Shown: positions 1-64,000 of the stretch, piece by piece
Position numbering within the stretch: position 1 is the first letter of the stretch
Layout of the letters: each line of letters opens with the position of its first letter
The notes under the pieces: model-generated
Databases searched by the model: none
What the model saw: only the letters and a program-made list of their open reading frames with translations
What the model was told of the DNA's origin: nothing
NCBI GenBank assembly: GCA_025267735.1
Contig: CM046304.1
Span: 15,748,001-15,812,000 of the forward strand
Origin: Mactra quadrangularis
Lineage: Eukaryota > Mollusca > Bivalvia > Venerida > Mactridae
Direction: 5' to 3'
Length of the DNA: 64,000 nt
Position numbers and translations under genes: made by a program

Positions 1-95
1 AATTGCTTATTAATTCAGCTAGCTAGGTGGCTTCACATTAGCCTGGATTACCTGCCCCTTACCACTCTCGTTATCAGGCCAGGCAAACGGGAATC

Positions 96-2269
96 ATGGC
101 GGCCTCCTCTGTTATTATACAGGTATAACGTTTTTTTAATCTTGCATGATCATTTGCTGACGATAGTTACTTTAGTAAGAATTCGGTACTATATAGGACA
201 TATGACTTCGATTTTTCAGATTACACGTATATTAAGCCGATGATTAACAAAAACATGTCTCAAGTGAACACAATTCGGACGTGGATTAGTCTCGTTAGAA
301 TTTCGGATACTTTATTTTGTATAAAAACAAACAACTTAAAAAGGTATCCACTGAAATTTTTGTACAATGATCCTTTGATTGAAACCTGAGTAGAGGGAAA
401 TGCTCATTTGAAAACATAATTATCCAATATCTAATTCATTACATAGGGTGCAGCCTTGATCATGCTTTGTCTGACGTACTTTTACCTGCCAAAGTACGAC
501 TGGGAACCAGACAAGCTTCACATAAGAACAATTTAATCAAGGGAGGTAAATCATACAAAACTTACAGTTTTATTACATAGCAGTTACCTCCCTTTAACAT
601 ATTTTAACCTACACAGCTACAAAAATATTGTGTTTTCCAGACAAAGGTTACTGAAAAAGAAGAAAAGAATGCTCTGAAGGATGCTCTGAAGAATGATCTG
701 AAGGATGCTCTGAAGGATGCTCTGGAGGATGCTATGAAGAATGCTCCGGAGGATGCTCTGGAGGGTTCTCGGAAGAATGCTCTGGAGGATGCTCTGGGGA
801 ATGCTCTGAAGAATGCTCTGAAGGATGCTCTGGAGGATGCTCTGGAGGATGATCTGAAGAATGGTCTGGAGGATGAGCTGAAGAATGCTCTGAAGGATGC
901 TCTGAAGAAAGCTCTGAAGGATGCTCTCCGGGAAGCTCGGAAGGATGCTCTGAAGAAAGCTCTGAAGAATGCTCTGAAGAATGCTCTGGAGGATGCTCGA
1001 AGTGATGAAAGGCTGCTTGATGAATTTGAAATAAAGGTAAAGTCACTTTCCGCCATATTTCTCTCTAGCTAAATCCATTTTCCTTTATATTTAGCTTGCT
1101 CTTATAAAAGTCTATATTCGTTAATAAAACTGCCTTATCATCAATTGAATGAGGGAGAATTGTTCGCTACATTTTGAACTTTTGCTACAGTAAGAACTTT
1201 TTCCTACATTAAAATCTTTTTGTAACATTTTATTCCACAGATTGCTAAGTTTGATTACAGCAAGGGAAATGAAGATCCAGTCGACTATGTGAGATTCTTT
1301 CACAAGGATAATCCTACGAAAGGCGTAAAAAGGACCCCGGTACAACATTTAATCATTTAGAAAACTTTAGAAAGACAATTTCATAAACTTTTAGTACACA
1401 ATTTTGAACTTGCCCTCAAATAACCTTTGTTATTGCAAACTCTGCTCCAAATTATATCATTAAGCTTTAAAACTACTTCAGATCAGCGCAAAACTTCTTC
1501 CAAAACATCTTCGTAAGTTAGTTTCATATAATAAGCACTTCAAAGTCAGATGGATAATAAGCATAACTATGATATGATATTCAAAAGGTATACACAATTT
1601 ACACAATTTACAAAATATTTAGAATTGATAAACCAAAATATGAGTGTTTTATAAATGTTTCCTGATTTTGACTTACGAAGATTTTTTTCGAAAGATTTTT
1701 TGTGAAAAGCACCACAGGTATGTTGAACATAGCATGTAAATGAATATACTATTATACATGTAGTATGCTCTTCTAAAAGTAACCCACTTTTAAAGAAATA
1801 CACTCAGTGCAATTCAAATTCAGAAAGCAGAGAAGTTTGAAGAGTTTTTTTAGTCTCTTATACATGTTATATTCTGATAACTTCATGTTTAAAAACAGTT
1901 TACAAGTCTACTGTTGATGAATTCGTGTATATCTTCATATGTTCGCTTTGAATCTTTTCCAAATTTTGACTGCTGCGAGAATGCTATGTAAAACATTTAT
2001 ATACGTTTTATGGAAAATGTTTACGAGTTGTGACATTCTGTAAATTACGTGACTGCATACCCTGTTATTGCCAAGTTATTTTTCTCTTGCAGGGTGGTAG
2101 AATGAACCTGAAGCAACCCTTGTGTCAATGGGACATATTAGTCCTATATAAAGGCTCTGGTGAGATTTCAAAAGATAAGATCGAGAATATCGAGACTGCA
2201 ATTGATGTATTGATTGAAGTAATCAAAGTACTGAAAGAACTGTTGGAAGGAATTTGTGAACGATTTTAG
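96..2269 (+). CDS. Four-exon gene: tetrapeptide-repeat helical protein, family unknown
   Basis: I do not recognise this protein. The model is four exons, 96-122, 641-1036, 1241-1339 and 2093-2269, all joined in phase 0 with GT/AG borders (donors at 123, 1037 and 1340; acceptors ending TTCCAG, TCCACAG and CTTGCAG). It encodes about 233 residues. The ATG at 96 is the first after an in-frame stop at 39-41. Exon 1 gives MAASSVIIQ. Exon 2 holds 28 uninterrupted tetrads of the type (K/E)(N/D)AL at 665-1000, which should form a long, highly charged helix. Exon 3 is a short mixed segment with VDYVRFFHKDNP. Exon 4 ends in another predicted helix (ETAIDVLIEVIKVLKELLEG). No signal peptide or membrane segment is evident. 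The phase-0 agreement across three introns argues for a real gene. The weakest points are the short first exon and the non-consensus third donor (GTACAA). Confidence 0.6.
665..1000 (+). repeat. 12-bp coding minisatellite (28 units)
   Basis: The consensus unit is close to AAGGATGCTCTG, repeated 28 times without any indel and encoding (K/E)(N/D)AL. It lies wholly inside exon 2 of the preceding gene. Because the period is divisible by three, several other frames also stay open across it; those antisense and shifted ORFs are shadows. Confidence 0.9.
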
Positions 2270-4010
2270 GAGTTCAAAGTTACTATTTCGATATCCATCA
2301 TCATATTTCTTGATCATTCATAATCGAATGTGTTTCATATTTCATTTTACATGCATATCATGCTACTGATCGAGAAGTTGTATGTTTTGATTCATGGGCA
2401 GGGCATACTTTCGTGGAGCTACATGTATGCCATGAAATAATTTCTACGGTCATTCTTCCTCCTACCACTGATTCTAAATCATTTTAATACGGCAGTGTTC
2501 AGTCATCTAGTAGTTATCTAGAGATTGAGTCTTTTCAGGAACAGTGATAGGTGGATTGCTGGTCACGATGTAACCTAAACAATGTGTTGCCATTGAGTTA
2601 AGGCCACAACAAATTGATCACATGTTCTATGTATTTTGTTCTAAAGAATGGAGCTAAAGAGCAATTAAATTCTTTTTCCATATTTTAAATTTTGAGAAGC
2701 GAGCGAAAGCGAAGAATAAATTTGTGCGGTTTCTAAGACATTTATTTACCATAAGTTAAAAAGAGCAGAAAAGGTATGGACTTTCTTATATAACATATAA
2801 CCATATATCTATAGACTATAGTGTAATCACGTAGTAATTAGTTCTAGGTAATATAAAGAAGGTTAACAATTACTCCAGATGAAAATTCAATTGAATTTAA
2901 AACTATTCAGAAGTAGGGTAGAAGAGGTTTACACCTTCATCAGTTCATACGGAAATATAACTTCATTTGTCTTTGGTATTACTTTTGTTAATACTTAATA
3001 TTTAAACTACGAAGCACAGATTACCCCGGTTCACTTTTTGTGTATACAATTCAATTAGATTTTGGTAAATTATGCTAATGTCTAATAATACCACAAGAAT
3101 TAAATCAAGCCTAATATGTTATTTTGGGACATCAAAATTGTAGGAAATTCAATGTAAATTTTTCTCCCTGTTCTTTCTGCTCTCTATGGATCAATCTTCA
3201 TATTTTACATTACAAAGACACGTATGACGTCACACATCAAGATAAGGTGTGTAGAGTGAGTAAATGTTCAGTTGACGGTCTAAGACATAGTGCAGTTATC
3301 AAATTTCTGAACAATGGATTGTGTCATTGTAATTTCTAATGCCGTATGTTAGCAAGAATACATTACTGCTTTACCGTAACAGTGAAATTTTCTGATTATT
3401 TTGCTATCTAGAACTCAAATTTCTAATTTTATGTTCAATTTCTAATTGGTCTAGTGTGAAAACTTCTTATTTTCCGAAATTTATGATGCGTTCATTTCAA
3501 GGTGCGGACGCATTTTTTTTTGTTGTTGTTGGATTTTAAGGTCCGTGAAATCAGACGAACATAACGATTAATTTGTTGCGGTCTATTAAAAAAAAAAAAT
3601 TTGAAACTCGCTTCGCGCTGTCACTAAACTTCTACGGACACCCATCCAACGATTAACCGTACATTTTGTTGCTTAACTTCGATAAATGTCCAGCACACTA
3701 CGCTCTCAAAGTAAAGCCCTGCTGAGTTTAAACGCTCGTTAAAATTGTATATATATACAAGCGTGTGGAAGATACTACTGCGCAATAATAAAAAAACTTC
3801 TCTCCGTTCACAGTTAGAAAGTTGTTTGATTCATGTGTAAAAAACATTTAATATCATAATTTTAAGTATTTGTTGAAATTACTTTTTCAACTTATCTACT
3901 TTTGATAGTACACATATTTTTCTGCTGCACTATTTCTTGATCGCATTGACTCATTGATTTCTATTGAGTTGAAGGTGTTGTTCGTTCTTTTTCAAATTTC
4001 CAAGAGCGCT
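2270..4010. other. AT-rich non-coding stretch
   Basis: No supportable gene is seen. The first part is probably the 3' UTR of the upstream gene; a candidate poly(A) signal AATAAA lies at 2717-2722. Short ORFs here show no recognisable motif. Confidence 0.5.
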
Positions 4011-4017
4011 GACATAG

Positions 4018-4049
4018 TAAGGAATTCTTTGAAAAAGAATTCCTTCCAA
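4018..4049. repeat. Short perfect-type hairpin
   Basis: AAGGAATTCTTT and AAAGAATTCCTT face each other with almost no loop, giving 12-bp arms. It does not resemble a terminator context, and its function is unknown. Confidence 0.6.
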
Positions 4050-4419
4050 AAATGGGAGTTAAACAAAAACATTATTGATAAATTAGAGAGTTTCTGAACA
4101 CGAACATTAGATTGTATACCGACCGTTTATAATTATACTATAGTGCGTATTGTTTCACCCCAATCTGACCTTTCACATTTGCATCTTATATTTATCTACT
4201 CATATCCCGACGAAACCAATACCACTCCTATTCTACACTTCGGCAGCAATTGCAAAATTATAGAAGTATGATTGTGAGTTAAATTTAAACACATAATCCT
4301 CACAGCCACGTTGTAATCAAGCATTAATAAGACATTCGTTTTCAATGTAATGAATATTCTTGAATAAAGGCCCTAAAGGTCGGGGTCAAACTTTACGTAC
4401 AATGGATAATACTACGTAT

Positions 4420-4765
4420 ACATTTATTAGATTCTTTTACTATGTTTTTTAAGTATTGTTCGTTTTTTCTCAACAGTCAAAGCTTTAATAATTTCACGGT
4501 GACTGAAAGCATTTTTTTTTGTACTTGCGGCCTTATTGTAATTAAAAATATGTTGACCAAAACTTATCATACGGCATAAGAAGCTTTACTCAATCATAAT
4601 AATACTTTTATGTAAAACCATGGAAACTCAAGGGTGTATTACGACAAAAATTTTAACAAACATATTCAATTCACCGTGCAATAATTTATAATTTGACAGA
4701 TGAGAGAAAAAGAACAATATACATTTATTAGATTCCTTAGCTATGTTTTTTAAGTATTAACCTGT
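4420..4765. repeat. Dispersed repeat piece with a 40-bp direct duplication
   Basis: A segment at about 4420-4450 (ACATTTATTAGATTC...TTTTTTAAGTATT) recurs at about 4721-4758. The adjoining 4451-4520 segment (TTCTCAACAGTCAAAG... TTTCACGGTGACTG) matches both arms of the inverted repeat at 63238-63690, so it is a solo arm or fragment of that repeat family. Confidence 0.5.
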
Positions 4766-5800
4766 TAGATAAGTTTTGACATGTTTACAAACATCTTTAA
4801 AATGTCTCTTCTCCCCTATAGACTATATCTTACTTTTTGCTTTTTATCGGTGTTTTGTGATTTTTAAGATAAGGAAAGTTTGGTAGAATATGGGCTTATG
4901 TCAAGTGTGTCTCACATCAAAATTGCTCTGTGCCCCTGAGGCTGATGACCCCTCTGTTGTGCCTGATTAGCCCAATCTGTGCCAAAATTTTCATCTTGAT
5001 CAGCATTGTCATGGTAACTGGGATGGGGGCTCAACTGCACATTGTCTGAAAGACAATCACTCAGGGAATAACAAGACTACGTTGCATATAGACAATCAAT
5101 TGGTTATGAAATAAGAGCATCTTGAATTAGTCATATGACCAATTTTCGCCCATGTCCCACCCGGTGAAGGTTGTTAATTGCTTTTTTGTAAAATATGCAT
5201 TGTGTGAATTCTGTTGTATTTAGTTGTATAATCTTATATATTAGTTCTTAGTGTATACTGTGCCCTTCATAAGCTCAGCGAGTCGTTATAACAGGGATTT
5301 GTAACGAAGTGCTTTTTTGAATTTTCACGGTCGTCACTGTCTAACTGGCTGAAGCAGGCTGTACAAACTATTCCAGAGTTTAAAAACTTGATTTATGTTT
5401 TAGTACATGTCTTCTTGGTAACTTGAGAATGTTTCTGATGTTTTTTTGTTGCACTTATGACCGAAAATATGACTTCAGATGATGTAAAATGGGGCTAAAA
5501 ATGGCAGATCGGTGGGAAATACATTATTTTGTGAAACAGTCTGTGAGCGTAATTTACCTCAAAATCATCTAGAAACACATTTTCCTAACATTTATGTCAA
5601 TTTAAATGGTACTGGTACAAAATTTCATGTGGATATCTTTATTTAAACTTGTTATACTTGTTTTCCGTATTGACCGAAATAATAGCGACGACAATGAAAT
5701 TTGTTGAAAATCTATTACATTTACTTATCGTTACAAATCCCTGTAATATAAGATCCCTGATAAGCCCTAGGACAAAAATTTGTTTATTTCAACAAATCGT
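4766..5800. other. Non-coding stretch
   Basis: No gene, RNA or clear repeat was recognised. Small ORFs, such as the one at 5649-5846, lack motifs or splice context. Confidence 0.4.
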
Positions 5801-5802
5801 TT

Positions 5803-6215
5803 TAGAGCTGTCATTGATTGGTCTTAAAGGGTATCGACGATATTGATATATTGAGAAATATATATCGACGATACACCAATATATAACGATATTTTCACTG
5901 CAGTACTTACAAACCAATTATGTTGCCATAATAGATGTACGTTGTATATTTGTCATGAATGTTATACTTTCTCTGCACTGAAGCTATTTTCTCAATGTAG
6001 GTGTAGTTAATGTTTTAGACCTATCAGTTTATATTATGACAGCGCATCAGTTTCTACTTACGATAGAAAGTTCGTATCACAAAGACCCTTAATAGTGACT
6101 TTTATTTATTTACCTATATAGACTTTATTATCGATATTTCAAAATGCATATCGATTATTGATCGTAAATAATTATCGACGCTACAGCGATGTCATTGGAA
6201 TCTATGACAGCTCTA
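5803..6215. mobile_element. hAT-like MITE with TAGAGCTGTCAT ends
   Basis: The left end TAGAGCTGTCATTGATT and the reverse complement of the right end (TAGAGCTGTCATAGATT) agree at 16 of 17 positions. The 413-bp body is rich in ATCGACGATA and ATCGATAT motifs and has no ORF. TAG-type ends with a GCTGTCA core are reminiscent of hAT non-autonomous elements, but no clean 8-bp target duplication is visible, so the superfamily is tentative. Confidence 0.55.
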
Positions 6216-6238
6216 TTTACCTTTACACATGAAAACAG

Positions 6239-6600
6239 GGACAAAGAGCTTGTGATTTTATTAATATATTTCTACTTGTGATTTATTTAATTTACTTCTT
6301 CACGTTATTTTATTAATTAATTTCTACTTGTGATTTATTTAATTTTCTTCTTCACGTAATTTTATTAATTTATTTCTACTTGTGATATATTTAATTTACT
6401 TCTTCGCGTGATTTTATCAATTTATTTCAACTTGTGATTTATTTAATTTACTTCTTCACGTGATTTTATCAATTTCATTCTACTTGTGATATATCTAATT
6501 TACTTCTTCATGTAATTTTATTAATTTATTTCAACTTGTGATTTATTTAATTTACTTCTTCACGAGATTTTATCAATTTCATTCTACTTGTGATTTTGTA
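6239..6600. repeat. AT-rich minisatellite, period about 52 bp
   Basis: Roughly six to seven degenerate units contain TTTCTACTTGTGATTTATTT followed by AATTTACTTCTTCACG and ATTTTATTAATTT. More diverged half-units (TTTCTGCTTGTGATTTAGTT) continue to about 6830. Confidence 0.8.
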
Positions 6601-6933
6601 TATTCAATTTTAATAAGGATTTTGTTGATTTATATGTTATCGAGAGCTAGTTTATTTATTTCAACTGTGATTTTGTTAATAAATTTCTGCTTGTGATTTA
6701 GTTAATTTATTTCAACTGTGAATTTTGTCAATTTATTTTACTCGTGATTTCGTGAATTTATTTCTGCTTGTGATCTTTTAAATTATTTCTACTCTTGATT
6801 TAGTTGATTTATTTTTACTTGTGATTTTTTTTCAAGGACCCTACATATAGGGTCCATGTTCTTATTGTGATTATTTCTGTGATATTTATACCCCCGCAAA
6901 CGAAGTTTTCGGGGGTATACTGGAATCACTCTG

Positions 6934-6993
6934 GTGGTTGGTTGGTTGGTTGGTTGGTTGGTTAGTTGGTTGGTTGGTTGGTTGGTTGGTTGG
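6934..6993. repeat. (TTGG)n microsatellite
   Basis: About fourteen GGTT/TTGG units with one interruption (TTAG) directly follow the CGGGGGTATACTGG motif. Confidence 0.95.
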
Positions 6994-7975
6994 AATGTGG
7001 TCTGTCCCAAAAAATTAATACATTTGTAGTATGTTTATTTCTTAATGTATTTGAATAGAAGCTGTTATATATACCATGATTTAATGGTGTATACAAAACT
7101 CATGTAACTATGCAAACATATCTCACTTGTTTAAGATATTTAATTGTGTTACATATTTTAAATCTAATTTGATTACTGTATAGTATGCTTTTTTCTCAAT
7201 AGATTTTTTTCTTATCTTATTTTATAGAATTTGCACAGGCGTTTACAGTTGATGTTTATATGCATGTTATGTCAATTCCAATTCAAAATGGCCGACTTGC
7301 AGCCATCTTGATTTTTTTAAATTTAATTTAATAACTGCATGCTTATTTCTCAACAGATTTTTAATTTTTTTATAGAATTTTGCACAGGCGTTTACAGTTG
7401 ATGTGTACATACACTTTATATCAATTCCAAATTCAAAATGGCCGACTTGCGGCCATCTTGAATTCTTTTTAATTTAGTTTAATTACTGCATGCTTTTTTC
7501 TCAACAGATTTTTTTCTTAACTAATTTAGATAGAATTTTGCACAGGCGTTCACAGTTGATGTGTACATACACTTTAACTCAATTCCAATTCAAAATGGCG
7601 GACTGGCTGTCATATTTTTTTTAAAATTAATACAGTCTTATATTGACTTATTACCATACATATTTTGAAAAGAAATTGCATACAAGGTCTCACTAATACA
7701 GTCGATCAAATGACTATTCTTCATCAATTTATATTCAATATGGCTGACTGGCAGCCATCTTGAATTTTTATTTAAATTACTGTATAGTACATGTATGTGT
7801 TTTTTACTCAATTTTAGCCAAATTTCGCTCCAAAGTCTTTATTGATGTAGTTGACTTGTACATGGATTTACTCTGGATACAAATTCATTATGGCAGACTG
7901 GCAGCCATTTTGACTTTGTTTAAATAACTGTATAGTAAGCTTATTTCATTACCAATTTCTTCTTGCTGAAGTCTG

Positions 7976-8740
7976 ATTGATTTATTGATTGATTAATTGG
8001 ATTTTACGGCTTATTAATGCAAAAAGGTCATATTACGCCGAAAACAATTGATGATACTATTAATTCAATAGATAATGAAGATTTTACGTCCTATATTTTA
8101 TGATAAACATTTATTTCCTTCAAGTATGGTTTGGTTTTGTTTTGGTTTTACGGCGCACCAACACAAAAAGGTCATATCGCGACGAAAGCAATCAATGATA
8201 CTATTTATTAAAACCATATTAATGATGTAAAGCTCTATATCTTATTATAAACATTTATTTCCTTCAAAAAGTTAAGTATCGCATATGATGGTACAGACTC
8301 AAAAAGTTCTTTAAGTGAGTTAACTTTAAATTGTTTGTCACGGATGTCTTTAAGATCCTGACAGTCAAAGAGAACGTGTTTGACAGAGAAATGCTCGTCA
8401 CAGGGTATACATTTAGGTGCTTCCTCTCTTTTGAGAAGGTATAAATGTGTTAATCTGGTATGACCAATTCTACATCGCAAAATCACTATTTGATCTCGGC
8501 GATTAGAATATATGATGGTACAGACTAAAAAAGTTCTTTAAGTGAGCTAACTTTAAAATGTTTGTCACGGATGTATTTGAAATCCTGGCAGTCAAGGAGA
8601 ACGTATTTGACATTGAAATGCTCGTCACATGGTATACATTTAGGTGCTTTCTTTCTTTTGAGAAGGTATGAATGTGTTTAATATAGTATGACCAATTCTA
8701 CATCTCGTAGTAACTATTTATCTCATTGATTAGCAAATAT
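7976..8740 (-). mobile_element. Non-LTR retrotransposon 3' ends in tandem
   Basis: Read on the minus strand, the region contains two related C-terminal coding segments (about 8740-8505 and 8486-8235, offset about 233 bp) and two related 3' UTRs (8234-8121 and about 8118-7977). Each UTR has AAGGTCAT-type and CGCCGTAAAAC-type motifs in the appropriate orientation. The last tail ends in an AATC-rich microsatellite. This is a 5'-truncated, internally duplicated LINE relic. Confidence 0.65.
8235..8486 (-). pseudogene. C-terminal fragment of non-LTR retrotransposon reverse transcriptase polyprotein
   Basis: The 83-residue reading frame starts with RCRIGHTRLTHLYLL and continues with a CIPCDEHFSVKHVLFDC module and a final ILNFLKEI...YNKI. 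This pattern is typical of the extreme C terminus (after RNase H) of jockey/CR1-type endonuclease-reverse-transcriptase polyproteins: an RxGHTRLTH motif, then a Cys..Cys...His..Cys cluster, then a short helical tail. The catalytic domains are absent, so this is a dead 5'-truncated copy. The stop and downstream UTR appear genuine. A second, more decayed copy of the same segment lies at about 8505-8740. Confidence 0.7.
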
Positions 8741-10135
8741 TATTGACGAAGATGAATCAAGGGTTTATGGCTTTATGTCATGTAACTTATTAAATATAGC
8801 ATTATTGCACATTGTTTGCCATTTTGACTTGTTGAAGTCTATTATGTACTGCTATTTTTATCAAATTCTTATAGTTGAACTTTTTTTTGATGTATTGATA
8901 TTTTATCAAATTCATAATGGCTGATTGGCAGCCATCCTGAGATTTTCTTTTTAAAAAGCAAAAGATTTGATAAATTTTTTACAGACTTTGAGAAAGTTAG
9001 CAATTGTTTAAGTTAATGTTCTTGGCATTTTCTTAAGTGGAATTCAAAATGGCTGACTGGCAGCCATGTTGAATTTTCTAATATCTTGTACAGCTAACAT
9101 CTTTTTTTTCTCACCTCATTTTGATAAAATTGTGCTGACAAATTCTTATTGATGAAATTTTTATATGTATTTATTTTTTTATGTATTTAAATGGACCAAC
9201 TAATAGCCATCTTGATTTTTTCTGTAATGTTGTGAAGAAAACATCTTATTTCGTTACAGCTACATGAGATTTTAGATATTATTTTAACTTTACTACTGTG
9301 AAAATAATGATCGATAATTTAAGCTTTCTTATGGGGTATTTGTGAAATTCTTGATACAAGATATTGTAAATACTAATTGTTTGATTTATATTGTGTACAT
9401 TGCTGACTACCATTTTTACAATTGCCTTATTTTTTACTTATTTATCAAAAAATTACAAACACATTCTACATTTTGCTCTTCTGGTTACAACATACTCATG
9501 ATGAGTTTAAATGTGACCACTCTTTGTCTGTTGTTCCACTTTACATTCATAATGACCAAATGGTGTTCATTTTCATCTAAAAAATCATTTGAAATATCAC
9601 AACTCTGTTCTTTTTGCTTTTTCATAAATCTATAGTGAATTACACTGTAATTTGCTGTTTATTTCCAATTTGATATATGCATCCTATTCTTTTTTTGGTT
9701 TTTATGCTTCTTACAACATTTACCCTTTTGGACTTCCACAATGTTGACTTGCTTTTATCTTGAAATGTTGCTGTTGCGGGGGTATTTTCGCCACTGGTGG
9801 CAGTTCTAGTTTACAATGTTTTTGCAATCAATAGCTTTTTATTTAGATGTGAATCTGTCATTTTAGACGTGCATTATTCTTACTTTAATAAACATTAATC
9901 CAAAAAGCAAATGCGTTTTAGTGTATTTTCATTTGAACTAAAGTTTGTTTTTATGATAAATACACGCTTCATTTTCAATTACTCGTGAGTTTCAGTATGC
10001 ATGTATACGATTGTACACGAGTTTACGTACAGCCATTGTGACTATAAATCAATTTTGTAAAAATGGCATGTTATTGTACTCAATAAATTTTGACACATGC
10101 GTTTATGGAGAATCACGAAATTCCAGAATATTGAG

Positions 10136-10453
10136 ACCAGTAGGGCGTTCAGTTACCGCGAACATTACAAAACGTTCCGTAACGATACATTCGGAACTCC
10201 TCGTTCATTCGCTGCAAATAACCACGGACATATTTAGACGCTATTTTGAATCTACCGGTGTTAAAGTAAACAAATATATGATCGTTTACGCATTGAGTGT
10301 TGTTTCGTTTTTAATCTGTAAATTTTGAAACATCACTCATTGCCTTAACGATCACATATAATTTGTGTATTAGATTAGATTATTCGCAGCGAATGGCCGA
10401 GGAGTTCCGAATGTATCGTTATGTACCGTTCTGTAATTGAACATGCTACTGGT
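10136..10453. mobile_element. Fold-back MITE (family 1), copy A
   Basis: Arms of about 85 bp face each other. The left contains GTTCAGTTACCGCGAAC then CATTCGGAACTCCTCG; the right is its near reverse complement ending GAACATGCTACTGGT. Related copies lie at 58905-59228 and 63317-63620. The 105-residue open frame across it is an accident of the repeat. Confidence 0.8.
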
Positions 10454-11455
10454 TTCAAAGTATTCATTCATATGGAAACAAAATGAATTGTTCAATGCGT
10501 GTATTTTGCCGAGAGCTTACGCATGTTACGATAAAACACGATTTACAACCGAAGACAAAAATAGACTGTAAATACTGAGTTTAATTTATTCTTGCATAAA
10601 GGTCAAGCTCAGGTTAATTCTGTAGTACTATACAATGAAGAAAACAATATGGATATACTCATGTATGCAAGTTAGTTTTTCATTTACAAAGAATGCATAC
10701 ATAGTAAATTGTCCATAGTTATACGAAAGACATTGTCAAAAACTATATAAATGGTATTCAATCCATTTGCGCGCATACTCAAAGCATTGGATGAAGTTTA
10801 GAAGCGCTTACGCTCTGAACTTCCTTATTTTTTGCCAGAGATGTTTCAGCTGTTTCCGACTACTTACAATGCCTAGATCAAGTCTATTCTTATGCCCCGA
10901 TGTTTACAAGATTCTCGATCTAACTCTGATTTTATTAAGATTCTCGATCAAGAATATTCTTCATCCCCCTTTGGACCCTCAGTCTGCTTGTTCATTTTCC
11001 AGCCCCCCCCCCCAACTAGGATGTACGTTCCCCGTAACTAGAAATTTTACTAAACTTGAGGCGCATACAGAAAACCTACTGATTTAAATGCTCGATTATC
11101 TATATATATGGAGAACAGAAGTATTGTAGTTTAAATACCTCTCACTGATATTAGAATAAGATGCATTGAGTTCGTTATAATGAATATCACTTGATTTTTC
11201 TTTAGAATCTGTGAACGACGAAGGTTCTGTTTCACAATGGAAAAGAAACGAGTATTGATAATAAAGCAATACGGAGACCCTAAGTGACGTTTTAAGAAAC
11301 AGGTGTATTTTTTATTGTCATGATTATTTCTTTCAAGTGAAGTAATAATTATGAAGAAAAACACGAAATAATATTACTCTAAAAACCGAAATAATTCTTT
11401 CTTTTATTTTGTTTCAATTAAAAACTGAGTGTCATTTTTACACGTAGGCTATGCG
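10454..11455. other. Non-coding stretch
   Basis: No gene recognised. A C13 run lies near 11005-11017. ORFs at 10767-11087 and 11131-11364 show no domain. Confidence 0.4.
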
Positions 11456-11555
11456 AAATTGGAATTCTGTTAAACGTCAACTCAAGTTTGACATATATAC
11501 CTAGGTACCTATCCACAAAAACACACACCCGAAAACAAAAACACAAACATGTTTC
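11455..11555 (+). repeat. SINE-B tail fragment
   Basis: TCAACTCAAGTTTGACA, then CCTAGGTACCTATCCACA and AAAACACACAC match the segment at 60016-60090, where the same tail follows a tRNA-related head. Only the 3' part is present here. Confidence 0.55.
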
Positions 11556-14199
11556 ATATTTAATATTTAAATCACTTTCGATTCTCAAAAAGCGTTCATG
11601 ACTCTGATCGGTCCAAAACGCCTCAACAATGCTTTTTCATACAGAGAAGGGAAATAATGTATGGTTACAAGAGCTGTTTATGTTTTGATGGGGGTTATTA
11701 TGATGCTGTTGTTTTCGTTTGTCTTTGTAAGAAGACGAACAACCTGCATGAGTCGTGCATAAGGTCGCATGATCATGGCGCATGGTCCTGTCTAACATCT
11801 CATAGTAGAAAACATTTAGTATTGTCCATTTTTTGTTGTTCGCTTGTCGAACAACACGTATACGCCAATTTGAGAAATCGGTGTAGCAACCTTACTTCGG
11901 ATTCTACTTTTTTGAGGTACACGACGGGGCTAATTCTTCAAACCTATGATATACAGAGTTTTCAAACATTTTGTGACAGAGAAAGGTTTGGATAGATAAA
12001 ATACAAATAAATCCATACACCAAAGCACTAAAAAATACGGCTTATGGGATTTTAGATGCACAGCAAATAATTATGAAATCCAAAGTAAAAGTGTTTACAG
12101 TGGTGAAGATTCCCTGTGGTAGCACCAATCAAATAGTTCTACACTGTATTGTCGTAATAGGCAAATGTACAGAAATGTATAGTAGCTGTTTACTGTCATA
12201 CGTGATATAGGAGTATATATGAGAACGGCCAATGAAAACATTCCATGACCAAACTCGACAAAAGTAAGTTAGCCCTACCCGGTTATCGAACATGCGATCC
12301 TTGTATTTGTCGTCGGGCTCAACAGACTGAAGTTTTTTACCGGGATCCGCCAGCTAGATATGGGCAGACCCAAGCTAAACCCTTACTTGAAAAGAGTGAG
12401 GTATTTTGAGAAGAACATCTTCTGTAGCAGTTCTGATCGCCTCATTGCTCTCAAAAGAATAAAGCGGATTAGGACGGGTATAGGAAGTTTCACGTATAAG
12501 GTAGCTTACCTAGACAAAATTGTTTCTGTATTTGTTTTCTGATAACGTTCAGAGATTTAACATCTGATACATGAATGATCTGGTGTGGTAGCTATATGTA
12601 GTAGTTCTACTATGTCTGCTTAGTTACCAATACCTGTAAACAATTGACATAGACATTGACTAGATTTTATTGATGGTTATTATGGTGGTGTAAATGGGTA
12701 CCTGTAAGGGTCATGTACTGTATGCTGTGGTTGCAATCTGCGCCGTGTGTTAACAGTTGGTGTATGACTCGATGATCGGGGAGGTTGATGTCAAGAGTCG
12801 ACTGAATAGTGATGCTAATAGAATAGACATCAAAAACTTTGCTTTAACTGGCTATAACTTTAGCTTAAATGTACATGAATATACAGTACAAAACAAGTCT
12901 GTTTAAAATAATTATAACTCCTATTTCTACATTGCATATTCAATGTCATTGACTTCTTCTATCAAATAATAATAATGAAAATATTAATCATGATAAAGAA
13001 ATATTAGAAAAATTATGAAAGAATTAATCTTCATTTGTTTTATAACAAAGTGCAGGCTCGAACTTTGATGCCCATAGAAATAAAAATCACGATTGCATAC
13101 AGCACTTTGAAAATATTAAAACGTAAACCTATATTACCTATAGCAAACATTTTAATGTTCATTTCATGTATTAGTTGAGCTTCATGTCTTGTTTTATCTT
13201 GATATGTAGAGTTCCTATCACTTATAGCTATATCTATCTTTTGTACACATGGACGAGATTCCTGTAATAGTGAAACAGTGAAAGAATGATGGCTCGAACA
13301 CGGCTACCTCGAACTACACTGGTGAGTCGAACATTTTACCTGGCACCAATGAATTTCCCTTATTATCAGATTAGCACGTTTGCAGAAACCTAGTAAGAAA
13401 CAAAGGGCAACAATCACGGGAAGAATCCCCGGTTTGCTCAAACCTTTTGTCTCGAGCATTTGAGTTTGTGATTGCGAACATTACTCTCTCTATATATTAT
13501 ATTACTATTATGTATCTTGGCCACTACATTGCGGCAACTGTGGACCGGTCAACTGTTTAATAATGAGGCTGTGTATCTGTAAGCAAGTTTAACGAGTCAC
13601 GATATAGCAGTGGCGATACGATATACTTTCTTGATAGTAAATTAATATAAAAAAAATGATTATTAAAGATATTACAAATGACACTTGTCTAGATTCGTAT
13701 ATCTTTGTGCATATCTCATGGTTTCGTCTCTGAAAGAAGTCCTTTCGTTACATGCACAATAATGTTATCATATTAAACAATCATGTAGATCTTTGTCGAG
13801 AATGTTTACGTTTAAGTACAAAAAATGAACATGAAAAATTATACCTTAAAAAGCTCTATCATTTTTCGTAATGCAATATCTGTTCTGGTAAGTCCATGCC
13901 ATAACTTTATACGAGCTGAAAATATATTAGCTTAGAATTGATTGTAATGGCCAGTAAAGTTCCAAATTTGACCATTATTGATCATCATTGATCGATGAGC
14001 TTAAAAGGGGCATTTTTCCTCTTAATGTTATATTTAGAACTTAAAACTCGAAATTTCGAATGATTTTATAGTAACCTTGACAGTCTTTATAATGGAGTTT
14101 TATTGCATATTGTTTAAAAGTACATATTCTGGTGAAATGAAGTAATTTGAATTATATAAACTTTAAACGAACGGGTCCATGAGAAAAAAGGATACGCGC
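11556..14199. other. Non-coding stretch
   Basis: No gene supported. The 112-residue ORF at 11657-11995 has no recognisable domain, and part of it spans a hairpin (GTTGTTCG / CGAACAAC near 11836-11856), which suggests repeat DNA. Confidence 0.35.
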
Positions 14200-14420
14200 A
14201 GAACTTTGCATCTAGTATCCTGAAGGAGTAGCTGGTTCGAAATAACCATGCTAGTTACACCATCCTATGAAAATTTGACAATTGCCTCAAAGTTGTCAAA
14301 CTTGTGGAAGGTGAGTGCCAGTTATAACCTACGGCCTAGGAAAAGCATATTATGTCAGCTGGTCGCCGTAACTGACCATAATTAGTGTCCGAATGGCATT
14401 AAACTTAGTACAACCAACAT
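14200..14420 (+). repeat. Degenerate SINE-A copy
   Basis: AACTTGTGGAAGGTGAGTGC, then CAGTTATAACCTACGG and CCTAGGAAA resemble the SINE-A core seen at 44460, 59605, 60145 and 61925 (CTTGTGGAAGGGTAGGTGAG, TACTGG, CTAGGAAAGC). It is heavily decayed. Confidence 0.4.
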
Positions 14421-14518
14421 AAAACGAAGAATTAAAAATACAAACAAATACATATACTCACACATTGCTTCAAAGATTACTGTCTTATTGTATGTACTGA
14501 TACCAAATGAACTGATTA

Positions 14519-14689
14519 TCAGAAGATATTTTCATTATAAGGTACCATACCAACTCTTGTATTATCAGGTCCTATGTCTAACATATATATGACGTTCTGG
14601 ACAAACTTTTGTAAATTATGAAATCCTACTATACCAGTACTTGTTGAGCAATCTAAAGCAAATATCACCTCAGCTGTGTTGCTTGAACC
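14519..14689 (-). pseudogene. Orphan von Willebrand factor A (VWA) domain exon
   Basis: Behind a plausible acceptor (TATAAAACAG, minus strand) the frame reads AEVIFALDCSTSTG, then FVQNVIYMLDIGPDNTRVG and MVPYNENIF. This is the N-terminal half of a VWA domain: the first strand, a MIDAS DxSxS (D-C-S-T-S, all metal-binding residues kept), helix 1 and the DNTRVG strand. VWA domains mediate adhesion or matrix contacts in extracellular proteins. The exon would begin in phase 1, as is common for extracellular modules. The frame stops (TGA) right after NENIF with no donor before it, except a GTATGG inside the conserved strand, and no neighbouring exons were found. It is therefore a relic, or one exon of a gene whose other parts are beyond recognition. 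Confidence 0.6.
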
Positions 14690-14699
14690 TGTTTTATAT

Positions 14700-15000
14700 A
14701 GAGATAAACAATAGGTAAATTCTAAGTACAGTAAGGCTCCGCTATAAATTCGATTGTATTGAAAACGGAATGGGTTTGATAAAGGGACATTTTTTCCTCT
14801 CAAATTTAGCAATTGGGACGTAAAAATCATCCAAAGTCGCATGCATTTGCATACATTAATATTTATAGCGAAACTTTACAGCTCAAAATGTTTGGCGTTA
14901 TTTTTCTGTTGGTGCAAATTTAGTCAGCGCTCTTCTATATAAAAAGGTCCGAACTAAAAATTCGAACTGGGTGATAACTATATAGTTTCTCTTCTGAAAC
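14700..15000. mobile_element. Possible pogo/Tigger-like MITE
   Basis: ACAGTAAGGCTCCGCTATAA near 14728 resembles pogo/Tigger-type ends, and a loosely matching AAAAATTCGAACTGG lies near 14957. It sits immediately beside the VWA exon. Ends and target duplication could not be fixed. Confidence 0.3.
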
Positions 15001-15046
15001 AAGTAATGTATCTGTGATGTTTCACCTTGTAGACCCCTTGAACGTC

Positions 15047-15265
15047 GTAACGTCGCTTAATTAACAACGCTGCTAAACGTCGCAACGCCGCTTTGAGTCG
15101 CAATCGACGCTAAACCTCGCAACATATACGCGAAACGTCGCAACCAACGCTAAACACCGTAATTGCACTGATGATAAACGTCGAAAGGCTGACGTCTAAC
15201 GTTGAACAAAAAATCGACTAATCTTAAACGTCGCAATATTAATGCTTAACGTCGCATTTGATAGG
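15047..15265. repeat. AACGTCGCAA-motif cluster
   Basis: About 220 bp contain more than ten variants of TAAACGTCGCAAC, spaced irregularly around 20 bp, in an otherwise CpG-poor neighbourhood. No ORF spans it. It could be a decayed minisatellite or a protein-binding cluster. Confidence 0.7.
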
Positions 15266-16860
15266 AATATTTTGTACCAAACATAAACAACCAAGAGAAA
15301 GTAGTTTAACCAAGTAAGAACGCATTCTATAATAAACGTGAATTTTATTTAATCAGTTTTTGACATGGGTTGCTTGCAACTAAGAGCTGAGTAACCATAT
15401 CCCTGAAACATATCACCAAAATGTCTCCGACAACTACATTCGGTCATGCGCAGTAAGATTAAGCGCAACGGTTTGAAGTAAGATTAACTCCGTGTGAAAA
15501 AATAGTCTCATCGATAAAAGTACCATTTTAAGACAGTATAAAGTAAAACGTTTTGCCCTAGGAAGGACACGCTTTCAGTGCTTTGATTGTGGATATGAAA
15601 CAATGACTAATCGAAAACACTCCTTTTAGTTGCACAACGACACAATAGGTTAACGTACATGTGACCATAGCTTTAGGAAAACGACAGCTGACGGTTATTT
15701 TAAGTGCTTTAATAATCCAATGCCAAATGCTGTAGGGACAATTTCTATCTTTGTAATTTCCTAGTTAGGAAAACAGCAGTCGACTCATTTGTGGATATTT
15801 ACTCAGCTTTCACTTGTCAGCGAGGTTTTTCTGGGTCTAATAATTTCATGGTGTCCTAAAAGAAAGGTAACATAAAGAAATTTCAATGTATTTTCTATAT
15901 ATTCGACTATTAAATGAATAATACAGCATAATAAAGGGTAAAATATTAAGTTATCTAACATTAGACCTCTTTTCCGAAAAAGCATATTTTTCAAAATGGC
16001 GTGTTTGACGTCAGATCAACGTATTTTTGTGGTAACAAAATATTTGTCGTGTTTTTACTACTTTGATCTCAAAGGCATTAATATATGCATAAAGGTCTCC
16101 AAGGTTTTCCAAAAGGTAATTGCGATGTCATTCGGAATACCACGATAATCCTGTACAAAGATATGCCTCGGACGTCAAGAGCAGTAGTAATACAACAAGT
16201 TAATAGGTCCGTAAAATAATTTGCTGACAAAAAGGCTGTCCACATTTCGGCTAAATAGTCCTATTCCCAACTTTAAGAATCCTTAGTATTCCTACTGCAT
16301 TATACTTCGAGTTATCTGAATACTTTGAAACACAATCAGTTGTCATTTTCTTTTCTAGATAATCAATCGCACTTTTCACAAAAATCGTACGATAAAAATC
16401 ATCGTTAGTCAAATCCAAGAACGTGAATAATACCGTCATTTTTTTGGCCAATCAATTCCGAATATTATTGAATTATGTAGATTATATACGCTTGAATTAT
16501 CATATCTGTTGTTTTCACTATATGTCTGACTTTGTACTGCAATATTATGAAATTGACTTATTTTAATTTATTTCGTAAGATTTTTGTAAACAGATGCACA
16601 AATCAATATTGTTAAATCTATTCTCAGTATCATTTCATTTGAACTACTATGTCTCTAAAGCCGTGTTTCTGTAGATTTCAGGTTATATTTCTACAAAAAT
16701 CCATATTCAATGATTTTTAATCTTATATCAGGATCTATGTTTGATCTATGTTGGAACTACTTTTCTCTCATTACGATATCACTGAGAAGTTCTGAATGTT
16801 GTGAAGATGAATTGTGATGTAAGAACTACAACTCTGCCTTGTGTTCAGTAACTACTGTTA
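15266..16860. other. Non-coding stretch
   Basis: No gene, RNA or clear repeat recognised. Small ORFs at 15803-15994 and 16251-16451 carry no motifs. Confidence 0.35.
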
Positions 16861-16895
16861 ACTAACGTACCGGATACGGGAAAAACAATCAGAAG

Positions 16896-17240
16896 ACAAC
16901 TCAACCCGTGCAAAACTCAACTCAAAGTTGGGACAACGCAATGCGTTGGAAGGGGATGAGTTGTCTCGGGTTGAGTTGTCTTTGGGTTGAGTTGTTCCGA
17001 CATTTCCGTTACGGAACCTTCGGGGAACGCTCAGGGTAACTGAGCACGCTGCTGGTAAGAGGATAACGACACTCACGTCACACGCACTTATCACAACCAA
17101 TGTCGTCGCATATATTACGATTTGAAATGTTTCGATAATTCCTTTAATAAATAGTCGCTTGGTGCCGCTAAGGTAAAGTGATTTATAATTCAAATGTCCT
17201 TGGTCATTCACTACGGACAATCTCGAACATCATTCGGAAC
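16896..17240. repeat. Local inverted repeats related to fold-back MITE family 1
   Basis: ACAACTCAACCCG (16896-16908) and CGGGTTGAGTTGT (16967-16979) form a 13-bp inverted pair. Downstream, TTCCGTTACGGAACCTTC, GAGCACGCTGCTGGT and CATTCGGAAC echo the ends of the family-1 MITEs. It is probably a decayed or rearranged member. Confidence 0.45.
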
Positions 17241-17548
17241 GTATCGACTATTCATTGAATGAATAATCTCGGAAAAGGACTTTGAGTTTTTTCTACATAT
17301 GCGAGAAGCATAGGCGAAGTACTCAATACATTTTTTAAATTCACAAGGCTTAGTATAACACTTATGTAAAAATGTGACTTAATATTGTTCGGCAGTTGCA
17401 TGGAATATGCTTTCAAATGTATGGACTAAAATGAGACATTCACCATCGCCTAAACGATCGTCGATTAATTTTTTTCAACACCAGAAAATCATTTCGTGTG
17501 GTCGTATGACGCAAATACGACATCTTTATATGTCCAAGCATTTTAGCC

Positions 17549-18695
17549 CACTGTCATGTAGCTGTGTAGGGGGCAGTCAACTAAGATGGCGGACCGAGCG
17601 CTGGTGAAAAGGTAAACATATCTTATTTTCTCGATTTCTATAACTTAATCCACATGTATTGCTGTATAATCAGTTGTATTCAACCAGGCATGGAATCCTA
17701 TGCATAATGCACACCTTTTTCTCTTGATATCCACCCAAGAGCTTATAAATGAATCACAAAGATGGTCGATGCAAAATTGAAGCGAGAAAAAAATCTTTTA
17801 CGTCTGATTCTGACATTATTTGAGCTATTACATTGAAATCAATTAACGGAGTAGCTTAAAATGATCGTCCGAGTTACTCCGTCTCCTTACTTTGGAGGAT
17901 CATCCTCTCTCTTTGACAAAAACGTTCATTTTATGAGTGTACACAAAGTGAGTGCAGTCGCCGGTGTATGGTGCAGTCGAAATGCTCATTTTTGAATGGT
18001 GCAGTCTCATAAAACTGTACAGTGGATACATTTTGTACATTTTACATGCACGGTGTTGTCTCAATTGTCCATTTCAGTGCCGTCTTTCATGAACGACTTT
18101 AAGTCATATGTAATTAAGCCCTGTTTCGCTAACCCGACCAGAGCTAATTTAATGTTTATATGTAATCATTGTCCGATCAATTAACATAAAAAAACTTAAA
18201 CAAAACGAACATTATGGATTAAAATGTGTTTAGATTATGTATGAAATGAAAGTTTGAGTTCCTGATGGCCCAACTTTGTGATTCATTTCTGAGCTCTTGG
18301 GTGAGTATAGGGAATAGAGGTTGTACATTGTGCACCGGGTTCTATGCCTGGTTGAACACAACTGACTTCACTCCAAAGTAACTCTGTCACTTGATTTCAA
18401 TATAATAGCTCAAATAAAGTCAGAATCAGATTAAAAATATTTTTTTCTCGCTTCATTTTTTAAAATCATACATCGACCAACTTTGTGATTCATTTATAAG
18501 CTCTTGGGTGGATATCAAGAGAAAAGAGGTTGTACATTATGCACCGAAATCTATGACTGGTTGAATACAACTGATTATACAGAAATACATGAGGATAAAG
18601 TTAGAGAAATCGAGAAAATACGATATGTTTACCATCTCAACTGCGTTCGGTCCGCCATCTTGATTGACTGCCCCGTACACAGCTACACAACAGTG
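17549..18695. mobile_element. 1.15-kb fold-back element with TAGCC target duplication
   Basis: The termini CACTGTCATGTAGCTGTGTA and CACTGTTGTGTAGCTGTGTA (reverse complement of the right end) begin arms of about 300 bp that run through an AAGATGGCGGACC block and an AAGAGCTTATAAATGAATCA block. The outermost 47 bp match at 42 positions. TAGCC occurs directly outside both ends (17544-17548 and 18696-18700). A second, older copy of the inner arm lies at about 18260-18400. No transposase is present. Confidence 0.8.
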
Positions 18696-18700
18696 TAGCC

Positions 18701-20825
18701 ATCCGCTACAAATAACCCTTACCTGCTTCGCCTCGCGAATGTACAATGAAGTAAAACCAGATTTTTTGGCCGTGGAATTCTGAATGATGTGTCGCTAGTT
18801 CATGTGTTAAATCGGTTGCCTTAAGTAAACTTCAAACGTAATGTAGTGTAATATATATTTAAATAATCTGAATGTGTTGCGGCTTTGATATTTTACAAAT
18901 ATTGTAAATAATGAGGAACCTTACATAAATATGCATCGAATTAGTTTAGTCCATACACACATTATATTAGAAATAGTGCAAGGTTGGAAATAAGCTACAT
19001 CGTTCACCATCATTCTAGATTTTAAAAATATTGATAACCTTTTGGTAAAAAATGTCCACCATATGCCACTAATTACGATGTTATTGGTACATTGTATAGC
19101 ACGTATCTATTAAATTATGTAAACATAATGGTCCAATCCATATTTTACCTTGCGCTAAATTACGCTATTTTACACCATTTAGGTAACCTGTAAACGCCGA
19201 GGTTAATAATTACTTTCACAAATTCTTACGATGTATAGTTTACCTTATGAATTTTGAGCATCATAATTCACTTGAGAATATGTAAATTCACATTAAATAT
19301 TGAAATGTAAAAGAATAGATATTTGACAAAGGGAAATAACCACTGCGGGGTGTTTGACAAACTCTCTACTGCATTCAAGTCCCTTTATTGTAAGAATATC
19401 TATAAAAACTGGTTTCTACCAGCAAAATTAGTCAAAACGAGTGCCGATTACAATTCTCCCTTTACATTTCAGTATTTTCTGTTATTGCATTTTTCTTGCA
19501 GATTATGAATAATTTTGAAATAATTCAAAAATAAAAATGATTTTGACTGTAACATCGGTTACCTAAAGCGTGTAATTTGTCATATAGCGTTAAGTCGAGT
19601 TAAAGTAAATGCATTCTTAGGTCATACTTAATGCGTTTTTGTTTAGTGTTCGATCTAGTTTTTTTCAATACACTGGATTGAATCAGGTCAGTATTTTTTA
19701 TAACTTAAATAATTTCTTGGATCCTATTTGAAATCGATTTTACATCGTCTATAGCATATATTGGTCCAACCGCAAGTAATTAACGATCCATGTTTCAATC
19801 AACACTAATTTCAAAACGCAAATACATGCATTTCGATCATCATCAAAATCATATGCATCAAGCTGCGTTTTTTAAATTTTGAAGGCCTAAAAACCTAGCA
19901 GCCCGCCTCAAACGCTAGACATAAAATCGATATAGTGTGGTCTTATTATCATTACTTAATATTATAGCCAATCAAAGAACACGGTGAGTTTTATTCCTAA
20001 CCTTGCACATTTCCAAGTATAAATTGTTTATGAATCTACCAATCTGATTATCATTTCTGACCATTTTATATTGTTGTTTTTTTTGCTACATTACATACTA
20101 TAGGCACACCGGTGTATACATAAGTCACCATTTGAAACACCTAGGCGATTTTCGACGAAGAAAATCACCGCGGAGTTCCGAATGCATTAGTCACATGATA
20201 CTACAAGCATCACGTGATTTATGAGATGGTAGGCGTGACTATCCGATGTGAGTTGTTTCACTTTTTTAAAATGCAACATACTGGAGTATTCGATCAAAAC
20301 TCATTTATAATGTCGAGAGTGACTTAAAATGTTATCTGGGCCAAAGATTATAAACCTTGAGTAGGAACTCCATGCTCAAAGCAAAATTTATACATCAATC
20401 ATTTTAGTTAAAGCTAAGAGCGAAATCAGAAAACCAAAGATAGTATGAATGCAGCATTAAATATAACATATGTTTTACTACAAAGTAGTTCTTTGTTTTA
20501 GGTCATTGAAATAAGCTCCAAGAACATTTTTGTTTTTGAACATGGAGTTCTTGCGCAAGTGTTACAACCTTGATTGACATTAGATCTAGCAGATTCTAAA
20601 TTCATGGAAGTCATATTTCTACATCCACGTGGTCGAGTTCCACCGCCAATTAATGACTGGACATACAGTGCATATTGGTTTGTTATATCCAGAAGCCTCT
20701 CTGTTTATAAAGTTTATATTGACCTGCTACAGTTCGCAGCAAATTAACCATCTTGATTCAGGCAAGTCTGTCCCGTGGTCGACATTGGGTCGAGTGGTCA
20801 ATGTAACATGATGGCTGTACAGCCA
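18701..20825. other. Non-coding stretch
   Basis: No gene recognised. A short GGAGTTCCGAATGCATT near 20173 recalls the family-1 MITE arm but has no partner. Confidence 0.35.
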
Positions 20826-20827
20826 TA

Positions 20828-21204
20828 CACAGTGCTCATCAAAAGTTTGGAGACAAAAAAAAATTCACAGAATTACTTAAATTTCAATGATTTTTTGAAC
20901 GATTATTTTTAAATACACTTATAATGGTATGTAATAAAATGGAAGAGATTTTTTTATGTACCAATCACTTTCAAAAGATTCAGAATCTGACACCTCAAAG
21001 CCCAAAATACCATGTTAGTTAATGCAACTCTTTTACTTTTCAAGCTACATTGTATTTTTGTAGTCTCAACGATAAATATTCCATTAATACAGGAGATTTT
21101 TTTATAAATTTCAATTTGAATGGTTATCAAATTTTCGATAAAAGCTACATATATTTGGTAACCTACAAAGTGAAAATGTCTCCAAACGTTTGGTGTGCAC
21201 TGTA
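20828..21204. mobile_element. Tc1/mariner-like MITE
   Basis: The left end CAGTGCTCATCAAAAGTTTG then GAGAC, and the right end GTCTCCAAACGTTTGGTGTG then CACTG followed by TA, are imperfect inverted repeats of about 25 bp. A CAGTG start with an AAAGTTTGGAGAC core is typical of Tc1/mariner termini. The body has no transposase. The flanking dinucleotides do not form a clean TA duplication on both sides. Confidence 0.5.
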
Positions 21205-21947
21205 GATGCACAGTGTCATTGAATCAATGACGAGGTTAATCAGGTTGATATCAGCATGATAATACAAGTATTAGGGAGATATCATTCTCGTACCTAGAGG
21301 ATATCAGGAGCCTTGATACTACCTAGATCGGGAATCTTGATTCCCCCTGGGTATGAGAATGGGAGATATTTAACTGTAACAAGTTCAAGTTGCTTCAAAG
21401 TCAATCGTACATGACCAGAGATAAGGCATGATTTGTTCCATTGCTTCTATCGACAAATTCACTATACTTAAAATGTAATTTCACACGGACTTGATACAAT
21501 GTTCATAAAACTTGTTAAGTGTGCTCGATTTATAGATACATAAATTGAACACACGAACGAATAGAAATAAAGAATCTAAAGAGACAGCACAAGTTACCAA
21601 TTTAGCATATATCAAATAATGAATTCGAGAACTGAACGAAATGCAATTGGACCTCCATTAAAAAAGGGAGTTACAAAAGTGTTTCGTTAAGCCCCCAATA
21701 TGTACTTCTTAGAGTATAATTTTGGGTATCCTATCCTAGCTTTGTACTGAGTATAAGAATAATTCGAGATACATACTTTCGTGTTGTACAAAGTCAAGCT
21801 TAACAAGTTACAGTTAATTATTTCCCAAATAGAAAAAAAGACAAACACTCAGAAAGCACACCTTATCGTAGAGCAATATTTGCTCAGGTATGCTAAAAGA
21901 CCATGCAGTTATATTTTAATAAATATGAAATACACAAATAACACCCA
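21205..21947. other. Left flank of the Harbinger tandem
   Basis: No gene recognised. A palindrome-like TCTCGTACCTAGAGGATATC block lies at about 21285. No 3-bp target duplication matching the right flank (40414 onward) can be seen beside the element. Confidence 0.4.
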
Positions 21948-22080
21948 GGCCCCGGTTTCACAAAAAAACTTAAGTCCATTAGTGAACTCAAACTCAAATA
22001 GTGAGCTCATTTTGAGTTGAGAATTTGAGTTGTGTTTCACAAACAAAGTAACGACTCAATAACGAACTCAGCAATTGAGT
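21948..22080. repeat. Left terminal and subterminal repeats, copy 1
   Basis: The 14-bp terminal inverted repeat is followed by repeated ACTCAA/TTGAGT motifs, some as near-palindromes (GAGCTCATTTTGAGTTGAG, CAATTGAGTTGAGTC). Such subterminal clusters are the expected binding sites for the Myb-like partner protein; that assignment is inferred. Confidence 0.8.
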
Positions 22081-22141
22081 TGAGTCTGTTAATTTGAGAC
22101 AGCTATTATGCTATCTCAAATCAAAAGACTCAGACTCAAAA

Positions 22142-24846
22142 ATGGCTTCTTTCGAGGAGAGAATCAACAGGATTGAGCGTTACAATCGTGTTGAGCGTGT
22201 ATTTCGTGACCGCTCCAATCCATTAGAGGTTCTTTCTGAAAAAGAGATTAGGGACAGATATAGATTCTACCCAGAATCTATCTTGTCTATTCTTGGTTTG
22301 CTTGTAAACACGTTAGAGAGGGGAACGCTCCGTTCGTCGCCCCTCCCACCACTTACATCTCTGTTAGTGACCCTCCAGTTTTTTGCTACTGGAGGTCACT
22401 ATATCAACATTGGAGACATCCATGGAGTTTCCAAAGCATCAGTGTGCCGTGCTGTGAAACAGGCATCGCGTGCAATTGCGCAGCTGGCTGGATATTTCAT
22501 AAAATTCCCGTCTGACACAGTGATGGATGTGCAGCGACAGTTTTATAATGTTGCAAGTAAGTAAGACTTTGATTGGTCGGACCAGTATCTAATGTAAACA
22601 AATTATCGTTTAGTCGACGGCCAATATTTCTATTTATAGAGCTATAAGTAATAGACAGAGTAATCTCCCGCTGCCTTGTGTTAATCAAGTAAACACGGAG
22701 TTGCGGTTCTTTGCACACATTTATATTTTCTTAATTATTGGATAGAATAATTTTTTTCAACTTATAAAATTAAAATGTCATATCATGTATGGAGGAATAT
22801 AATGATTCTATAACACACTTATTAGAAACCGGAGGCTATGTTTATATACATTTATGTACAACACACAGTTAAAAGGGTAAAGATCAATGTCCATACTAAA
22901 GATTAGTGTTAAATTAAACTTGTATATCAACTGTACAGAAATTTACATCTTTGCCTCTAATCTTAAAAGTTGATCATTTGGATGAAGTGAAGAAAAATGG
23001 AATTATAATTGCTTATAAGTTGTTAATAAACATGTTAGCAATAACTTTAGGACATAAGTGATTTCATTGAAATGCATTAAAATTGCGAGAAAGATCACAC
23101 TGAATGTTAATGTGTCCCGATATTTGTATTTTGCAGGGTTCCCTAGAGTTATTGGATGCATAGACTGTACCCATATTAAAATTATAGCACCAAGTATAAA
23201 TGAACCGGATTATGTTAACAGAAAGGGATATCATTCAATGAATGTACAGGTATTTGTGAATTTATTCACATTTAGATTATCAAATACTTCATTATATACC
23301 ATAATTTATTAACTTACACAATGTCTTTGTATCAATAAAGTATGACTGGCTCAATATGAAGTTTGTTTGTTCTCTGACAAACTAATTTAAAGTTGGAAAT
23401 GTGATAATGGGATAGTAATAATTATTTGAAATATGAATTTCCATCAAAGATTATCACCATGCACTAAAACGTATGTATACATTAATTACATAATTGGAAG
23501 CATCATGCAATGTTGTTAGATGCAAGAAACATTGTGATGTCCACAGTGTATATTGTACAGCATTATATAACATATGTTATTTATTTCAGATGGTTTGTGA
23601 TGCAAGTTTTAAAATTACAAATGTGGTTGCCAAATGGCCAGGAAGTGTACATGACAGTCGTATATTCAGAGAGTCACAACTATGTCAACTTATGGAGAAT
23701 GGTATGTACCGTTATACAATTTATTAAATTCTCTGAACATATGTCTATGTATATAGCGATCACTTACAATAACAATCATAAAGCTTAATTAAAAAAAAAT
23801 TGGAATCTTTAAGAAATACACCAATGTATATATGATCAGTATTCATTCTGCAAGATTTTATTGTTATTACAATTTTGACATTTTACAACTGCTAGCAAAT
23901 TGTACACATGGCAATAAATGTACATTACTAGGCAATAAAAGTTACTGAACAATTAATAATACCTATAGTACCATTCAAACCAGAATGTTAACATTGACTA
24001 TTGTTTCCTTTTCAGGACAGACCAACAGTTTATTACTAGGAGACTCCGGGTATCCATGCAGGCCATTCCTTATGACCCCATATTCTAATCCTAGAACACC
24101 AGTCCAAGAAAGGTATTTCATTTTTTATATTATATTTAATATCAATTGACTGATTATTATAGTGTTTTGCATAATATATGATAAATACTTCATCAACAGA
24201 ATCACTTGATGGACACTACATCATATTATGACGGTGAAGAGCTTTTATTAGACAGCTAGGTAGTTCTGGAAGTTTAATCATGTTAAGAAAGTATCATGAA
24301 CATTTATGTGCAAAGAATGATACTAAGTTAAAGTTTAACATGTTTATGTAATATCTACTACATACACATGTCATTGAAATATCCAGGTTATTTGGTAGTT
24401 TAAATACTAATATACATTACAGTATTTCTCTTCTTGATAGTTACTTTTTTTATATGTATAACATTTTGTATATAATATATAATAAAGAATCTTCATCCAT
24501 GTTTTAAATTGTTCTCCAACATATATATAATTTGTGTGTATGTGTGTGTTGTTATACTCGTAGATTCAACTCAGCACTGACAAGAACTAGAGTAATAATA
24601 GAACAGACATTTGGTGTGTTGAAAAGAAGATTTCCATGCTTATCATATGGTCTGAGATTAAACATCAAGTCAGTCCCTGATGTAGTGGTCAGCTGTGTTG
24701 TATTACACAATTTTGGAATTGAAAATGGAGATTGCTATCCAAGATATCAAGAAGTGATTGAAGACCAACAGATAATACCATTAAATGAAGATGTGACAGG
24801 AAGAAGGTACAGAGATAGTATTGCAGCAGCCTATTTTTCAAATTGA
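22142..24846 (+). CDS. HARBI1-like DDE transposase, copy 1 (five exons, apparently intact)
   Basis: Exons are 22142-22556, 23137-23249, 23590-23701, 24016-24112 and 24564-24846. All have GT/AG borders and compatible phases, giving about 339 residues, close to the usual HARBI1 size (~350). Residues about 87-115 ([20 protein letters not shown]) form the helix-turn-helix of the family. The DDE_4-type nuclease core follows: [10 protein letters not shown] (Asp148), [11 protein letters not shown] (Asp198), [12 protein letters not shown] (Asp223) and [17 protein letters not shown] (Glu259). Asp223 to Glu259 fits a D-35-E spacing; which of Asp198/Asp223 is the second catalytic residue I leave open. 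I chose the ATG at 22142 because the conserved-looking sequence starts there; an in-frame ATG at 22094 would add 16 residues read from subterminal repeat. The protein should cut the 14-bp ends. No disabling mutation was seen. Confidence 0.85.
22370..22395. repeat. Hairpin CCTCCAGT/ACTGGAGG in transposase exon 1
   Basis: Eight-base arms CCTCCAGT and ACTGGAGG surround an eight-base loop (TTTTTGCT). The 429-bp inversion in copy 2 has its inner breakpoint inside this hairpin. Confidence 0.85.
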
Positions 24847-27097
24847 AGGTCGGTATTAAAAACAAACAAGCACAAAATTGTTTTTGAATTTAATACAACA
24901 GTATAAAAAAGTTTCATTTCAAAACAGATAATATTGAAACTTTAAATCACATATGTATGTTTATTATCACAGAAAGTTTTATCAACATCTACATAAAGAA
25001 AAATGATGATAAAAAATTTTAAATAACAAAGAAGGAGAGCAGTCCATATTTTAGGAGTAAGTCAGTGATGGTGCATATGATGTGTTTAATACAGTAAATG
25101 ACACAGATAACTTAACCAAATTCACTTCAATGAAACTAAACAGTAGTTTTAAATTCGAAAGCAATATAACATTCCATACATATTTAACAATAACATTGTA
25201 CAGTCATTTTGTACAATAACACAAAGACATAAATGTTATTAGTAAAATATTCAAATGATTTATTTCCAGATCTACAAATAGAATACAAAGAACCGAAGAC
25301 ATGTACAATGCCATATTGAAAAACTTGTAGCATAAATGCAAACATTTTCATCTCAGATGCATCATTGTGTAATGCTGTTTGAATTTGAAATATAACAGAA
25401 TGAATGATTTTAAATGTTATGTCAGGAAATATAGTAATGAATTGTTCATTATATGTCCAGAATACAGGAATTGTAAACAATTTGTGACTAAATGTTTGAA
25501 GTATTTATCACTTGTGACACATTGTATTTAATGTTTATCATTTGTGACCAAATGTTTGAAGTGTTTATTATTTGTGACCAAATGTTTGAAGAGTTTATTT
25601 TTTGTGAACAATTGTTTTAAAATGTTCATTATTTTTGACAAATATATGAAGTTTTAATTATGTCACAGAATGTATGGAATGTTCATTTTGTCAAAAAAAT
25701 ACATGATTTGTTTTATGTGTAGATAGATATTATCATTCTGTGTCAAAAACATGTAAAAATCTAAAAAAATACAATTTATGATTACAAATTAATAATGAAC
25801 TGATGAATATGTATTAGATATATGAATATATTTAAATAAAATAACATATATATTCATTAACAACAAAACAGTATTCATATTTTTATTATATATAATAAAA
25901 TTCTCCTTTTCTAAGTACTGTATTATTTTCTACATATAAAAGATTGATAAGTTTGACCATACTTGGTATAAACCAGTATTTGTTAAGAATGTACATTTCT
26001 CTATGATCTACAGAAATAATACATTCCAGTATGAAATGAAATTCATATTCTAATTGGTTACAACTGAAATCTTTTTTTCATTCATTTGATTTCTTATTGG
26101 ATTAAACCAACTACAATATTCAATGCGTTATTTAAGAAATGGTATCACTATGACAAAATTAATCCATGTAAAAAAATACTGTAAAATAAAATTTGAAATA
26201 TGATTATAAAATTTAAGTACAACTAAATTTGTCAGTCTAGTATTCCAATATTGTATAAACCGATCATTAAGTTGTTCCTTAAATAGTGAAATAAATCATT
26301 ACCAATATCCTGATAAATCAACATTCCAAATAAACCCAATAGACATTTGAATTAAACATTTTAATGTTCAACATGCAGACACCAATTCTTCATTAAATTA
26401 TACATAATGTGTGCATATGTATTATCTTTTATTGTCAGTCTTCTTAACCAATACTTAAGCATTTTAAATGAATTGATTGTCTTAAAAGAAACAAGCACTA
26501 ATTCCCCATAAACAAACATATTTTGAGTGTTTTTTCTTATCCAAATGTTGTACAAAAAAAACCAATAAACTCTTCCTATAGATAAAATATTAAAAAAAAA
26601 AAAAGTTTACATCAATGAATAATGATGGGCAATATATGTTTATCAAACAGTTTGAGCTTATGTTATGGCAAAATGTATATGTATAATATGTATAAATTTG
26701 TACAGGTACTTATCTAAAGTAAACATTGCCTTATAAGCCTGGTTAGATCATGCACTTGAATCTGTAAAGTTAAAAACGATTTCCTTGGTAATTAAAAGCT
26801 AAGTTTATAAAATACATGTACATGTAATTACCTCCCTTTCTAAAATCATTATATTGGTTTTGGCATCATTCACTTAAAAATTGTAATATTTCACAATAAT
26901 CATATTTGAAGTCATATGCAGATTTTGTTAAAAAAGCAATATTGTCTGAATACATATCAATGATTGACAAATAGTATAATTTGAATGTCACAGAACTATA
27001 CATGAAATGTTTATTATACATAGAAGTAAACATGAATTGTAAAAAGTATGTAACAGAAACATAATTATAAGGTGATACAGAATATACTCCGTTTATT
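24847..27097. other. Intergenic region between convergent Harbinger genes, copy 1
   Basis: Apart from the 34-bp minisatellite and a poly(A) run (26592-26604, 13 A), nothing recognisable is encoded. Short ORFs in both orientations look random. Confidence 0.5.
25480..25690. repeat. 34-bp minisatellite in the Harbinger interior, copy 1
   Basis: About six degenerate units carry TTTGTGACCAAATGTTTGAA followed by GTGTTTATTA. They lie between the convergent genes and are repeated identically at about 34713-34923 in copy 2. Confidence 0.8.
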
Positions 27098-30000
27098 TTA
27101 ATTTATTTCTTGCATTATCTTCTTTTTCTTCAGCTCAAATAATTCTTGTTGTTGCTGTTTTTTTGCTTCTAGAATTTCGATTTCAATTAATATTTTCTTT
27201 CTTTCTAAATCATATAAGTCTTCATAGGCAATTTTTCTTTTAGATGAATTTTTCTTTGTGTAAGTTATTGTATTCTCTGAAGATAAAGGAGCATAATAAA
27301 AGTTAAAATAACACTTAAAATTTGCCATTTCTTACTAAAATGCAACAGTAATAAATTAAAAACTTACACAAAATCATCATAAAATTGTACATGCTTATGA
27401 CTGCACTAGCTAATCAATTAATAAAGCACATATAATAGATATTTCATCTCAATCAAAATTGTAAAGCATTGACAGAAAACTATGGAGGCGTATTTCTGCC
27501 ATCAGATAACCACATAACTAACCAGTTATTTAAATGGTTAACTTGTTACGGCAGTGTTTAATTCTGGGCAATTTTATAGCCGTTTATGGTCTATATTCCC
27601 AATTTTAAATCATACCTTGCTTTCCTAAATTTCAATCCAAAATTCCCATTTTAACCTTAAGCATTATTCTTTTGAAAACAGTAGTTGTAAGTATGTTTCA
27701 GCTAAACATAATATGCCACAGCAACATTTATTTTCTATTTTTTTCCCTTACAAAATGAAGAATATATATAAAAACTTTGCTATATCTTCTATTTATATTA
27801 AGCTTGTGAGATATTCTATCCCACTTTAAAACATATAATGCCAATAAAACTCCTAAATTATTAAGGACATGGGCCAAATTCCCAAATTTGGGGAAAAAAT
27901 CATAGTACCGTATAAAGTTAGTATAAGTAGTTAACTATCATAACTAGTTAACCTCTTAATTAAATTGTTAGTTACATGGTTATCTTATGACAGAAATAAA
28001 CACCCATAGAAAGAGAATTTAGAAATTGTTTAATCATAATTGGGGAAAATAGACATTTTTGAGAAGGCTGAATTCATTATGCAATTTTATAGTGCACCAC
28101 TATATTTCAAGAATGAAAGCAGGCGTGTTGATTTTGTGTATTCTTTAATTAAAATAGAACAAAAAATTATCTCATCCTAATAAACAGTACATGACTGTAA
28201 TGTGTAAGAAGGTATTTCATTCTGTAAAAATATATAGCACTTTAAAATTGAAGGATGCCACAGAGAATTACATACCTTTATCACAAGTACTATTATCGCC
28301 AGCACATGTTGGGAGGTTTGATGGCATATCACTTACTTCATGTTGTTCAGAGGGTTCTGTAAAACTACTGAAAATAAATATCATTTATAAATATGTAGCT
28401 AGACAGTTATTGATAGAAAGCTTGCATGAATTCTTTTTTATACCAATAAAATTTAAGTGTCACTACAAAGGAAAGATTGATTAATACCAATAAACATACT
28501 CATGGAGAATATTTTAAAATTCTAAAATTCTAATACAATTTAATAACAATATCTTCAATGTAATTATATTCAAAATACTTAATATGTGTAATGATTACAA
28601 AAATTATTATTGTCATTATTTGTTCAAAAGGGTTAATGATTGGCTTACTTATAGATATTTTCAACACGGATTTAAACAGTAAGTCAGATAAAATGTACAT
28701 AATGTTTAATATTTCAAAACACATAACCTAAAATTATCATCTTATTTATGTTTAACTTTCAAAAGAAATCTAAAAGTCACTCATTTAATTGCTTTGTTAA
28801 TCCTGAGATACACTTTGAAAACAACTGGTCACTTTCAAATTGTTTCTAACATAGTTGGCGGCTGAAAATTATTCAAAAATTAAAGTTAGATTTGTTTAAT
28901 TGTCATTAATTAAAATTTTACCTATTCACAACATGACATATTTCGTAAGAGATATAATATCGTTATAAGTACATCAAAGTTTATACCTTTCAATGACATT
29001 ATTCCCAATAAATACATCTTGCACTGGCACATATGAAGTCATAGGAACCCCTAAAATATGAAAAAAGTTAGTCAAAATTAATTACAGATGTAAATATTTT
29101 TCTGTGATTCTAATCTTGTTACCTTATAATAGAATTATTGCAGTTTTATGTTTTAACACAATTGACAAAACATGATTTTATTTTACTTGATATACATAAT
29201 GATGGCTAGTAATATTCAGCAACAAGTAAAATTTATTCATATTGAAATTAATTTGACAAGCCTATATCTGTTTTATTATAATAATTCATGTTAAAATGTT
29301 ATAAGTGCACAGGGAATCAATCATTGCCTAGAGTATAAGGACATTAAGATGGGTGATTCAAGTGCACCTAAGTGATTGAATTCTTAAAACCCAAGCCCAC
29401 AACCAAATTCATGATGCCTGTGAACAGGTAACAGTATAGTCAGTAGATCAACTAATCTGATTGTTTTTTGTCACAACTTTAATGTTGTTCAACTACAAAT
29501 TCATTCAGAAAAGTCATACTGAGTAGTGAGTAGTCAGCTAAAATGTTTTTACTCTGTTCTATGTAATAATTATGTACAAATAAATAGAAATTTGTATAAT
29601 TAACACACTCAAATATAAATGATAAAATATTACCACTTAAAGTATCAATTCCTTCTTGAAGACCATTTAGCTGAGCTGCATTATGATCCTTTAAGTGATC
29701 AATAATTAAACATTCTGCAGCATTTAATGACTGACTGGGCCCACCCCAGTTTTCTTGCTTCCTTCATACTTGTCTTTTGCTTTTAAAAAGGTAGTATTTG
29801 TATAATGTTATGAAGTGATAATGGAAACTAAGCAAACATTTAAGATAGCATAGTCACTGAATATTTGAGAGGAATGCACAATCAAAATCTCTTAATATAT
29901 CAAGTGAAAATAAATGTACTAAGGAAAATTCCAAAATAGGGAATATATACTGATAAAACAATTACATGAAAGATTAACTCCAACATGCCTTGAGGCTCTC

Positions 30001-30949
30001 TAATGGATGATTTAAATAATCCATGCAACTCATATTTGAATTTTAGTTATCTATGTAGCTAATTAAAGTTACAATTAGTATCATCACTTGTATATTTTAT
30101 GATTTGCAGGTACCAAGAGGGCAGTATGGATTATGTTTATCATTATATTCTTAACATCAAACAAATAAACATCAAACTTTCAAGACTGTCACCTTTCCTT
30201 TGTTATTTTTGTATGGTTAGTTGACAAATTAACTTTTTCCACATATTTAGAATAAGTAATTTTCATCATCACAGATTAAACGTATTAGATTTTTCAGTAC
30301 TCAATGCTTGATGGAATTTCAATCATTATGATAAAATAAAGGTTATTACTTACCTCTTGTCTTTAGATTGTTAAACATTTTCTTCACCTCAATAGGTGTT
30401 CTCAGACTTGAAACCTGACCTGATCTGAAAAATAATGTGATAAAAAGATCCCATCAATGGTATCATTATCTCTTTTTTGTCTTAGAAAGAATGTAAAACA
30501 ATTATAATGTCAAATAAATTAACATGGTAAAATAACTTTAGATATTGCTCATACATGTACTGTTACCTGCTAATTCGGAGAAACTGACCAAACAAATGAA
30601 TCGTCCAAGAACGGATGTGACTGGGGACGGATCGTCTGACATTCGATATTCATACAACATTTTGGCTGAACTCATACTGAGAAACGGACATACCGATACG
30701 GCGATAGACAAAATAAAGTTTAACATGATATACTCACGAATTCAATTCATCGGCAATTTTTTGCCACATCATTTCCTTCTCCTTTGCACCACACGTAGCC
30801 CCCCGAAACTTCCCGAAAAGTAGGTCACTGTGATCCAAAATGGAGACAACGGCAGCGAGCCTCTCCCCCTCGCTCCAGTTGGTTGATCTCTTCTTCTCCA
30901 TTTTGGTCGTCTGCTTTGTTATGACATACGTTCGCGGAATTTCGATCAT
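27098..30949 (-). pseudogene. Myb/SANT-like DNA-binding protein of Harbinger, copy 1 (six exons, one frameshift)
   Basis: Minus-strand exons are 30949-30738, 30424-30354, about 29779-29634, 29050-28987, 28367-28276 and 27276-27098, all with GT/AG borders. Residues about 20-95 form a Myb/SANT-like (trihelix-type) domain: TNWSEGERLAAVV, LLFGKFRGA, EMMWQKIADELN and PIEVKKMFNNLKTRA. The acidic middle is followed by a C-terminal charged coiled coil (DLERKKILIEIEILEAKKQQ). In Harbinger elements this partner binds DNA and brings the transposase to the ends. Exon 3 is 146 nt where phase needs 147 or an equivalent +1: after KKTG the frame shifts at a GGGG run (29744-29747) and stops at 29724-29726, while the family-like SLNAAECLIIDHLKDHN lies in the next frame. 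Unless this is a sequencing error, the protein is truncated after about 110 residues. Confidence 0.75.
27480..28009. mobile_element. MITE nested in Myb-like gene intron, copy 1
   Basis: The left end CTATGGAGGCGTATTTCTGC and the right end (reverse complement CTATGGGTGTTTATTTCTGT) start imperfect inverted arms of about 63 bp containing AGATAACCA and AACTAAC. It is 530 bp with no ORF and lies between exons 6 and 5 of the Myb-like gene. An identical copy at 36714-37243 shows that it arrived before the tandem duplication. Confidence 0.7.
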
Positions 30950-31039
30950 TCTTTCCTCCGTTTTGTTTACTTCCGGAAGAGTTGCCGTTTTAACGCCGCT
31001 TACGTCAACAAAAATAAAGAAAAGATGAGTCGCTTATTT

Positions 31040-31179
31040 TACTCAGTTGAGATTGAGTTTAAGACGCGTCGTGAAACGAACTCAAACGTTCGTACTCAAC
31101 TGAGTCTGTTAATCGACTTAAGTCAAATATAGAGTTTGAGTTTGAGTATGAGAATAAGTTTTTTCGTGAAACCGGGGCC
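31040..31179. repeat. Right terminal and subterminal repeats, copy 1
   Basis: GAGTTTGAGTTTGAGTATGA and related GAGT/ACTC motifs precede GTGAAACCGGGGCC. The terminus is followed by a single T (31180) and then by the inverted left end of copy 2. Confidence 0.8.
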
Positions 31180-31180
31180 T

Positions 31181-31609
31181 GGAGGGTCACTAACAGAGAT
31201 GTAAGTGGTGGGAGGGGCGACGAACGGAGCGTTCCCCTCTCTAACGTGTTTACAAGCAAACCAAGAATAGACAAGATAGATTCTGGGTAGAATCTATATC
31301 TGTCCCTAATCTCTTTTTCAGAAAGAACCTCTAATGGATTGGAGCGGTCACGAAATACACGCTCAACACGATTGTAACGCTCAATCCTGTTGATTCTCTC
31401 CTCGAAAGAAGCCATTTTTGAGTCTGAGTCTTTTGATTTGAGATAGCATAATAGCTGTCTCAAATTAACAGACTCAACTCAATTGCTGAGTTCGTTATTG
31501 AGTCGTTACTTTGTTTGTGAAACACAACTCAAATTCTCAACTCAAAATGAGCTCACTATTTGAGTTTGAGTTCACTAATGGACTTAAGTTTTTTTGTGAA
31601 ACCGGGGCC
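31181..31609 (-). repeat. In-place inversion of the Harbinger left end (429 bp)
   Basis: The segment is the reverse complement of 21948-22376, inserted at the exact position the forward segment should occupy. It contains the 14-bp terminus (now ending at 31609), subterminal repeats and transposase codons 1-78 read on the minus strand (ATG at 31415). That reading frame runs on through the adjacent right terminus of copy 1 to 31059, producing a meaningless 134-residue ORF. Both breakpoints fall in CTGG/CCAG, so the exact joint is ambiguous by up to two bases. Confidence 0.9.
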
Positions 31610-34079
31610 AGTTTTTTGCTACTGGAGGTCACTATATCAACATTGGAGACATCCATGGAGTTTCCAAAGCATCAGTGTGCCGTGCTGTGAAACAGGCATC
31701 GCGTGCAATTGCGCAGCTGGCTGGATATTTCATAAAATTCCCGTCTGACACAGTGATGGATGTGCAGCGACAGTTTTATAATGTTGCAAGTAAGTAAGAC
31801 TTTGATTGGTCGGACCAGTATCTAATGTAAACAAATTATCGTTTAGTCGACGGCCAATATTTCTATTTATAGAGCTATAAGTAATAGACAGAGTAATCTC
31901 CCGCTGCCTTGTGTTAATCAAGTAAACACGGAGTTGCGGTTCTTTGCACACATTTATATTTTCTTAATTATTGGATAGAATAATTTTTTTCAACTTATAA
32001 AATTAAAATGTCATATCATGTATGGAGGAATATAATGATTCTATAACACACTTATTAGAAACCGGAGGCTATGTTTATATACATTTATGTACAACACACA
32101 GTTAAAAGGGTAAAGATCAATGTCCATACTAAAGATTAGTGTTAAATTAAACTTGTATATCAACTGTACAGAAATTTACATCTTTGCCTCTAATCTTAAA
32201 AGTTGATCATTTGGATGAAGTGAAGAAAAATGGAATTATAATTGCTTATAAGTTGTTAATAAACATGTTAGCAATAACTTTAGGACATAAGTGATTTCAT
32301 TGAAATGCATTAAAATTGCGAGAAAGATCACACTGAATGTTAATGTGTCCCGATATTTGTATTTTGCAGGGTTCCCTAGAGTTATTGGATGCATAGACTG
32401 TACCCATATTAAAATTATAGCACCAAGTATAAATGAACCGGATTATGTTAACAGAAAGGGATATCATTCAATGAATGTACAGGTATTTGTGAATTTATTC
32501 ACATTTAGATTATCAAATACTTCATTATATACCATAATTTATTAACTTACACAATGTCTTTGTATCAATAAAGTATGACTGGCTCAATATGAAGTTTGTT
32601 TGTTCTCTGACAAACTAATTTAAAGTTGGAAATGTGATAATGGGATAGTAATAATTATTTGAAATATGAATTTCCATCAAAGATTATCACCATGCACTAA
32701 AACGTATGTATACATTAATTACATAATTGGAAGCATCATGCAATGTTGTTAGATGCAAGAAACATTGTGATGTCCACAGTGTATATTGTACAGCATTATA
32801 TAACATATGTTATTTATTTCAGATGGTTTGTGATGCAAGTTTTAAAATTACAAATGTGGTTGCCAAATGGCCAGGAAGTGTACATGACAGTCGTATATTC
32901 AGAGAGTCACAACTATGTCAACTTATGGAGAATGGTATGTACCGTTATACAATTTATTAAATTCTCTGAACATATGTCTATGTATATAGCGATCACTTAC
33001 AATAACAATCATAAAGCTTAATTAAAAAAAAATTGGAATCTTTAAGAAATACACCAATGTATATATGATCAGTATTCATTCTGCAAGATTTTATTGTTAT
33101 TACAATTTTGACATTTTACAACTGCTAGCAAATTGTACACATGGCAATAAATGTACATTACTAGGCAATAAAAGTTACTGAACAATTAATAATACCTATA
33201 GTACCATTCAAACCAGAATGTTAACATTGACTATTGTTTCCTTTTCAGGACAGACCAACAGTTTATTACTAGGAGACTCCGGGTATCCATGCAGGCCATT
33301 CCTTATGACCCCATATTCTAATCCTAGAACACCAGTCCAAGAAAGGTATTTCATTTTTTATATTATATTTAATATCAATTGACTGATTATTATAGTGTTT
33401 TGCATAATATATGATAAATACTTCATCAACAGAATCACTTGATGGACACTACATCATATTATGACGGTGAAGAGCTTTTATTAGACAGCTAGGTAGTTCT
33501 GGAAGTTTAATCATGTTAAGAAAGTATCATGAACATTTATGTGCAAAGAATGATACTAAGTTAAAGTTTAACATGTTTATGTAATATCTACTACATACAC
33601 ATGTCATTGAAATATCCAGGTTATTTGGTAGTTTAAATACTAATATACATTACAGTATTTCTCTTCTTGATAGTTACTTTTTTTATATGTATAACATTTT
33701 GTATATAATATATAATAAAGAATCTTCATCCATGTTTTAAATTGTTCTCCAACATATATATAATTTGTGTGTATGTGTGTGTTGTTATACTCGTAGATTC
33801 AACTCAGCACTGACAAGAACTAGAGTAATAATAGAACAGACATTTGGTGTGTTGAAAAGAAGATTTCCATGCTTATCATATGGTCTGAGATTAAACATCA
33901 AGTCAGTCCCTGATGTAGTGGTCAGCTGTGTTGTATTACACAATTTTGGAATTGAAAATGGAGATTGCTATCCAAGATATCAAGAAGTGATTGAAGACCA
34001 ACAGATAATACCATTAAATGAAGATGTGACAGGAAGAAGGTACAGAGATAGTATTGCAGCAGCCTATTTTTCAAATTGA
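31610..34079 (+). pseudogene. HARBI1-like transposase, copy 2, 5' end lost by inversion
   Basis: Exon remnants are 31610-31789 (from codon 79), 32370-32482, 32823-32934, 33249-33345 and 33797-34079, identical in structure to copy 1. The DDE core (IDCTH, HDSR, GDSGY, IEQTFG) and all splice sites survive, but the start codon and residues 1-78 point the other way at 31181-31415. Without them no normal transposase can be made. Copy 1 could in principle act on the ends in trans. Confidence 0.85.
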
Positions 34080-34712
34080 AGGTCGGTATTAAAAACAAAC
34101 AAGCACAAAATTGTTTTTGAATTTAATACAACAGTATAAAAAAGTTTCATTTCAAAACAGATAATATTGAAACTTTAAATCACATATGTATGTTTATTAT
34201 CACAGAAAGTTTTATCAACATCTACATAAAGAAAAATGATGATAAAAAATTTTAAATAACAAAGAAGGAGAGCAGTCCATATTTTAGGAGTAAGTCAGTG
34301 ATGGTGCATATGATGTGTTTAATACAGTAAATGACACAGATAACTTAACCAAATTCACTTCAATGAAACTAAACAGTAGTTTTAAATTCGAAAGCAATAT
34401 AACATTCCATACATATTTAACAATAACATTGTACAGTCATTTTGTACAATAACACAAAGACATAAATGTTATTAGTAAAATATTCAAATGATTTATTTCC
34501 AGATCTACAAATAGAATACAAAGAACCGAAGACATGTACAATGCCATATTGAAAAACCTGTAGCATAAATGCAAACATTTTCATCTCAGATGCATCATTG
34601 TGTAATGCTGTTTGAATTTGAAATATAACAGAATGAATGATTTTAAATGTTATGTCAGGAAATATAGTAATGAATTGTTCATTATATGTCCAGAATACAG
34701 GAATTGTAAACA

Positions 34713-34923
34713 ATTTGTGACTAAATGTTTGAAGTATTTATCACTTGTGACACATTGTATTTAATGTTTATCATTTGTGACCAAATGTTTGAAGTGTTTA
34801 TTATTTGTGACCAAATGTTTGAAGAGTTTATTTTTTGTGAACAATTGTTTTAAAATGTTCATTATTTTTGACAAATATATGAAGTTTTAATTATGTCACA
34901 GAATGTATGGAATGTTCATTTTG
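34713..34923. repeat. 34-bp minisatellite in the Harbinger interior, copy 2
   Basis: Same array as at 25480-25690, with no visible change in unit number. Confidence 0.8.
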
Positions 34924-36331
34924 TCAAAAAAATACATGATTTGTTTTATGTGTAGATAGATATTATCATTCTGTGTCAAAAACATGTAAAAATCTAAAAA
35001 AATACAATTTATGATTACAAATTAATAATGAACTGATGAATATGTATTAGATATATGAATATATTTAAATAAAATAACATATATATTCATTAACAACAAA
35101 ACAGTATTCATATTTTTATTATATATAATAAAATTCTCCTTTTCTAAGTACTGTATTATTTTCTACATATAAAAGATTGATAAGTTTGACCATACTTGGT
35201 ATAAACCAGTATTTGTTAAGAATGTACATTTCTCTATGATCTACAGAAATAATACATTCCAGTATGAAATGAAATTCATATTCTAATTGGTTACAACTGA
35301 AATCTTTTTTTCATTCATTTGATTTCTTATTGGATTAAACCAACTGCAATATTCAATGCGTTATTTAAGAAATGGTATCACTATGACAAAATTAATCCAT
35401 GTAAAAAAATACTGTAAAATAAAATTTGAAATATGATTATAAAATTTAAGTACAACTAAATTTGTCAGTCTAGTATTCCAATATTGTATAAACCGATCAT
35501 TAAGTTGTTCCTTAAATAGTGAAATAAATCATTACCAATATCCTGATAAATCAACATTCCAAATAAACCCAATAGACATTTGAATTAAACATTTTAATGT
35601 TCAACATGCAGACACCAATTCTTCATTAAATTATACATAATGTGTGCATATGTATTATCTTTTATTGTCAGTCTTCTTAACCAATACTTAAGCATTTTAA
35701 ATGAATTGATTGTCTTAAAAGAAACAAGCACTAATTCCCCATAAACAAACATATTTTGAGTGTTTTTTCTTATCCAAATGTTGTACAAAAAAAACCAATA
35801 AACTCTTCCTATAGATAAAATATTAAAAAAAAAAAAAAGTTTACATCAATGAATAATGATGGGCAATATATGTTTATCAAACAGTTTGAGCTTATGTTAT
35901 GGCAAAATGTATATGTATAATATGTATAAATTTGTACAGGTACTTATCTAAAGTAAACATTGCCTTATAAGCCTGGTTAGATCATGCACTTGAATCTGTA
36001 AAGTTAAAAACGATTTCCTTGGTAATTAAAAGCTAAGTTTATAAAATACATGTACATGTAATTACCTCCCTTTCTAAAATCATTATATTGGTTTTGGCAT
36101 CATTCACTTAAAAATTGTAATATTTCACAATAATCATATTTGAAGTCATATGCAGATTTTGTTAAAAAAGCAATATTGTCTGAATACATATCAATGATTG
36201 ACAAATAGTATAATTTGAATGTCACAGAACTATACATGAAATGTTTATTATACATAGAAGTAAACATGAATTGTAAAAAGTATGTAACAGAAACATAATT
36301 ATAAGGTGATACAGAATATACTCCGTTTATT

Positions 36332-39300
36332 TTAATTTATTTCTTGCATTATCTTCTTTTTCTTCAGCTCAAATAATTCTTGTTGTTGCTGTTTTTTTGC
36401 TTCTAGAATTTCGATTTCAATTAATATTTTCTTTCTTTCTAAATCATATAAGTCTTCATAGGCAATTTTTCTTTTAGATGAATTTTTCTTTGTGTAAGTT
36501 ATTGTATTCTCTGAAGATAAAGGAGCATAATAAAAGTTAAAATAACACTTAAAATTTGCCATTTCTTACTAAAATGCAACAGTAATAAATTAAAAACTTA
36601 CACAAAATCATCATAAAATTGTACATGCTTATGACTGCACTAGCTAATCAATTAATAAAGCACATATAATAGATATTTCATCTCAATCAAAATTGTAAAG
36701 CATTGACAGAAAACTATGGAGGCGTATTTCTGCCATCAGATAACCACATAACTAACCAGTTATTTAAATGGTTAACTTGTTACGGCAGTGTTTAATTCTG
36801 GGCAATTTTATAGCCGTTTATGGTCTATATTCCCAATTTTAAATCATACCTTGCTTTCCTAAATTTCAATCCAAAATTCCCATTTTAACCTTAAGCATTA
36901 TTCTTTTGAAAACAGTAGTTGTAAGTATGTTTCAGCTAAACATAATATGCCACAGCAACATTTATTTTCTATTTTTTTCCCTTACAAAATGAAGAATATA
37001 TATAAAAACTTTGCTATATCTTCTATTTATATTAAGCTTGTGAGATATTCTATCCCACTTTAAAACATATAATGCCAATAAAACTCCTAAATTATTAAGG
37101 ACATGGGCCAAATTCCCAAATTTGGGGAAAAAATCATAGTACCGTATAAAGTTAGTATAAGTAGTTAACTATCATAACTAGTTAACCTCTTAATTAAATT
37201 GTTAGTTACATGGTTATCTTATGACAGAAATAAACACCCATAGAAAGAGAATTTAGAAATTGTTTAATCATAATTGGGGAAAATAGACATTTTTGAGAAG
37301 GCTGAATTCATTATGCAATTTTATAGTGCACCACTATATTTCAAGAATGAAAGCAGGCGTGTTGATTTTGTGTATTCTTTAATTAAAATAGAACAAAAAA
37401 TTATCTCATCCTAATAAACAGTACATGACTGTAATGTGTAAGAAGGTATTTCATTCTGTAAAAATATATAGCACTTTAAAATTGAAGGATGCCACAGAGA
37501 ATTACATACCTTTATCACAAGTACTATTATCGCCAGCACATGTTGGGAGGTTTGATGGCATATCACTTACTTCATGTTGTTCAGAGGGTTCTGTAAAACT
37601 ACTGAAAATAAATATCATTTATAAATATGTAGCTAGACAGTTATTGATAGAAAGCTTGCATGAATTCTTTTTTATACCAATAAAATTTAAGTGTCACTAC
37701 AAAGGAAAGATTGATTAATACCAATAAACATACTCATGGAGAATATTTTAAAATTCTAAAATTCTAATACAATTTAATAACAATATCTTCAATGTAATTA
37801 TATTCAAAATACTTAATATGTGTAATGATTACAAAAATTATTATTGTCATTATTTGTTCAAAAGGGTTAATGATTGGCTTACTTATAGATATTTTCAACA
37901 CGGATTTAAACAGTAAGTCAGATAAAATGTACATAATGTTTAATATTTCAAAACACATAACCTAAAATTATCATCTTATTTATGTTTAACTTTCAAAAGA
38001 AATCTAAAAGTCACTCATTTAATTGCTTTGTTAATCCTGAGATACACTTTGAAAACAACTGGTCACTTTCAAATTGTTTCTAACATAGTTGGCGGCTGAA
38101 AATTATTCAAAAATTAAAGTTAGATTTGTTTAATTGTCATTAATTAAAATTTTACCTATTCACAACATGACATATTTCGTAAGAGATATAATATCGTTAT
38201 AAGTACATCAAAGTTTATACCTTTCAATGACATTATTCCCAATAAATACATCTTGCACTGGCACATATGAAGTCATAGGAACCCCTAAAATATGAAAAAA
38301 GTTAGTCAAAATTAATTACAGATGTAAATATTTTTCTGTGATTCTAATCTTGTTACCTTATAATAGAATTATTGCAGTTTTATGTTTTAACACAATTGAC
38401 AAAACATGATTTTATTTTACTTGATATACATAATGATGGCTAGTAATATTCAGCAACAAGTAAAATTTATTCATATTGAAATTAATTTGACAAGCCTATA
38501 TCTGTTTTATTATAATAATTCATGTTAAAATGTTATAAGTGCACAGGGAATCAATCATTGCCTAGAGTATAAGGACATTAAGATGGGTGATTCAAGTGCA
38601 CCTAAGTGATTGAATTCTTAAAACCCAAGCCCACAACCAAATTCATGATGCCTGTGAACAGGTAACAGTATAGTCAGTAGATCAACTAATCTGATTGTTT
38701 TTTGTCACAACTTTAATGTTGTTCAACTACAAATTCATTCAGAAAAGTCATACTGAGTAGTGAGTAGTCAGCTAAAATGTTTTTACTCTGTTCTATGTAA
38801 TAATTATGTACAAATAAATAGAAATTTGTATAATTAACACACTCAAATATAAATGATAAAATATTACCACTTAAAGTATCAATTCCTTCTTGAAGACCAT
38901 TTAGCTGAGCTGCATTATGATCCTTTAAGTGATCAATAATTAAACATTCTGCAGCATTTAATGACTGACTGGGCCCACCCCAGTTTTCTTGCTTCCTTCA
39001 TACTTGTCTTTTGCTTTTAAAAAGGTAGTATTTGTATAATGTTATGAAGTGATAATGGAAACTAAGCAAACATTTAAGATAGCATAGTCACTGAATATTT
39101 GAGAGGAATGCACAATCAAAATCTCTTAATATATCAAGTGAAAATAAATGTACTAAGGAAAATTCCAAAATAGGGAATATATACTGATAAAACAATTACA
39201 TGAAAGATTAACTCCAACATGCCTTGAGGCTCTCTAATGGATGATTTAAATAATCCATGCAACTCATATTTGAATTTTAGTTATCTATGTAGCTAATTAA

Positions 39301-40183
39301 AGTTACAATTAGTATCATCACTTGTATATTTTATGATTTGCAGGTACCAAGAGGGCAGTATGGATTATGTTTATCATTATATTCTTAACATCAAACAAAT
39401 AAACATCAAACTTTCAAGACTGTCACCTTTCCTTTGTTATTTTTGTATGGTTAGTTGACAAATTAACTTTTTCCACATATTTAGAATAAGTAATTTTCAT
39501 CATCACAGATTAAACGTATTAGATTTTTCAGTACTCAATGCTTGATGGAATTTCAATCATTATGATAAAATAAAGGTTATTACTTACCTCTTGTCTTTAG
39601 ATTGTTAAACATTTTCTTCACCTCAATAGGTGTTCTCAGACTTGAAACCTGACCTGATCTGAAAAATAATGTGATAAAAAGATCCCATCAATGGTATCAT
39701 TATCTCTTTTTTGTCTTAGAAAGAATGTAAAACAATTATAATGTCAAATAAATTAACATGGTAAAATAACTTTAGATATTGCTCATACATGTACTGTTAC
39801 CTGCTAATTCGGAGAAACTGACCAAACAAATGAATCGTCCAAGAACGGATGTGACTGGGGACGGATCGTCTGACATTCGATATTCATACAACATTTTGGC
39901 TGAACTCATACTGAGAAACGGACATACCGATACGGCGATAGACAAAATAAAGTTTAACATGATATACTCACGAATTCAATTCATCGGCAATTTTTTGCCA
40001 CATCATTTCCTTCTCCTTTGCACCACACGTAGCCCCCCGAAACTTCCCGAAAAGTAGGTCACTGTGATCCAAAATGGAGACAACGGCAGCGAGCCTCTCC
40101 CCCTCGCTCCAGTTGGTTGATCTCTTCTTCTCCATTTTGGTCGTCTGCTTTGTTATGACATACGTTCGCGGAATTTCGATCAT
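36332..40183 (-). pseudogene. Myb/SANT-like DNA-binding protein of Harbinger, copy 2 (same frameshift)
   Basis: Minus-strand exons are 40183-39972, 39658-39588, about 39013-38868, 38284-38221, 37601-37510 and 36510-36332, matching copy 1. The Myb/SANT-like domain and C-terminal coiled coil are unchanged. The GGGG run responsible for the frameshift is present at 38978-38981, so the lesion either predates the duplication or is a shared assembly or sequencing artefact. Confidence 0.75.
36714..37243. mobile_element. MITE nested in Myb-like gene intron, copy 2
   Basis: Same nested element as at 27480-28009. Confidence 0.7.
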
Positions 40184-40273
40184 TCTTTCCTCCGTTTTGT
40201 TTACTTCCGGAAGAGTTGCCGTTTTAACGCCGCTTACGTCAACAAAAATAAAGAAAAGATGAGTCGCTTATTT

Positions 40274-40413
40274 TACTCAGTTGAGATTGAGTTTAAGACG
40301 CGTCGTGAAACGAACTCAAACGTTCGTACTCAACTGAGTCTGTTAATCGACTTAAGTCAAATATAGAGTTTGAGTTTGAGTATGAGAATAAGTTTTTTCG
40401 TGAAACCGGGGCC
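40274..40413. repeat. Right terminal and subterminal repeats, copy 2
   Basis: Same GAGTTTGAG-rich region and GTGAAACCGGGGCC end as copy 1. It is followed by unique flank TGGTATTCAATAAATAATG. Confidence 0.8.
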
Positions 40414-40724
40414 TGGTATTCAATAAATAATGTCTGTAAATCATGTTTTGTTGTTTTACGTCTTGTAGATTCATACATAGGCATCTTTATCAAACTTGGT
40501 TACGATGCTGCAATTGTAAACAGACCTGCAAAAATATAAAACAACAACAACAATAATAACATTATAATACTCTCATTGTAAAGAAAAATTCCCCTCATCA
40601 CAATTTTCATTTTAAAACATACAGGTTGGTAGATTCCTTCATTATATCCTGCTCATCATTTTGCATAGATTAGATTATTACTTACCATAACATAACAAAA
40701 TGAAAACATTTTCCAGACAATAAT

Positions 40725-41050
40725 TAGACTGAAAGATAATTTTTTGATAGGAAAAAGAATTCAAAAATTTGATTAAATCCTTTTGATAAGAAATAAAAAT
40801 TCAAATTTTGATTACATCTCTTTCATAGGAAATATAAATTCAAAATTTTTATAACATCTCTATGGTAGGAAATAAGAATTCAAATTTTGATTTCACCTCT
40901 TTGATAAGAAATAAGAATTCAAAATTTTGATTCCATCCCTTTAATAAGAAATAAAATTTCAAAATTTTGATCACATCTTTTCATAGGAAATAAGAATTCC
41001 AAATTTTGATTACATCTCTTTGAAAATAAATAAGAATTCAAAATTTTGAA
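40725..41050. repeat. 41-bp AT-rich minisatellite next to the Harbinger right end
   Basis: Seven to eight degenerate units contain AGGAAATAAGAATTCAAA, then ATTTTGATTACATCTCTTT. The array begins about 310 bp outside copy 2. Confidence 0.85.
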
Positions 41051-43544
41051 ACAGTGATACACTGGGGTCTAAAAATTCTTAACACATGTATTTTTATCAT
41101 ATTTTCTTATTTAATTTGTATAGTTTTAATATTTCATATTTATAATACATAAAGGACATCATTAATGGTTCATGTAAAATTGTATATTACTTGTGAAATT
41201 GATAGCCAAATGTAACGTATATCAAAGTACACTTCAAACATCAAAATTTAATATGTGTGAAGACATTTTTGGACCACTGTGTGTATATAATATTTTTGGT
41301 ATTCCTAGAATTGTGCTCTAACCGTAGCCATCATTTTGAATAAGGGGAATTCTTCTTTAACGATTTTGTCAGAAAAAGCGGAAAAAGGCATAAAACCGAT
41401 ACGTAATTAAATGGAGAAAAATTTCAGTGTGAATACTTTTTTTTGTAAAAAAAAATCCAACTGGTACTTTACTTGGATAATATGTAAAACATAAAAGTGA
41501 TTTTTCTTTAGCTCTGGACTAATTATTGTTTTATTTTTTTTCAATATTTCTCATACAAATGAAGAGTCGATTTGTTGAACAAAGGATTGAATAGTAAGTA
41601 TAGTGATTTCCGTATTAAGGTATACAACACCTTACTAAAACAAGTTTTATGGGAGCTTAAAATGTAACATAGTGGTCTCAATACATGTAGCTAATTCTGG
41701 AATGTCGTAAGTATAAGTTTAAAAATTAAACATATTTCTATAATCATATACATTGGCTCTGAAACAAGACAGTAATATTTGACCAAGCCAAGATCATGTG
41801 ATGTTTACGAGGATGATGCACTTCATGTTATTCCAAAATGCTCGTCAAGATTATAATAATAATTAAATTAGTGTCCAAGAAAATGACACTAAAGTAAGCT
41901 TTTATGTTCATTTTGGCAGAGTCCAGTAAACATGCAACTACGCAATTGGCAAGGGTCATTTAGGGATTTCCCTTAAAGGTGTTTAATAAGAAATAATTAG
42001 ATTGGATAATCGAAGTTGTTGTCTTTAATTTCAATGGGTCATTTTAGACGCCCACCGAAAGTAACGACATTTCATGATTGTCATAAATATAGGAGCGAAA
42101 GTGTGTGAGAGGATGAGAAGGAGAGAAAAAGGAATAGAACGACCGAGAGCGTAAAAGTTTAGAAATTAATAATATAATTATTATAGAAAACTATACGATC
42201 ATTTTCATGAATTTAATAGACTTTGAAAACTTTTAATTAGTTTTGTTTTGTATTCAGTAATTAAAAACCTTGTGACTGAGACTATGTCACAAAAGTTTCT
42301 AGAACTGATTTCACTAGTTTGGACATAGTATTTCTAAACTTTTCACGGTGTACGATCGTTAGATATGTAATGTTAACGTAGACTTTTATGGACATTATTT
42401 TTATTACTAAGTTTCATATACAAGTGAAATGATAACTATCCACAGTTTTAAGTTTTTGTCAAATATTTTTGAAATTACAAGTTTTGTAATGAATCATATC
42501 CACGCAAAATGATTAACATTATTAAATTGGATGAAATATATCGATGCAACGTCAAAACTTGAGGCTATTTTTTTGGCGTCGAATAGCGACACATTATAAT
42601 TATGTGAATTTTGCTGATACATGAGAAAAATATCATGCCATATATGATTCGAAAGAAAAATGAAAGTCGAAATAGCATATTTAGTTTGTTTACGAATTTA
42701 ATGACCACTGATATATATTCTGTACGTTTGAAAGTCGAAAAAAGTATTGAAAATCAATGTAGACGTGAAACATGGAAATTTAGGTACCCTGTAGATTCAC
42801 TCAATCACTATACGATAACAGTAAGAAAACGCAAAACTTTTTAGCGTTGAATGATCGCATAACGCTGTATTTTGTTTTTCATACTTTCACAAAATTAATT
42901 TTTAACTGCGAGTGGCGTTAGGGATTGTATACCTTAAAGACGATAAAAACTTTTACCTTCTTTGGATCCTGATTCTCTTACATGGAATCATGTTGAATTA
43001 ACATTCGGAACTTCTCGGCCATTCATGAAAGGTCAAGGTGTTCCGAATGGTTGAATTAATTGTACAACGAGTACCATATTCTGTTTTTGGTGTTATTTGA
43101 ACATTCTACAAATAAGAAATAAGAAATATATCTTTAGCTCTATGTTCAGTAAATAAAAACTCATTGTGCAATTATAACATAAATAAGAGGTTTACCTATC
43201 TACCTAATGACGGCTAGCACTGTTCCGAGACAAAGCTCTTTTAGCAAGAGTTAATAATTATCTCCCTTGCATATGAAATTAGAGTCATTTTAAATACTTG
43301 TATGTCAATAAAAAAGTGCATGATATTAAACATGGTGAAAAGTTTAGAAATCCTATGTAAAGTTAGTAAAACTATTTATTCAATGTTTCAGTTGCCTTAG
43401 AACATAGATTAAAATTAGGGTTTGTATACCTAAATAATATTTTGTTTGGGTGAAATGTCGTATCAAAATAATTACATGTAATGGTATTTCTAACGTAGTC
43501 AGCTTTCCTAATTTAATTTCCGCGGACTTTTGTCTTAAACTATA
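41051..43544. other. Non-coding stretch with a small MITE-like hairpin
   Basis: No gene is supported. CAGTGATACACTGGGGTCTA (41053) and TTTTGGACCACTGTG (about 41268) may be ends of a small Tc1-like relic. ACATTCGGAACTTCTCGGCC and GTTCCGAATGG (43000-43055) form a miniature version of the family-1 fold-back MITE. Confidence 0.35.
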
Positions 43545-43745
43545 ATTCGCCTACAACTCAACGAGGCTGACATTTTTTAAATGTACCTTACACATTAAGG
43601 GAAATAGGCATTATTGTAAACTTTTTACGGAAGAGTATAATAAGCCCCGGATGGCTTTCGTATCAGCAACCCATATTCATTACTTGATGCGAAATCCTGC
43701 GTGTAGCCTACTGCGCAATGGACCTGGATGTTGATTATGAATTAT
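43545..43745 (-). repeat. Degenerate SINE-A copy
   Basis: AACGAGGCTGACA, then GGCATTATTGTAAAC, GGAAGAGTATAATAAGCCCC and GGATGG follow the same order as the better copy at 44460-44725. Confidence 0.4.
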
Positions 43746-44459
43746 AACCTCTATCCTAACAAAAAACAATACGTAAAACATAAATAGATAGCACCATAGA
43801 ATCGTATCACCAAAACTGTATTTTAAACCAAACTGTGGTGTGATCAAACAAAGGCAGTTCCAAGTGTTAGTTGACATATATGGTTAAAAAGATCTGATAA
43901 AAAGTTTTATTCAACATGTTCTTACCATGGGAGCTTCTTTATGAACTTAACGTATTTATTACTGTAACTCTCCTAACAATTACAAAGTTGAACACATTTT
44001 TTCTTTTCTTGTTTGCCATGGTCCATATACATCGATAGCAACCCCTTGGTGTAAATGTCTTCATGGTGGATGTTGCCAAATATTACCACTGAAAATGAAC
44101 CTAAAATATATCAAATAATTATGAGAACACGAACGAACCAGAAATATTTTTTTAGCCTTCATTTGTCCGTAATACTAGAAATAAAGATTATCCAACATAA
44201 TAACACTCTCGTCTAAATAGATCGAGATCTCTAGATTAATTATTACATTTTCCAATTATGAAATCAGGAAGTTTGTAAATTTGGTTACGAAGAAATATTT
44301 GGAAAGATTAATATAAATTTGTACAATGTATTGTATATAGTATACGTTTACTAATTTGCTCCTTCGGTCTTTATTTTCAAACGGCAGGGGTCATATTAAA
44401 AAGACCTTACAACCAAAAAAACAACAGTTTAATCAAATTTTATGAGAATAAAAAGATGA

Positions 44460-44725
44460 TTTTACTGGGTTTGTCAACACATTAAGGTCATTTTACGGCG
44501 TTTAGCGCACCTATCCTAGCTTTTCTGGCGCTTGTCTATAACCAGTACTTACCTACCCTTCCCCAAGGCCGTAAACTTCTCCATATTATCTAATCAATGG
44601 AGGAAAATTGTCATTATTGACAAATTTTCATGGAAGGGTATAACATCCCCAGGAGGGGGTTGAACCCGTACCCACTTTTGGACACGAGATTCAAAATACC
44701 AGCGCGGTACCAAGAGCGCTATGGT
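44460..44725 (-). repeat. SINE-A copy with tRNA-like head
   Basis: Read on the minus strand, a tRNA-like head comes first (AGCGCTCTTGGTACCGCGC, then a B-box-like GGGTTCAACCC). The body follows (CCATGGAGAAG-type region, CGGCCTTGGGGAAGGGTAGG, AAGTACTGG, AAGCTAGGATAGG) and then a tail GTAAAATGACCTTAATGTGT. The body matches 59605-59840, 60145-60370 and 61920-62065. Confidence 0.65.
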
Positions 44726-47615
44726 TTGATTATTGAATTAGAAATTGTGTGATGCAATATTCAGAAAGTGTTTTCTAAGTTACATAATGCATGCTTCTTT
44801 AAAATTATTATAGATACAAACTGAATATTTTCTAAGCATTGGATTTCAATATGACATCATTTGCTGAATGTTTGATCAATCTTGAGCTCTACTTGTCTTT
44901 TCTACCTTTCTTGATCCATAGACATCAGTCACAATCTGAAATAGACAAAAACACGAGAAGAGAAACCCGACAGAAATTGTTCTATAAAATGATATAAACA
45001 TTGTACTAAAGAATTAAAAAAAAAGAAAGCTGAAAAAAAACAAATTAGAATGGACATGGGGCAAGATGAAGCATGCATTAGGGACATGGAGGGACACGGG
45101 CAGGGATTATTACACCATGGGGGTTCGTGGTCCGTTTTGGGCGGTCATTTTCGCTACCATTCTCACCTATTCACCAGGGCTATAAGAGGTCTCTGATCAC
45201 CATTATTCTAAGAGGGCTGACTTGCACGAAAATTTGTTTTATCTTGTTATGAAAAACTTTTTAATACCCCAAATCCACCCCCAATCATATAAACCTAAGT
45301 AATCACTCCATTCTAAGCATTACTCTGACTCATCCGTTCATGAGGGAAACATGTAAGTCTGCAATATTGTGATAAAGTTTCAAAGTTCTTATTCATAGGA
45401 AAACAAAAGTTATTGTTCAGTACGCGTAGCTTAGTAGATAATAGTACAGACAGTAAGATATACCTAAATAATTATATTCATTTCTGTTTATTTTTGAAAG
45501 TTATTTCGTCTTTTGTGAGATTGATACCCAAAGGTAAAATATTAAGTTACACCGTAATATTATATTCCTGTCGTAAATGAGAAGTTTGTTTACCGAATGT
45601 TGATATTTGACATGAAGGTATGATGAGGTGAGTGAGTCAGTGAGTGTTAGTTTGAATGTTTGTAGATGCATTATTTCACGGCGTCTCAACGCCGTGATAT
45701 TGTGATGGGTATATTTTGATAGCAATGGGCAAAAGTCACATGACATAAATCCTTTCGATATCTATTGCCGACAAATTTATTATATATACTGCTCTGTTCG
45801 GTTATGATGAAAAGCAAGCACTACCTCAAGGTACACAAAGATCAGGGTTATGTCTATAATTAATTGTAATAGTTTTTATTTGAAAATGTTTAAAGAGGGT
45901 GTAAGAAACCTTTACTAGTGTTTACAGTTTAGTTTCTTTTTTAATAAATACAGTACATGTACATACATATATTACTATGCTGTGAATAGCAATTCGTTGA
46001 TAGTTATTTGTGGTTAGACAAACTCAAACAAATGCACTAATTTTGAAATAAATACCATTAGAGCAATGCAAATAGGTACTGTGTGTGTTGACATGTTGAT
46101 TTGGCTTTGTAAATGCTCGGACGAGCAAATAATGAGCGATTAGAGCAAAAAAAAGAATACTAGAAGAAAATACACGAATGTACATTTATTTATATGTGTT
46201 ACTGCGTACATGTACACTTGCTGTTCAGAGTGCATATATAAATGTAACAGTGAAAGGGACAGTTGTATCAGGATTATGTTCGTGACACTTAAATACTTAA
46301 TGTTTGGCAAAACGCATGTTTTACCTTATAACATCTTGATATCATCGATTCATTTGACTCTTCCTAAACACTCAATAGCGCCTTGACAAGAACAGGGAAC
46401 TGAAGATTTTATCGAACATTTTATATGTATAAAAAGAGTTTGAAAACATATCAGAAACAACAACAGTAAACACCACAGACCTTCCACACAGCCAAAAAGC
46501 AATAAAAGGGAATGTTTTTTTAAATTGTTGAACATTTGATATTAAAAGGACGCCTCACCAAAAACCATAACGAAAACAATAACCCAAAAGGTTTCCACAT
46601 AGAAACGGACAGTGACAGCACGTACCACTGGGATGTGCCTAACACTTTAGCCATTGTTTGTTTCTTTGGAGTTTTAACAACATAAATTTTATTTACTTTT
46701 TTAAAAGTTTGTATTAAGAAATAAAAACAAGTTCTATCATTATGCGGGTGTAACATTAATTGCAAGCCAAGCAAAATATGACAGTTATTGAAACTGGATC
46801 TGAATAAAAGTCGGTAGAAAACATTGGAATATTCAAAACACTTTTCCTCTTGCTTTTTTTCTTGTAAATTATACACTAATAAAAAGACTGAAATTATCAA
46901 AAGTGCAACAATATTAAAAAAAATCTGGATATTCGTAGTATGAATTACATCATACATAAAATGATATCATTGGATATACTTCATAAATACTACATTTGCA
47001 TGAAGAATATGAAATAATATTGGTATTACAATATTAGAAATTTATTACAGAAATATGCTCAAACACACAGATTGTTAAAAAAAATGTTACCTCTTTTCAA
47101 AAATAAAAGTATGAAAACAGCATTAACAATAATCCTCGACGCATTATTGTGATAATTATAATGTAATACAAGTAAAAAAGTCGTGTTCTTTTAAATCATA
47201 AGCCACAAAGTAATAACTTTATGGCTTTAACTTACATATACTTTACATATCATAAAATGCTGACGTTTATAAAAATACAAACTTGCTGTTTCAGTAATTT
47301 ATTATAAGTTAACTAACCATTTAAGTTCCTTCCATAAATAAATTTAATAAAACCCCTTCCACATCCGTGTAAACGACAACATAATTCATTATACATAGTA
47401 AGTTCTTGAAAATATAACATGAGCCTAAAAGAACTTATACCAAATAATGTGTTGCTAAAAAATACGAATTGTCTTTTACCAAATTTAGTGTTTTGAATTT
47501 ATACATGTAATTAGCACCCTAGCCAGACTTAGTAGTATTGTCAAATCAATTATTCTGTGCATTGTAAATAGCACATTATATATGTAATATTTTATTATGA
47601 GTTAGTGAATAGATA
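44726..47615. other. AT-rich non-coding stretch
   Basis: No gene supported. The minus-strand ORF at 46520-46957 (145 residues, one or two hydrophobic stretches, no recognised domain, no splice partner) is the longest open frame and is reported only as an unassigned ORF. A GTGAGTGAGTCAGTGAGTG run lies near 45630. Confidence 0.35.
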
Positions 47616-47627
47616 GCGAATTCTGGT

Positions 47628-48062
47628 CTAGCTATCCTCCCATAAAGGGCCCTTCACTAGATTGCTCAGAATTATGTGTTTAAACTCTTAAGTATAATTC
47701 TGATCTAGCTATCCTCCCATAAAGGGCCCTTCACCAGATTGCTCAGAATTATGTGTTTAAACTATTAAGAATAACTCTGATCTAGCTATCCTCCCATAAA
47801 GGGGCCTTCACTAGATTGCTCAGAATTATGTGTTTAAATTCTTAAGTATAATTCCGATCTAGCTATCCTCCCATAAAGGGCCCTTCACTAGATTGCTCAG
47901 AATTATGTGTTTAAACTCTTAAGAATAATTCCGATCTAGCTATCCTCCCGTAAAATGGGTCCTTCACTAGATTGCTCAGAATTATGTGTTTAAACTTTTA
48001 AGTATAACTCCGATCTAGCTATCCTCCCATGAAGGGCCCTTCACTAGATTGCTCAGAGTTAT
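47628..48062. repeat. 77-bp satellite, six units
   Basis: CTAGCTATCCTCCCATAAAG starts at 47628, 47705, 47782, 47859, 47936 and 48015, so the spacing is exactly 77 bp except for one unit of 79. Each unit also holds GGGCCCTTCACTAGATTGCT and AATTATGTGTTTAAACTCTT. Units differ by only a few bases, with no ORF. Confidence 0.95.
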
Positions 48063-48797
48063 TGATAAATTTAATTATTTTTAATTTAGAAATGCTTATA
48101 TTTTTCTTTTAACTGTCAAATACATTGCTTATAGACTAAGTACATCATTATCAAGCATCATTAGTACTAATTCCATGTATCTTAAAAATGCCAAAAGTAA
48201 TTATCTTTAAATTTTGTCAGATTAAAAAAAGGCAAAAGACACAAAATGTTAAAAATATTATGTATAATGACTTATATTATTAAATACATAGATGTGTAGG
48301 TAGTAATACGTATCATTTGCTTATGAAATGTATGGTCTAAATGTCTAAATTCAATTGACCTAACAAATTCAATACAAAATTGTAAACAATAGAATCTAAA
48401 AATAATAATAATAAATATTTCATTTCTACTTATCTATGACATTGATTTCACGGATATCTTTCTTGCAGAGAAATACTGTTTTGAAAATGTCTCAATGTTT
48501 TCTTATTATATTACTTAGTTTAAAGTAACATTTAATGAATAATATTAAACTGCTATCACTATTTCATTTTAGACAAATTGTGTATACTCTGCTATGTAAC
48601 TCATAATTAGAAAAAAATAGGTAAAGAAAAGTTCAATGAAGATAGAAACCAAAAAGTTGACAATAAGGACATTATTACATGATATTATAAATGAGAAAGT
48701 TACCATAACCTTCATGAGAAAAAGGACAGGCCAAGTTGGGTGTCTATTTCTTGTCTTTAAAACAGATTCAATCAGAGTCAGCTTCGATTGACTTTCA

Positions 48798-51700
48798 TTT
48801 TGTGTTCATGTTACCTTAATTAAGCAATGAAACTTACAAGAGAGTTATGATAGAATGACATTCCATATGTGTATGTTATTTTAAATGAAGAGAGTTTTTA
48901 TCTGGGAATAATATAATAATGACATGTCACAAAGTAAGAATGTTTCTTAATTGAAGATAGGCACCTACATGAGAGTAGATAGAATGACATGACATAATGT
49001 GTGCTATTATATGAAATGAGCAAAGATACTTACCTGAAGACAATGTAAGAATGACATGTCATATTGTGAGCATGTTATCGTAAAGAAGATGGAAACCTAC
49101 ACGAAAGTTATGATAGAACATGTCCTATTATGTGTATGTTATCTGAATAAAAACAATATACTTCATGAGAGAAATGAAAAATGATACGCCATATTGTGTG
49201 TACGTTATCTTAATTAATAATACACGCATATATGAGGGTTGATAAGATATAACATGATATATTGTTTGTATGTTATCTAAATTGAAAATAGAAACTTACA
49301 TGGGAGTGATGATAAAATGACATGACATATTTTATGTATGTTTTGAGGTAATGGTATAATGGCATGCCTTATTTTGTGCATGTGTTGAGGTAATGATAGA
49401 ATGACAGGTCATATTGCGTGTTTGTTATCTTAAATGAAGATAGATACTTACCTACGGATAAAATAAGAATGTTAAGTTAAATTTGTGTATGTCATCCGAA
49501 TTGAAGATAGAAACCTGCATGAGAAAAATGATAGATGACATGCCGTATTTTGCGAATATCAATTAAATTGAAGATAGAAATCTGCATAAACATGATGATA
49601 GAATGATATTTTTATTGTGTATATGTTGTCTAAATTGATGACAGAAATCAATATCAGAGTAAAGATAGTGTGACATGCCATATGATACGTATTTGATCTT
49701 AATTCAAGTAAGAAATCTTCATGAGCGTAATGATTGAATGACAGGTCATATTAAAAGTTTGTGGTCTTGATTAAAGACAGATACTTACCTTGGAATTATG
49801 TAAGAAAGACATGTAATATTGTATATATGTTATCTCAATTAAAGATAGAAACCTACATGAGAGTACTGATAGAATGACATATTGTGAGTATATTTAATTA
49901 AATGAAGATAGATACTTACCTCGGAAAATAAAATAATGACATGCCATATGGTTTGTATATTATCTTAAATTAAAAAAAGAAACTTATATGAGAGAATAGA
50001 TATAATGACATGGCATATTTTGCAAATGTTATCTTAACTGAAGAAATTAATCAGCATAAAATTGATTACAGAATGGCATGTCGTATTAAGTGTATGTTAT
50101 CTTAATTGAAGATAGAAACCTACATGGAAGTACTGATAGAACGAAATATCACATTGTGTGTATGTTATCTTTCATGAAAATAGAAACTGTGTGTATGCTA
50201 TCTTTCATGAAAATGAAAAACCAACATGAGAGTACTAAATCTACTGATAGAATGATCTGACTAGTTGTATGTATGTTATCGTTATTGAAGATATGAACTT
50301 GTTCAAGAGAGTAAGAATTGAATGACATGTCCTTACTTAATTGAAGAAAAATACTTACCTGGGATAATGTAACAATGACATGTCATGTATTGTTAGTATA
50401 TTTTTTAATTGAAGATAGAAACTTACATGGGAGTAATAAGAGAGAATAACATGCCAATATGTGTGTATGTAATTTTGAATGGGATTGAGTTTTACAATTG
50501 AAAAATGTCAGAATTGCATATTATTTTGAGATTATGTTATCTTACTAGAAGAAGGAAAACTACATAATGGCAATGCTTGAATGACATGTCATATTGTGTA
50601 TATACTTCCTAATTGAAGATAGACACCTACATGATAGTAATAATAGAACGACATGTCATATTGTGTATATGTTATTTTAATATAAGACATATACTTACCT
50701 TAGAATAATGTAACAATGATATTATGTCAAATTGTGAGTCTGATATTTTAATCGAAGATAGATACCCCCATGAGAGTACTGATAAAATAGCATATCATAT
50801 TGTATGCATGTTTTCTTAAATGAAAATTGAAATCTACATGAGAATAATAAAAGAACAGCATGTCAATAAGTGCGTATATGTTTTCTTAATAAAATATAGA
50901 CATCTACATGATAAGAGTATTGATAGAATGACATGCCATACATTGTCTATGTTCTCTTGAATGAAAATAGAAATCGACGTAAGATTACATTTTGTATTGA
51001 TAAAATGACAGGTCATATCCTTTAAATGGTATAAAAACGAAGGCCTTGCAACAAGAATTACATGTTATTGTGCGTGAATGTTATCTAAAATGAAGATTAA
51101 AACTACATACCATTAATGATAAAATGACATGCCATATTGCATGTATTATATCCTAATTGAAGATTTATTCTAATTGAAGACAGAAACCTACATGAGAGTA
51201 ATGATAGAATGGCATGTCATTATGCATGTATTTTATCCTAATTGAAGACAGAACACTACATGAGAGTAATGATAGAATGACATGCCATATTGCATATATT
51301 TTATCCTAATTGAAGATAGAACACTACACGAGAGTAATGAAAGAATGACATGTCATATTGCATGTATTTTATCCTAATTGAAAACAGAAACCTACATGAG
51401 AGTAATGATAGAATGACATGCCCTATTGCCTGTATTTTATCCTAATTGAAGACAGAAAACTACATGAGAGTAATGATAGAATGATATGCCATATCGCATG
51501 TATTTTATCCTAATTGAAGACAGAAAACTACACGGGAGTGATGATAGAATGATATGTCATATTGCATGTATTTTATCATAATTTAAGACGGAACACTTCA
51601 TGAAAGTAATGATAGAATGACATGCCATATTGCATGTATTTATCATAATTGAAGACAGAAAACTACAAGAGATTAATGATAGAATGACATGCAATATTGC

Positions 51701-52775
51701 ATGTATTTTATCCTAATTGAAGACAGAAAACTACATGAGAGTAATGATACAATAACATGCCATATTGCAAGTATTTATTCTAATTGAAGACAGAACACTA
51801 CACGAGAGTGATGTTAGAATGACATGTCATATTGCATGTATTTTATCCTAATTGAAGACAGAAAAGTACATGAGAGTAATGATAGAATGACATACCATAT
51901 TGCATGTATTTTATCCTAATTGAAGACAGAGCACTAAATGAGAGTAATGATAGAATGACATGCCATATTGCATGTATATTATCCTAATTGAAGACAGAAA
52001 ACTACATGAGAGTAATGATAGAATGACATGCCATATTGCATGTATTTTATCCTAATTGAAGACAGAGCACTATATGAGAGTAATGATAGAAGGACATGCC
52101 ATATTGCATGTATATTATCCTAATTGAAGACAGAAAACTACATGAGAGTAATGATAGAATGACATGCCATATTGCATGTATTTTATCCTAATTGAAGACA
52201 GAGCACTATATGAGAGTAATGATAGAAGGACATGCCATGTTGCATGTATTCTATCCTTATTGAAGACAGAAAACTACATGAGAGTAATGACCGAATGACA
52301 TGCCATATTACATGTATTTTCATCCTAATTGAAGACAGAAAACTACATGAGATTAATGATAGAATGGCATGCCATGTTGCATGTGATTTATCCTAATTAA
52401 AGACAGAACACTACATGAGAGTAATGATAGAATGACATGCCGTATTACATGTATTTTCATCCTAATTGAAGACAGAAAACTACATGAGAGTAATGATAGA
52501 ATGACATGCCATATTGCATGTATTTTATCCTAATTGAAGACAGAACACTACATGAGAGTAATGATAGAATGACATGCCATATTGCACGTATTTTATCCTA
52601 ATTGAAGACAGAACACTTCACGAGAGTAATGATAGAAGGACATGCCATATTGCATGTATTTTATCCTAATTGAAGACAGAAAACTACATGAGAGTAATGA
52701 TAGAATGACATGCCATATTGTGTATGTTATCTTATTTGAAGATTGAATGACAGATCATAATGTGTAATGTTTGCT
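48798..52775. repeat. 68-bp satellite array with homogenised right half
   Basis: The consensus unit includes CCTAATTGAAGACAGAAAAC, TACATGAGAGTAATGATAGA, ATGACATGCCATATTGCATG and TATTTTAT. From about 51150 to 52720 there are about 23 units differing by a few bases; from 48798 to 51150 units are strongly diverged. Two unit types occur in the old part: B (CCTACATGAGAGTAATGATA) and A (ATACTTACCTGGGAATAATG). Around 51900-52260 the units GAGCACTATATGAGAG and GAAAACTACATGAGAG alternate as a 136-bp dimer. Confidence 0.95.
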
Positions 52776-53919
52776 TTTTAGATTAATATGAATGAGTGTA
52801 TGCTTGAAATAATTAATGATGGAAAGAGAGTGTGATTGTGTTCTTTTGATATGCAATTAAAACTTAATACAATTATATACATATTGTATTCTGGTGTATG
52901 TAATATTGTTGTAGGTGTTGTCAACCTATTTCCAAATTTTAGTTTCAGTCTACTTTCACTTTGAATTGCAATAAACAACATGACAATACTTAAGTGAAAA
53001 TTAATTTAGTTAAAATTGTTTAAAATGAGACTGCTTTGTACCAGAAAAACGATTATTTATTTTGCTGTCCATCGACAGTGTTAGACTGACATAGCGACTT
53101 TAAACTTGGTCATATTATAATGTCTATAACAGATTTATTTTTTTTGTAAAGTATGTGTCTATGTTATTTTATACACAATGATTTTGGTCATCCAAAATAT
53201 ACGCTAAGCAAGAATGTGTGATGCTCAACTATATAAAATTATCATAAGCAATATTACTTCCAATTTTACACCTTTTGTATCAATTTATTTAGAAACAACC
53301 CATCTCATTTTCAAAGTAAGTCCAAAACATTTTCCCCCATGTTCAAAGTAACACCCCAAGAAAACTCTGCCATTTTCTACGTAAGCCCTAATCTTTAATC
53401 CTTTATTTCACAAACAAAGATACTTCCATTCCTTTTACTCCCCAAAACCTAAACAACCTACCCAATAACCCAAGCCTACCACAAACGGTTATCCCTCAAG
53501 TTTCACAAATCTTTATGTCTTAACTATATAAAACTAATATATACCTTCTACAAGCCAGGAAATAATAGTGACCAAAGCATTCCGAACCACTAGTGCTGGG
53601 CGATATGAAGCCAATGACTCTTAAAACCCTAACAGACCGAACCCTCTCCATGGGGGAGGTGGGACAGATAGGATAGAATATGCATGCCGAGACCTGATAT
53701 ATCGGTGCAAATCTCAGATCAGACAGGGACAACCTAAAGACCAAAGGTAGATACAATCAGTGAAATAAAAACAAAATTAAAGAGTAAAATAAACTAGAAA
53801 TGTTAATTTTTGATGAACTAAGTATGAAAAAATCGTACAAATACATCGATTGGATAAGGAGTCCGATATTTATCACGGACGAAAGTACCCTTACCCGCAC
53901 ATCCAAGTACATACACAAT
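52776..53919. other. Non-coding stretch
   Basis: No gene recognised. CATTCCGAACCACTAGTGCT then GGGCGATATGA near 53578 looks like a lone MITE end. Confidence 0.35.
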
Positions 53920-54245
53920 CATGAACTCACATTCTGTAAACACACCCACACCCACATCCCAATACTAGCACTCAGTGCTGATACCCACACCCCACTTACA
54001 TTCAGTGCTTATACACACCCCTACCTCAAAGCTCACATCATCAAATTCAAACGCTCCCCATACCCTCTCACACTTGGATGCTCAGACGCTCGCCGACCCC
54101 ACTCACACTCGTTGCTTATATGCACCGCAATCCCTACACTAACATGTCAACACTCTAATCCCCACACTCACATCTCAACACTCATACTATCAACCCCACA
54201 CTCTTACTCTATGCTCATACGACCCTAAATCCTACACTCTCACAC
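53920..54245. repeat. CA/CT-rich degenerate minisatellite
   Basis: A C+A-rich strand with repeated CACACTCAC, CTCATAC and CAGTGCT(G/T)ATA motifs spaced about 24-30 bp. A 142-residue Thr/His/Pro/Ser-rich frame runs across it because of the composition bias; I do not call it a gene. Confidence 0.7.
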
Positions 54246-55619
54246 AGCAGGAAATGTTAAAGTTTTCAATATCCAGTTGATGTGCTATGTTCAGATTTAT
54301 AAAAAATACTTAGTTTATCAACGAAGGACTTATTGTCGAACAGTATGGAACTGGCACAAATTAAAACCGTTTGAAATCGTAATAAGTTCGTTTATACCCA
54401 TCGCTTACTGTTTTAAGTAGAAATTTAGATCTACGCAAAATATGTATTGAGTGCCAATTCAATACCGTTCGAATATATCTAGAAAATAATAGATAGATAA
54501 ATAAACGCTCACCAAATCCCCATGGTAACTGTCGTAGTCTTCTAGCAAATTGAACCATAACCACAGTGTTTAATTATTTACCTCTTAAACCTTAAGGAAA
54601 CCATTTGTCACTAGTGTTTGATTGCTCAGATTTGATAAATACTTATCTTGAAATAACAGTGACTTTATTACCACTAGCTGAAATAAAAAAAAACGATTAT
54701 AGTTAGAATTGAAAGACAAAACTTTATAGTTTTCTTCTACCTGAAATTTCATGTGAAGAAAAAAAAATCTAAATATAATAGTATAAAAAATTTGTTCGGT
54801 ATATTCAATGTTACATATCTAGGTGATTTGAACTTGTTGCGTCAGCCAACATAAGAAAAGTCTTTTAGTAAAACATCGGGGATATCTAAAAGATAAAAAC
54901 GAGTTATATCTACACTCTAAACTAAAACCACCATACCGAACAACCGAGGCTGTTTTCGTGGGAATAAATGCTTTTAAGCTGTACCACAATATTGCGGACT
55001 ACGTGTTTCCCCCATAAACTAATGAGTCCAAATTTAAAAGTACGAATACAAAAATATGTCATATTTACAAAATTGGTCTATACATTTTATCAATAAAAGT
55101 GATATGTAATATTGCGGCTTGTGTCAAACAGGCGGGTCATATACTGATTTACAGGAATATTTCTTTGGAACTAGACATACAACTTCATACGTAACTGCCA
55201 ACTGCCATATAGCGTAAGAAGCATAGATCCTTGGAACGAGGAATATAACTTCGAAAGTGACGATAGGAAAGAAAAATATATTAGAACATATTGCATTACC
55301 AAAGTTACGAAGGTTTGTTGGTCAATCCGATTGATTTCAAAAAACAAAATAAAATAAAAATATTGAACTGTAATTTGCTAATTTGCTTTTACAACTTTTT
55401 AAAATCCAACTGAGTACAATGTAAAAAATTAAAGTGTGAGGGAACTTTTGGAGAGCAGTGTATAAGAAAGTATACTTCCTTTATTATATCAGTGAGGAAC
55501 ATTGACCATTGTCATCAAACCAATCTATACATAGTCAGTTAATTATACCACAGCAACGCTTCTTCAACATGGATCCACTTGGTAAACTCGTACAATCTGA
55601 AAACAAAAACAAATATTAT
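54246..55619. other. Non-coding stretch
   Basis: No gene recognised. GAACTTTTGGAGAGCAGTGT followed by A near 55442 resembles one Tc1/mariner-type end without a detectable partner. Confidence 0.35.
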
Positions 55620-56284
55620 AGGTGGCACACCACAGTTTCAAAGCCGCCTCGCCGAATTGGCCTGGGTCAAATTTTAAAATAATAGAAACTTTGGCAGTTT
55701 GATTGCATTTTTGAGGTTTAAAATATTTTTGATTGTTATATTTGAAGTTTCAACAGCTAGTATAGCATTTTATCTATTAGGTATGATTGGTTTTAACAGT
55801 ACTGACCGAGGTATTTCGAAAAATATCTGTCAGATGCGAATGTATCTATTTGCGGAGCTAGCACAGAAATCAGTTGTTCATTTTCAAGGTACCTAAGAAA
55901 TTGCAAATTTAGATCAATAAAGTCATGAATGGCACCCTATTTCCTCATTATTTTCAGACTGGGTATGGTTTAATGAATAAGAATCAGTACGGAATGTGTG
56001 GCCATCATCGGAATTAAGAATTCTGTGGGACTTTGCGTATAAGGGAAATTCGCCATTTTGTCACCTATTTTCGCGACTACCAAAACAAAGAATTAATGGC
56101 CCCTCAGGCAGAAAAGTTTGTTTTGATCATGTGTATTTTATTGTTTTTATTGAGAAACATATATTCATGCTAATTTTCAAAATCATTTGTTTCAGTTGTG
56201 TGATTACAGGCTAGTGTGTGAGCTTTTCATTGTGTGGCGGGGTATTTTCAGCCGAGAAGCCTAGGAAACTGTGGTGTGCCACCT
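55620..56284. mobile_element. 665-bp TIR element with TTAT target duplication
   Basis: The left end AGGTGGCACACCACAGTTTC is a perfect 20-bp inverted match to the right end GAAACTGTGGTGTGCCACCT. Further inside, GCC(G/T)CCTCGCC and its counterpart are imperfect. TTAT flanks both sides (55616-55619 and 56285-56288). Small ORFs (55699-55896 and 55996-56214) are not transposase-like, so it is non-autonomous. A 4-bp TTAT duplication recalls TTAA-using elements, but the superfamily is not established. Confidence 0.85.
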
Positions 56285-56468
56285 TTATCAAGGATGTTAA
56301 ATTTTTTACCCGGAAATAAAACAAACACACAGCGGATGTTACACATGCTTCGCTGAAAATCATGACGGCTTAGTGAATCCCGTACTTTCATTATTCATAT
56401 CAAATTGTTACAGTCATTGGTTGTTCGTACCGACAAGAATGAGCAAAACCCCCACACATCTGGAATGT

Positions 56469-56552
56469 AGAGCTTTGTGGCCTGGTACCCGTCTTACACC
56501 AAAAGAAATACCTATGTAATAACAAACTAAGGGTACCAGGGGGCAAAGTGCT
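56469..56552. repeat. Inverted repeat with GGTACC core
   Basis: AGAGCTTTGTGGCCTGGTAC then CC, and GGGTACCAGGGGGCAAAGTG then CT, are 22-base arms with about 19 matches around a 41-base loop. No ORF or transposon end was recognised. Confidence 0.6.
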
Positions 56553-57049
56553 AGCTAACGATATTCTTAAGAAACTCACCCCTAGAGTAAGTCTTTAGTA
56601 ATTTGCGTTCAGGTCGTTCCAGTAAACATTACATATATAAACATTGCTAGTATCATTACACATCAATAATAAGAGGTAAATAATTATAGCAATTTATCAG
56701 TTAAGTAAGTTTAAACATATTTCATTGGCATATCATCATATGGCATTTACAATGTTCATATATGCATCATAGATAATGAATTTTGAATGATAAAGTAGTC
56801 CGCTTAAATCATTGAAATGAATCAAATTATGAATATGTCTCATAGTTTCATCTATTGAGTAGACAATTCTATTGTGTAGAGTACAAAACATGCATGACCT
56901 AATACACGACCTGTATGAGCGAAACCCACACGTGAGTAATCAAAAGTAAGTCTCAAGTAATGTCTCTGTAGTTGATTTTGTAATAAGGGAAGCAACTCAT
57001 TCAGTATAATCGTTTATTATTTGTACGAGTTGTTTCCCTTGTCTATCTA

Positions 57050-57560
57050 AATATATGTACGAAACTACTGTCAACAATTGACCATTCGAGAGATTCTTGA
57101 TACGAACCTCTGCATAGGCCACCTCTGCATAGGCCATTGGGCAAGAACGATAACTCAGATAGCTTCATTTTTCAGATAGCATTTCATGCTGCAATCGAGC
57201 TACGTAGAACTTTAACAGAACATTAGTTCAATAATTATTGTTCCTATCTTACTTTGAATGATATTTAATATAATACTCATGTATATGTAATGTACTATTT
57301 ATTGGATTATTTGTATTATGTTGATAAATACTATGTTATTGTTATTATTTTTAATACATTTTGCTACAATCTCATAACCAATAATTCATTTATAATGTCT
57401 CATATGCATATTTCGTTTGTTGCTACGTGTATATTGTCATAATATTTATATTTTTGTTATACCATGTTACCATAATTAATATTACATAGGCTGTGTGTAT
57501 TTTGGACCGGTGGCCATATAGTACAATAAACTGATTTGTATTGTATTTGTATTGTATTTT
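57050..57560 (+). mobile_element. Probable LINE 3' UTR and tail
   Basis: The segment ends GGCCATATAGTACAATAAAC then TGATTTGTATTG and TATTTGTATTGTATTTTA. A poly(A)-like signal followed by TTGTATTG repeats is a common ending of CR1/L2-like retrotransposons. No coding part is visible upstream, so the left boundary is a guess. Confidence 0.35.
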
Positions 57561-57699
57561 ATCCATGTTTATATTGGTATAATCATGTGCGATTTAAAGG
57601 GTTATCAGTTGTGCATGTTCATTCAAATAAGTAAATACTTCGATAAAAGATGATAGGTAGATACTAAGTAGTGAGGCGACCGGGGTAATAATGGTCAGC

Positions 57700-57800
57700 T
57701 TGTGTATCCAGATAAAAATCCATGGTCCGAACTGAGATACGAACCCACGAACTCACGTGTTGTAAGCTGACACTCTACTAAGTCGCCACAAAAAGCTAAC
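57700..57800 (-). repeat. SINE-B copy 1 (tRNA-related head)
   Basis: On the minus strand: GTGGCGACTTAGTAGAGTGT (A-box-like), CAGCTTACAACACG (anticodon-loop-like), GTGGGTTCGTATCTCAGTTC (B-box-like), then CCATGGATTTTTATC. It folds only partly as a tRNA, so it is a SINE head and not a tRNA gene. Confidence 0.6.
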
Positions 57801-57929
57801 TTGAAGGAAAGGGAATACAATGGCCGTTTTGTACCTCTGCAGCATACACCCCCTCACTGACAGAATTCGTCCTGGTATTCTTTTACAGTCACACAATTCC
57901 AAGTGGGTTATTTACGTCGCGCGCTTAAC

Positions 57930-58030
57930 ATAACCCGATAAAAATCCATAGTCCTAATTGAGATTCGAACCCACGACCTTTCTAGTCGTAAGAGTACCAC
58001 GTAGCCATAAAAGCTAACTTGAAGGTAAGG
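57930..58030 (-). repeat. SINE-B copy 2 (tRNA-related head)
   Basis: On the minus strand: CTACGTGGTACTCTTACGAC, GGTCGTGGGTTCGAATCTCA, then ACTATGGATTTTTATCGGGT. The flanking AGCTAACTTGAAGG and ATACCTCTGC segments also occur beside copy 1, so the pair arose by a tandem duplication of about 235 bp. Confidence 0.6.
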
Positions 58031-58904
58031 GAGTGCATGTGCCGTATTATACCTCTGCTACACTTGTAAAGTCACTGTGTATCAAACAAAAATAAGCTTT
58101 GACAATTTAGACGCATACGCCCAAGCAAAGAAAACAATGAAACAAGAAATGAATTTCACAATAATAACCCTACTAAAGTAATTAAAACTGTGTAGCAACA
58201 TATTTGTAACAAAATAATATATATAAAATACCTTGAACAATGTAATCCGATATTAAAAATACATTCCAAAATTCACAAAAACCATCATGTCATGAACTTC
58301 AAATTCAAAATGGCTGTAATTTTTCTGGTCGTATTTGATTGGATATCAGATTAGCGTTGATTTGAATAAGAATAGCAAGAGGTTAAAGTTCATAGGTGAC
58401 GAATTGATAGGTCAGCACAGAACTGGACTAATTACATATAGATGAAGGATGGTGTAGACGAATCTTGCGCTGACTCATAGAAATAACGACAAGTATAAGT
58501 TAATCATTTAATAGTCAACTAAATAAAGCTGTGCATTTAGTAAAAAGCAAGATTAATTGACCTGAAATTGTATCTTGTCAAGAAAATTTTCCTACGTAAA
58601 AGACCCAAAATGCTTAAGCTTAAAGCAAAATTTCTAAAGCGTACTATTATAATCACTATTTTGTCGACTCACCACACCAACTGTAAGCATACGGCACTGA
58701 ATAAAGGCAGCTCATACAATGCATGAAAATTATTGGTACACATTCCTTGGTGGAGTGAAGCAATCGCAGGTAAATTTCTTGTTCAAGGAAATTAGCAGTT
58801 CCCTTATAGGATTCGAACCCAGGACCTATCGATTCCTAAGCGCGCGTCTCCCCCACGAGGGTGGTATGGTTCCGTTGCACCTATATATCGACCGTACTAA
58901 GACC

Positions 58905-59228
58905 ACCAGCGTGTTCAATTACACAAAACGTTACAGAACGTTACTCAACGATACATTCGGAACTCCTCGGCCATTCGCTGCGGATAATCTAATCTAATCT
59001 AACACACAAATATGCGGCGTGAAGGCAATGATTTTCAAAATTTACGGACTAAAAACGGAAACATCACTAAATGCCTAAACGACCATATATTCGTTTACTT
59101 TAACACCGGTAGATTCAAAATAGCGTCTAAATATGTCCGAGATTATTCGCAGCAAATGACCGAGGAGTTCCGAATGCATCGTTACGGCACGTTCTGTAAC
59201 GTTCGCAGTAACTGAACTCCCTACAGGA
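58905..59228. mobile_element. Fold-back MITE (family 1), copy B
   Basis: Starts ACCAGCGTGTTCAATTACAC, with an arm containing GATACATTCGGAACTCCTCG and GCCATTCGCTGCGGATAATC. The opposite arm ends GTTCGCAGTAACTGAACTCC. It is in the opposite orientation to copies A and C. Confidence 0.8.
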
Positions 59229-59604
59229 GTAATAGCTGTTAAGTCGGTGATGCATAAGCATGAAATTACAGAAACACACATCAGTAAAAATGTAATAGAC
59301 ACTTACTAATCGCTTATTGTATTCACATTTTAATTGTTTCATTCCAAATATATCACAGAATGTGTATTCCAAATATATAAACATTTTCTTATAAACTACC
59401 TTCCAATTTCCCCTTTTTCCTGTGGGCCAGACTAAGAACATGAAGAGAATATTAAAATAATCAAATATTTCACTTACAAAAATCAATACACGTTACAGAA
59501 TCAAAGGCGTGGTTAAAAAATAATCCCTTTCACTGAATACACATTGTTTAGACTATTAAATCCCGTGTGTTTTATTCTAAAATCGCTTGCCGTGTAACTT
59601 GTAC

Positions 59605-59840
59605 TATTTATACTGGGTTTAACGTCGTGTCAACACAATATTAAGTTATTTTACGGCATCCAGCGCACCAAACCTAGCTTGCCTGGGATTTGTTTATAAC
59701 CAGTACTCACACACCCTTCCACGAGACCAAAAACGTCTCCATATACATTATTCATGGAGGAAAATTGCCATTATTGCCATTAAGATTCGCAACCGTACCC
59801 TCTCGAGACAATAGATTCGAAATACAGACGCGCTAGCGCA
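59605..59840 (-). repeat. SINE-A copy
   Basis: On the plus strand TGGGTTTAACGTCGTGTCAA, then ATTTTACGGCATCCAGCGCA, ACCAGTACTCACACACCCTT and CATGGAGGAAAATTGCCATT reproduce the SINE-A body in reverse. The head side ends with GATTCGAAATACAGACGCGC. Confidence 0.65.
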
Positions 59841-59944
59841 TATTTATAGTTCTAATTTGTAAAATTGTTCCCATAGATACAGGTATGCAGCAGATGTATA
59901 TTACGACACTTCCTCTCCTTCAAGCTAGCTTTCATCACGGGGAG

Positions 59945-60095
59945 ACATCTGATTAACTATCTGCTTATGACTCAAGAGGTCGTAAGCTCAAATCTCAGTT
60001 CGAACTATGGATTTTATTGGGTCAACTCAAGTTTGACAAACCTAGGTACCTATTCACAAAAACACACACATTGAAAACGAAAACACATGTCCATT
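59945..60095 (+). repeat. SINE-B copy 3 with tail
   Basis: A head relic (TCAAGAGGTCGTAAGCTCAA, then ATCTCAGTTCGAACTATGGA) runs into TTTTATTGGGTCAACTCAAG, CCTAGGTACCTATTCACA and AAAACACACAC. It links the heads at 57700 and 57930 with the tail at 11455. Confidence 0.6.
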
Positions 60096-60144
60096 CTAGC
60101 CAGTTTTCACACAACTAAGTACTTGATAGGGCCTTATAGTTTAT

Positions 60145-60370
60145 AACGTCATTTTTTTAACGTCGCATTCAACACATATATAGGTAATATACTCGACGGC
60201 CAGCTCTCCCTACTATAGATTTCCTGGACACTTTTTCTGTCACCAGTACTAACTTACCCTACCACGAGGCCGACAACTCACGTATAGGGTATGACTTGCC
60301 GCGACCAGGATTCGAACCCGGATCTCCGGATTCGAAGTCAGACATGCTAACCACTACACCACGGCCGTGG
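60145..60370 (-). repeat. SINE-A copy with tRNA-Arg-like head
   Basis: The plus-strand body CTGGACACTTTTTCTGTCAC then CAGTACTAACTTACCCTACC and ACGAGGCCG is joined to a much better preserved tRNA-like head at 60298-60368. This copy has a different head from the one at 44460-44725 but the same core. Confidence 0.6.
60298..60368 (-). tRNA. tRNA-Arg(UCG)-like sequence, probably SINE head
   Basis: Minus strand: acceptor GCCGTGG pairs with TCGCGGC (two G-T pairs), the D region is TGTAGTGGTTAGCAT, the anticodon arm TCTGA-CTTCGAA-TCCGG would read UCG, and the T arm is CCGGG-TTCGAAT-CCTGG. The D arm is about three bases short and the anticodon stem has a T-C mismatch. The SINE-A body continues directly 3' of it. 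I read it as a tRNA-derived SINE promoter, not a functional tRNA gene. Its A and B boxes could still recruit RNA polymerase III. Confidence 0.5.
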
Positions 60371-60991
60371 CTATGACGTCATTTATCAAATTATTTAATA
60401 AGTATAATTATACAACAGACAAATGTACATTTTCACTTCTTCAATTACACAGAAATAAGGAACTATCAGTATTTCTGGAGAAAGATCAGTTATCGAATCC
60501 CGGAACAACAGAATTATTTAAGAAAAAATCACCAACAATTTTGTTGTTTTTCTTTTTGGATTAAGGACTCTAAAACCAACGCGCACGCGAAAGCTGAGCA
60601 AAATTCCGGTATGGCATGGCCTTATAAGAAATGCACTCGAAAAAAGGGTGAGTAAAACTAACACTGACTCATATTTTATCTATTCCCTCGACGTGACACC
60701 AAATTGGCTTCGTTGGGTAATTTTTATTCATAATAAACACAACACTATAAAAACAAATAATATGACTTAAAAGACACAAAATAAAATGCATGTATATAAG
60801 TACAAAGTCAAAATAGCATTGAATCCAAATCTTAACTTCTGTCGTAAAGTTCCGTTATTAAAGCCATCAAAATCGATGATCTTAATTGTGGAATGAAGCA
60901 CTTAAACAATTGTCAAAAAACCCGCTCGATTTAATAGTAGCCAAGGTGGTCTTTACAGCGAAACTTGACAGTTTTAGAGTTTTTTTTAAGA

Positions 60992-60997
60992 TTTATT
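60992..60997 (-). terminator. Poly(A) signal of the Tyr-rich protein gene
   Basis: AATAAA on the minus strand, six bases after the stop codon at 61004-61006. If used, the 3' UTR would be unusually short; other candidates occur farther downstream. Confidence 0.4.
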
Positions 60998-61003
60998 CAC
61001 TAT

Positions 61004-62328
61004 TCATCCTCTGGCAACTTTGCCAGCTATAGTTCCTACAAGCACGGCTCCTAACAAACCCGTAACTAGGTCACCACCGGTGCCTCCTAAAAATCCACGA
61101 TCGTAATATTTCCCTGGATGTGGATACACTGGTTGAGATACCCAGTGACCGTTATAAAACACTGGCTGATAGTACATGGGTGGAGGATGGTACACTGGGT
61201 GTGGCATATAAACAGCTGGATGCTGCACGTGCATTGGTTGTACGAGAGCTGGGTGATATGCTTGTCCAAGCCAGTAACCAGCGTTGAAGTTGGGATAATT
61301 GCCGTAATACTGATTGTATCCGGTCTGATGTTGAACGTAACCATACGGTTGTGGATAATTGACGAACTGTCCGGGATATTGCACGTGATTGGAAGGATAT
61401 GTATTGTAGGAATATTGATGGTAAGGAATATATTGTGCCGGATGTCCAGTCCAATAGTTAGTGTCTAGAGGGTAACCAGAATATCCATTCCAACCAGTAG
61501 TGTGGTAGAATCCTTTGGCCGCCGGATGAATGTTGAAGTTATTGACTGGCGTCCATGTATTTGTAGCAGTTTGAGAAAATGTTTTCGATGTAGAAAAACC
61601 TGTAAAATAAAATAGAGTAGAATAGAATAAACTAGAACTGATGAAAAAAAATAGAAAAAGATTGGACAGAACAGTATAGAATAAATCGCCCTATAATTTT
61701 ATACAGTGTCCTCGAAAAGTTTTTAGACACATGCAATATTGAGACACCAATGTGTTGCGTGTGAAAAGTAATTTCGTTATTTTTACAAATTATTAATCAA
61801 AACTATTATTTTTTTATCTTTATGTACTTTGAACATCATATTTTACTACAAGAAGACTCAATTTATTAAAAATAATGCAATGCACAAAGAAAAAATGAAC
61901 AAACATATTCGGCTCTCTGACACATGTGGTGGCGTTTCCGGACTTGTGGAAGGGTAGGTGAGTACTGGCAATAGACAAGGGTCTAGGAAAGCTAGGTTAG
62001 ATGCGCTGAACGCCGTAAAATAACCTGAATTGTTTTGACACGGCGTTAAAACAATAATAGAAAAAACATATGGTGGCAGTGGTTATTGATTTAATAAAGG
62101 GAAATAACCGCTGTGGGAGTTAGAAACAAATCTAGTGCTTTCAGCTCTTTGATTAATCTCTAACTTCTATAGTATGTATAACATGCTAAATGTATTACCA
62201 TTAGAAGTTTGTCCAACTTTTCCTGCTGGGCTTACAAACCCTGAGACCTGACACTGAACGTCTCTCAATATTGTTGACATAAGCAACAAAATGTATATGA
62301 ATACAGTCTTCCTTGATTTAGAATCCAT
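61004..62328 (-). CDS. Secreted Tyr/Pro/His/Gln-rich protein (two coding exons)
   Basis: Coding exons are 62328-62199 and 61599-61004 (minus strand). They join in phase 1 (donor GGTAATAC, acceptor TTTTACAG) and encode about 241 residues. The N terminus has a basic start and hydrophobic core (KTVFIYILLLMSTILRDVQC), a typical signal peptide with cleavage likely near Cys-Gln, so the product is probably secreted. The mature part is low-complexity: NTYWTG-like and YNQYYGNYPNFNAGYW stretches, then HPAVYMPHPVYHPPPMYYQP. It ends in a Gly-rich hydrophobic segment (GGDLVTGLLGAVLVGTIAGK). There are almost no Cys residues. Such composition fits structural matrix, adhesive or shell/periostracum proteins, but I cannot name a family. 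An acceptor-like TTTCAG just upstream of the ATG suggests a 5' UTR exon beyond 62340. Confidence 0.75.
61920..62065 (+). repeat. Partial SINE-A copy in the intron of the Tyr-rich protein gene
   Basis: CTTGTGGAAGGGTAGGTGAG, TACTGGCAATAGACAAGG, CTAGGAAAGCTAGGTTAGAT and GCGCTGAACGCCGTAAAATA then TTTTGACACGGCGTTAAAAC give the cleanest view of the SINE-A core and tail. The tRNA-like head is missing. It lies antisense within the intron at 61600-62198. Confidence 0.65.
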
Positions 62329-62399
62329 TTTTCCTGAAACTGAAAGAACGCACAAATAAGTAAAATGTCGAAACTGTTTATTAATCAACAGTAACTATG

Positions 62400-63237
62400 A
62401 CTATAGATTGGTCATGTAGTTGAGATGGAACTATCCGACGACTGTTATAAATCACTCAATTGTACACCATCTGGGAAAAGAGTAATTCTACGTCCCATAA
62501 ACATAATAATAGCCGTGAGGGCATCGTACGGGCGCCGTGCAATCAAGCTCCGCAAAGACTTGTACGAACTCTTGCGTACCCGTACGGACTGTTACGTTTT
62601 TACCAGGGTCCGTTAGATGAGTTGGGGAAACACGTATCAGTTTCATAGTCGAATCGTGGACACAATCGTGGCCGAGTATGAATAATACTTTCATATCTTC
62701 CAGCTACGTCTCCGTACGGGTGTGTTGTTTTGTGCCATGTGCGTACCGTCACCTTATTACGCAATGTTTCCAACGGCCTATGGCTGTCTGCACGTACGGG
62801 TCCCCAACAAGCCACGATTTTATGGGACTGAGGCATAAGTTTGAAGATCAAAGAAGAATGGTAGAAAGAAATTTCACGAGGTAGGAATGGGCCATCCCCG
62901 GAAGCTGCTTCACCAAATGCCAGAGACAGACCAGGATTTGAAGGGTCTGTTCGTGCTATATGCGACACAAGACAGCTGACGCGAGTTGTAAGTAGAAAGT
63001 AAGCTTAATTTCAAGTCTTTATCATACGTGTGTATTTACTCGCCCTAATAATCTTAAGTTCTTTATTTTGTGTTTATAAATAGATCTGATCAGAACATTT
63101 AAGATTTAAAGATTCAGACTTGAACTATAAAATAAGAATTACGTCTTATTGGCATTGCTTTATTGTCTATACAGAATAGTTCCACACAATGGTATAACTC
63201 TTACAGCCGTGTAGAGCTTGAAATAAAGAACACAACC
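62400..63237. other. CpG-richer stretch with repeated CGTACGG motifs
   Basis: CGTACGGG/CCGTACG motifs recur at about 62526, 62580, 62713 and 62792. Open frames in both directions (62600-62968 minus, 122 residues; 62678-62884 plus) reflect a locally stop-poor composition and show no domain I recognise. It may be a promoter-side region of the adjacent minus-strand gene or a decayed repeat. Confidence 0.4.
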
Positions 63238-63690
63238 GTACCATATTGTCCAATTTTTCTCAACTGTCAAAGTTTGAATAATTCACGGTGAATGATTACC
63301 CACTATGTCAATATCACCCCTGCGTTCAGTTACCGCGAACGTTACAAAACGTTCCATAACGATACATTCGGAACTCCTCGGCCATTCGCTGCGAATAATC
63401 TCGGACATATTTAGACGCTATTTTGAAACTACCGGTGTTCAAATAAACAAATATATGATCGTTTAGGCATTGAGTGATGTTTCGTTTTTAGTCCGTAAAT
63501 TTTGAAACATCACTCATTGCCTTAATTTGTGTATAAGATTAGGTTATTAGCAGCGAATAGCCGAGGAGTTCCGAATGTATCGTTATGTAACGTTTTGTGT
63601 AATTGAACACGCTGCTGGTGTGTTAAACAAAAAGCGTTTAGTCACCGTGAAATTATTCATGTTTTGAAAGTTGAGAAAAACGAACAATAC
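63238..63690. repeat. Inverted repeat interrupted by a MITE
   Basis: The left arm at about 63238-63295 (TTTTTCTCAACTGTCAAAGT, TTCACGGTGAATG) and the right arm at about 63625-63690 (GTCACCGTGAAATTATTCAT, AAAGTTGAGAAAAACGAACA) are reverse complements. A MITE (63317-63620) lies between them. A single arm of the same repeat occurs at 4451-4520. Confidence 0.6.
63317..63620. mobile_element. Fold-back MITE (family 1), copy C
   Basis: Arms contain GTTCAGTTACCGCGAACGTT and ATACATTCGGAACTCCTCGG then CCATTCGCTGCGAATAATCT. The opposite arm ends GTAATTGAACACGCTGCTGG. It is nested in the inverted repeat at 63238-63690. Confidence 0.8.
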
Positions 63691-64000
63691 AATCTGTTTA
63701 ATATTGCCAGAGACATAGATACCGTGTTAACTATGTCTGATATTGCCAAACATTGACTTAAGTCTCTTTGGAATAAGAGCGACGCCATATGCATTTTGAA
63801 ATTTATTTCGGACAGGAATAAAGAACTTTAGTCAGTTATTTCCACTTGTATACTCTTCAAATAGGTAGGTCCAATTAGTTGGATTACTCGGAATTTACCC
63901 TTAATTTTCATTGTCAATTTGCCAAAATAAATCTTGAAAAAAACTTTTTTTGTAAATCATTTAATTTGTTTGAAAATCAAGCTAAGTATTGTTAGGGCTA
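63691..64000. other. Non-coding end of window
   Basis: No gene or repeat recognised. Confidence 0.4.

What the first reader, a model, noticed from the sequence alone, without database searches (positions are those of the whole stretch)
31181..31609. 429-bp in-place inversion running from the exact transposon terminus to a hairpin
One breakpoint is within two bases of the left terminus; the other lies in the CCTCCAGT/ACTGGAGG hairpin in transposase exon 1. Both joints share CTGG/CCAG microhomology. The inversion removes the palindrome expected at the dimer junction and disables only copy 2's transposase. It could be an aberrant transposase cut at the terminus with re-ligation in reverse, or resolution of an unstable palindrome.
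Basis: partly seen in the sequence, partly recalled or inferred. Interest (0 to 1): 0.75.

Follow-up and report, generated by a model that had tools for sequence, protein, structure and literature searches.

The report
Transposon that inserted into itself
Two head-to-tail copies of a jumping gene, the second with its first 427 bases flipped, look like the scar of one misdirected jump in which the element's two ends attacked a site inside the element itself instead of a new place in the genome.

Summary
The inversion is real in the assembled sequence, but "random inversion to a hairpin" is not the best account. The element is a 9,230-bp PIF/Harbinger-type (PHIS) transposon, copy 1 at 21949-31178. 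At the junction its right terminus (…GGGGC) joins CTG and then the left 427 bp in reverse. The reversed left terminus (…GGGGC) then joins CAG and the rest of copy 2. Both termini are therefore attached to opposite sides of one CAG in transposase exon 1 (22376-22378), and CAG is present at both joints. This is the geometry of a transposase strand transfer with a 3-bp target duplication. With termini at GCCCC, among duplication lengths 0-7 only 3 bp reproduces both joints. CWG is the published duplication of the NuwaI group. The exon site matches the published Harbinger3_DR target at 10 of 15 positions, a score reached by 7 of 188 CWG sites in the element, itself included. The hairpin is at chance level.

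A single self-insertion can yield both dimer and inversion, either between sister copies or as an autointegration circle recombined into a resident copy. I could not separate these routes. Reads and other genome copies were not available (13 of 13 genome searches unanswered).

The parts
21946..21948 (.). CAG flanking the left terminus of copy 1 (outer target duplication, left)
   Evidence: does not match the right outer CTG
21949..31178 (+). Copy 1, PIF/Harbinger-type transposon, 9,230 bp, GCCCCGGTTTCAC...GTGAAACCGGGGC
22142..24846 (+). Transposase gene of copy 1, five exons by my splice model (22142-22556, 23137-23249, 23590-23701, 24016-24112, 24564-24846), 339 aa, DDE_Tnp_4
   Evidence: splice model, GT/AG at each intron; Pfam E 1.4e-41
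22376..22378 (+). Target trinucleotide CAG in exon 1, the site to which both termini are joined in the junction
30737..30949 (-). Myb/SANT-like exon of the second element gene (ORF1) in copy 1
   Evidence: PF13873, E 6.8e-06
31166..31178 (-). Right terminus of copy 1 (GCCCCGGTTTCAC on the minus strand)
31179..31181 (.). CTG, target duplication at joint 1 (right terminus joined to exon 1 reading leftward)
31182..31608 (-). Inverted left end of copy 2 (reverse complement of 21949-22375): left terminus, region upstream of the transposase, first part of exon 1
31059..31415 (-). Fusion ORF of 118 aa: first 79 residues of transposase plus 39 residues read from copy 1's right end
31609..31611 (.). 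CAG, target duplication at joint 2 (left terminus joined to exon 1 reading rightward)
31612..40412 (+). Remainder of copy 2 to its right terminus
40413..40415 (.). CTG flanking the right terminus of copy 2 (outer target duplication, right)

Best explanation
A transposase of the PIF/Harbinger (PHIS, CWG-type) kind brought together a right end and a left end of the same element and joined both to one internal CAG in transposase exon 1, in the inverted topology. The right end joined the left-hand side of the target and the left end joined the right-hand side, with a 3-bp CAG duplicated at the two joints. That end-to-target geometry is shown by the sequence; transposase as the agent is inferred. 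Two routes give this exact product. (a) Hybrid-element or sister-chromatid transposition: the right end of the element on one chromatid pairs with the left end on its sister and inserts into that second copy; one reaction gives dimer plus inversion. (b) Autointegration: an excised element attacks itself and closes as an inversion circle, which then recombines by homology into a resident copy. I favour (a) as the shorter route; the sequence does not distinguish them.
For: Both joints start exactly at ...CCGGGGC and continue with CTG-GAGGGTC or CAG-TTTTTTG, the two sides of one CAG. An in-silico product using only copy 1 and one target matches the window from copy 1's right terminus for 3,379 bases, until the first substitution, with a 3-bp duplication; lengths 0, 1, 2, 4, 5, 6 and 7 fail at joint 2, after 430-431 bases. 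CWG is the duplication reported for NuwaI elements, most of whose autonomous candidates have a DDE transposase and a Myb/SANT ORF (PMC4482050, passages and section 7); this element has both proteins. The exon site scores 10 of 15 against the published Harbinger3_DR target AAACACCWGGTCTTT (PMC3016246 passage): 7 of 188 CWG sites in the element (itself included) and 24 of 888 in the rest of the window do as well. Shuffling the consensus flanks gives an equal or better rank in 9 of 2,000 trials. A random breakpoint in the element would fall on such a site at 7 of 9,230 positions (my arithmetic). Inversion circles with target duplications are a described autointegration product of Sleeping Beauty (PMC3952818 section 6), and sister-chromatid or hybrid-end reactions are described for Ac/Ds and P (PMC3744419).
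Against: The final sequence equals that of a perfect dimer with one CTG at its junction followed by a simple inversion, so the geometry alone does not exclude it. The family's terminus and 3-bp duplication are not verified on other genome copies; a 1-bp duplication with the terminus drawn one base further out gives the same letters. The exon site is not the best in the element: one CWG site scores 12 and one 11. The target consensus comes from a zebrafish element, not this family. Sleeping Beauty autointegrations mostly fell far from the ends (PMC3952818 section 6), whereas this target is 427 bp from one. No reads were seen.
Confidence: 0.8

Rival explanations
1. Dimer first, inversion second: a perfect tandem dimer (right end, CTG, left end) existed, and the left 427 bp of copy 2 was later flipped, by transposase cutting or reversed-ends transposition, between the left terminus and the exon CAG.
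For: It gives letter for letter the same product (follows). Reversed-ends transposition makes inversions in maize (PMC3744419 introduction), with 8-bp target duplications at the endpoints of such rearrangements (PMC9910405 passages).
Against: It needs two events and an unobserved precursor. Right and left ends 3 bp apart would have to be cut at once, which seems sterically hard (inference).
Confidence: 0.1
2. Replication template switching or microhomology end joining (FoSTeS/MMBIR) made a tandem duplication with a short inverted insert at its joint.
For: Joint 1 has 4 bp of shared sequence (CTGG) and joint 2 has 2 bp (CC) if read without a target duplication (read). Duplications with inverted joints are a known signature (own knowledge).
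Against: Both switches would have to fall by chance at the two exact transposon termini and at one CWG site resembling the Harbinger target.
Confidence: 0.06
3. Assembly path artefact: the chromosome holds one copy, an extrachromosomal autointegration circle exists in the sampled tissue, and the assembler walked through the shared 8.8 kb to join them. This overlaps with the best explanation for the origin of the joints; only the chromosomal dimer would be false.
For: A single copy and a circle sharing 8.8 kb would give the same graph path (inference). The copies are nearly identical.
Against: The joints would still be transposase products. Low-copy circles are seldom assembled (inference).
Confidence: 0.06
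4. Cleavage or resolution of an unstable palindrome or hairpin caused the inversion, independently of transposase.
For: A hairpin is present at the second breakpoint, and a forward dimer junction would be palindromic because the termini are inverted repeats.
Against: Hairpins of that size are at chance frequency (8 versus a mean of 5.5 in 20 shuffles), and its letters encode the L-Q-F-F-A-T-G-G stretch, three of whose residues are invariant in 14 aligned transposases. It does not predict a CWG at both joints.
Confidence: 0.03

Closest known systems
NuwaI group of the PHIS (PIF/Harbinger, ISL2EU, Spy) superfamily
   Same: DDE_Tnp_4 transposase plus separate Myb/SANT ORF; CWG trinucleotide at the internal joints; animal host inferred from protein relatives (best hit Mercenaria mercenaria, 63% identity).
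   Different: 9.2 kb against an average of about 4.5 kb for autonomous candidates; terminus begins GCC rather than the usual GGG (PMC4482050 section 7); duplications not verified on other copies.
Sleeping Beauty / piggyBac autointegration, inversion-circle type (PMC3952818)
   Same: Both element ends attack one internal target; inversion products contain two ends and target duplications (model in section 6).
   Different: Those are circles recovered in a cell-culture assay. Here the product lies in an assembled sequence as half of a dimer, and the element is PIF/Harbinger-like.
Alternative transposition of Ac/Ds (SCT, RET) and P hybrid element insertion (PMC3744419)
   Same: Ends of two element copies act together and give tandem duplications or inversions, with target duplications at the joints.
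   Different: The cases in the passages I read concern hAT or P elements and rearranged flanking DNA. Here the target lies inside the element itself, and the superfamily is PHIS.
Mu killer of maize (PMC3440606, start of abstract only)
   Same: An inverted partial duplication of a transposase gene with terminal repeats, from a DNA transposon.
   Different: Here the inverted halves lie 8.8 kb apart and no silencing has been shown.

Membership tests
PHIS superfamily (PIF/Harbinger and relatives) | DDE_Tnp_4 / HARBI1-like transposase | tested here: met
   Pfam PF13359 E 1.4e-41; 1,560 proteins at E<=0.001, of which the 120 listed are largely named HARBI1 where named
PHIS superfamily (PIF/Harbinger and relatives) | Terminal inverted repeats | tested here: met
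   13 bp perfect at all four ends; 25 of 30 terminal bases
NuwaI group | CWG 3-bp target duplication | tested here: inconclusive
   Internal joints show CAG at both sides, 3 bp the only fitting length for a GCCCC terminus; outer flanks are CAG and CTG, not identical; no other copies could be examined
NuwaI group | Second ORF with Myb/SANT domain | tested here: met
   PF13873 E 6.8e-06, 26.4 bits against a curated cutoff of 21.7, for 30949-30737 minus; the full gene was not modelled
NuwaI group | TIR usually beginning GGG | tested here: not met
   Begins GCCCC; the source says 'usually', so this is not strictly defining
Autointegration / alternative-ends transposition product | Left and right termini joined to opposite sides of one target site, target duplicated at both joints | tested here: met
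   the same letters would follow from a flipped dimer
Autointegration / alternative-ends transposition product | Target resembles the transposase's preferred site | tested here: met
   10 of 15; 7 of 188 sites as good, itself included, two of them better; 9 of 2,000 shuffled consensuses as good; consensus from a zebrafish relative
Autointegration / alternative-ends transposition product | Dependence on active transposase | not testable with these tools
   Needs a transposition assay

The most novel reading that the evidence does not exclude
A PIF/Harbinger-type element made a tandem dimer of itself in one hybrid-end self-insertion between sister copies. The product is a germline-carried, self-made regulatory lesion. 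It carries an inverted promoter region and first 79 transposase codons that can yield a truncated transposase or antisense RNA against the family, plus same-facing ends that could drive further rearrangement.
Probability: 0.2. Interest if true: 0.8.

Novelty: new variant of a known kind. Interest (0 to 1): 0.6.

Why it matters
Self-insertion is described as suicidal (PMC3952818 abstract), and is known to me from bacterial Tn10 and from assays with Sleeping Beauty and piggyBac; related two-copy reactions come from maize Ac/Ds and fly P genetics. A sequence-readable case in a PIF/Harbinger-type element would show that such events can persist in a chromosome and can create tandem transposon dimers in one step. 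It also gives a simple search signature for genomes: both termini joined to one internal CWG, with the trinucleotide at both joints.

Tried and rejected
Hairpin or palindrome as cause: rejected, because hairpins of this size are at chance frequency in the element and this one is coding sequence for a partly invariant motif. Repair microhomology as the sole account: kept as a low rival. A 1-bp duplication with TIR GGCCCC fits the joints equally in letters; I preferred 3 bp and GCCCC because CWG is the published duplication and because the outer site, with one C fewer, resembles the published target at 12 of 15 (0 of 888 sites in the rest of the window reach 12; 1 of 188 in the element does). 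Other copies of the element in the genome: not reached.

Early script slip: one search used 21952 as the element start for its CWG count; the counts used here come with 21949.

Papers: PMC4482050 passages and section 7; PMC3744419 abstract, passages, sections 4 and 10; PMC3952818 passages and section 6; PMC2836001, PMC3016246, PMC9910405 and PMC3260210 passages; PMC3440606 and all others search listing only. From their listings, none of the papers holding 'alternative transposition' plus 'Harbinger' (7 papers) or 'autointegration' plus 'Harbinger' (4 papers) looked to describe such an event; I did not read those texts, and most subscription journals are not held, so I do not claim it is absent from print.

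Full report
What is there. The window, probably from a bivalve mollusc judging by the transposase relatives (best hit Mercenaria mercenaria, 63% identity), holds two head-to-tail copies of a DNA transposon. Copy 1 runs from 21949 to 31178 (9,230 bp) and begins and ends GCCCCGGTTTCAC...GTGAAACCGGGGC; the 13-bp terminus occurs four times without mismatch in the window. It has a five-exon transposase of 339 aa by my splice model, which matches DDE_Tnp_4 (E 1.4e-41), and an opposite-strand exon with a Myb/SANT domain (E 6.8e-06). This is the two-protein layout of PIF/Harbinger-type elements (PMC2836001 passages). Copy 2 differs over the 8.8 kb in common by two substitutions and one poly-A base, so the duplication is recent or the two copies have been homogenised.

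The inversion. 31179-31609 is the exact reverse complement of 21948-22378, 431 of 431 bases. Read letter by letter, copy 1's right terminus ...CCGGGGC is followed by CTG and GAGGGTCACTAAC, which is exon 1 read leftward from the CAG at 22376-22378. The inverted left segment (31182-31608) then ends in the left terminus ...CCGGGGC, followed by CAG and TTTTTTGCTAC, which is exon 1 read rightward from the same CAG. So the right end of one copy and the left end of the other are fixed to the two sides of one trinucleotide, and the trinucleotide is present at both joints.

Why this points to transposase. A cut-and-paste transposase joins its two ends to staggered positions on opposite strands of a target; repair duplicates the stagger (established knowledge). 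When the target lies inside the element, one topology inverts the segment between one end and the target and leaves the duplication at both joints. I built this product from copy 1 alone for every target position and for duplication lengths 0-7. Only CAG at 22376 with length 3 runs through both joints, matching 3,379 bases until the first substitution; the other seven lengths fail at the second joint, after 430-431 bases. A 1-bp duplication with the terminus drawn one base further out is the same letters under another name. Three base pairs, CWG, is the published duplication for the NuwaI group (PMC4482050).

Independent support from the target. The zebrafish relative Harbinger3_DR prefers AAACACCWGGTCTTT (PMC3016246 passage). 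The exon site scores 10 of 15. Of the 188 CWG sites in the element 7 score as high, the exon site included; one of them scores 12 and one 11, so it is not the best. Of 888 CWG sites in the rest of the window 24 score 10 or more. With the flanks of the consensus shuffled, the exon site ranks as well in 9 of 2,000 trials. The chromosomal insertion site itself scores 10 of 15 as it stands, and 12 of 15 if one C of a C run is left out; none of the 888 sites reaches 12.

The hairpin. Perfect 8-bp hairpins with loops of 3-12 occur 8 times in the element against a mean of 5.5 (range 0-19) in 20 mononucleotide shuffles. The letters encode LQFFATGG, in which L78, A82 and G84 are invariant among 14 aligned transposases. 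The hairpin needs no role.

Routes. Sister-chromatid or hybrid-end transposition: the right end of one chromatid's element pairs with the left end of its sister and both insert into that second copy. The product is left flank, intact copy 1, CTG, inverted left segment, CAG, rest of copy 2, right flank, which is what is seen, in one reaction. Autointegration followed by homologous recombination of the inversion circle into a resident copy gives the same sequence in two steps. Reversed-ends transposition of an existing dimer also gives it, but needs the dimer first. Precedents: the inversion-circle product of autointegration (PMC3952818), where, against my reading, Sleeping Beauty targets lay mostly far from the ends while this one is 427 bp from the left end; sister-chromatid and reversed-ends transposition of Ac/Ds and hybrid insertion of P (PMC3744419). 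I favour the first route on economy only.

Consequences (inferred). Copy 2 lacks the first 78 transposase residues in place. The inverted piece carries the region upstream of the transposase and its first 79 codons, now reading into copy 1's right end as a 118-aa fusion frame and pointing toward copy 1's Myb exon. The inverted pair 21949-22375 / 31182-31608 could form double-stranded RNA if transcribed through; Mu killer in maize is a precedent for an inverted transposase duplication that silences its family (PMC3440606, start of abstract). The ends at 31178 (right) and 31608 (left, reversed) face the same way; directly oriented 5' and 3' ends are the substrate of sister-chromatid transposition in maize (PMC3744419 introduction). 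None of these consequences was tested.

Limits. An extrachromosomal circle merged by the assembler cannot be excluded, though the joints would still be transposase products. The rivals' odds are not all exclusive: the assembly rival overlaps with the best explanation.

Noticed in passing
21946-21948 and 40413-40415: The outer trinucleotides flanking the array differ (CAG left, CTG right), and the left flank has one C more than the Harbinger-like target would need.
   Followed up: partly
31059-31415 (-): A 118-aa fusion frame: first 79 residues of transposase plus 39 residues from the right end of copy 1, reading toward the Myb exon.
   Followed up: partly
48774-52747: Large tandem array of a roughly 68-bp unit; Tandem Repeats Finder rows run from 62% matches at the low end to 89% at the high end.
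   Followed up: no
47619-48062: 77-bp tandem repeat, 5.7 copies, 92% matches.
   Followed up: no
665-1007: 12-bp tandem repeat with open frames on both strands (112 aa plus, 150 aa minus).
   Followed up: no
10137-10453, 58902-59227, 63322-63619: Dispersed repeat of about 300 bp, three copies at 85-88% identity, in both orientations.
   Followed up: no
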